Shown here piece after piece: positions 1-42,082 of a stretch of 42,082 nucleotides of DNA. Source of the DNA: Beggiatoa sp. (lineage in GTDB: Bacteria > Pseudomonadota > Gammaproteobacteria > Beggiatoales > Beggiatoaceae); NCBI GenBank assembly GCA_003245895.1, contig QKBZ01000418.1, forward strand, positions 1 through 42,082. The letters run 5' to 3'. The position numbers and the translations under genes were made by a program. How positions within the stretch are numbered: the stretch's first letter is position 1; every line of letters begins with the position of its first letter. A model generated the notes under the pieces. That model was given only the letters and a program-made list of their open reading frames with translations. It was not told where the DNA came from and did no database searches.

Positions 1-142
1 GTGCTTGTATGCGCAAGCTTATTCATATCTGTTTTGCTGTTTTGAACAAGCAGACAGAATATTGTCCACAACTTAGCTAAAGTTAACTCGTTTTTTTCTT
101 TCCTTGCTACAAGAAGGCTTGACTTTAGAGACGGTATCTACA
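1..142 (+). mobile_element. 3' end of an IS110-family insertion sequence, cut by the window edge
   Basis: The first 142 bases match the end of the complete IS110-family element found at 36221-37465, read in the opposite direction. The match covers the transposase C-terminal codons, a short non-coding tail and the shared terminal string GAGACGGTATCTACA (128-142 here, 36221-36235 on the minus strand there). After that string the two loci diverge, so the right end of the element is placed at about 142. The tails between stop codon and terminus differ at many positions, so these are related but not identical copies. The rest of the element lies outside the window. Confidence 0.8.
3..80 (+). CDS. 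IS110-family transposase, C-terminal fragment (partial at window edge)
   Basis: Reading from base 3 gives 25 codons up to a TAA at 78-80. The translation contains MRKLIHICFAVLNKQTEY, which lines up with MRKLIHICFAVLDKQTEY at the C-terminus of the transposase at 36273-37259. The frame is open to the window edge, so this is probably the end of an intact gene rather than a pseudogene, but only the tail is visible. The role of IS110-family enzymes (RNA-guided DEDD/serine recombinase) is known from the family, and no catalytic residue is in view here. Confidence 0.75.
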   Translation, partial: ACMRKLIHICFAVLNKQTEYCPQLS

Positions 143-170
143 ACTGACAAATACATCGTACCCTAGCCAT

Positions 171-204
171 GTCGGATGACGGCTATCGCCTTATCCGACC
201 TACA
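171..204. repeat. Palindromic repeat, CGGATAAGGCG family
   Basis: An imperfect inverted repeat with arms GTCGGAT and ATCCGAC, ending in CCTACA. The same unit occurs at 5922-5953, 5989-6021 and 11435-11467. It lies 28 bp beyond the IS110 end and upstream of the first kinase gene. The REP-like interpretation is inferred from copy number and palindromy. Confidence 0.7.
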
Positions 205-314
205 AAGAGCAGGCTAAATTCAAAAATCCTTGCGTAACACCCCAACAACGCCCAAAACTATTCATATACAAGTATCATCAACACTGACCCACATTCGTCT
301 TTTACAAAAAAACT

Positions 315-3300
315 ATGACCTTCATTTATCGCACATGGGCGGCATGCTGCTTATTAGCGGTCGTTGCCTATTACCCTCTCTCGGCGCACAGTCACGCGGT
401 ACCCTTGTTGTTAACAGAGGCAGAGCGGGCTTGGTTGCAAGCGAATCCTGAGATTGTCATCGGTACCGATGCGGATTCTTTACCTTATGCACAACGTCAA
501 ACTTCCGGCGAGACGAAAGGCATAGAGGCGGCGTTAATTGCGCGTGTTAATGCGTTAACGGGGGCGAATATTCGCTTGGTGATGGGGGACTGGTCTGTGT
601 TGTTGCAGCAGGCAAAAAATCAGCAGTTGCACGGCTTATCGGTGTCTCATCCACATGCCGAGCCTTTGGATGATTTTTTGTTTACCGAGCATGTGTATGA
701 GGTGTTGCATTATGTGTATGTGAAAAAAGACAAACTAAACAGTCTTCAGTCCATCGCGGACTTAAACGGCAAAAAAGTCGGTTTGCAAGAAAATGCTTGG
801 TTGGAAAAACAAATCGCGGCACGTTGGCCTGATATACAACTGGTTAAAAAATCTTCTGAGCAAAATCTGACACTTGCTTTACTGAATGCTGAGGTCGATG
901 CGGTGATTGCGCATATCAGCTTGCATCAAGTTATTCTCCAAAATCTATTTGATCATGAGTTAAAAATTGGTTTTTCTGTGCCGGAAATCAAAACGCAGCA
1001 GCGTTATTTCATTCACAAAAATGCCCCTGAATTACACAGTATTATTAATAAAGCCTTGCACACCATTAGTGACTCAGAGATCACGGCATTACTGAATAAA
1101 TGGGTGGACAATGGCGCGTTTCAGTTATTTATTTCACCGCAAGAGCAGGCTTATTTAAAACAATATCAATTTCAACGCGCATCGCCTACTTATTGGATAC
1201 CGTTTAGTTTTAAAGATGCCGCAGGCAATATTACGGGTATTGGCGAGGATTATTGGCAACTGATACGCGATAAGCTGAATTTGCAAGAAACGCTTGTTGA
1301 GTCAGCATCAGTTGCTGAGCTGAAAACAGCATTGCAACAGGGCAAAGTGGCGTTGTGTCCGGTTTGTAGCGCGCTTCAGCTAGACGACAGTCCTATGCTG
1401 TCTACCAATAGTTATGAACAACACCCGATTGCGCTTGTGACCTTGGCAACCAGTGGTTTTATCAGCCATATCGAGGCGTTATCCGATAAGTTGATTGCTG
1501 TCAGCGAAACTGAGCCGACGTATCGCTTATTACAAGCACATTATCCCCATCTTAATTTTCTACGGGTAGCGGATGTTGATGCAGCATTGCGTGCAGTAGA
1601 AACGGGGCAAGCCTTTGCCGCCGCAGGCATTTTGCCGGTGTTGCAATATCAGCTTCAGCCGTATCAAGGCCAATTGCATTTGGCTTTGGTCAGTGATGTG
1701 TTGTTTGATCTCAAGATCAGAGTACACGCAAAATATGCCAACCTCATTCCTTTGCTCAATCGCGCCATCGCTTCTATTACGCCTGAAGAACACTTAAAAA
1801 TCCATAAACGCTGGATGATTCAACAAGTGGCGTTTTCAGCAGACAATTACCAAAAAGTGATACAGGTGATTGCCATTGCTAGCGTGCTGATTGTGCTTGT
1901 GATTTTGTGGAATCGACGTTTAGCGTTAGAAGTGCGTCAGCGCAAGCATGCAGAACATAAGCTGCGAGAAAGTGAGGAAAAATATCGCTGTTTATTTGAA
2001 TTGTCAGACGTGCCGATGTGGATTATCCAAAATGATTTGGTGGTGATGAGCAATGCGGCGGCGGCGCGTGTTTTGGGCTATGACTCAGCACAGGCATTGC
2101 TTGAATGTCATATCGCGGATTTATCGCCCAAAATGCAAAACGATGGGAAAACTTCCATTAATAGCATTCAGTGGCATATCACTCAGGCGTATCAAAACGG
2201 TTATTTGTACTTCGATTGGTTATATCAAAAATGGGGTGGTGAAACGCTGCCCGCCGAGGTGAGTTTTAGCCGTATTCCTTATGAAAATGATCACGCCTTA
2301 TTTTGTATTTGGCGAGATGTCAGCGAGCGTCAACACGCGCAAGGGCAAGCGCATTTATGGCTACATGTGTTTGAACAAGCCAAATTAGGCTTAATCCTGT
2401 CCGATACAAAAACCTGCGCCATCTTAAATGCAAATCAAGCCGTGGCGGATGAATATGGCTATAGCATTCAAGAAATGGAAATGATGAACCTGCGGCAATT
2501 GTTCCCTGTGGACAACAATAGCCAAGCGTTGGTTAATCTGGAACAAGGGCATTATGCCTATGAAGCAGAGCAGGTGCGGCAAGATGGTAGCCGTTTTCCG
2601 GTTTGGGTGGAAAGCAGTGTGATACAAGATATGCAAGGCAATGTGTATCGTATCAACAGTATGCAAAATATTTCAGCCACTAAATATGCTGAACAAGTGG
2701 CGTGGCGACAACAACAATATCAACAATTATTGCTGCAACTCTCCACAGATTTTATCAATAAACCCCTGTCAGAAATTAATGTTGCCATTCAATCTGCCTT
2801 GGAAGAAATGGCGCGTTTTGTTAATGCAGATCGTGCTTATTTGTTTAAGTATGATTTCACTGCTAACACGATGTCGAATGCGTTTGAGTGGTGTGCAGAA
2901 GGTATTTCTGCGCAAATTCAAAATTTGCAAAATCTGCCGACTGACTTAGAACCTGAGTTATTACAAACCCATTTGCGTGGCGATTTTATCCATTTGCCTA
3001 AGGTCAGTGAATTAGCCGATAGCGCGATTAAACGCATATTACAAGCACAAGATATTCAGAGTTTGATCTCTGTGCCTTTGTGTCATCGTGGTACGTGTTT
3101 AGGCTTTATTGGGTTTGATTCCGTGAAACGGTTGCATCATTACCACCATGACGAAATCCAGTTGCTGCAATTATTTGCGCAAATTCTGATCAATGTTGAG
3201 GAGCGCAGTGCCCGCGAGCGTGAGATTAAACTGGCTGAAGCCCGTTATCGCAATATATTAGATTCAACCTCGGAAGGGTATTGGCAGATCAATGCCACCC

Positions 3301-5852
3301 AGCAAATTGTGGCGGTTAACCATGCTTTTTGCGACATGCTGGGATATGAGGAGTGCGAGTTGCTGGGGTGCAGTCCATTAGAGTTTGTCACCGACAGTGA
3401 TTATCAAACGGTATTCAAACATCTGGCAGAGCTAAGCCACCGCGCACAATGGCAAGCGGAAATATCTTTGCGTCATCGTAATGGCGATACCGTTTACAGC
3501 ATTTGCCACGCGACCACCTTGCACGATGAAACCAATGGAGAATTCCAAGGTGCATTTGCTTTTATGTCTAACATTAGCCAATGCAAACAGGCTGAGCAGC
3601 AATTGCAAGAGACAAGCGAACACTTGCGCTCGATTTTAGAATCGATGGAAGAAATGGTGTTTGTGTTAGATGCTGAGCATCAATTTATTAATTTTTATCA
3701 AAAAAATGATGACAAATTACTGTTACCGCCTGAGCAGTTTTTAGGCAAAAATTATCATGAGGTGTTACCGCCGCATCTGTGTGTTTTATTAGATGAGGCG
3801 ATTCAAGTGGTGCAAAGCAAAGGCACTCAACGCTTTGAGTACAGTTTAGCGTTACCTAATGGCACTGCTTGGTTTAGTGCCAGTCTTTCTGCACGTTATG
3901 GCATTGTTGGTGAGTTCGATGGCATTACGGTGGTAGTGCGTGATATTAGCAGCAGTAAAGTCGCCGCCGAAGCTTTACGCGCCAGTGAAAGCCGCTACCG
4001 TTCACTGATTGCAACGATGGCGGAAGGCATTTTTATGGTGGATCAAGAGGCGGTCATTATCGAGTGCAATGCTGCCGCAGAACGGATTCTCAATAGACCG
4101 CGTGACAAGATGTTGGGTAGCAATATTAAACACACGCATTGGTTATTGTTTGCACAAGATGGCACGCCACTTGAGGGTGATGATCGCCCAGTTTCCACGG
4201 TACTCAAAACAGGGCGTTCAGTCCGCAATATTGTTGTCGGTTTATACACGCCGAAAAAGGAAATGTGTTGGCTGTTGGTGAATGCTGAACCCTTAGCACA
4301 TAAAGATAGCGAGCAAGTGTATGGTGTCGTGGTCAGTTTTGCCGATATTACGCGACGCAAAGCAGCGGAAGCGCGTTTACGGCGTAATCAACAACGCATT
4401 AGTCTCATGTTGAATTTAACCCAACGCTCTTTGGAAATGACGGAACAAGTGCTGTTGCAAACCGGACTGGCTGAAGTCGCAGAATTAAGCCATAGCGAGT
4501 TTGCCTATCTGCAATTTATTCATGATGCACACGATGCAACATTCCCTGCTTACTGGGCGACAAGTGACTCAGCACAAAACCTTTCAGCCAAAATGCAGCA
4601 ACAAGCCCTTGCGCAAACAGAGATTTGGATGGACAGCGTGTGCCAGCAACGGCCTATGATACATAATGATTATCCAACGGTTGCAGAACCTGCGGGTACG
4701 TTAACCGCGCCCTTTTTGCATCATATGGGTGTGCCTTTGATTGAAGCGGATACGGTGTTATTTGTCGTGGGCGTGGGGCGAATGCAACAGGCGTATGATA
4801 AGAGAGATTTGCAGCAATTAGATTTATTTGTCAAAGATTTATGGCAATTAGTCTGCCGTCGGCGCACGGAGTTGGCGTTAGAACAAGCGCGGCAGGCGGC
4901 AGAATCGGCCAATCATGCGAAATCAGCTTTTCTTACCAATATGAGTCATGAATTGCGCACGCCGCTTAATGCCATTTTAGGCTTTGCACAAGTGTTGCAG
5001 CAGTCGCAGAACTTGCCTACTCACTTATTACCACAAGTGCAAAAAATCCAACGCGGTGGCGCATATCTCTTAACCTTAATCAATGATATTTTGGATATAT
5101 CGAAGATCGAGGCGGGGCGTTTAGAGTTATATCCAGAACAGATTGATCTGCCCAGCTTTTTTGAAGATATTGTTGATATGTTCCAAGCCCGTGCAGAGCA
5201 AAAAGCGATCAGCTTTTACTTTCAGCTTGATCCGCATTTGCCCCTGAGCATTGATGCTGATGCTAAGCGCTTGCGCCAAATCTTGCTGAATTTATTGGGG
5301 AATGCCGTTAAGTTTACTGAGCGAGGTCATGTGACATTCACAGCGCGTTGCAGTGATGATCATTTGTATCTAACGGTGGAAGACACTGGGATAGGGATGT
5401 CAGTGCCTGATCAAGAGCGCATTTTTCAGCCTTTTGTGCAAACCTGCGAAAACCGTTATAAAACTGACGGCACGGGTTTAGGCTTGGCGATTACACACAG
5501 CATTTTGGAATTGATGCAAGGTGACGTGAGTGTTGATAGTCGTTTAGGTGAGGGCAGTCGATTTAATGTCAAAATTCCGTTAGCAATCAAATCTCAATAC
5601 TTTGAGGATACGACTTCTAGTGCAGTGCTAGCAACAAACGCCGCACATGATGCAGTGGCTGAGCTAAGTTTTTCTGAGGAGTGGTTGCAAAGTTTAGCGC
5701 ATGCTGTGGCCTTGGGAGATCGCGATCAAGTGTATGCTTTGCTAAATGTTTATGCAGAGCAGGGTAAGCGCATACCGGCACAGTTACAAGGCTGGGTGGA
5801 TGAGTATAAATATCCGCAAATTTTAGCATGGGTGGAAAAGCAGATGGAATAA
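315..5852 (+). CDS. Membrane sensor histidine kinase with two periplasmic solute-binding domains, five PAS and two GAF domains
   Basis: This 1845-residue kinase should sense a small periplasmic ligand and autophosphorylate. A signal or anchor segment (about 5-28) is followed by two tandem bacterial extracellular solute-binding family 3-like domains (about 30-270 and 273-505) and a transmembrane helix (about 514-536). The cytoplasmic part has PAS domains near 553-675, 680-800, 977-1095, 1103-1215 and 1226-1350, and GAF-like domains near 812-965 and 1369-1518. It ends with a HisKA domain (phosphoacceptor His1545 in [10 protein letters not shown]) and HATPase_c (N-box [12 protein letters not shown]-boxes DTGIGM and GTGLGL). 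There is no receiver domain; instead the 1781-1845 tail matches the C-termini of the next kinases. The architecture resembles BvgS/EvgS-type Venus-flytrap kinases, but without their REC-HPt relay. The start at 315 gives a plausible signal peptide, although no good Shine-Dalgarno is visible. Domain limits are estimates by eye. Confidence 0.9.
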   Translation: MTFIYRTWAACCLLAVVAYYPLSAHSHAVPLLLTEAERAWLQANPEIVIGTDADSLPYAQRQTSGETKGIEAALIARVNALTGANIRLVMGDWSVLLQQAKNQQLHGLSVSHPHAEPLDDFLFTEHVYEVLHYVYVKKDKLNSLQSIADLNGKKVGLQENAWLEKQIAARWPDIQLVKKSSEQNLTLALLNAEVDAVIAHISLHQVILQNLFDHELKIGFSVPEIKTQQRYFIHKNAPELHSIINKALHTISDSEITALLNKWVDNGAFQLFISPQEQAYLKQYQFQRASPTYWIPFSFKDAAGNITGIGEDYWQLIRDKLNLQETLVESASVAELKTALQQGKVALCPVCSALQLDDSPMLSTNSYEQHPIALVTLATSGFISHIEALSDKLIAVSETEPTYRLLQAHYPHLNFLRVADVDAALRAVETGQAFAAAGILPVLQYQLQPYQGQLHLALVSDVLFDLKIRVHAKYANLIPLLNRAIASITPEEHLKIHKRWMIQQVAFSADNYQKVIQVIAIASVLIVLVILWNRRLALEVRQRKHAEHKLRESEEKYRCLFELSDVPMWIIQNDLVVMSNAAAARVLGYDSAQALLECHIADLSPKMQNDGKTSINSIQWHITQAYQNGYLYFDWLYQKWGGETLPAEVSFSRIPYENDHALFCIWRDVSERQHAQGQAHLWLHVFEQAKLGLILSDTKTCAILNANQAVADEYGYSIQEMEMMNLRQLFPVDNNSQALVNLEQGHYAYEAEQVRQDGSRFPVWVESSVIQDMQGNVYRINSMQNISATKYAEQVAWRQQQYQQLLLQLSTDFINKPLSEINVAIQSALEEMARFVNADRAYLFKYDFTANTMSNAFEWCAEGISAQIQNLQNLPTDLEPELLQTHLRGDFIHLPKVSELADSAIKRILQAQDIQSLISVPLCHRGTCLGFIGFDSVKRLHHYHHDEIQLLQLFAQILINVEERSAREREIKLAEARYRNILDSTSEGYWQINATQQIVAVNHAFCDMLGYEECELLGCSPLEFVTDSDYQTVFKHLAELSHRAQWQAEISLRHRNGDTVYSICHATTLHDETNGEFQGAFAFMSNISQCKQAEQQLQETSEHLRSILESMEEMVFVLDAEHQFINFYQKNDDKLLLPPEQFLGKNYHEVLPPHLCVLLDEAIQVVQSKGTQRFEYSLALPNGTAWFSASLSARYGIVGEFDGITVVVRDISSSKVAAEALRASESRYRSLIATMAEGIFMVDQEAVIIECNAAAERILNRPRDKMLGSNIKHTHWLLFAQDGTPLEGDDRPVSTVLKTGRSVRNIVVGLYTPKKEMCWLLVNAEPLAHKDSEQVYGVVVSFADITRRKAAEARLRRNQQRISLMLNLTQRSLEMTEQVLLQTGLAEVAELSHSEFAYLQFIHDAHDATFPAYWATSDSAQNLSAKMQQQALAQTEIWMDSVCQQRPMIHNDYPTVAEPAGTLTAPFLHHMGVPLIEADTVLFVVGVGRMQQAYDKRDLQQLDLFVKDLWQLVCRRRTELALEQARQAAESANHAKSAFLTNMSHELRTPLNAILGFAQVLQQSQNLPTHLLPQVQKIQRGGAYLLTLINDILDISKIEAGRLELYPEQIDLPSFFEDIVDMFQARAEQKAISFYFQLDPHLPLSIDADAKRLRQILLNLLGNAVKFTERGHVTFTARCSDDHLYLTVEDTGIGMSVPDQERIFQPFVQTCENRYKTDGTGLGLAITHSILELMQGDVSVDSRLGEGSRFNVKIPLAIKSQYFEDTTSSAVLATNAAHDAVAELSFSEEWLQSLAHAVALGDRDQVYALLNVYAEQGKRIPAQLQGWVDEYKYPQILAWVEKQME

Positions 5853-5894
5853 TTGTTGTAAAATTATTCTTTATACAAGATTGCCCTTACTGCC

Positions 5895-6056
5895 CTCACT
5901 GCCATTAAGTTAAGCAATGTTGTAGGTCGGATAAGGCGACAGCCGTCATCCGACATAATACAGTTGAAGCTTAAACCAAGCCACTTGCGGCGGATGACGG
6001 CTAACGCCTTATCCGCCCTACAAGACTGTGCAAAGCCTTAACTTAATGGCAGTGAG
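5895..6056. repeat. 162-bp MITE-like element with 20-bp perfect terminal inverted repeats
   Basis: The left end CTCACTGCCATTAAGTTAAG (5895-5914) is the exact reverse complement of the right end at 6037-6056. Inside are two divergent, oppositely oriented copies of the CGGATAAGGCG palindrome (5922-5953 and 5989-6021). There is no coding capacity. The same 14-bp core terminus, GCCATTAAGTTAAG, bounds another element at 11479-11680 and occurs alone at 25307-25320. This looks like a non-autonomous mobile element. No clear target duplication is seen. Confidence 0.7.
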
Positions 6057-6112
6057 TATGTTGGTTGGCTACGGGGAACAGACAGATTCGTGACGCAGGC
6101 GCGTCGAGACTT

Positions 6113-6137
6113 GCGCCCACGCAAAGCGCGTGGGCGC
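6113..6137. repeat. Stem-loop GCGCCCACGC / GCGTGGGCGC
   Basis: A near-perfect hairpin with a loop of a few bases, followed by an A-rich stretch (on the + strand) rather than a T-run. It is not a convincing terminator for the upstream kinase. It is probably another dispersed palindrome. The rest of 6057-6313 holds only the hairpin at 6207-6237 and no other recognisable signal. Confidence 0.5.
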
Positions 6138-6206
6138 CAGAAAAATAGTTTTCTAAATTCAGGAGCATGCTCAAGCGTCCAGCATTGATAGTCCCGCTGT
6201 TATTAT

Positions 6207-6237
6207 GTCGTATGACGCTGCGCTTATACGACCTACA
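6207..6237. repeat. Palindromic repeat, GTCGTATGACGC variant
   Basis: Arms GTCGTAT and ATACGAC surround GACGCTGCGCTT, and the unit ends in CCTACA. A sister copy lies at 29241-29271 (GTCGCATGACGC...). It shares the CCTACA end with the CGGATAAGGCG family, so it is probably a diverged branch of the same repeat. Confidence 0.55.
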
Positions 6238-6313
6238 ACGGTGCTCATCGCCAACTGCGTAACTTCTATAGCTAAAGGAACTCCTGATTAAAATTATGAC
6301 TGGGTTAACCAAA

Positions 6314-9300
6314 ATGGATAACAATCAGCACTTTTACATTGTCGGCATTGGTGCTTCAGCCGGTGGTTTAGAAGCCTTAGAGCGTTTTTTTCAGGCATTG
6401 CCAGATGAACCCAACATGGCATTTGTTGTGATTCAACATTTATCGCCTGATTACAAAAGCATGATGGCGGAAATTTTATCCAAATACACCGCAATGCCGG
6501 TGAACGAGGCTAAAAACAATACACAGGTCAAACCCAACCATGTGTATTTAATCCCGCCGAAAAAAAATATCACGATTAAAGATAAGCATTTATTTTTAAC
6601 CGAAAAAGAAATTCATCGCGGTATTCCACTGCCTATCGACACCTTTTTGCACTCCTTAGCACAAGACTGCCATGAATATGCAATTGCCGTCATTTTATCG
6701 GGCACGGGCAGCGATGGCACACGCGGCATTCGTGCTATTAAAGAACATGACGGTATGGTGGTGGTGCAGCAAATCAAAACTGCCAAATTTGACGGCATGC
6801 CTGCGAGTGCGATTGATACCGGCTTAGCAGATTTTGTCTTGCCACCTGAAGAAATGCCCAGAGCATTGATGGATTTTGTGTGTCATCCCAATTTGCTGGT
6901 GGATCGAGAAGCGGAGGATAAAAAAGATCGCGCACTGCATGCGGGTAATGAAATCGAGCAAATACTCGACATCGTTAAAGATCACAGCGATGTTAATTTT
7001 CATCAATATAAAGACAATACGGTGTTACGACGCATCGAGCGGCGGGCAGGTATTCGACAATGCACCAGTATTGCCGACTATTTAAGTTTACTCGCAGCCT
7101 CTGAAACCGAGCAAAATACCTTATACCGAGAATTGCTGATTGGGGTAACTAAGTTTTTTCGGGATAACGACGTATTTTTTACCTTAGCGCAAGAAATTAT
7201 TCCCCAACTCTTTGCCGCTGCTAATGATGATCCGATTCGCATCTGGGTTGCCGGTTGTTCCACTGGAGAAGAAGCCTATTCCATCGCAATATTGCTGGCG
7301 GAGTTTAAAGCGCAAACCGGTCATCACAATGAGATTAAAATTTTTGCCACGGACATTGATCAAAATGCGATAGAGACAGCGGCTGTCGGCACTTATTCAG
7401 AAAGTATTGCCGCTGATATAGAGCCTGATTTATTGGCGCGTTATTTTTCCTGCGATGAACATGAAGGGCGTTATACCGTCACTCAAACTATTCGCAGCAT
7501 GGTGGTGTTTGCCCGTCATGACTTGACTAAAAGCCCGCCTTTCAATCGCTTAAATTTCATTTCATGCCGCAACTTGTTTATCTACTTGCGACCAGAAGTG
7601 CAAGAACGCATTCTGCATTTATTCCATTTTTCCCTAAAAGCGTCTGGCTTTTTGCTGCTCGGTGAAAGTGAAACCATTGGCGATGCCAGTAAACTGTTCA
7701 CCTGCTTAGAAAGTAGTCTTAAGTTCTATCAAGCACGCGCTGGTTTATCGCCTAAAATTCCCGTGTTACATGATATTGCAGTGAACTTACCCGTCGCTAG
7801 CGATGCTATCCCTGAGCGTTTGCAATACACCTCAGGACGCGGCACAAGCCGACGCACGGAAGATTATTTACAGCGTTTAGTGGTCGATAAGTTATTGCCC
7901 GCTTGTTTTCTGATCACCGATAACCTCGACACCTTATATATCAGCCGACAAGGTACAAAATACCTCAGTTTTTCCGGCACGCCAGACTATAACTTATCGC
8001 GCTCTTTAGATGAGGGCATTGCGGCGTTTATCCGTTCAGCGGTGACTAAAGCCCTGAAAAACAACCGCACGGTAGTTTATAAAACGCTAGACAATCCTAA
8101 CGACGCGCTGAGTGCGCTAGAAATTAAAGTTGAACCACTGGCGAAGAAACACAGCGGGGCGCAGTTATTACTGGTCACTTTTGAGCAAAGTTTGCTGCCC
8201 AAGCGCGATGAAGAAAAAGATGAAGTAGCCATCGAAATCACGGCGGACACGCGCCAGCATATCGAAGATTTAGAGCGTGAACTGTCTTATACCCGTGAGA
8301 CTTTGCAAGCTACCATTGAAGAATTGGAAACCTCTAACGAAGAATTACAGTCTACCAATGAAGAATTGCTGGCCAGTAATGAAGAGCTGCAAGCCACAAA
8401 CGAGGAGTTGCAAGCGGTTAACGAAGAATTAATCACCGTTAACAGTGAGTATCAACATAAAATCCGCGAAGTGACCCGCCTCAATGATATGCATAACAAC
8501 TTGCTACGCAGTTCTAAAGTCGGCAGCGTGTTTTTAGATGCTAATTTTCAAATTCGCAGCTTTACGCCAGCGGTACGCGACGAAATTTTGTTGCGCGACA
8601 GTGATATTGGTCGACCGTTCTTAGAAGTGCGGCATCACCTACAAATTGATGATTTAGAATCGAAACTAGCGCAAACCTTGCAAAACGAGGAAATGCTAGA
8701 TATTGAAGTGCAAAGCAATTTAGGCAATTGGTATATTTTGCGCTTAGCCCCGTTTTTATTAGGCAATCAAAGTATTGATGGTGTGGTGTTAACGCTGATC
8801 AATATCAGCGAGCGTAAACAAGCCTTAGATGCGCTTGCAGTCAGTGAGAGCAATTTAAAACGGGCGCAAAAGTTGGCGCATTTAGGCAGTTGGCAACAAG
8901 CACTTGGCAGCCGACACTTAGTCTGCTCTGAAGAAATGTGTCATATCTTAGGTATTGAAGCACCTGATGCCCGCTTGAATTATGAGCTGTTTTTACAATA
9001 CGTGCATTCTGATGATCGCAAAGCGGTAGACAGTGCTTATCGAAAAGCCTTATCCCATAACGAAGAAGGCTATGAAATTGAGCACCGTATCGTGCGCCAA
9101 GATGATGAAAGTCTGCGTTATGTGTTGCAGCGTTGCGAATTCCAGCGGGATGAGTCTGATCAAGTTTGTAGCTTGCGCGGTATGATTTTAGACATCACCG
9201 AGCGTCGTTTAGCGGAAGAAGAAAGCCGCAAGTTATCGCGTGCAGTGGCGCAAAGTGTGAACGCGGTTATTATCACCAATGCACAAGGCCATATCGAGTT

Positions 9301-11413
9301 TGTTAATCCTGCGTTTGAAAAGAGCAGCGGATATGGGGCAGAGGAAATGATTGGGCAATCATTGGGCTTTCTGAATGCAGATACCCATCCGTCTGACTTT
9401 TTTAGCGAGATGTGGCAACACATTCAAACGACCGGCACTTGGCAAGGTGAAGTGTGTAACCGCCATAAAAATGGGCATCTTTATTGGGATTTTGCCACTG
9501 TTTCCGTGGTACGCGATGATAAAGACGACATCACACACTACATCTCGATTCAAGAAAATATTACCGCCCGCAAACAAGCGCAAGACGAGTTGCGCCAACA
9601 ACGCGACCAACTTCAATTGTATTTTGAACAACCTGTGGTCGGTATGATTACCGCGCATGCCGATAAAGGCATCATGAACGTCAATTCCAGTTTCTGCCAA
9701 TTGATAGGCTATTCTGCTGAGGAATTGCTTGATCCCTATATGGACTGGGATAAGCTCATCCCCCCGAATAATGCACAAGTAGACGCTGAGCAATATGCGC
9801 GTATGCTGTCTGGAAAAATCGATAGTTATCAACTAGAAACAAGTTATTTGCATAAAGACGGTCATAGCATCCCTGTGTATATGAACGTCAGTTGCACCCG
9901 TGATGAGACAGGGCATATCGAGAATGTGGTGAAGATCATCAGTGACTTGACGCACCAACAACAACAAAAACAAGCCTTAATTGAAGCCCGCAAACAAGCA
10001 GAAGCTGCCAATCACGCAAAATCGCTATTTTTAGCCAATATGAGCCATGAGCTGCGCACGCCGCTCAATGCCATACATGGCTTTGCCGAATTGCTGCATC
10101 AGTCTACAGAACTGCCAAGCAGTCTCGCTGCTCATGCTGAAAAAATCATGCGCGGTGGCGACCATTTGCTGACCTTGATTAACGATATTTTAGATTTGGC
10201 AAAAATTGAGGCGGGGCGCATTGAGATACAAACGGAAATCATCGATCTGAAAGAATTTTTAGACGATATAGAAAGCATGGTGAGGATGCGTGCCAACCAA
10301 AAGAGTTTACGCTGTCAATTTGTCTTATCGTCCTTACTACCGCAATACGTGCAAACCGACCCTAAACGCCTGCGACAAGTGTTGCTTAATTTATTAGGCA
10401 ATGCAGTGAAATTTACTGAACAAGGCTCGGTCAGTTTATCGGTTGACTATCAAAACGGTGAATTGATGTTGCAAGTAAAAGACACCGGCACTGGCATCGC
10501 ACCAGAATATCAGCAAGTGATATTCGAGCCATTTATTCAAATTGGTACCGACCGTTATAAGAGTTTAGGCACGGGGCTAGGCTTAGCCATTACACATGAA
10601 ATTGTTTCTTTGATGCAAGGCAAAATTAATGTGCAGAGCAAACCCGATCACGGTGCTTGTTTTAGCGTGAATATTCCTATCGCGGCGATTTCTGAACGGC
10701 AACAACAGCAACAGCAGCAGCGCAAAATAGGCATGTCGCAAAATATCATTGGCTATCGCCGAACTGATACCCGCGCGAATAACAATACACCGTTTCACAT
10801 CTTGGTTGTTGATGATGTAGAGGACAACAGTACGGTGTTGAGTGAGCAATTGCGCTTGTTAAACTTTACCGTCAGCGAAGCTTATAGCGGTGAAATGTGT
10901 TTAAAAGCCATTGCAGATAGTCACTTTGATTTAGTGTTGTTAGATATGCGTATGCCGCACATGGATGGCCTAGAAGTGTTGCGCCGCTTGCAAAAAGTGC
11001 CGGATGCGCCGCCTGTGATCATGGTTTCCGCCAATGTTTACCAACAAGACAAACAAACTGCTATCGAGTTAGGGGCTTTGGGTTATTTATACAAACCCGT
11101 GACCTTGGCTGACTTAGTGTATGTATTGCAAAAATATTTGCCGCTGGATTGGCAATATCCCGCCCCGTCTGCTCAAGAAACCCACAGACAGCAAAAGCGT
11201 GAACACTTTGCTACTGATTGGCTAGAAGAGTTAAAACGTGTTGTGTCTTATGGAGATCGCAACCGTTTGCTGGATATGTTGAATGAATGCCAGTCGCAAG
11301 GCATGTATATTCCCCGCAATTTGCAAGAGTGGGTTGATAATTACGAGTATTTTCAAATTTTACAGTGGATTGAGCAAATTGAAGCGGAACAGTCGCCGAC
11401 TGATGAGGGATAG
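6314..11413 (+). CDS. CheB-CheR-PAS hybrid sensor histidine kinase/response regulator
   Basis: A 1699-residue cytoplasmic fusion. It has a CheB methylesterase-like domain (1-185; Ser in GASAGG, His in VIQHLS, Asp in GTGSDGTRG). A CheR methyltransferase-like domain follows (215-480; SAM motif [12 protein letters not shown] and SCRNLFIYL). A coiled coil of repeated NEEL heptads spans about 643-722. Four PAS domains lie near 729-835, 846-965, 972-1090 and 1099-1215. HisKA (His1245), HATPase_c (about 1345-1455), REC (about 1494-1610, Asp1544) and the shared tail (1630-1690) complete it. The catalytic triad, SAM site, kinase and receiver residues all look intact. The start at 6314 aligns with the N-terminus of the paralogue at 11916; an in-frame ATG at 6296 is possible, with an AAAGGA rather far upstream. 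No methyl-accepting chemoreceptor lies nearby, so the substrate of the CheB/CheR halves is unknown. Confidence 0.9.
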
Positions 11414-11434
11414 TTTTGTTTGCACAAGTCTCTC

Positions 11435-11467
11435 GTAGGGCGGATAAGGCGTGAGCCGTCATCCGCC
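11435..11467. repeat. Palindromic repeat, CGGATAAGGCG family
   Basis: A GTAGGGCGGATAAGGCG arm is followed by the complementary GCCGTCATCCGCC arm, just after the stop codon of the preceding kinase. It has the same sequence family as 171-204 and 5922-6021. There is no T-run, so a terminator role is unproven, but its position directly after a gene is typical of REP-like units. Confidence 0.65.
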
Positions 11468-11478
11468 GTTGGTGCACA

Positions 11479-11680
11479 GCCATTCAGTTAAGATCGTTGT
11501 AGGGTTTGCGCCGCGTCCTTTTGCGGTGCGAACGCGGAGAAGCATCGTAGGATGGGTAGAGGCGCGCCCGTAATTCTGTTTTAATCACAATATTATCTCG
11601 CGCCGAAACCCATCTTGTAACATGATGGGTTTCGCTTCGCTCTACCCATCCTACACGTTAGCATCGCTTAACTTAATGGC
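11479..11680. repeat. Composite MITE-like element with GCCATTAAGTTAAG-type ends
   Basis: The left end GCCATTCAGTTAAG (11479-11492) pairs with the right end CTTAACTTAATGGC (11667-11680), 13 of 14 positions. Nested inside are a GTAGGGTTTGCGCC half-module (11499-11542) and an inverted repeat whose arms GTAGGATGGGTAGA and TCTACCCATCCTAC bound 11548-11654. Several repeat families appear to have inserted into one another. Immediately after, 11681-11747 is an inverted partial copy of the 137-bp module. The remaining 11748-11915 has no recognisable feature apart from an isolated TTGACA at 11858-11863 without a convincing -10. Confidence 0.6.
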
Positions 11681-11747
11681 AGAAGTTCTAACATCATGCA
11701 GACTTCTCCGCGTTCGCACCGCAAAAAGACGCGGCGCAAACCCTACA
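11681..11747 (-). repeat. Partial copy (67 bp) of the 137-bp GTAGGGTTTGCGCC module
   Basis: This matches, with very few differences, the second half of the module at 25164-25300 in the same orientation, ending in GCGGCGCAAACCCTAC. It faces the half-module at 11499-11542 in inverted orientation, so the two could form a long stem. Confidence 0.65.
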
Positions 11748-11915
11748 ACCCACATCATTTCTACGGCGAAAATTACGCTAAAACGGCGGTTTATGTAGCT
11801 AAATACGCCGCAGAAACGGCATAACATGCAACAGCGGTAGCAAAACTTGATAACGCTTTGACATCAATGCGCAATACAAGTCAGAATCACTCAAATTTTT
11901 TGCCAAGATGATGTT

Positions 11916-14900
11916 ATGGAGCATAACCAGAATTTTTACATCGTTGGAGTGGGGGCTTCGGCGGGTGGTTTGGAAGCGCTAGAACAGTTTTTCCAAGCCA
12001 TGCCGGATGGAAGTGGGATGGCGTTTGTCGTCATTCAACACTTGTCCCCAGATTATAAAAGCATGATGGCAGAAATTCTGTCGAAGTACACCATGATGTC
12101 AGTGCGTGAGGCAATAGAAGGCATGAAGGTGGAACCGAATCATGTTTATCTGATTCCACCCAAGAAAAGCATGACTATCCGCGAGGGCTGTTTGCGTTTA
12201 ACGGAAAAAACGCGCCCGACGGGTTTGGAATTGCCGATTGATATTTTTTTGCGTTCGCTAGCAAACAATAGCAAAGACAAATCGATAGCCATTATTTTGT
12301 CCGGCACAGGCAGCGATGGCACACGCGGTATCCGTAGCATTAAAGAAGCTGATGGGATGGTGATCGTGCAAAGTCCTAACTCTTCTAAATTTGATGGCAT
12401 GCCACAAAGCGCGATTAGTACCGGCTTAGCGGATGTCATCTCGCCACCCTCTGACATGCCAAATGCTTTGCAGCAATTTATCTTACATTCGATGGACAAT
12501 GCAGAGCAGAATGTGTTGGCCGCGCCGGTTAATTTCCAAGACCCCATTGCGCAAATTTTGGAGTTACTCAAAGATTTCTCCAATGTAGATTTTACCCAGT
12601 ACAAACTCAGCACCGTGTTGCGTCGCATTGAACGCCGTAGCAGTATTTGCCAATGCCATAACTTATTTGACTATATCAAGCTGCTGCAAAGTTCTAAGAA
12701 CGAGTTAAAAAACCTGTATAAAGAACTGCTGATTGGCGTGACGAAGTTTTTTCGCAATCCTGAAACCTTCGAGCTTTTGCAAGAGCGTGTATTTCCGCAA
12801 CTGTTTGCCACTAAACAAGTCGATGAGCCGATTCGCGTCTGGGTGGCAGGCTGTTCTACAGGGGAGGAGGCGTATTCACTGGCGATTTTATTAGTTGAGT
12901 ATTGCGAGCAAACGCAACTAAGCCGCGAAATTAAGATTTTTGCTACTGATATTGATAATGATGCCTTGCAAATTGCGACTAATGGTGAATATCCAGAAAG
13001 TACGGTCGCAGATGTGGCCGAAGCACGTTTAGCGCGTTTTTTTGAAAAGCGCGACGATAATCTGTACTGCATCATCCCCAAAATTCGTAAAAAAGTGGTG
13101 TTTGCACAGCATGACTTAACCAATACCCCGCCTTTTAACAAATTAGACCTGATTTCATGCCGTAATTTGTTTATTTATCTGCAATTGGTTGCGCAAGAGC
13201 GCATTTTGCAATTATTCCACTTTGCACTTAATCAAAACGGTTTTTTACTACTGGGTGAAAGTGAATCGATTAATGACAGTGGTAAAACGCTGTTTTCTTG
13301 TGAAGAAAAGCACCACAAAATTTACCGCACCCGCATAGAAATTGCTTCTAGCCGTCCCCGTTGGCGCGATTTAAACGCCGTTACACAAAGGCATTTTTCG
13401 CCACAAGTCTCATCTAAATTCATGCCTATGCAGCTTGGCAAAAGCAGTTCGCGCCAAAGCAACGACAATTTATACAAACTGCTGTTAGATACTTGTTTGC
13501 CGCCTTGTTTACTGATTAATGACAATCTCGACGTGTTATTTATCAGCAAGCGTGCTACGCCTTATTTAGAAAAAATTCATGGCACGCCCGATTACAATTT
13601 GATGCGCATGATACCGGAACAAATCGCGATTTATGTCTGCACCGCGATTTCTAAGGCGTTAAAGCATCAAAAGAAAGTGGTTTATAAAATCAACTTAGGG
13701 GAAGGCGAGGCGGCGCAGTTCATCAATTTGCATGTACAACCTTTGCAGAATAAACATATTTCCGACACTTTATTGTTGCTAGAGTTTGAAGAAACGCCAC
13801 CGCTTCAGCCAGAGGCGTTTGTTTTTGATGTTTCAGCCGATGCGCGTCAGCATTTAGCCGACATTGAAAAAGAATTGTTTTATACCCGTGAAACACTGCA
13901 AGCGACGATAGAGGAATTAGAAAGCTCTAACGAAGAGTTGCAAGCAGCTAATGAGGAATTGCTGGCTGCCAATGAAGAATTGCAATCAACTAATGAAGAG
14001 TTGCAAGCGGTTAACGAAGAATTGATCACGGTGAATACCGAGTATCAGCATAAGATTCAGGAATTAGAAGAGCTTAACGAAACGTTTGATAATTTACTGC
14101 GCTGCTCACGTATTGGCACTGTGTTTTTAGACCTTGAGTTGCACATTCGCCGCTTTACCCCTGCCATTCAAGATGAAATCCATTTGCTACACAGCGACAT
14201 CGGGCGGCCGTTTAAAGACATTCGCCACGACCTCAATTATCCCAATTTATTAGACGACTTACGGCAAGTAATGACACAAAACCGTGCGCGTGACACAGAA
14301 GTCGAGGGAGAAACAGGCAATTGGTATTTGCTGCAAATGTCGCCTTATCTTAGCTTAGATGGTGCAGTAGAAGGCTGTGCGTTTAGCTTGGTTAACATTA
14401 GTGCTCGCAAGCAAGCCGAATTGAAGTTACAAGCGTTAAATCAAGATTTTTCCACCTTGTTGGAAAATACCTCTGATTTCATTTATTTCATCGATAAAAG
14501 CCAACACTTGCGTTTTTGCAGTCAGCCACTGGCGCGCATGGCAGGTCACGCAGACTGGCATGAGTTAATCGGCAAAAATGTGATGGAGGTGCAAGCCAAA
14601 GTGCCTATCGTCATGTTTGAGCAAAATGAAGACCCGTTTATTTTTGAGCAAGGTCAAGCCCGACTGAATCAAGTAAAGCCATATCAAGATGGAACCCAGC
14701 ATTGGCTGAATACCAGCAAATGGCCTGTATTTAATCATCATCATAAACTCATTGGCATGTTTGGCATCAGCCGTGATGTGACCGACATCAAGCGTATTCA
14801 ATTGGAATTAGAACGCGCCAAAGAGGCCGCAGAAAATGCTAATCGGGCTAAAAGCGCATTTTTAGCCAATATGAGTCATGAATTGCGCACGCCGCTAAAT

Positions 14901-16220
14901 GCCATTTATGGCTTTAGCGAGTTGCTGGCACAATCGGCTGAATTGCCCGCCAATTTATTACCACATACACAAAAAATCTTGCGCGGCGGCGAGCATTTAC
15001 TGACTTTAATTAATGATATTTTGGACTTAGCTAAAATAGAGGCAGGGCGCATCGAGTTATATCCAGAAATCATTGATTTGCGGGCGTTTCTGGAAGATAT
15101 TGAAAGTATGATTTGTATGCGGGCGCAGCAAAAAAGCTTAGCTTGTACCTTTACCGTAACTCAAGCCTTACCGAGTTATATTAATGTAGATGCTAAGCGT
15201 TTGCGGCAAGTGTTACTTAATTTGCTGAGTAATGCGGTGAAGTTTACCGAGCAAGGCAAAATCAGTTTATTCACCGATTATCAAGATGGTGTGTTGTGTT
15301 TTCAGGTGCGGGATACTGGCTCAGGCATTGCGCCCAAGTATTTGGATATGATTTTCAAGCCCTTTGTGCAAGCAGGGGCAGATCGCTATAAAAGCCTTGG
15401 CACGGGTTTGGGGCTGTCAATTACGCAAGAAATTATTGCCTTGATGCAAGGTCAAATCCATGTGGAAAGCCAACAAGGTCAAGGTACTTGTTTTACCGTC
15501 ACTATTCCATTGCCCAGCTATTCCGCACCACAACAGCCCAAGCCTCTGGCACAGCAAGGCAAGATAGTGGGTTATCAACGCACCGATGCCAGCAATACCG
15601 CTTTTCAGCTTTTAGTGGTGGATGATATGCCAGAGAGTCGTAAGGTGATTAGCGCCCGTTTACGACCTTTAGGCTTTAATGTCAGTGAAGCCGAGAGCGG
15701 CCAAACCTGTTTGGCGATGATTGAGCAACTTAAGCCTGATTTAGTGTTGCTCGATATGCGTATGCCAGACATGAGCGGCTTAGAGGTGTTACAACAATTG
15801 CAAACAAGGCCAGCACCGCCGTCAGTTATCATCATTTCTGCCAATGTTTATCAAGAGGATAGGTGTACGGCATTAGCGTTAGGTGTCTTAGATTATTTAT
15901 ACAAACCAGTCACCTTGAATGACTTAGCGCAAAGCTTACAACAGCATTTACCGCTGACATGGCAGTATGAAGCCTCAACATCAACAGAAGTTGTCACCCA
16001 AACAGCAGAGCAGCACTTTTCAAGCGAGTGGTTAGCAGAGCTTAAACACGTAGTGTCTTGCGGTGATCGCAATCGCTTATTAAGCATCTTAGAAGAATGC
16101 CAAGTACAAGGGGTTAACCTGCCCAAGCATTTGCAAGACTGGGTTTATAATTATGAGTATTTCCAAATTCTGCAATGGGTTGAGCAAATGATGTCGGTGT
16201 CGTCGTCGGAGAATAAGTGA
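11916..16220 (+). CDS. CheB-CheR-PAS hybrid sensor histidine kinase/response regulator (paralogue of the preceding gene)
   Basis: A 1434-residue protein with the same plan as its upstream neighbour but two fewer PAS domains. CheB-like methylesterase is at 1-185 (GASAGG, VIQHLS and GTGSDGTRG present). CheR-like methyltransferase is at about 210-480 ([12 protein letters not shown]). A NEEL-heptad coiled coil spans about 641-718, and PAS domains lie at about 725-835 and 844-960. HisKA (His988), HATPase_c (about 1090-1200), REC (about 1230-1345, Asp1280) and the shared tail (1367-1430) follow. The linker between HATPase and REC carries IVGYQRTD, similar to the other hybrids in the array. The ATG at 11916 gives the same N-terminus as the paralogue, but its Shine-Dalgarno is weak. 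Likely origin is tandem duplication of a CheB-CheR kinase followed by loss or gain of PAS domains. Confidence 0.9.
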
Positions 16221-16244
16221 TTGGGCAAGTAAGTTGAGGCTGTT

Positions 16245-16381
16245 GTAGGGTTTGCGCCGCGTCTGTTTGCGGTGCGAACGCGGAGAAGTCTGCATGATGT
16301 TAGAGCTTCTCCGCGTGCGCAAAATGCCGAGCAAGTGCATTGCGACACGCAAACTCAGTGGCGGCATTTCGCACACCCTAC
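16245..16381 (+). repeat. 137-bp GTAGGGTTTGCGCC...GCACACCCTAC module
   Basis: Bounded by inverted ends GTAGGGT and ACCCTAC, with internal palindromes. By manual alignment it differs from the reverse complement of 25164-25300 at about five of 137 positions. It has no coding capacity of its own. The two copies flank kinase genes D to G in opposite orientation. Confidence 0.8.
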
Positions 16382-16423
16382 AATCCTGCAAAAAGCTTAG
16401 CAAAAACAGATGATAAACCGCAT

Positions 16424-16456
16424 GGTGGAATACGGCTTGCGCCTATTCCACCCTAC
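16424..16456. repeat. Palindromic repeat, GGTGGAATACG family
   Basis: GGTGGAATACGGC pairs imperfectly with GCCTATTCCACC, followed by CTAC. Other copies are at 33670-33699, 33807-33836, 37474-37503 and 37551-37580. Confidence 0.7.
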
Positions 16457-16506
16457 AAAATAACCGCTTGCACCTTATCCAGCCTTCACAATAAATACTT
16501 CATCAA

Positions 16507-19398
16507 ATGAAAATAGCAACTTATTCTAAACCCCATATGCAGCAATTTCTGCTTGTTTATGGGATAACACTGGGTATCTTGTTCGGCATTGTCTGGTTTA
16601 TTTATCAAGAACAAATTGATGGTATTAAAGCAAATTTAGTGGTGGAAGAAGCGGCAAAAATTAGAATTGCCACCCATGCACTGGAATTAGGTATTCAATC
16701 GACGATCAGTGACTTAAAAGCATTAGGTGGTTCACCAGCATTGCTTACGTTTCTTGAGCAAGATACCCCTGCCACCCGTCAACACGTTGAGGAAATGTTC
16801 CGAAACTTTGCCAATAGTAAAAAAACCTATGATCAAATCCGTTATTTAGATGCGGATGGTTTAGAAGTTATCCGCATTAACTACGACGCGCAACAAGACC
16901 AGTCCGTCATCATTCCCAAACAAGATTTACAAGACAAACAACACCGTTATTACTTTCAAGATGCGTGGAAACTCGCCCCCGAAGAAGTCTATATCTCCCC
17001 TTTAGACCTGAACATCGAGCAAGAGCAGATTGAACGCCCGTTTAAGCCCATGTTACGCCTTGCCATGCCTATCGCCGATGACAATGGTGAAAAACGGGGT
17101 GTTATCGTGCTGAATTATCGGGCGGCGAAGGTGTTGCAACAGTTTCGTGAGCAGCTTGAAAATAACCATGCTATGTTGTTGAATCAAGACGGTTTTTGGT
17201 TGTCATCGCCTACACCCAAAGATGAATGGGGCTTTATGTTTGAACAAAAGCCACGTTTTGACACCCGCTACCCTAAGGCGTGGACGTTTATTCAACAACA
17301 CAATGCAGGCGACATCCGTGTGCCTGAAGGTATTTTTGTCTTTACCACCGTGTATCCGCTGCGCTCAGGGCAACACACCTCTTTAGATCATGTTTACACC
17401 ACAATAGCCGAGACGGCGCAACAAGAATGGCAAGCCTATTATTGGAAAACGGTGTCATTAATCCCTAATCTCGCATTACCGACCTTTTTTAACCGTTATT
17501 CCAAACTAGAATGGACGCTGACCACGCTCGTTTTAATCTGTATTGCTTATTTAGAATGGATGTTATTGGCTTCACTCCACGCCTACCAGCGATCACTGGA
17601 AAACTTAAAAGAAAATGAGCAACAGTTGCGAGAAATAACCGATACCTTAGCCGAAGGTTTATATGTCTTAAACGATAAAGGGATTATCGAGTTTGTTAAT
17701 AAAGAAGCTTGTCAATTGCTGGGGCTGCCAAGAGAAAATTTGCTGGGGCATGATGTTTGTGAAGTGTTGCATGCACGCAGCGTAGCAGCAGAGGAAAAGC
17801 AGGGGTGTCAAGAGCATTGCACCATGTTTAAAGCCTTACTGAACAAACAACATTATCGCGATGACAGTGCTTATTTTCCGCGTGCCAATGGCAATCCGTT
17901 TCCGGTATTAGTCAGTGCTTCCCCTATTATTAGAAATGGCGTTGCCATCAAGTCTGTAGTGGCCTTTCATGACATTACCGACATGAAGCAATCTGAAGAA
18001 GCGTTACAGAATGCGCGCCAAGTCGCAGAAAACGCTAATCGGGCTAAATCGCTATTCCTGACCAATATGAGCCATGAACTGCGTACCCCATTGAACGCCA
18101 TTTTAGGCTTTGCCCGCATTCTATTTAAAGCACCGGAAGTGCCTAAATCAGTTAAACCCAAACTAAAAAGTATTCAACATGCCAGCGAGCATTTGCTATC
18201 GTTGATTAATGACATTCTCGACTTGTCTAAAATTGAAGCTGGAAAAGTTGAGTTGTCACCAAAGCCTATGAGTCCAAACAGGTTTTTTGATGAAATTGTA
18301 GACATTATTCGCTTTCGCGTTGAACAAAAAGCGTTGTGCTTTGAGTACACTAAAACCGATACCTTGCCCGAGGCGATTTATTGTGACCCTAAACGTCTGC
18401 GTCAAGTGTTGCTGAACTTACTGGGCAATGCCACGAAGTTTACCGAAAGCGGCACGGTGACACTCGATGTGGCTTATGACAATAAATGCTTACTGTTAAC
18501 CGTCAGCGATACCGGCATTGGCATTCCACATGAGCAATTAGGCACTATTTTCCAGCCCTTTGTGCAAACCGGTGATGCCCGCTATAAGTCGCAAGGCACT
18601 GGCTTAGGTTTAACTATTACCCATAAAATCATCACTTTAATGCATGGTGAATTGACCGTCACCAGCAGTATCGGCAGTGGTACGCAAGTGAATGTTAAAA
18701 TTCCCATCACCAGCATTGATGCCAGTCAACTTGAAGCTGAAATCCCTTTAAATGCTGAAGCCGTTATTGCTTATCAGCGTACAGATGGCCATCGCGACCC
18801 CTTGCGCGTGCTGGTGGTGGACGACATTGCCACCAATCGCCAATTGTTGTGCGAGATGTTGGGTGGTCTCGGTTTTGAATTGATGGAGGCTGACAGTGGT
18901 CAAGCCTGCTTACAATACGCGCCACGCTTTGCGCCAGATATAGTCTTACTCGACATGCGGATGCAAGATTTTAACGGGTTAGAAACCATGCGTCGCTTGC
19001 ATGCCCTGCCAACACTACAGGAATTGCCAGTCATTATGGTGTCTGCCAGTGTGTATGAGGAAGACTTGCAAGCCGCTTTAAACAAGGGGGCCGTTGCCTA
19101 TATCAGCAAACCCATCACGCCAGAGGAATTATTGAAAAAACTGGCGCGGCATCTGCCGCTAACATGGCAATATCAAGATAGCCTCACCGAATTGGAGCCA
19201 CAAAATGTTGCAAGCCATTACCCGCCCACATGGTTAATGGATTTGCAGCAAGCGGTAATTGAAGGTGATACGCAAGCCATTCGGCACTTGTTGTCACAGC
19301 GCGAACAACAAGATGGCACCTTAGACGCAAGCTTAGCAGCTTGGGCTGAAGCGTATGATTATGAAAAAATCTTGGATTGGATAGAACTCAAACAATGA
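16507..19398 (+). CDS. Membrane hybrid sensor histidine kinase with periplasmic Cache-type domain
   Basis: A 963-residue protein. Transmembrane helix 1 (about 16-34) and helix 2 (about 336-358) flank a periplasmic region of about 300 residues that reads like a double-Cache ligand domain (DLKALGG near its start; [14 protein letters not shown] and [18 protein letters not shown] inside). A PAS domain (about 373-490), HisKA (His523), HATPase_c (about 628-740), REC (about 766-880, Asp816) and the shared tail (904-963) follow. The receiver has LLDMRMQ, where Gln replaces the usual Pro after the phosphorylation site. It overlaps the next gene by an ATGA junction and appears to start a four-gene operon with E, F and G. 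The ATG at 16507 is the first in frame after the palindromes, with no strong Shine-Dalgarno. The ligand cannot be deduced. Confidence 0.9.
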
Positions 19399-21878
19399 AA
19401 CAGACAATCGACACCACCTTGATCCGCTATAACTATTCTGCTTGGGCAGTTTTGCTTATAGGATGCGTGATTACCTTAAGCAGTTGGTTTTTTTTACAAA
19501 ATAATAATCGCCAGCAAGCTGACACTCAATTTCAATACCGCGTCAGTAAAATCAAAAATGCCATCAATAACCACATGCAGGCATATCAGCAAGTATTGGC
19601 GGGCGGTGTGGGTTTATTTGCTGCCTCGCAAGAAGTCACGCGGGCGGAGTGGAAAACCTATGTTGAAAAACTCGAACTACAGACTTTTTATCCGGGTATT
19701 CAAGGCATTGGCTTTAGTGTGCAACTCAAACCAGAACAACTCGCGGCGCATATTGCCAATATTCGCGCTGAAGGCGGTTTCTTTAGTGACTATGCGATAC
19801 GACCGCCAGATGAACGCCTTATTTACACCTCAATTGTTTATTTAGAACCCTTAGACGAACGTAATAAACAAGCCATTGGCTACGATATGTTTGCTGAAGA
19901 CACGCGCAAAATTGCCATGACACGGGCGCGTGATACAGACAATGTTGCCTTATCCGGCAAAGTCAAATTAGTACAAGAAATTGACAGCGATATTCAAGCG
20001 GGTTTTCTCGCTTACGCACCTTATTACCGTGGTGATATGCCACATGAAACCGTTGAACAACGTCGTCAAGCTTTGGTGGGGTATGTGTATGCGGTGTTTC
20101 GCAGTCGGGACTTAATGCAAGCCATTGAAGGGGTTTACCAAGGTTATATCGATGTGCAAATTTATGATGGCGGTGATCGGGAGCATTTGAATGATGAGCG
20201 CTTAATGTACGCGGTTAAAGCCAATGATAATGCGCCGTCTAATCACCTTGTCACGGATACGATTGGCGTTGCCGGTCATACGTGGACACTTCAGTTTCGC
20301 AGCTTGCCTGCCTTTGAAGATGAGGTAAACAGCCACACGCCCAGCATTGTGTTAACCAGTGGCCTTATTTTCAGCATTTTGCTGTTCTTTATGATTCGCT
20401 CTTTTGAAACGCAGCGTTTATTGGCGATAGAACAGCGTACCAATGCCTTATTGCACGAAAATCAACAGCAACTGCAAATTGCTAAAGAAGCGGCAGAAAC
20501 AGCGAACCATGCTAAATCCGCGTTTTTGACCAATATGAGTCATGAATTGCGCACGCCGCTCAATGCCATTCTCGGTTTTACCCAAATTCTGCTGTGTAGC
20601 AAACACATCCCTTTTAAGCTGAAAGGTAAAGCCCGTGGCATTCTGCATGCGGGAGAACACTTACTGTCGCTGATTAACGATATTCTCGATTTATCCAAAA
20701 TTGAAGCAGGCAAAATTGAGTTATATCCAGAGCCAGTTAATACAGGCAGCTTTTTTAATGAAGTTGTGGAAATGATGCGTTTCCGTAGCGAGCAAAAACT
20801 TCTAAACTTTGAATATGTTAAAGCGGATGACTTACCCGAAGGTATCTTGGTCGATCCTAAGCGTCTGCGCCAAATTGTTATTAATTTGCTGGGCAATGCG
20901 ATTAAATTTACCGATCAAGGCTCAGTGACGTTAACGGTTGCTTATGATAACGGCAGTCTATTAATCACAGTAGAAGACAGCGGCATAGGCATGCATGAAG
21001 ATGAATTAGAGCGTATTTTTCAGGCATTTGTTCAAGTCGGCGAAGAGCGTTATAAATCACAAGGCACGGGTTTGGGCTTATCCATCACCCATAAAATCGT
21101 CAAGCTCATGCAGGGGGAGATCACCGTCAGTAGCCAATTTGGGCAAGGATCACAGTTTCAACTCATGATTCCAGTACCAGAAGCGCAGGCGGAACATCCC
21201 GAACCAGAGACGATGCTGCCAATCGATGTTGAACAAATCACGTCTTATCAACGTACCGATGGCGAAAAAGCCGCCTTGCGTTTATTGGTGGTGGATGATG
21301 TCAGCAATAACCGTGAAGTGTTGCACGATATGCTGGAGTCTGTGGGCTTTGACATCATGGATGCTGACAGTGGTGAAGCCTGTTTGCAGGTTGTGAACAC
21401 CTTTCAACCCGATCTAGTGTTATTAGATATGTTGATGCACGGCTTAGACGGCTTAGAAACCATGCAGCAATTACATGCGCTGCCCAATTGCAGCGAGTTA
21501 CCAGTGATGATCGTCTCGGCAAATGTCGAGCAGCGCATGCAACAAAGCGCGATCCATGCTGGCGTTGCGGCTTACTTAGCTAAACCGGTCTCGCTGCCAA
21601 TTTTATTCCATGAACTGAGTAAACACTTGCCTTTGACATGGTTATATGAAACAGAACAGCCCTTAGCATCAGAGGATTATGCGCACTATTCGCTAGAATG
21701 GTTAAACAGTTTGGCGCAAATGGTTACGGAAGGTGACAGTCAAGCCTTGAGAGTTTTGGTAGAAGAGTTTAAGCATCAATACGGGAGACTTGATCCAAGA
21801 TTGGATGTTTGGATAAAAGAGTACCAGTATGAGAAAATATTGGAATGGATAGAAGAAGCCAAAACGACTGTAGCATAA
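19395..21878 (+). CDS. CHASE-domain hybrid sensor histidine kinase
   Basis: An 827-residue kinase. Transmembrane helices at about 14-35 and 317-337 enclose a CHASE-type extracytoplasmic domain (motifs [21 protein letters not shown] and [20 protein letters not shown]). HisKA (His383), HATPase_c (about 485-600), REC (about 629-745, Asp678) and the shared tail (765-827) follow. There is no PAS domain. The start is set at the ATG of the ATGA overlap with the upstream stop; an in-frame TTG at 19377 would add six residues and is less likely. The receiver has LLDMLMH, with His where Pro is usual, but keeps the conserved Lys in YLAKPV. From HisKA onward it is close to gene D, so the two are probably duplicates with exchanged sensor domains. 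CHASE domains bind small ligands in other systems, but the ligand here is unknown. Confidence 0.9.
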
Positions 21879-21920
21879 CATAATGTTTTTGAGCGTTATT
21901 TGTCGTTCAGGAAGCTGATA

Positions 21921-23291
21921 ATGATAGAACAAGAAACCACACCAAGGCTTTTGATTGTCGATGACACGCCAGCCAATCTCAATTTGCTGGAAGAGATTTT
22001 AAGTAAAGAAAACTATGCTGTGCGAGCCTTGCCCAGTGGAAAGTTAGCTTTACGCGCTGCATTTGCCAAACCACCCGATTTAATCCTATTGGACATTAAA
22101 ATGCCCAATATGGATGGTTACGAAGTATGTACCCAATTGAAAGCGGATGAGCGCACACGCGACATCCCCATTTTGTTTATCAGTGCTTTGCAAGAAGTTG
22201 ATGATAAAGTGCGTGCCTTTGAAGTGGGCGGCGTGGATTATATTTCTAAGCCCTTTCAAGTGGAGGAAGTGCTGGCGCGGGTGCGCACCCATCTACAAAT
22301 GCGCACCTTACAACAAAAGCTAAGCACGGCTAAGCAACAAGCGGAAAATGCCAACCACATTAAATCTGTTTTTTTAGCGAGTGTGAGCAATGAATTGCGC
22401 GATCCGCTGAATAGCATTATTGGCTTTGCACAGGTGTTAGCGTCGGCAGAGCAATTGCCAGCGGACTTACGGCCACCAACGCAACACATTCAAAGTAGTG
22501 GCGAACATTTACTTACTTTGATCAATAATGTATTAGACTTGTCTAAAATTGAATCCGGCGAAATGGAAATCGTGTTAGACACGGTTGATGTGAATGCTTT
22601 AGTACAAGAAATCACCACCATTTTTGCTTGGCAAGCAGAACAAAAATCACTTGCGTTAAGCTGTCACACCAGCTTGCAAACGTATTTGTATGCCGACCCC
22701 AAGCGCTTGCGCCAAGTGTTGCTGAACTTATTAAGTAATGCCATCAAATTTACCGCCACAGGCCATGTCAGTGTGTATGCTGATTATCAAGACGGTTATT
22801 TGAATTTATGTGTAGAAGACAGCGGGCAAGGCATTTCTACAGAACAACAACAAGAAATCTTTAAACCATTTACTCAACTCAATGTTGATCCTTATAAAAA
22901 TCAAGGAATTGGTTTAGGTTTGTCCATCACACGTAAAATCATCACCCATATGAATGGCGACATTGGCTTAAATAGTGATCTGGGTAAAGGCTGCCGTTTT
23001 CAAGTCAAAATTCCACTGGAACCCGCCAATATTCCTTACAGCAAGGGGATAGAAAAGTTAGCAGTGGGCGATATGCAAGCGATCTCTGTTATCAATAATT
23101 ACCCTCTGGTTTGGTTAGCGGCATTAGAACAAGCGGTCTCTTTAGGTGAAAGCGAGCAAATTACTGATTTATTAGCACATTATGATAATGAGGAAATGAC
23201 TCAACTACAGGCTTGGGCTAACCAATACGCATATCAACGGATATTGAAATGGATTGCGCAAGCCCATTTGAATGCAGAACATTCAAGGTAA
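21921..23291 (+). CDS. Receiver-histidine-kinase-like protein lacking the phosphoacceptor histidine
   Basis: A 456-residue soluble protein. An N-terminal REC domain (about 10-125; LIVDD, Asp58 in LILLDIKMP, Lys in YISKPF) precedes a DHp-like helix region (about 146-213), an HATPase_c domain (about 258-370; N-box [17 protein letters not shown] and GIGLGL) and the shared tail (394-450). The H-box reads SVSNELRDPLN where the other six kinases have [11 protein letters not shown]. The phosphoacceptor His is Asn157 (codon AAT, one base from CAT), and the Thr needed for phosphatase activity four residues later is Asp. The ATP site looks intact and the frame is open, so this is not an obvious pseudogene. 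AGGAAG just upstream supports the ATG at 21921 over an in-frame TTG at 21900. It is likely a regulatory pseudokinase or heterodimer partner, with the closely similar protein G as the obvious candidate partner. Confidence 0.88.
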   Translation: MIEQETTPRLLIVDDTPANLNLLEEILSKENYAVRALPSGKLALRAAFAKPPDLILLDIKMPNMDGYEVCTQLKADERTRDIPILFISALQEVDDKVRAFEVGGVDYISKPFQVEEVLARVRTHLQMRTLQQKLSTAKQQAENANHIKSVFLASVSNELRDPLNSIIGFAQVLASAEQLPADLRPPTQHIQSSGEHLLTLINNVLDLSKIESGEMEIVLDTVDVNALVQEITTIFAWQAEQKSLALSCHTSLQTYLYADPKRLRQVLLNLLSNAIKFTATGHVSVYADYQDGYLNLCVEDSGQGISTEQQQEIFKPFTQLNVDPYKNQGIGLGLSITRKIITHMNGDIGLNSDLGKGCRFQVKIPLEPANIPYSKGIEKLAVGDMQAISVINNYPLVWLAALEQAVSLGESEQITDLLAHYDNEEMTQLQAWANQYAYQRILKWIAQAHLNAEHSR

Positions 23292-23298
23292 GTAATGT

Positions 23299-25137
23299 AT
23301 GCAAGGCATTAAAAATAAAAAGATTTTAGTCGTTGACGATACCCCCGCAAATCTTGACTTGCTGCACAATATTTTGAACCAAGCTAATTATCAAGTACGT
23401 GCACTGCCCGATGGCAAAATGGCCTTATATGCTGTCATGGCTGATCCGCCTGATTTAGTCTTGCTCGACATTAAAATGCCGAATATGGATGGTTATGAAA
23501 TCTGTACCCGCTTAAAAGCAGATGAACGCACCCGAGATATTCCCATTATTTTCATCAGTGCTTTGTATGAGCCGACGGATAAGATTAAAGCTTTTGCGGT
23601 CGGTGGTATTGATTACATCACCAAACCATTTCAATCTGAGGAAGTGTTAGTACGTGTCAAAACACATCTCAATTTGCGGGCATCACAGCAACAATTAATA
23701 GAAGCCAATACGCAAATTAGAGAGTCCATGTTGCAAGCACAAGCAGCAAACCGTGCTAAATCTACTTTTCTGGCTAATATGAGTCATGAATTGCGCACAC
23801 CGTTAAATGCGGTATTGGGTTATGCACAAATTCTGACCAAAGAACCTGATTTAAAAGAAGAACACCGCCATATGATTGATATTATCAGTCGCAGTGGTGA
23901 TCATTTGCTGGGTTTATTGAATGATGTATTGGATTTAGCCAAGGTTGAAGCCGGACATTTTGACATTACGCTCACGCCTTGCAGCTTACAATTTTTCTTA
24001 CAAGATATTGGCGATATTTTCAGTATTCGCTGTCAAGAAAAAGAGTTGGCGTTTCATTATGACAGCAGCAATACCTTGCCTGAGTTTGTTGAAATTGATC
24101 AACGGCGTATTCGACAAATCATCATGAATTTGTTGGGTAATGCGATTAAGTTTACGGAAAAAGGCAGCATCCATTTTTACCGTGATTACTACGACGGTTG
24201 CTTAGTGTTGACGATCAGTGATACCGGCATTGGTATTTCTGAAGATAAATTAGAAGAAATTTTTAAACCGTTTCAGCAGACGGGAGAGGCATATTATAAA
24301 ACGCAAGGTACGGGCTTAGGTTTAACCATTAGCCGTAAACTGTGTGAGTTAATGAATGGCTCTTTGAAAGTGGAAAGTCAACTTGGGCAAGGCAGTCGAT
24401 TCCAAGTCAAAATTCCCGCTGCCATTGTTGAAAAAGAAGCTGAGGAAATTGCGCAGGCTGCCGCGATGGCTTCACAACAAATTACCGGTTATACCCGTTT
24501 AGACGGTGATGCGCCTTTTGCGATTTTAGCTGTTGATGATCGGCAAGATAATCTAAACATCGTTAAATATTTTTTGCAAAATCTAAATTTTCAGATTAGG
24601 GAAGCCCTTAGTGGTGAAGAATGCTTACACATTTTATCTGAATGGCAACCTGATTTAATCTTAATGGATTTGAGGATGGATGGCATCAGTGGCTTAGAAG
24701 CCTGCCAACGCATTCGCGCTTTATCAATACAAACACCGATTATTATCATGTCTGCGAGTGTATTAAGCGAAGAAGCGAGTTATTCAGCAAATCAAATTCA
24801 AACCATTGGTTGTAACGATTATTTAAGCAAACCGCTCAGAGAGCATGAACTCTTGTCCTGTATTGGCAACCACTTGCCGTTATGCTGGCATAAACAAGAA
24901 TCCACTATTTCTCAACTTGCCGTAACCAATGTTGCCCCTTCAATAGAGGCTTTATCAGACGAACAAAGAACAACGCTGCTGACCATGTTAGGTTCAGGTG
25001 ATATAAAACGGGTTAGTGACTATTTGGCAGAATTAGAACAATTACCGGATATAAAAGACACGGCTAAAGCGTTGTTGCAATTGGCTAAGGGGTTTAAGTT
25101 GAAGGAATTGAGGCGAGTGCTTAAAAATGAGTCGTGA
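23299..25137 (+). CDS. REC-histidine kinase-REC hybrid protein
   Basis: A 612-residue soluble protein. REC1 is at about 8-125 (Asp57 in LVLLDIKMP), then DHp (His163 in [11 protein letters not shown]), HATPase_c at about 267-375 ([20 protein letters not shown]) and REC2 at about 407-520 (Asp457 in LILMDLRMD, Lys in YLSKPL). The C-terminal tail (about 548-612) is divergent: it keeps the GD...L..L spacing but lacks the W...Y.Y..IL.W signature of its neighbours. REC1 is nearly identical in pattern to that of gene F, from which it is separated by 7 nt, so F and G are probably a tandem duplication. With no membrane sensor or PAS it may take phosphoryl groups from D or E through REC1. This is the last gene of the array; a 137-bp repeat module follows 26 bp after the stop. 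Confidence 0.9.
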   Translation: MQGIKNKKILVVDDTPANLDLLHNILNQANYQVRALPDGKMALYAVMADPPDLVLLDIKMPNMDGYEICTRLKADERTRDIPIIFISALYEPTDKIKAFAVGGIDYITKPFQSEEVLVRVKTHLNLRASQQQLIEANTQIRESMLQAQAANRAKSTFLANMSHELRTPLNAVLGYAQILTKEPDLKEEHRHMIDIISRSGDHLLGLLNDVLDLAKVEAGHFDITLTPCSLQFFLQDIGDIFSIRCQEKELAFHYDSSNTLPEFVEIDQRRIRQIIMNLLGNAIKFTEKGSIHFYRDYYDGCLVLTISDTGIGISEDKLEEIFKPFQQTGEAYYKTQGTGLGLTISRKLCELMNGSLKVESQLGQGSRFQVKIPAAIVEKEAEEIAQAAAMASQQITGYTRLDGDAPFAILAVDDRQDNLNIVKYFLQNLNFQIREALSGEECLHILSEWQPDLILMDLRMDGISGLEACQRIRALSIQTPIIIMSASVLSEEASYSANQIQTIGCNDYLSKPLREHELLSCIGNHLPLCWHKQESTISQLAVTNVAPSIEALSDEQRTTLLTMLGSGDIKRVSDYLAELEQLPDIKDTAKALLQLAKGFKLKELRRVLKNES

Positions 25138-25163
25138 GTCCTAAGCCAAGGATTGGCTGTCTC

Positions 25164-25300
25164 GTAGGGTGTGCGAAATGCCGCCACTGAGTTTGCGTGT
25201 TGCAATGCACTTTCTCGGCATTTTGCGCACGCGGAGAAGTTCTAACATCATGCAGACTTCTCCGCGTTCGCACCGCAAAAGGACGCGGCGCAAACCCTAC
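25164..25300 (-). repeat. 137-bp GTAGGGTTTGCGCC...GCACACCCTAC module, inverted copy
   Basis: The reverse complement agrees with 16245-16381 at about 132 of 137 positions by manual alignment. It sits just downstream of the last kinase gene. A solo GCCATTAAGTTAAG-type terminus (reverse complement, 25307-25320) follows immediately. Confidence 0.8.
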
Positions 25301-25392
25301 AATGATCTTAACTTAATGGCTGTGACCAAAATGGCGGGAACGAGAAACTAATTGTTTTTAATAAAAAATTCTGACTTGTATAGATAACTCAA

Positions 25393-25776
25393 CTACACCT
25401 CATAAAGCTCCAACGGCAACCCATCAGGGTCTTGAAAAAAAGTGAATTTTCGCCCTGTAAACTCATCAACCCGAATCGCTTCCACATGAACACCGTGTTG
25501 CGTCAAGTAGTGCGCTATATCCTCAACCGATTCCACCCTAAACGCTAAATGGCGCAAACCACAGGCTTCAGGTTGGGAAACACGAGCAGGTGGTTCAGGA
25601 AACGAAAACAATTCGACTTGATTGCCATCGGGTAACAACAAGTCCAGCTTATAAGAATCTCGTTCTGCTCGGTAATTTTCAGCCAGTATTTCCAGTTTCA
25701 GCACCTTGGTGTAGAAATGCTTTGACTGCGCATAATCTGAGCAGATGATGGCAACATGATGAATGCCTTTCAGCAT
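25393..25776 (-). CDS. VOC (vicinal oxygen chelate) family protein, YaeR/glyoxalase-I-like
   Basis: A 127-residue single-domain protein with two beta-alpha-beta-beta-beta halves. Likely metal ligands are visible as His in GIHHVAI, Glu in QVELFSF, His in LRHLAF and Glu in PLELYE, the usual His/Glu set of glyoxalase-fold enzymes. The length fits small YaeR-type proteins, whose substrate is not established. The start at 25776 is chosen because GGAG lies a few bases upstream and the N-terminus then begins MLKGIHHVAI as in the family; a longer in-frame extension to 25833 has no such support. It is transcribed towards the kinase array and stands alone, divergent from the tRNA gene. Confidence 0.85.
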   Translation of the reverse strand: MLKGIHHVAIICSDYAQSKHFYTKVLKLEILAENYRAERDSYKLDLLLPDGNQVELFSFPEPPARVSQPEACGLRHLAFRVESVEDIAHYLTQHGVHVEAIRVDEFTGRKFTFFQDPDGLPLELYEV

Positions 25777-25849
25777 GAAGGAGTCTCCAGATTTAAGTGA
25801 AAATAGGCGTTTGTTTTCAAGACACATCACCACAAAGCAAAATTTTTAC

Positions 25850-25879
25850 TAGACCTAACTCAATGTGTGTTGCTATAAT
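25850..25879 (+). promoter_or_regulatory. Probable sigma-70 promoter of the tRNA-Ser/ffs unit
   Basis: A perfect TATAAT at 25874-25879 lies about 32 bp before the tRNA 5' end. TAGACC at 25850-25855 could serve as a weak -35 with an 18-bp spacer. The -10 call is good, the -35 uncertain. Confidence 0.5.
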
Positions 25880-25910
25880 GCGTATTTGCTTAGCAGAGAA
25901 ATTTGCTAAC

Positions 25911-26001
25911 GGAGAGGTGTCCGAGCGGTCGAAGGAGCACGCCTGGAAAGTGTGTGTACGGCAAAACTGTACCGAGGGTTCGAATCCCTCTCTCTCCGCC
26001 A
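25911..26001 (+). tRNA. tRNA-Ser (anticodon GGA)
   Basis: The acceptor stem GGAGAGG pairs with TCTCTCC, followed by G and an encoded CCA. The anticodon loop has CTGGAAA (GGA, reading UCC/UCU codons). A long variable arm typical of class II tRNA-Ser and a T-arm GAGGG-TTCGAAT-CCCTC are visible. It lies directly upstream of the 4.5S RNA gene, an arrangement common in gammaproteobacteria. Confidence 0.97.
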
Positions 26002-26007
26002 ATTTAT

Positions 26008-26118
26008 GGTGGCGAAGTCGGTCCCCCCGCAATGTGATGTTGTGAATCCCGTCAGGTCCGGAAGGAAGCAGCGGCAGCAGCGGAACGTGTGCCGGGGTGT
26101 GGCTGGCGGTTGCCACCT
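26008..26118 (+). ncRNA. ffs: 4.5S / SRP RNA (small bacterial type)
   Basis: The signature GTCAGGTCCGGAAGGAAGCA of the SRP-RNA apical stem is at 26051-26070, with the matching descending strand GTGTGCCGGGGTG. The outer stem closes with GGTGGC (26009-26014) and GCCACC (26112-26117), giving a hairpin of about 110 nt like E. coli 4.5S RNA. It binds Ffh and targets membrane proteins to the translocon. It sits between tRNA-Ser and dnaX, probably on the tRNA transcript. End positions are approximate to a few bases. Confidence 0.95.
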
Positions 26119-26164
26119 CCCTCTATTTAGTTTCCCCCTCAAACAACAGCCTTAACGCACAAGT

Positions 26165-27982
26165 ATGGCTTATCAGGTTTTAGCCCGAAAATGGCGACCG
26201 CGTACCTTCGCGGAAATGGTGGGGCAAACGCATGTCTTGCGCGCGTTAATGAATGCGTTAGACACTGATCGCTTACATCATGCCTATTTATTCACCGGCA
26301 CCCGAGGCGTGGGTAAAACCACCATCGCGCGTATTTTTGCTAAATCCCTTAATTGCGAAACCAATGGTGTCAGCGCACATCCTTGCGGCACTTGTCGCAC
26401 CTGCACCGAAGTTGATGAAGGCCGTTTTGTCGATTTAATCGAAGTCGATGCCGCCTCACGCACAGGGGTAGATGATACCCGCGAACTGTTGGACAACGTG
26501 CAATACGCGCCAACCCGTGGGCGTTATAAAGTGTACTTAATTGACGAAGTGCACATGCTGACGCGGCAAAGTTTTAACGCTTTGCTGAAAACCTTAGAAG
26601 AACCACCGCCACACATTAAATTCCTACTGGCAACCACCGATCCGCAAAAGTTATTGCCCACTGTGTTATCACGCTGTTTGCAATTTAACTTAAAGCGTTT
26701 GCCTTTAGATTTAATCCAAAATCATTTAACGCACATCGTCACCACCGAGCAAGTACCGTTTGAAGCCCCTGCCTTGCAGCTTTTAGCGCAAGCCGCCGAT
26801 GGCAGTATGCGGGATGCTTTGAGCTTGTTAGATCAAGCGATTGCCTATGGTGCAGGTCAGTTAACGCTAACAGATGTCAGTGCCATGTTAGGCACTTTAG
26901 ATCAAACGGTGGTACAGCAGTTATTACAGGCGTTAGTGGCAGACGATGCCGCCACCGTATTGCAGCATTGTGCGCAATTGGCGGAACACAACCCAGATTT
27001 TAACGCAGTTTTAGCGGATTTATTGAGCTTGCTGCAAAAAATAGCCTTAGCACAGGTGTTACCGGCGCAGTTTAATGCAGAATTGCCTGTTGAGCAGACT
27101 ATTCTACAGTTAGCACAGCAATTGCTGCCAGAAGATGTGCAATTATTCTATCAAATCGCCTTAACTGGGCGGCGTGATTTGCCATATGCACCTGAACCGC
27201 GCGGCGGTTTTGAAATGTTATTGCTGCGTATGTTGGCGTTTAGACCGGCAAGTGCTGTCAATGTTGAACCCAGTAACCGCCCACGCCCTGCCAGTCCTCT
27301 GGCGAAAACCATTGCAGATGCAAAAGTGACTGCGAGTGCGCCCGCCAGCACAACCGTTATTCCTCCACGCCCAGCACAGACACCTGTACAACCTCAACCT
27401 GCACAGTTAAAGCCCGCGCCAGTGGTAAACACTGCGCCGCCGCCAGTAGTTCACAACACTGTCGCGCCGCCAGTACAACGCGCTCCTGCGCCAACATCAC
27501 CGCCGTCAAAACTAGAAGCAGCAGAAGTCAGCCCCGAACCTGTTGTCACTGAGCCAACTTCAAACGCTGTGCACAGCAGTTTGCAGTTAGATTCACCTGA
27601 ATCATGGTTAGTTTTAGTAGAAGAATTGCCCTTAGGCGGTATGGTGCAACAATTAGCATTGAATTGCGCTTTGCAGTCAGTAGAGGGCAAAACCTTGCAT
27701 TTAGCCTTGCCTGCCAATCAATCGGCGTTTAAATCGCGGGTAGTGGAATTAGAGAAAGCGATAGCCAAACACTTAGGTCAGGCGTATCGCATTGAATTTC
27801 ATCTTACAGATCAGATGGAAACTACCGCAGCGAATGTGCGACAGCGTTTACAGGCAGAGCATGAACAGCAGGTGCGGGCAGAAATTGCGCAAGACCCATT
27901 TGTGCAAGCCTTGCAGCAAAAATGTAATGCCCGCATTGGTCGCATTCAATTTCCTAAACAAATTACGAAAAAAGCGGAATAA
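26165..27982 (+). CDS. dnaX: DNA polymerase III subunits gamma and tau
   Basis: The clamp-loader ATPase of DNA polymerase III, 605 residues. It begins MAYQVLARKWRP as in the family. Walker A is TGTRGVGKT (45-53), zinc ligands are Cys64, Cys74, Cys77 and Cys80, Walker B is LIDEVHML, and sensor/SRC motifs are LATTD and SRCLQF. A Pro/Ala-rich linker (about 375-455) leads to a tau-specific C-terminal domain (about 470-605) that would contact the polymerase and helicase. No slippery A-rich heptamer followed by a stem is seen near residue 430, where E. coli makes gamma by frameshifting; the only A-run of that kind is at the extreme 3' end. The usual downstream partners ybaB and recR are absent: a repeat element and an opposing HNH gene follow. 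Confidence 0.97.
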   Translation: MAYQVLARKWRPRTFAEMVGQTHVLRALMNALDTDRLHHAYLFTGTRGVGKTTIARIFAKSLNCETNGVSAHPCGTCRTCTEVDEGRFVDLIEVDAASRTGVDDTRELLDNVQYAPTRGRYKVYLIDEVHMLTRQSFNALLKTLEEPPPHIKFLLATTDPQKLLPTVLSRCLQFNLKRLPLDLIQNHLTHIVTTEQVPFEAPALQLLAQAADGSMRDALSLLDQAIAYGAGQLTLTDVSAMLGTLDQTVVQQLLQALVADDAATVLQHCAQLAEHNPDFNAVLADLLSLLQKIALAQVLPAQFNAELPVEQTILQLAQQLLPEDVQLFYQIALTGRRDLPYAPEPRGGFEMLLLRMLAFRPASAVNVEPSNRPRPASPLAKTIADAKVTASAPASTTVIPPRPAQTPVQPQPAQLKPAPVVNTAPPPVVHNTVAPPVQRAPAPTSPPSKLEAAEVSPEPVVTEPTSNAVHSSLQLDSPESWLVLVEELPLGGMVQQLALNCALQSVEGKTLHLALPANQSAFKSRVVELEKAIAKHLGQAYRIEFHLTDQMETTAANVRQRLQAEHEQQVRAEIAQDPFVQALQQKCNARIGRIQFPKQITKKAE

Positions 27983-27991
27983 TGCCGTTAA

Positions 27992-28134
27992 TTCTCGTTC
28001 CCATCGTCCCGATGGGAATGCATACTGTGTCGCTCCAGCGGCACGAATAGCAATGAGAACCCGCTTATAACCACGACTCGCGCCGCTGGAGCGACGCGGT
28101 ATGCATTCCCACCAAAATATGGTGGGAACGAGAA
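27992..28134. repeat. 143-bp inverted-repeat element (TTCTCGTTCCC family) with flanking direct repeats
   Basis: The ends TTCTCGTTCCC and GGGAACGAGAA are inverted repeats, and the inner arms GTCGCTCCAGCGGC and GCCGCTGGAGCGAC pair as well. The string AATGCCGTTAA occurs at 27981-27991 directly before the element and again at 28138-28148, three bases after it. It therefore looks like a target-site duplication. A related copy is at 32166-32306. It is inserted immediately after the dnaX stop codon. No coding capacity. Confidence 0.75.
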
Positions 28135-28152
28135 AAAATGCCGTTAAACCGC

Positions 28153-28722
28153 TTATTCTGCGGCGGTGGCGACTTCATCATCATCTATTGATGCCGTTTG
28201 CTGCCTTTTTGTGTTTTGGTGTTGCCAAAACTCTTCCGCAAACATCACCGCAGGGTGCATTGGCGTTTTAGGTGGCGTGCGTAAGTGCATGCCCATTTGT
28301 TGCGGCAAACGATCTCCCTTGCGACTATTACAGCGTTCGCAAGCCGTCACCACATTATCCCACGTATGTTTTCCACCTTTAGAGCGTGGAATCACATGGT
28401 CAATGGTCAATTGGCGCGTGCTGCCACAGTATTGGCAAGTATGATGATCGCGCCGTAACACTTCGCGCCGTGTCACTGCCGGAATTTTCCAGCCGCGTCG
28501 CTCTTGATGTGTAACAGTGAGACGAATGTGAGGAGGCACAAATAGCACGAAACTGGGCGCATGCACGGCAATATCATCCCCACCATCAATAAAGTCGACC
28601 GGTTCCGCTTTGCCTGTCAGTAGCAAAGTCACCGCTCGCTTCAAGTTGATGCGATTGATCGGCATATAGTTCCGAGAAAAAACAATGATAGGTCGAGATA
28701 ACACTTCAGTTGCATTGATCAC
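28153..28722 (-). CDS. HNH endonuclease family protein
   Basis: A 189-residue protein. The N-terminal part (about 1-90) has the pattern common to this widespread HNH group (RPIIVFSRNYMPINRINLKRA). The nuclease module follows: CQYCG, then TIDHVIPRSKGG, DNVVTACERCNSRKGD. Two CxxC-type zinc pairs and the HNH histidine and asparagine are all present, so the fold and active site look complete. The start is GTG at 28722 with AGGAG about eight bases upstream. The gene faces dnaX tail to tail and is alone, without a recognisable methylase or toxin partner. The biological role of this family is not established; DNA cleavage or repair is inferred from the domain. Confidence 0.88.
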   Translation of the reverse strand: MINATEVLSRPIIVFSRNYMPINRINLKRAVTLLLTGKAEPVDFIDGGDDIAVHAPSFVLFVPPHIRLTVTHQERRGWKIPAVTRREVLRRDHHTCQYCGSTRQLTIDHVIPRSKGGKHTWDNVVTACERCNSRKGDRLPQQMGMHLRTPPKTPMHPAVMFAEEFWQHQNTKRQQTASIDDDEVATAAE

Positions 28723-28931
28723 AGCGTTGGCTCCTCATACAAACAACCTCACACGCCATCTAAGCGGCAGTTACCTAAAAAATTAGGATAAACAGCACTC
28801 CTTGCTTCTGTTGCGACTCCTTCGCATATCTAAGACAACAATTGCCTGATAAATACACATTACAATCGACAATTATTGTTTAACATCTGCTCAATATTGG
28901 CATCATTATTGTTAAAATCAATGACAAGAAG

Positions 28932-29087
28932 ATGACAAATATTAAATTTTATAAGGGATTAGCGATAAGCTACGGGCAGCTCCGAGGTCAGAGCGACAGC
29001 ATCACGCGAATGGTTAAGTTTGAAGAAAAATGCGCAATAAAGGATTCATTTCCCTTATGCGATAGCCTTGAATTGGATCAAGTTTAG
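28932..29087 (+). CDS. Possible small protein of 51 residues, unrecognised
   Basis: An open frame begins MTNIKFYKGLAISYGQ and ends SLELDQV at a TAG, with AAGAAG immediately before the ATG. It lies in the 555-bp gap between the HNH nuclease and peroxidase genes and opposes both. I do not recognise the sequence. It has no signal peptide, membrane segment or known motif, and two cysteines are scattered. It may be chance. The rest of the gap (28723-28931) shows no recognised element beyond AT-rich sequence that presumably carries the HNH promoter. Confidence 0.25.
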   Translation: MTNIKFYKGLAISYGQLRGQSDSITRMVKFEEKCAIKDSFPLCDSLELDQV

Positions 29088-29117
29088 TATGGATTTTTAA
29101 AAAATCCCCTGTTCATA

Positions 29118-29158
29118 ACAAAAAAACAAAAAAAAGCCCACTAAAACAACTAGTGGGC
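29118..29158 (-). terminator. Rho-independent terminator of the peroxidase gene
   Basis: Read leftward, GCCCACTAGTTGTTTTAGTGGGC forms a stable hairpin (29136-29158) followed by a T-rich run (the A-rich 29120-29135 on the + strand). It lies about 120 nt beyond the peroxidase stop codon. Confidence 0.8.
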
Positions 29159-29240
29159 AAGTGTGTGTGAGTATGAACAGTGAGACGGTTAATCAGTTTT
29201 TGTGTTTTTTATATCCAATCTCGATAAATGTGCTTCTAAT

Positions 29241-29271
29241 GTCGCATGACGCTTCGCTTATGCGACCTACA
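29241..29271. repeat. Palindromic repeat, GTCGCATGACGC variant
   Basis: Arms GTCGCAT and ATGCGAC surround GACGCTTCGCTT, with CCTAC following. It is a sister of the unit at 6207-6237 and lies seven bases beyond the peroxidase stop, upstream of that gene's terminator. Confidence 0.6.
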
Positions 29272-29277
29272 ACAGCC

Positions 29278-30360
29278 TTAGTGTGTTAACAAAGTGCTAT
29301 CGCCAGCCAACTCCGCATCACTTAAAGGCAATACCGTAGTGTTTGGATTGCTTGGTAAACGTGGCATGGTTTGCTCTGGGAACTCACCAGTTAAGCTGTT
29401 TAAGAAAGCGACTAAATCAGCCACTTGTTCTTCAGATAACTCTTTATTTAACTGAGTTTTTGCCATTACGCGCACGGCTTCATCTAAGCTAGGTACTTGA
29501 CCATTATGGAAGTACGGCGCAGTTAAAGCGACGTTGCGTAAGGTAGGTACGCGCCACATATTTTTATCACCGTCTTTGCCAGTTACTGAAGCACGACCAG
29601 TGTCTTTTATTAAGTCATATTTGGTTTCGTATTCGCTACCAGGGAAGGTTGGAAACTTCATGAAGAAGCCTTGACCTACTGGCAATTGTGGGCCGCTGAA
29701 GTTAGCACCTGAATGGCACGCTGTGCAGCCTAAGTTGGCAAAGCTTTCCATACCACGTACTTGTTGTTCAGTTAACGCTTTCTCGTCCCCTTTCACGTAT
29801 TGGTCGTAGGCTGAGTTAGGCGTGATTAAAGTACGTTCATAAGCAGCAATCGCTTTCGCTAAATTTGACATAGAAAGCGGTTTTTCTTCTTCAGGGAAGG
29901 CTTTTTGAAACAATTCCACGTATTGTGGTAATTCACCTAAACGCTTGATCACTTCTGCTTCGCTAGGCATGGCCATTTCGATAGGGTTTAACACAGGGCC
30001 TACCGCTTGGTCTTCTAAGCTTGCAGCACGACCATCCCAGAATTGCACTGACAATAATGCCGCATTCCAAACGCTAGGTGCGCTACGGCCACCACGCGCA
30101 TCGCTAATGCCAACAGAGTTTGGACGGCTGTCGTCGCCGCCTTCCATCACGTTGTGACAAGAGTTGCAAGATAAAGTGCCGTGTTTTGATAAACGTGGAT
30201 CAAAGTACAGCATTTTGCCTAATTCAACTTTAACTTCAGTTTGCGGATTGTCCGCCGGAGCAGGCACTTGCTCAGGCAATGCTTGCCATTGCGACGCTTG
30301 TACTGCTGCGGTGTTAAGCGCAATTAATCCACTCGCTAACATAGTATGCCAAAATTTCAT
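29278..30360 (-). CDS. Dihaem cytochrome c peroxidase (CcpA/MauG family)
   Basis: A 360-residue periplasmic protein with a signal peptide (about 1-22, cleavage near AVQAS). Two c-type haem sites are visible: CNSCH (65-69) and CTACH (212-216). They are separated by about 145 residues as in bacterial dihaem peroxidases, which reduce hydrogen peroxide using electrons from a cytochrome or cupredoxin. LYFDPRLS at the start of the haem-1 domain and RVPTLRNVALTAPYFHNG are family hallmarks. AAGGAG a few bases upstream fixes the start. It is the last gene of a three-gene leftward cluster after a cytochrome b561-type membrane protein, which could supply electrons from the quinol pool. MauG-like modification activity is possible but nothing points to a protein substrate. 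Confidence 0.92.
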   Translation of the reverse strand: MKFWHTMLASGLIALNTAAVQASQWQALPEQVPAPADNPQTEVKVELGKMLYFDPRLSKHGTLSCNSCHNVMEGGDDSRPNSVGISDARGGRSAPSVWNAALLSVQFWDGRAASLEDQAVGPVLNPIEMAMPSEAEVIKRLGELPQYVELFQKAFPEEEKPLSMSNLAKAIAAYERTLITPNSAYDQYVKGDEKALTEQQVRGMESFANLGCTACHSGANFSGPQLPVGQGFFMKFPTFPGSEYETKYDLIKDTGRASVTGKDGDKNMWRVPTLRNVALTAPYFHNGQVPSLDEAVRVMAKTQLNKELSEEQVADLVAFLNSLTGEFPEQTMPRLPSNPNTTVLPLSDAELAGDSTLLTH

Positions 30361-30457
30361 TACTCACTCCTTGTTTGAGTTTTATCAATCGTTCTAAAGA
30401 ACTACATTAGTATTTTAAAACAAAACAACTTGCTCATACTTGAGCTAAGTTAAGGAA

Positions 30458-30473
30458 ACGGCAAAATTGCCGT
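30458..30473 (-). other. Stem-loop downstream of the cytochrome b gene
   Basis: Read leftward, ACGGCAATTTTGCCGT forms a short perfect hairpin 16 nt after the cytochrome b stop, followed only by TTCCTT. It is too weak to be called a terminator and might reduce read-through into the peroxidase gene. Confidence 0.3.
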
Positions 30474-30488
30474 CAGTCGTTTTTATTA

Positions 30489-31250
30489 TTAGAAGTCTTT
30501 AGGGGGTTGTTGAGTGTGAAACACTTTGCGACCGTGAAACATGGCGGAGATTAAGCCATTACGCTCTCGCAACTCGGTTAACACCACGGCCAGAATATGT
30601 ACCAATATCGCTAATAACAGCACATAAAACGCATACACATGCACGGTAATGAAAGGTTTACGAAACTCGCGCATTTCCTGATAACGCGCACTATCAATGT
30701 GCTCTTTGCTACCAGCAACAATTTGCTCAGGTGTGCTGCCATCCGCCACAATCCATGTTTTCACTGTGTTACCCAGTGGTGGATAATAAATATCCGTTCC
30801 TGCGAGCACCAAGCCTGTTACCGCCTGCGCTAAAAGTAACAATAATAACGCCGTCACCATTAAACGCCCAACTGGATTATGTCCTGCATAAGCAACCGGC
30901 TGTTGGCTGCGCATGGAGGCTACATATTCGCGCACCGATTGCCAATAGCCTCTACCAATGGGCAAGATGGCTGCCCAACGTGCATAGCGGTTGCCGATAA
31001 AGCCCCATACTAAACGCCATAGCAAGTTAAACGCAAACACATAGCCGACATACACATGCAGCACTTTCAGTAAAATTTTGCCTTCGCTGCTCACGCCTAA
31101 GGCTTTGCCATTTAAGATGATAGTGCCCAAAACGATTAAGCCTAAAACGCTTAATACATTGATCCAATGAAACCAGCGTGTGCTGCGATCCCAGACCGCA
31201 TAGCAGTGAAAAGTATCAGCAGGTATTGCTGCTGTGGTTGCCGTATTCAT
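30489..31250 (-). CDS. Cytochrome b561-type membrane protein (cytochrome b/b6 domain)
   Basis: A 253-residue integral membrane protein with four main hydrophobic helices (about 30-48, 62-84, 128-150 and 205-230). Histidines suited to coordinate two b haems occur in RWFHW, LHVYVGY, ITVHVYAF and ILVHILAV. This pattern is that of the cytochrome b561 / Ni-Fe hydrogenase b-subunit superfamily, which passes electrons from quinol to periplasmic partners. No hydrogenase or other obvious partner is adjacent. The dihaem peroxidase 128 nt downstream is the natural candidate acceptor, and a DUF5666-like protein lies upstream. The ribosome-binding site is weak (AGGGAT). Confidence 0.85.
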   Translation of the reverse strand: MNTATTAAIPADTFHCYAVWDRSTRWFHWINVLSVLGLIVLGTIILNGKALGVSSEGKILLKVLHVYVGYVFAFNLLWRLVWGFIGNRYARWAAILPIGRGYWQSVREYVASMRSQQPVAYAGHNPVGRLMVTALLLLLLAQAVTGLVLAGTDIYYPPLGNTVKTWIVADGSTPEQIVAGSKEHIDSARYQEMREFRKPFITVHVYAFYVLLLAILVHILAVVLTELRERNGLISAMFHGRKVFHTQQPPKDF

Positions 31251-31275
31251 ATTATTAATCCCTAACTCATGGTAT

Positions 31276-31300
31276 GAAACGGGCGGTTTATGCCCGTTTC
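31276..31300 (-). other. Intercistronic hairpin between the DUF5666-like and cytochrome b genes
   Basis: GAAACGGGC and GCCCGTTTC form a nine-base-pair stem with a seven-base loop, and there is no T-run on the minus strand. It may act in mRNA processing or stability within the cluster, or be a leaky terminator. Confidence 0.4.
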
Positions 31301-31312
31301 TCTGGCTAAACC

Positions 31313-31984
31313 TTATTCAAATTCCACTTTAGTTGCGTATAAAGTCGCACCATCCCATGTGCCTTTGATTTCTACAGAGCGGTTTACCGCTAAGTGTTCG
31401 CGACTACCGTCTTCAAAACGAGCTTGGCTAACATCAATGTTCACGGTGTCACTATCAGGGCGGGCGTATTCAAATTTACGCGCTTGCACAGAAATCATAT
31501 TGCCATCGACTGAAACCACATGACCTTTCACTTCTAAGCGTTGCGTGGTGGCTTTTGATTGATATTCACGATACTCATGGCGTTCATCTTCATCATCATC
31601 GCTGCGATAAGCATTGCTATGATAAGGTTCAGAACTGCTAGCAACAGGTGGGGTGTTGCTCAGTTGTGAGGCTTGGAATAAATTACCGTCCCATTGACCA
31701 CTGACTTCAATCACAGTGCCCATGCGAGGCGTTTCTGTTAAGCCTAAGTTGGCAATATTAACCGCTAAAATAGACGATTCAGGACGGAAACCATTAGTTG
31801 CGGTGCTTTGCATCACTAAGGTGTTACCGGTTACAGATAACACGACACCATTAACGCTGTTTAAGTTTTGGTTGGCGGTTGTGCTCGCTGTTGCATCTGT
31901 CGCGCTGTTATCAGGGGTAGCAAAGCTGAGTGGGCTAGCGGCTAAAGTGCTGACTAACACTAATAATGTAATGTTTTTTTTCAT
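31313..31984 (-). CDS. Secreted DUF5666-like protein, two related beta domains
   Basis: A 223-residue protein with a signal peptide (about 1-22). Two related segments, VNGVVLSVTGNTLVMQS (from about 43) and VKGHVVSVDGNMISVQA (from about 150), are each followed by a strand ending in a GQWDGNLF or GTWDGATL motif. They are joined by an acidic, charged linker (DDDEDERHEY). This looks like a tandem OB-like DUF5666 arrangement; the function of that family is unknown. It is first in the leftward cluster with the cytochrome b and peroxidase genes, 62 nt apart from the next. GAGGGAAG upstream supports the start. A candidate OmpR-family operator lies in its promoter region. Assignment to DUF5666 is from sequence pattern, not a profile search. 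Confidence 0.75.
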   Translation of the reverse strand: MKKNITLLVLVSTLAASPLSFATPDNSATDATASTTANQNLNSVNGVVLSVTGNTLVMQSTATNGFRPESSILAVNIANLGLTETPRMGTVIEVSGQWDGNLFQASQLSNTPPVASSSEPYHSNAYRSDDDEDERHEYREYQSKATTQRLEVKGHVVSVDGNMISVQARKFEYARPDSDTVNIDVSQARFEDGSREHLAVNRSVEIKGTWDGATLYATKVEFE

Positions 31985-32027
31985 GAGTCTTCCCTCGGTT
32001 TGGGCGTGTGTTCAAGCAATGGTGAGC

Positions 32028-32060
32028 ACTATACGGGGCAAGTCTTAATTGAATCTTAAA
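32028..32060 (-). promoter_or_regulatory. Candidate promoter with OmpR/PmrA/QseB-type direct repeat
   Basis: On the + strand CTTAAT (32044-32049), five bases, then CTTAAA (32055-32060) form a direct repeat with an 11-bp period, as for PmrA/QseB-class response regulators (CTTAA-N6-CTTAA). Read towards the DUF5666-like gene, a TATAGT -10 lies at 32028-32033, so the repeat overlaps the -35 position, where such activators usually bind. The identity of the regulator is inferred. Confidence 0.45.
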
Positions 32061-32165
32061 CTAAGATGAATTGTAGGGTTGTGGTGTGTTTTTTTGTAAA
32101 GATGCCTTTACCGACCTCCTCTCTCAGTATCTATACAAGTCGGATTTCTCATTAAAAACAGTGGC

Positions 32166-32306
32166 TTCTCGTTCCCATCGTCCCGATGGGAATGCGTATT
32201 GTGTCGCTCCAGCGGCACGTTTAGTCATATAAACTATTGTTGGAGCCTGATTCGCGCCGCTGGAGCGACGCGGCATGCATTCCCATCGGGACGATGGGAA
32301 CGAGAA
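32166..32306. repeat. 141-bp inverted-repeat element (TTCTCGTTCCC family)
   Basis: It has the same ends and inner GTCGCTCCAGCGGC/GCCGCTGGAGCGAC arms as the copy after dnaX. Its outer arms are more complete (GTTCCCATCGTCCCGATGGG at the left, mirrored at the right). No flanking direct repeats are evident here. It separates the DUF5666-like promoter from the membrane-fusion-protein gene. Confidence 0.7.
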
Positions 32307-32333
32307 AAAAACCACTTAGCTGATCTATCACAA

Positions 32334-32349
32334 AGCTTAATGTTAAGCT
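32334..32349. promoter_or_regulatory. Palindrome AGCTTAATGTTAAGCT upstream of the membrane-fusion protein
   Basis: Seven-base perfect arms around a TG centre, 46 bp before the start codon of the next gene. Its position and symmetry suit a dimeric repressor site, but no cognate regulator gene is adjacent and the promoter is not clear. Inference only. Confidence 0.3.
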
Positions 32350-32395
32350 GTGCACAATAAATTTTTCACGATTTCGCTCTAGGAAATTGAACTGT

Positions 32396-33661
32396 ATGAA
32401 AAAAAGACACTTATTACCGCTTTTAGTGCTGGCAATCGGCATTGGTGGTTTTGTGCTGTTAAAAATGATGCGTCCACCGGCACAGCCTGTAGTGGCACAA
32501 GAGCAAGTATGGTCGGTGAATTTGCTGGAAGTTAGCCCAAGCGCACAACAGCCTTCTTTATTGTTATATGGCCGCGTTGAATCACCTAAGGCAGCAACTC
32601 TGCGCGTGCCTACTTTAAGCCAAAACAGCAGTTTATCCGTGCTCGCTGTGCCGCATTTAGAAGGTGAAATGGTGGCGAATGGCGATTTATTAGTGAAGTT
32701 AGAAGATCGCGATATACAGTTGTTAATCCAGCAACGCCAAGCCGCTGTCAGCAGTTTAGACGCGCAAATCAGCAGCGAAAAAACACAACATGACAGCAAC
32801 CTCGCAGCGTTAAAACATGAGCAAACCTTAGTCGCCTTAGCCGAACGCAGTGTGGCGAGAGCGCGTCAGTTAGAAAAACAGCGTTCTGGTTCACAAGCTG
32901 CCTTAGATGACGCGACTCAAGCCTTGGCGCAGCAGCAATTAAGCGTAACCTCTCGCCAACGCGAAATCCGCAACCATCCTGCCCGCTTACAGCAATTACA
33001 AGCCAGCTTGCAACAAGCAAAAGCGCAATTAGCACAAGCACAATTAGAACTTAGCCGAACTGAAATCCGTGCGCCTTTTGCAGGACGTTTAGCCGCCGTC
33101 TCCGTCGCAGTAGGCGATAGAGTGCAAACCGGCACGGCTTTAGTCAGTGTTTATGATGTGCAGCATGTAGAAGTGCGGGCGCAAATTCCTAACCGTTATC
33201 AAGATAAAGTGTTAAAGGCTTTGCATCACGGGCAAAACTTGACTGCACAGACACAGTTATATGGTGAGGCAATTCAGTTTACGCTTGCGCGGGTGGCAGG
33301 TGAAATTCAGCAAAATAGTGGTGGCATCGATGCGCTGTTAACGGTGACGCATGGCGCGGAATTACTGCGTTTAGGCCAATTCATCACGCCGATTTTGCAA
33401 TTACCGCCGCAGGAAAAAGTGGTGAGTTTGCCTTATTCCGCCATTTACGGCACGGATCGGATTTATAAATTAGTCGATGGGCGGATGCACAGTGTTAAAA
33501 TTGAATTAGTCGGAGAACACATTGACGCAACCGGCAACACACAGGTGTTGGCGCGTAGTGAGCAGTTAACTCAAGGCGATCAAGTGATTGCGACCCAATT
33601 GCCTAATGCAATGGATGGCTTGCGTGTGCAAGAACCGTCGGCAGTTTTGCCACAAAGTTGA
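32396..33661 (+). CDS. Periplasmic adaptor (membrane fusion) protein of an RND-type efflux pump
   Basis: A 421-residue protein with an N-terminal membrane anchor or signal segment (about 5-25), a split lipoyl/barrel-sandwich domain, and a central alpha-helical hairpin rich in Gln, Ala and Leu (about 100-215). The second lipoyl half contains SRTEIRAPFAGRLAAVSVAV, the hallmark of the AcrA/HlyD superfamily, and beta-barrel and membrane-proximal domains follow (about 245-415). Such proteins bridge an inner-membrane pump to an outer-membrane channel. AGGAA ten bases upstream supports the ATG at 32396. Neither a pump nor a TolC-like gene follows; the next gene is an unrelated hydroxylase, so this adaptor is an orphan here. 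Substrate unknown. Confidence 0.88.
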   Translation: MKKRHLLPLLVLAIGIGGFVLLKMMRPPAQPVVAQEQVWSVNLLEVSPSAQQPSLLLYGRVESPKAATLRVPTLSQNSSLSVLAVPHLEGEMVANGDLLVKLEDRDIQLLIQQRQAAVSSLDAQISSEKTQHDSNLAALKHEQTLVALAERSVARARQLEKQRSGSQAALDDATQALAQQQLSVTSRQREIRNHPARLQQLQASLQQAKAQLAQAQLELSRTEIRAPFAGRLAAVSVAVGDRVQTGTALVSVYDVQHVEVRAQIPNRYQDKVLKALHHGQNLTAQTQLYGEAIQFTLARVAGEIQQNSGGIDALLTVTHGAELLRLGQFITPILQLPPQEKVVSLPYSAIYGTDRIYKLVDGRMHSVKIELVGEHIDATGNTQVLARSEQLTQGDQVIATQLPNAMDGLRVQEPSAVLPQS

Positions 33662-33669
33662 GCAGACAT

Positions 33670-33699
33670 GTAGGGTGGAATAGTGCAGCGTATTCCACC
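33670..33699. repeat. Palindromic repeat, GGTGGAATACG family
   Basis: GTAGGGTGGAATA and TATTCCACC arms surround GTGCAGCG, just after the adaptor-protein stop. It faces the copy at 33807-33836. Confidence 0.6.
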
Positions 33700-33750
33700 A
33701 CAAATCTCTGTAAAGAATCATGATTTGTAAGTTGTTCAGATGTCAGCACG

Positions 33751-33784
33751 TTTAATCCTGAAAATTCTTTAATTCTGTAAATTC
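33751..33784. repeat. Tandem 17-bp direct repeat
   Basis: TTTAATCCTGAAAATTC is followed without a gap by TTTAATTCTGTAAATTC (15 of 17 identical), then TGATTCAGACAA. It lies between two GGTGGAATACG palindromes, so the whole 33670-33836 interval is repeat DNA without a gene. Confidence 0.6.
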
Positions 33785-33806
33785 TGATTCAGACAACAAA
33801 CTGCAT

Positions 33807-33836
33807 GGTGGAATACGCTGCGCTATTCCACCCTAC
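33807..33836. repeat. Palindromic repeat, GGTGGAATACG family
   Basis: GGTGGAATACGC pairs with GCGCTATTCCACC and is followed by CTAC, 24 bases upstream of the hydroxylase start codon. Identical in core to 37551-37580. Confidence 0.65.
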
Positions 33837-33859
33837 AACGGATGCTTAACGAGGAACTT

Positions 33860-35086
33860 ATGCATGCCCCAGAATATGATGTATTAATCGCCGGTTGTGG
33901 TGTCGTCGGCGCGACCTTAGCCTGTGCGCTTGCAGGTGCTGGTTTACAAGTGGGCGTAGTGGAAGCACGTCCAGCACAAGCTATCGACACTAGCAATTTA
34001 GATTTGCGTGTGTATGCCTTAACCCGTGCCTCAGAACGTATTTTTCGCAATTTAGGCGCGTGGGATGACATGGCAAAACTGCGCGTGAGTCCGTTTCGGG
34101 CAATGGAAGTGTGGGACAGCCAAGGCAGTGGCAGAATTCATTTTGACAGTGCCACCATTGTCGAGCCGTTGTTAGGGCATATTGTTGAGCAAAACATCAT
34201 CCAAGTCGGCTTAAATACCCAGTTACAACAGTTAATTGACAACGGAAATTTGCATTTACTGCAACCGGCGCATATCACGCAGTTTCAACTTACTGCCAAT
34301 GCTATCGAAGCACAGCTAGATTCAGGACAAACCTTAAGTGCTCGTTTATTAGTGGGTGCTGAAGGGGCAAACTCGCCTATTCGCAATTTAGCGGGCATTC
34401 CTTGCCAATTAAATGATTATGCCCATTCGGGTTTAGTGGCTAATTTACAGACTGAATTGCCACATCAAGCGGTGGCGCGGCAACGATTTTTAGGCGAACG
34501 TGGCATCTTAGCGTTTTTACCGCTTAAAGATTCACAGCAAGTGTCTATCGTTTGGAGTTGTCCAAAACGCTTAAGTGATCGCTTGATGCAACTGGCGACA
34601 CCTGATTTTGAAGTTGAAGTGGCGGCTGCGTTTGAACATCATTTAGGTGCGGTGCAATTGTTAGGTGATCGCGCTGTATTTCCACTCATTCGCCGTCATG
34701 CACAACACTATGTGCAACCGCGTCTAGCCTTAGTTGGCGATGCCGCACACACCATTCATCCATTAGCAGGACAAGGCGTTAATTTAGGTTTATTAGATGT
34801 AGCCTGTTTAGCACAAGTATTGTTAGAAAGTCATGCGAGTGGCCAAGACCTTGGGCATTACGCAATATTGCGTCGTTATGAGCGTTGGCGACGTGGAGAC
34901 AACGGCTTAATGCAAGGTTTAATGGACAGTTTTAAAACGGTTTTCGCTGAATCGCTGCCGCCCGTGCGCTGGTTACGCAATATTGGTTTACACTTGACGA
35001 ATCACAATGAAGCTGTGAAAAATGTGATTATGCGGCAAGCAATGGGCTTGACCGGCGATTTACCTCAATTAGCACGTATGCGTTGA
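33860..35086 (+). CDS. FAD-dependent UbiH/UbiF/VisC-type hydroxylase (probably ubiquinone biosynthesis)
   Basis: A 408-residue flavoprotein monooxygenase. The N-terminal dinucleotide-binding motif is VLIAGCGVVGATLACAL. The second FAD motif, LVGDAAHTIHPLAGQGVNLG, is that of the UbiI/UbiF/VisC branch rather than UbiH, which has a variant form. Members hydroxylate the aromatic ring of ubiquinone precursors on the inner face of the membrane; which ring position cannot be told from sequence alone. GAGG five bases before the ATG at 33860 favours this start over an in-frame ATG at 33842. The gene is not next to other ubi or pepP genes; its flanks are a repeat block and a metal exporter. Confidence 0.9.
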   Translation: MHAPEYDVLIAGCGVVGATLACALAGAGLQVGVVEARPAQAIDTSNLDLRVYALTRASERIFRNLGAWDDMAKLRVSPFRAMEVWDSQGSGRIHFDSATIVEPLLGHIVEQNIIQVGLNTQLQQLIDNGNLHLLQPAHITQFQLTANAIEAQLDSGQTLSARLLVGAEGANSPIRNLAGIPCQLNDYAHSGLVANLQTELPHQAVARQRFLGERGILAFLPLKDSQQVSIVWSCPKRLSDRLMQLATPDFEVEVAAAFEHHLGAVQLLGDRAVFPLIRRHAQHYVQPRLALVGDAAHTIHPLAGQGVNLGLLDVACLAQVLLESHASGQDLGHYAILRRYERWRRGDNGLMQGLMDSFKTVFAESLPPVRWLRNIGLHLTNHNEAVKNVIMRQAMGLTGDLPQLARMR

Positions 35087-35160
35087 CAGTTGCACGACAA
35101 ATAAGCGAGTTGACCTGCTCGTGTGGTGCACTGCTAATGTGATTTTAGGATGTATTGTTT

Positions 35161-36192
35161 ATGCACTATCAAACTTTAGAAAAATGGCAACATTCACACA
35201 ATTTCGCCACGGATAATACCCAAGGCGAAAGCCGCACCATACAAGTGTTATGGTTAACTGCCATCACCATGGTAGTGGAAATCATCGCGGGCATGAGTTA
35301 CGGCTCTATGGCCTTATTAGCCGATGGCTGGCACATGGGCACTCACGTTGCGGCATTTGCCATCACCTTATTTGCATATCAATATGCGCGTCATCATGCA
35401 CAAAGCGAGCAATTCAGTTTTGGCACAGGCAAAGTCAATGTATTAGGCGGTTTTGCCAGTGCAGTGGCCTTAGCTGTGGTTGCCTTGATGATTGGCTTAG
35501 AATCCTTGCAGCGCTTGTTTAGTCCACACGAAATTCAATTTAATGAAGCGATTTTTGTCGCCATTTTAGGTTTAGTCATTAACTTGATTTCTGCATGGTT
35601 ATTACATGGCAGCGGTGCTGACCACCATCATCACCACGGTCACGGCCATAGTCATGGTCACGCACATCACCACCATCATCATCACGATGAACACGATCAT
35701 CATGACCACCACCACGACCATGATCACAAGCATCACCATGCAGGCCACCACGAAGACCACAATTTAAAAGCGGCTTATTTCCATGTATTAGCAGATGCCT
35801 TAACCTCTGTATTAGCCATTGGCGCGCTCTTAGTTGGCAAATACACTGGCATTGTTTGGGTGGATGCAGCAATGGGTATTGTTGGTATGGTCATCATCAT
35901 GCGTTGGGCTTATGGTTTATTACAAGAAACCAGCGGCATTTTATTAGACCGCAACACAGACCATGAGACCTATACCGATATTCAAACTGCTATTGAAGCG
36001 GATTCAGATAATCGCATTGCTGACTTACACGTTTGGCGCGTTAGCCCTAACAATCACGCTGCTATCGTTTCTTTAGTCACTCATGAACCAAAACCTGTGG
36101 CTTATTACAAAAAGCTGTTACATGACTTCCATTTATCACACGTATCGATTGAAGTGATTCAGTGTGAAGATGAAAAGGCGTGTCAGGGGTAG
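35161..36192 (+). CDS. dmeF: Cation diffusion facilitator metal exporter with an extreme His-rich loop
   Basis: A 343-residue CDF-family transporter resembling DmeF (Co/Zn/Ni-type divalent metal efflux by proton antiport). Transmembrane segments include LLADGWHMGTH (metal site) and YFHVLADALTSVLA (HxxxD metal site), with a C-terminal cytoplasmic domain (ADLHVWRVSPNNHAAIV). Between helices IV and V (about 150-198) lies a cytoplasmic loop with about 30 histidines in roughly 46 residues, interspersed with Asp, Gly and Lys. AGGA about nine bases upstream supports the ATG at 35161. No dmeR-like repressor is adjacent. Family is certain; the preferred metal is inferred. Confidence 0.88.
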   Translation: MHYQTLEKWQHSHNFATDNTQGESRTIQVLWLTAITMVVEIIAGMSYGSMALLADGWHMGTHVAAFAITLFAYQYARHHAQSEQFSFGTGKVNVLGGFASAVALAVVALMIGLESLQRLFSPHEIQFNEAIFVAILGLVINLISAWLLHGSGADHHHHHGHGHSHGHAHHHHHHHDEHDHHDHHHDHDHKHHHAGHHEDHNLKAAYFHVLADALTSVLAIGALLVGKYTGIVWVDAAMGIVGMVIIMRWAYGLLQETSGILLDRNTDHETYTDIQTAIEADSDNRIADLHVWRVSPNNHAAIVSLVTHEPKPVAYYKKLLHDFHLSHVSIEVIQCEDEKACQG

Positions 36193-36272
36193 TTTTTGCC
36201 CTCATGGCTATTAAGTAATCTGTAGATACCGTCTCAAACAGCAAACCTTTTTGTAGCAAGGAAAAGATAAAA

Positions 36273-37259
36273 TTAAGCTATTTGAGGTGAATATTCCGTC
36301 TGCTTGTCCAAGACAGCAAAACAGATATGAATAAGCTTGCGCATACCAGCCCCTAAGGCAGACATTTTTGACTTTCCTTGTTCAAGAAGGCGATGGTAAA
36401 ACAACTTGATGTCAGGGTTATGCTGAGTGGCTACCACCGCAGCCATATACAGTTTTGCCCGTATTGTTGGGTTACCTGTTTTAGAAAGCCTTGGGCGTTT
36501 TTTAATACTTGTACCGGATTCCTCTGTCACCGGAACAACACCTAAATAAGCAGCGGCCTGTCGAGCACTTTGAAAGCGATTGCGTTGTAAAATAGCTAGC
36601 AATAGCGTGGAGAGCACTGTGCCTATAGCAGGGATGCTCCTAAGTAACCCCCTATCATGTTCTAACTCAGGGTGAGTTTGAATATGAGTATCAATGGCTT
36701 CATTGACTAAGACAAGCTCATGGTCAAGGTGTTGCAACATGCGCTCAGAGGACTCCAAGATAAATGCTTCTGTATAAGTGGCGTGGAGCTTTTCTAAGCG
36801 GTTACTCTCACGTTGTCTATCAGTCTCCAGTGCTTGTTTGCGTGCTTGTAATTGCTTTAGCTGCTTGTATTCAGCAGGCGGTGGTTGCCAAAGTCTTAAC
36901 TTGTTATGACACTGTTGCCCAAGCTGTGCTAAAACCAGTGCATCGATTTGGTCATTCTTGTTTCTAATCCCTAAACCCTTAGCAAGATTTCTAGCTTGAG
37001 CAGGGTTTGCAACAATGACTTTACAACCTGCATGGAACAAGGCTTCAGCAGCAACTTCGTGATAAGTGCTAGTAGCCTCTAAGACAATAAGCAGGTCAGT
37101 AGCGGCCAGTTTTGCCTTTTTGCTGGCGAAGCTGAGTAAAAGCTTAACGCCTTCAACATTATTAGCCACGACTTTGTCTAGCTTTTTATCAGGCAGTTGT
37201 TCACGTAGCAGTGTGCAATGTAGTTTTTGTTTAGAAACGTCGATTCCTATCACATTCAT
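36273..37259 (-). CDS. IS110-family transposase (DEDD/serine recombinase)
   Basis: A 328-residue recombinase. The RuvC-like N-terminal domain keeps the DEDD set: Asp7 in IGIDVSK, Glu61 in VLEATST, Asp103 and Asp106 in KNDQID. The C-terminal transposase_20-type domain has SIPAIGTVLSTLLLA and the likely nucleophile Ser259 in RLSKTGNPTIR. All key residues are present and the frame is uninterrupted, so the enzyme may be active. The ATG at 37259 with AAGG about eight bases upstream gives MNVIGIDVSK as in the family; a TTG at 37265 is also in frame. IS110 enzymes excise as circles and integrate using a bridge RNA encoded by the element. Confidence 0.93.
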   Translation of the reverse strand: MNVIGIDVSKQKLHCTLLREQLPDKKLDKVVANNVEGVKLLLSFASKKAKLAATDLLIVLEATSTYHEVAAEALFHAGCKVIVANPAQARNLAKGLGIRNKNDQIDALVLAQLGQQCHNKLRLWQPPPAEYKQLKQLQARKQALETDRQRESNRLEKLHATYTEAFILESSERMLQHLDHELVLVNEAIDTHIQTHPELEHDRGLLRSIPAIGTVLSTLLLAILQRNRFQSARQAAAYLGVVPVTEESGTSIKKRPRLSKTGNPTIRAKLYMAAVVATQHNPDIKLFYHRLLEQGKSKMSALGAGMRKLIHICFAVLDKQTEYSPQIA

Positions 37260-37274
37260 AACCAATACCTTAAA

Positions 37275-37440
37275 AAGACAGTTCTATCAGTTTGCGGGCT
37301 TTCCTTGTACATGCAGAGTCTAGCTCTTGGATACCGTACAGCCTTAATTGATTTGCTAAACTGATGGAAACTCAGTGGCTTATCTACAGAACAGACTCAA
37401 TGGTCTCAGGGCGGATTCAGCCTCTCTGATTTCCTATTCA
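37275..37440 (-). ncRNA. Candidate IS110 bridge RNA region
   Basis: This is the non-coding left-end stretch upstream of the transposase, where IS110-group elements encode the bridge RNA. The octamer ACGGTATC occurs in it (minus strand, 37330-37337) and also in the right terminus GAGACGGTATCTACA of both copies, as expected if part of the RNA is a donor-recognition guide. Short inverted segments suggest stem-loops. Exact ends, promoter and fold were not determined. Confidence 0.35.
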
Positions 37441-37473
37441 TGGTAGCTAATCATGAATGCTTTTAGGATACAA

Positions 37474-37503
37474 GGGTGGAATAGGCGTAAGCCGTATTCC
37501 ACC
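37474..37503. repeat. Palindromic repeat, GGTGGAATACG family
   Basis: GGTGGAATAGGC and GCCGTATTCCACC arms abut the IS110 left end. The CAA preceding GGGTGG departs from the usual GTA, which may reflect the insertion point. Confidence 0.65.
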
Positions 37504-37550
37504 ATAAAGTTTGTAATCTGCACTTAACTTAATGATTTGCAGAATTTCAT

Positions 37551-37580
37551 GGTGGAATACGCTGCGCTATTCCACCCTAC
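37551..37580. repeat. Palindromic repeat, GGTGGAATACG family
   Basis: GGTGGAATACGC and GCGCTATTCCACC arms, ending CCTAC. It lies 59 bp upstream of the adk promoter and matches the unit at 33807-33836. Confidence 0.65.
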
Positions 37581-37638
37581 GTCACCCCATCCTAAAATAC
37601 TAATTTCCCTCCGTATACAAAAACCCCCGCCAAAAAAC

Positions 37639-37666
37639 TTGGCACTAACAGCCTATCGGTTATAAT
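37639..37666 (+). promoter_or_regulatory. Sigma-70 promoter of adk
   Basis: TTGGCA (37639-37644) and a perfect TATAAT (37661-37666) are separated by 16 bp. The start codon lies about 143 bp downstream, so the mRNA should have a leader of roughly 135 nt. I see no known riboswitch in the leader. Confidence 0.7.
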
Positions 37667-37787
37667 GTCCCATTGCTTCAATTTAACAATTACAATAATT
37701 CACTTTAACTGAAGCAAGCTAAGTCGAAAAGACCACGCATTTGGATGGAACAAAACCTTTTTTTTTCAATACTTTTCTAAAACTTAA

Positions 37788-38462
<675 letters not shown>

Positions 38463-38481
38463 ACCATACCGCCAAAGTTGA

Positions 38482-38508
38482 CTTGATCCGACCATGTGTC
38501 GGGTCAAG
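38482..38508 (+). other. Stem-loop between adk and mltF
   Basis: CTTGATCCGAC and GTCGGGTCAAG form an 11-bp stem (one G-T pair) with a five-base loop, 19 nt after the adk stop. No T-run follows, so it is more likely an mRNA stabilising or attenuating element than a full terminator. Confidence 0.45.
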
Positions 38509-38561
38509 GCTGACACGTCACAGGGGTTAATCGTGTCATCGATGTGGGAGCATAACAGGCC

Positions 38562-40025
38562 ATGAAGCTGTTATTAACAGTTTTGCTCGGCACATTATTA
38601 ACATTTTGCACCGATAGACAAACTGTATTGGAATCAGTCCAACGCAGTGGTGTCTTAACGGTGGTCACGCGTCATAGCCCCACAACTTATTTTCCCAATG
38701 CAGAAGGCCGTCCAGCAGGTTTAGAATATGATTTATTAAACCGCTTTGCCGAACATCTGCGCGTCAAATTAAATTTAATCGTAGCAGAAGAATTCAGCCA
38801 AATTCTGCCTATGGTGTCACGCGAGCAAGTCGCCTTTGCCGCAGCAGGCATTAATATTACCGAAGAGCGTCGCCAATATTTACGCTTTAGCACGCGCTAT
38901 CAAGAAGTGCAGCATCAACTGCTTTACCACCGCGCAAATCCTCCTCCCCCTTCTCAATTAGCTGAGTTAACGGCTGAGCATGTAATCAGTGTCATTGCAG
39001 GCAGTAGCCAAGAATTTCTGCTAAAACAATTAAAAACAGAATATCCAGAACTGACATGGGAAAGCATGGCCGATGTAGAGCCTGCAACCTTATTAGAATC
39101 TGTGTGGCAAAAAGAGCGGGCGTATGCCTTAGTGGACTCTACAGAAGTGGCACAAATGCAGCGCTTTTTCCCAGAGTTGAAAGTGGCTAAGACGTTTAAC
39201 GAAGTGCCTGCTTCTGGCTTAGCATGGGCGTTTAGCCGCGATTATCGCTATGATAGTTTGTATGTGGAGAGCATCCAGTTTTTCCAAAACTTACAGCAAA
39301 CAGGCGAGTTAGCACAACTTATCGAACGCTATTACAGCCACGTTGAAGATCAGCAATTTGATTATGTAGATACCCGCGAGTTTTATCGCCATGTGCAAGA
39401 TCGCTTGCCTGCGTATCGAGCAAAATTTGAGACAGTCGCGGCGCAGTTGAAACTCGACTGGCGTTTGTTAGCTGCTATCGCCTATCAAGAGTCGCGTTGG
39501 TTAGCCGATGCGGTGTCTTATACCGGTGTACGTGGTTTGATGATGTTAACGGAAGATACGGCTGCTGATTTAGGCATTGAAGACCGTGAAGACCCATTTC
39601 AAAGTATTGAAGGGGGCAGTCGTTATTTTATTAAATTACGCAAGCGCTTTGATGAAGATGTTTTAGAGCCAGATCGTACTTGGTTTGCGCTAGCGGCCTA
39701 TAATGTAGGTTTAGGGCATGTGTTTGATGCACGTAAAATTACCCGTAACCAACAGGCAAATCCTGCTTTTTGGGTAGAGGTAAAACAGCGTTTGCCTTTA
39801 TTAAGCAACCCTAAATGGTATCGTCACACACGTCATGGTTATGCACGCGGCTATGAACCCGTGGTGTATGTCCGCAACGTGCGCCATTATTACGATATGT
39901 TAGTGTATGCCGATGAACATCGCGGCACAGATTTAACCTCAGAACCAACATCAACATCTACACAGCCGTTAGATGAGACGGCAACGCCTAGCACAACGCA
40001 AAATAGTGCTGTCATGACACAATAG
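38562..40025 (+). CDS. mltF: Membrane-bound lytic murein transglycosylase F
   Basis: A 487-residue cell-wall enzyme that cleaves the MurNAc-GlcNAc bond of peptidoglycan with formation of anhydro-MurNAc. A signal or anchor segment (about 1-16) precedes a family 3 solute-binding-like regulatory domain (about 25-270) and a C-terminal SLT domain (about 290-450). The catalytic Glu310 sits in AIAYQESRW, and the SLT pattern continues with TGVRGLMMLTEDTA and WFALAAYNVGLGHV. This two-domain order is diagnostic of MltF. LLTFC near the N-terminus resembles a lipobox but has Phe at -1, so lipidation is doubtful. The C-terminus has a Ser/Thr-rich tail. GGGAG lies upstream of the start at a rather long spacing. 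Confidence 0.93.
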   Translation: MKLLLTVLLGTLLTFCTDRQTVLESVQRSGVLTVVTRHSPTTYFPNAEGRPAGLEYDLLNRFAEHLRVKLNLIVAEEFSQILPMVSREQVAFAAAGINITEERRQYLRFSTRYQEVQHQLLYHRANPPPPSQLAELTAEHVISVIAGSSQEFLLKQLKTEYPELTWESMADVEPATLLESVWQKERAYALVDSTEVAQMQRFFPELKVAKTFNEVPASGLAWAFSRDYRYDSLYVESIQFFQNLQQTGELAQLIERYYSHVEDQQFDYVDTREFYRHVQDRLPAYRAKFETVAAQLKLDWRLLAAIAYQESRWLADAVSYTGVRGLMMLTEDTAADLGIEDREDPFQSIEGGSRYFIKLRKRFDEDVLEPDRTWFALAAYNVGLGHVFDARKITRNQQANPAFWVEVKQRLPLLSNPKWYRHTRHGYARGYEPVVYVRNVRHYYDMLVYADEHRGTDLTSEPTSTSTQPLDETATPSTTQNSAVMTQ

Positions 40026-40108
40026 TCATGTTATCACCGGATAATTAAGCGCTCGTTCTCTCATGCCCCATGTGGGGCAGTATTCACGATTTATATGGAA
40101 ATTCCACC

Positions 40109-40753
40109 ATGAGCAATCAAAATTTACACGACTTACGCCGTGACTATAGTCAAGCCTGTTTAAGTCTTGCTGATACCGATCCCAGTCCATTTGCACAATT
40201 TAGCAAATGGTTTGATGAGGCGATGAAAGCAGAATTGTTTGATGTGAATGCAATGACCTTGGCAACCACTACGCCAGATGGTTTTCCAACTGCCCGCATT
40301 GTGTTGTTAAAAGAATTTGATGAGCAAGGCTTTGTCTTTTTTACCAATTATGAAAGCCGCAAAGGACAAGAATTAGCCGAGAACCCGCGTGCAACCTTAT
40401 TGTTTTATTGGGCAGAGTTAGAACGCCAAGTCCGTATTGAAGGTGAGGTTACGATGGTAGAAGAGGCTGCTTCAGATAAATACTTTCATTCACGCCCTAT
40501 TGGCAGCCAATTAAGCGCGTGGGCTTCACATCAAAGTGAATTAATTGAAAGTAAAGCTGAGTTAGAGCAGCGTATGCAGGAATTAGAGCAACAATATAAA
40601 GACCAAGTGATTCCACGCCCAAATTATTGGGGCGGTTATCGTTTAATGCCGTATCAAGTGGAGTTTTGGCAAGGTCGGCCTAATCGGTTGCATGATCGGG
40701 TGTTATACCGTTTAGACGAGGAGCAATGGAGTCGGCTTTTATTAGCACCTTAA
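40109..40753 (+). CDS. pdxH: Pyridoxamine 5'-phosphate oxidase
   Basis: A 214-residue FMN enzyme that oxidises pyridoxamine- and pyridoxine-5'-phosphate to pyridoxal-5'-phosphate. Family motifs are ARIVLLKEFDEQGFVFFTNY (FMN binding), SRKGQELAENP, RPIGSQLSAWAS, and the C-terminal block WGGYRLMPYQVEFWQG ... RLHDR. The start at 40109 gives MSNQNLHDLRRDY, the usual N-terminus, and has GGAA eight bases upstream; an upstream ATG at 40070 would add 13 unrelated residues. A strong hairpin terminator follows the stop. Confidence 0.96.
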   Translation: MSNQNLHDLRRDYSQACLSLADTDPSPFAQFSKWFDEAMKAELFDVNAMTLATTTPDGFPTARIVLLKEFDEQGFVFFTNYESRKGQELAENPRATLLFYWAELERQVRIEGEVTMVEEAASDKYFHSRPIGSQLSAWASHQSELIESKAELEQRMQELEQQYKDQVIPRPNYWGGYRLMPYQVEFWQGRPNRLHDRVLYRLDEEQWSRLLLAP

Positions 40754-40762
40754 GCAAAGCAT

Positions 40763-40801
40763 AAAAAAAAACCGCCTACCCATTGGGTAGGCGGTTTTTT
40801 T
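40763..40801. terminator. Bidirectional rho-independent terminator
   Basis: ACCGCCTACCC and GGGTAGGCGGT form a stable stem (40771-40795), preceded by an A-run and followed by a T-run. It can stop both pdxH (rightward) and the convergent secreted-protein gene (leftward). Confidence 0.92.
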
Positions 40802-40846
40802 ATTTAGCTAATCACTATAGCGGTGAAATTAAGCTTTAACTTAATT

Positions 40847-42058
40847 TTATTCACCTGCACAACTTGGCCATGCAATGCCTTCGATGTCGTAGTAAGGAGA
40901 AGGAATTGGGTCTAAGCTGACACCTACACATGACAGAGGATTCAAGCCAGAAACGGTCATCATCATGGTTGTGTTGTCATGTACAGCGAATAATAAGTCA
41001 TCTGAAGGTAAAGTTTCTAAGGCTTCGATTTCACCTAAGCTGACTTCGCCACATACGATGCTTAAAGTCTCAGTGCCTATATCATAAGCCCATAAAACAG
41101 AGGTGACATCGGCATCGGCTGCATCTGGGTCAACGATGTTTGCATTTTGTACACCGTAAATTTTGCTGCCATCTATGCTAAAGCTAATGTCTTCTACTTC
41201 AGCAGGGCTTGCATATTTTACAATTGCAGCAGGGCTAACACTTGGGTCAGCAATCATAAATAAACCGTCACCTTGTGACCAACCCCATAAGCTGCCATCT
41301 GGTGCGAAGCTTAATGCGTCAACTTCTTTCATACCAGTAGGGCCAACTTCAGTTAAAGCACCGGTTACTTTATCTACGGTGTACAACATACCAGGGGTAG
41401 CCGTGTCATCACCAGAAGCGGCATATAAAGTTTCACCGTCTGGGGTAAGGTCTAATGCTTCAATATCATGCGCAGGATAAACACCACCTAATGGTGCAAC
41501 GCTTAAAGTCGCAGGGTCGATAGTGAAAAATTCTGTGTTGTTTAAGCCGCCATCGTGTACGGCATAAGCTTTCGCTTCGCACTCGACTACTGGTGGTTCG
41601 TCACAGCTAGGGCCAAAAATTACGCCTTCGCCATAGGCATTACTGGCTTTAGCAATAACGCTAACAGGCACGATAGAATATTCTGCATCTAAGGTGAAAG
41701 AGAAAGTCATCCCTTCCTCACCTACACCACTATCGGTATTCCATTTCAGACCAACAACTGTTTGATCTTTAATGCTACCGTCAGGGCCTTCTTCATAGCC
41801 TGTGGTTGGAGAAACAGATTCAACATGACCGACACATAAAGGTATGTTTAATGTCCAGTGACTTAAGGCATGACCTTGAACTTTACTTACTTTATACGTC
41901 CAAGTAGTACCGTCTACACCTAAGAATTCAATGTTGAACCCTGTCAATTGTGTAGAACCTTGAAATTCAATATAAGTTGAGTTGTTTGCAAAAGCAGGTG
42001 TTGCTATAGCAGTAGAGAGCAACAAGATTGCACCTGCAAATAATTTGTTCATGTTCAT
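40847..42058 (-). CDS. Secreted protein with a beta-propeller-like C-terminal half, function unknown
   Basis: A 403-residue protein with a signal peptide (about 1-24, cleavage near ATPAFA). Residues about 25-145 form a beta-rich domain (GSTQLTGFNIEFLG, WTLNIPLCVGHVESV) with paired cysteines. From about 150 on, repeated segments of roughly 40-45 residues carry motifs such as DIEALDLTPDGETLYA, EVDALSFAPDGSLWG, EVEDISFSIDGSKIYG and EIEALETLPSDDLLFA. These repeats are propeller-blade-like and close with YYDIEGIAWPSC. No catalytic motif, sorting signal or membrane anchor is seen. AAGGG eight bases upstream favours the start at 42058; an ATG at 42052 is also possible. Surface or matrix binding is conceivable, but I do not recognise a named family. 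Confidence 0.75.
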   Translation of the reverse strand: MNMNKLFAGAILLLSTAIATPAFANNSTYIEFQGSTQLTGFNIEFLGVDGTTWTYKVSKVQGHALSHWTLNIPLCVGHVESVSPTTGYEEGPDGSIKDQTVVGLKWNTDSGVGEEGMTFSFTLDAEYSIVPVSVIAKASNAYGEGVIFGPSCDEPPVVECEAKAYAVHDGGLNNTEFFTIDPATLSVAPLGGVYPAHDIEALDLTPDGETLYAASGDDTATPGMLYTVDKVTGALTEVGPTGMKEVDALSFAPDGSLWGWSQGDGLFMIADPSVSPAAIVKYASPAEVEDISFSIDGSKIYGVQNANIVDPDAADADVTSVLWAYDIGTETLSIVCGEVSLGEIEALETLPSDDLLFAVHDNTTMMMTVSGLNPLSCVGVSLDPIPSPYYDIEGIAWPSCAGE

Positions 42059-42082
42059 CGTTATTTCCCTTAGCATCTGTAT

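Follow-up and report, generated by a model that had tools for sequence, protein, structure and literature searches.

What can a histidine kinase homologue still do when its phosphoacceptor histidine is lost and its ATP site is kept? To our knowledge, work on bacterial pseudo-histidine kinases has covered a small number of cases, chiefly DivL. The question is raised here by gene F, one of seven histidine-kinase genes (A-G) found on one strand at positions 315-25137 of DNA from Beggiatoa sp., a relative of the giant sulfur bacteria (GCA_003245895.1, contig QKBZ01000418.1, positions 1-42,082, forward strand; this whole analyzed stretch of 42,082 nucleotides is herein referred to as the window). 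An acceptor-less REC-controlled kinase homologue would hold a sensor (REC), a lever (helix) and an ATP domain in one protein, so that a simple assay can treat its REC input apart from any phosphotransfer output.

Gene F within the seven-kinase row

The genes of the row were assigned by open reading frames and Pfam and, for A-F, by alignment. Gene A (315..5852; this and all following window coordinates refer to the + strand) encodes an SBP/PAS/GAF multi-domain histidine kinase with a tail and without REC. CheB-CheR modules were found in B (6296..11413) and C (11916..16220), both with the layout CheB-CheR-PAS-HK-REC-tail. D (16507..19398) has the layout sensor-PAS-HK-REC-tail, E (19377..21878) CHASE-HK-REC-tail, and F (21921..23291), with 456 aa, REC-DHp-CA-tail. 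G (23299..25137), a REC-HK-REC protein, is encoded 7 nt downstream of F. According to Pfam, a C-terminal REC is present in B-E and missing from F and A. On the 3' side of the array, a glyoxalase-like gene on the opposite strand is followed by a gene that we take from its sequence to be dnaX. The host genome (G000) is a 4.9 Mb draft in 451 contigs.

The frame of F is open from the ATG at 21921 through the stop at 23291. The sequence AGGAAG (21909..21914), six bases before the ATG, is its likely ribosome-binding site, and AAGG (23285..23288), within the last codons of F, is a possible ribosome-binding site of G, which suggests that F and G may be translationally coupled. Promoter and terminator scans gave no signal above shuffled sequence.

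Pfam assigns REC to residues 11-122 of F (21951..22286; Response_reg, 102.6 bits), HisKA/DHp to residues 148-213 (22362..22559; 56.6 bits) and HATPase_c/CA to residues 259-367 (22695..23021; 95.2 bits); alignments show that this CA domain has kept its N, G1, F and G2 motifs. In the AlphaFold2 model, which was built from 30 alignment rows (mean pLDDT 85.6, pTM 0.53), one continuous helix of residues 114-175 (22260..22445) forms the end of REC, the signalling helix and DHp helix 1; the model has low confidence for residues 324-327, close to the G2 motif, and for 373-392, which precede the tail. The best match of the model among solved structures is LvrB (PDB 8vc9), whose six chains take ranks 1-6, followed by GacS, RetS, HK853 and, later, DivL. 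The overall TM-score to LvrB is about 0.32 with a large rmsd, so the match covers the domains and their order, not their arrangement. LvrB is a REC-controlled histidine kinase of Leptospira with REC, helical linker, DHp and CA in the same order as in F (PMC13269768), and the helix 114-175 of the F model is a likely counterpart of its signalling helix. The REC-first order, the phosphorylatable Asp with its acidic pair (D58, D14, D15) and the ATP motifs of the LvrB type were found in F, and the acceptor His was not: LvrB has His161 and autophosphorylates, whereas in F this residue is Asn157 and a C-terminal tail is added.

This helical tail (residues 395-447; 23103..23261), recognized by alignment and in the AlphaFold2 model, is also C-terminal in A-E. 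Such a tail of about 55 residues is common to A-F, and the two copies tested, those of F and A, reach no Pfam cut-off. Both gave sub-threshold matches to Imm49 (E 0.02-0.03, 14 bits against a cut-off of 30.1), and that of F also to a viral polymerase family (E 0.1); we read these matches as probable chance. An Hpt domain is ruled out, as no His is common to all seven proteins in the alignment; B-E have a His just before the first Trp of the tail, where F has Asn, and A lacks this His.

The acceptor position and the residues around it

The H-box of F reads FLASVSNELRDPLN, that is SVSNELRDPLN, and one other 11-residue H-box is shared by A-E and G. In the alignments, the phosphoacceptor His is replaced by Asn157 (22389..22391), with the codon AAT where all six neighbours have CAT, and the Thr of HExxT is replaced by Asp161 (22401..22403), with GAT where all six have an ACN Thr codon. 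Both replacements had been claimed by the first-pass annotation, and they hold against the six neighbours and 218 relatives alike. The H-box changes of F are N154S, M155V, H157N and T161D, the last of which needs at least two base changes. HExxT is the phosphatase motif, and the loss of Thr161 is consistent with an F that would have no phosphatase activity.

His was found at the acceptor column in all 218 distinct relatives of F's HK region. The Thr column of the same set contains T in 202, N in 8, S in 3, and R, Q, E, A and G in one each, with Asp in none. These 218 relatives remain from 293 aligned rows after removal of duplicates, copies of F and rows covering less than 90% of the HK region, and their collection predates the retrieval of the remoter H-less clade treated below. 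In all 293 rows, the acceptor column has H in 270, N in 4 (all of them F) and no letter in 19; in another alignment, 17 of 212 rows have no letter there. The HisKA sites found by Pfam in the host genome have H in 124, N in 1 (F) and K in 1; 125 of these sites were aligned by script (H 123, N 1, K 1) and the last one, HNINNP, by eye. A DNA pattern for NELRxPLN matched in 2 of the 42 genomes of the family, once in F and once beside ftsZ in a sequence that is not a kinase. The reversed control matched 5 times, so single matches of this pattern are expected by chance. DivL orthologues are characterized by Tyr (or Ala) at the His position and by PAS domains; F, with Asn there, a REC and no PAS, is not one of them. 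Thus, F is a real acceptor-less REC-kinase homologue, and autophosphorylation at the canonical site is almost certainly absent from it.

The N- and G-boxes, the REC aspartate Asp58 and the open frame were said by the same annotation to be retained, and alignments, Pfam and the ORF agree with this. The REC of F has Asp58, Asp14/15, Ser88 and Lys110, presumably the residues on which REC phosphorylation depends. The ATP-site residues are intact (N-box N269, N273; G1 D300, G302, G304; F314, F317; G2 G329, G331, G333), and 30 of the 31 clade-invariant CA residues are kept. Of 45 near-invariant HK columns (218 relatives), 11 belong to the H-box and 34 lie elsewhere; F has changed at 3 of the former (M155V, H157N, T161D) and at 0 of the latter (Fisher p 0.012). 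The 21-row sister set gives 3 of 11 in the H-box (N154, H157, T161) and 3 of 46 outside it (A147, D203, P253; p 0.079); by domain, the changes affect 5 of 26 invariant DHp residues versus 1 of 31 in CA (p 0.083). In DHp helix 2, the alignments show Asn203 in place of the Asp that all 21 clade rows have at this column (22527..22529). Asn203 also occurs in 18 of 218 wider relatives and Val155 in 9 of 218, so these two changes are mild. With a mean p-distance of 0.462, the DHp of F diverges more than that of any other of the 22 rows (next 0.424), and its CA ranks first as well, by a smaller margin (0.565; next 0.551). The concentration of changes in the H-box and DHp is suggestive, and the ATP-site residues appear to have been held while DHp moved.

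No signs of a pseudogene were seen in F: it has no frameshift, no stop and no random hits at invariant sites, and its codon usage matches that of A-E (-1.028 versus -1.024 to -1.054). At 0.05 neutral changes per site, 3.4 stops are expected in this frame; as it is still open, recent neutral drift is bounded. The open frame, codon usage and conservation pattern therefore bear out the earlier argument against simple decay as far as old decay is concerned, and F is probably functional.

Ancestry of F and a second group of H-less kinases

A tree of 90 HK domains unites A-F in a single clade (100/92) with F as sister to B and C (98/56), and places G outside this clade, beside another protein of the host genome (labels in this tree: A, L005; C, L008; E, L001 1-1455; F, L001 1459-2868; G, L001 2876-4366). 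The end branch of F is 0.97, versus 0.16-0.49 for its five siblings. The nearest HK domain to that of F within the window is that of C (49%), and DHp identity to F is 60% for C, 58% for A, 54% for B, 53% for D and E, and 47%, the lowest value, for G. In contrast, among the proteins compared, the REC closest to that of F is found in G (72.5%), by a very small margin over a G020 protein (72.3%) and then a G048 protein (70.8%). F is thus a mosaic in which a G-type REC is joined to a kinase core and tail of the A-E type. A study on a related genome describes gene duplication and the swapping of domains as common among proteins of this kind (PMC5108060).

The first-pass annotation had proposed that F phosphorylates a partner in trans or regulates G as a heterodimer. 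A partnership through matching dimerisation domains is not supported, as the DHp of F is least like that of G (47% versus 53-60% for A-E), and the kinase core does not pair them either, F being in the A-E clade and G outside it. By its core, F is also not a duplicate of G, the two being alike in REC only. The likeness of the two RECs, the 7-nt spacing and the possible ribosome site of G in F favour some link between them, to judge from sequence.

An orthologue of F was not found in a one-genome-per-species scan (84,980 species), in 20 relatives, in 42 family genomes or in the neighbourhoods of dnaX, and F itself was seen in a single genome among those searched. Among the best 80 matches of the species scan, which was led by a pattern, the top one is a Thiomargarita protein (45% over residues 10-406), and an Okeania record matches with 58% over residues 6-150 only, that is, REC. 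The best full-length relatives in the 42 family genomes, host included, are 55% identical to F and are REC-HK-REC proteins with His. The matches listed in a plasmid tblastn search with F all have less than 60% identity. The region upstream of dnaX was compared in nine other genomes (G025, where the contig end is too short, and G020, without a dnaX match, were left out), and eight have no HK array there, one of them (G032) being covered over only 7.6 kb. The ninth, G048, has four HK-like ORFs within 20 kb that are 36-43% identical to the window kinases.

The other His-less HisKA of the host genome has Lys at the acceptor position. It belongs to a 365-aa REC-HK (G000:C384:4157-5251; L284 4157-5251 +) that is encoded directly downstream of a hybrid kinase and has degenerate ATP motifs. 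A profile (A2, 12 rows) built from family relatives of this C384 protein was searched in the 42 genomes; the best locus was fetched and read in 30 of them, with 12 genomes and further matches left out. The acceptor residue of these 30 loci is R (9), N (5), S (3), K (2, the query itself not counted), Q (1), Y (1) or H (9). The 20 loci with R, N, S, K or Q (L306-L323, L325 and L326) come from 11 genera, mostly with the motif xDLKKPL, and form one clade (100/100 in a 38-row tree), to which the C384 protein of the host genome (L284) also belongs. Read by eye, all 20 of the 20 show the REC Asp, 19 the G1 Asp, 15 the N-box Asn and 12 the complete DxGxG. In 9 of the 20, the 1.5 kb upstream contain a REC or HK frame of the same strand. 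In four of the five genomes of one genus (g22) with an H-less gene (L317-L320), an HK is followed by a REC protein of about 300 aa and then by the H-less REC-HK; in the fifth (L315), neither an HK nor a REC protein was found in the 1.5 kb upstream flank. A search of 369 genomes of the class gave three matches at E 1e-125, all from the Beggiatoaceae; it scored at most five candidates per genome, and absence outside the family is weak evidence.

Tree placement puts F outside this clade, so acceptor-less REC-kinases arose at least two times in the Beggiatoaceae. Like F, the clade has kept the REC Asp, lost the acceptor His and often kept ATP motifs; unlike F, which is a singleton, it is a separate, multi-genus lineage with mostly xDLKKPL. 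Its distribution over 11 genera shows that acceptor-less REC-HKs are able to persist, not what F itself does. The locus with Tyr (L327 1498-2607 +, G037) encodes a short REC-HK with AYDLKNPL. It lies outside the H-less clade, as sister to a His-bearing row in the 38-row tree, and is apparently another independent loss of His; DivL likewise has Tyr at the acceptor position.

Possible roles of F

The reading that we prefer, with a probability of about one half, is that F is a REC-controlled histidine kinase homologue of LvrB-like order that has lost its acceptor and works as a pseudokinase adaptor. Another kinase, plausibly one that also serves the similar N-terminal REC of G, would phosphorylate Asp58, and the long helix would pass this signal to the DHp-CA module. 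Because DHp holds nothing to phosphorylate, the output would be an altered conformation or altered contacts with partners, which could shift the autokinase/phosphatase balance of the co-encoded kinases. Judging from the identities above, A-E, and C above all, are the likelier DHp partners of F, and G is the likelier sharer of its input. That a function has been maintained in F is likely, even with no Asn157 orthologue among the genomes searched; the persistence of acceptor-less REC-HKs in the H-less clade speaks for it, and the long end branch is also expected under relaxed constraint. The preferred reading further draws on the kept REC and CA motifs, the clustering of changes in the H-box and DHp, the normal codon usage and open frame, the ribosome site of F with the tight spacing to G, and the modelled fold with LvrB as its best solved match; DivL, ChrS and FasB/FasC are precedents. 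That F acts as an allosteric adaptor rather than as a phosphodonor is put at, or slightly under, even odds.

The known systems bear on this reading in both directions. According to the LvrB study, REC phosphorylation leads to a coiled coil of helices by which CA is freed, and autophosphorylation is likely in cis (PMC13269768). DivL of Caulobacter (PDB 4q20) has, like F, a histidine kinase fold with a replaced acceptor (Tyr550), and is described as a histidine kinase paralogue that regulates another kinase: its kinase core senses DivK~P and regulates CckA despite poor ATP binding (PMC4211667). As described there, DivL has PAS inputs, no REC and weak ATP binding, is conserved in alphaproteobacteria, and its CA domain is dispensable (PMC4211667); F differs in carrying a REC, in the intact residues of its ATP site and in having no orthologue in the genomes searched. 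The poor ATP binding and dispensable CA of DivL, unlike the intact site of F, count against the adaptor reading. RetS of Pseudomonas aeruginosa (PDB 6dk7, 7n0e), with a DHp-CA about 34% identical to that of F, controls GacS through mixed oligomers, as stated in two papers (PMC9491836, PMC12675982); unlike F, it has kept its His (SHEIRTPMN in the alignment). One of them reports that ChrS inactivated by a frameshift promoted signalling via its paralogue HrrS, and that native ChrS and HrrS heterodimerise, with no significant heterodimer of truncated ChrS in a two-hybrid assay (PMC9491836). The last point counts against the adaptor reading of F.

The intact ATP motifs leave room for trans-phosphorylation. 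F might be a catalytic-only subunit that forms a heterodimer with a partner kinase and uses its CA to phosphorylate the partner's His, gated by the REC of F; the kept ATP-site residues, which a pure scaffold would not need, argue for this, and we nevertheless consider it unlikely. Kinase and acceptor roles are split in Rhodobacter CheA3/CheA4. HK853 autophosphorylates in cis, which counts against such a subunit. A precedent for shared roles is FasB/FasC of group A Streptococcus, two sensor kinases in a heterodimer for which one protein is thought to supply the kinase domain and its partner the acceptor His; there, FasC is a proposed pseudokinase with a dispensable kinase domain whose His246 is used, so that F would be its mirror image, a likeness by description only (PMC12675982). 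LvrB, the closest architecture, is thought likely to autophosphorylate in cis, which would make trans-donation by F harder (PMC13269768). The strong divergence of the F DHp should weaken heterodimers in general, and with G in particular it is the least alike (47%).

Equally unlikely, in our view, is that F is a duplicate that was disabled not long ago and is being lost, with ATP-site and REC residues left in place as little time has passed. Its occurrence in one of the genomes searched, the long branch, the different affinities of its REC and core, and the lack of the C-terminal REC of B-E (shared with A) would fit this. The H-box lesion, made of N154S, M155V, H157N and T161D rather than of one change, the 456 open codons with normal codon usage, and the 34 unchanged near-invariant HK columns outside the H-box speak against it. 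Still less probable is that the REC of F is a phosphate sink or decoy competing with the similar REC of G and the HK part only a dimeric scaffold: the adjoining genes, the 72.5% identity and the intact REC residues agree with a sink, and the conserved N, G1 and G2 motifs would not be needed by a scaffold. A sequencing or assembly error in the 451-contig draft is very improbable, since several separate codons differ, the frame is open, and a single base error could give H157N, not T161D.

If the adaptor reading of F is extended to the family, loss of His could be a recurrent, selected route to phospho-REC readers that steer other kinases in the Beggiatoaceae, a family of sulfur bacteria, F being an independent and possibly younger case that may be an ATP-dependent switch or a REC-gated trans kinase; we rate this extension as somewhat less likely than not. 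In a limited literature search that included passages of the LvrB paper (PMC13269768), no earlier description of an acceptor-less REC-HK was found. Pseudo-histidine kinases as such were already known; what appears to be new is a form under REC control that retains its ATP motifs and has a parallel clade in the family. The authors of the DivL study call for more work on how widespread this kind of reversed signalling is (PMC4211667), and the multi-genus H-less clade is conserved material for learning what such proteins do. The genome that encodes F is very kinase-rich, with 126 HisKA domains (Pfam) in its 4.9 Mb.
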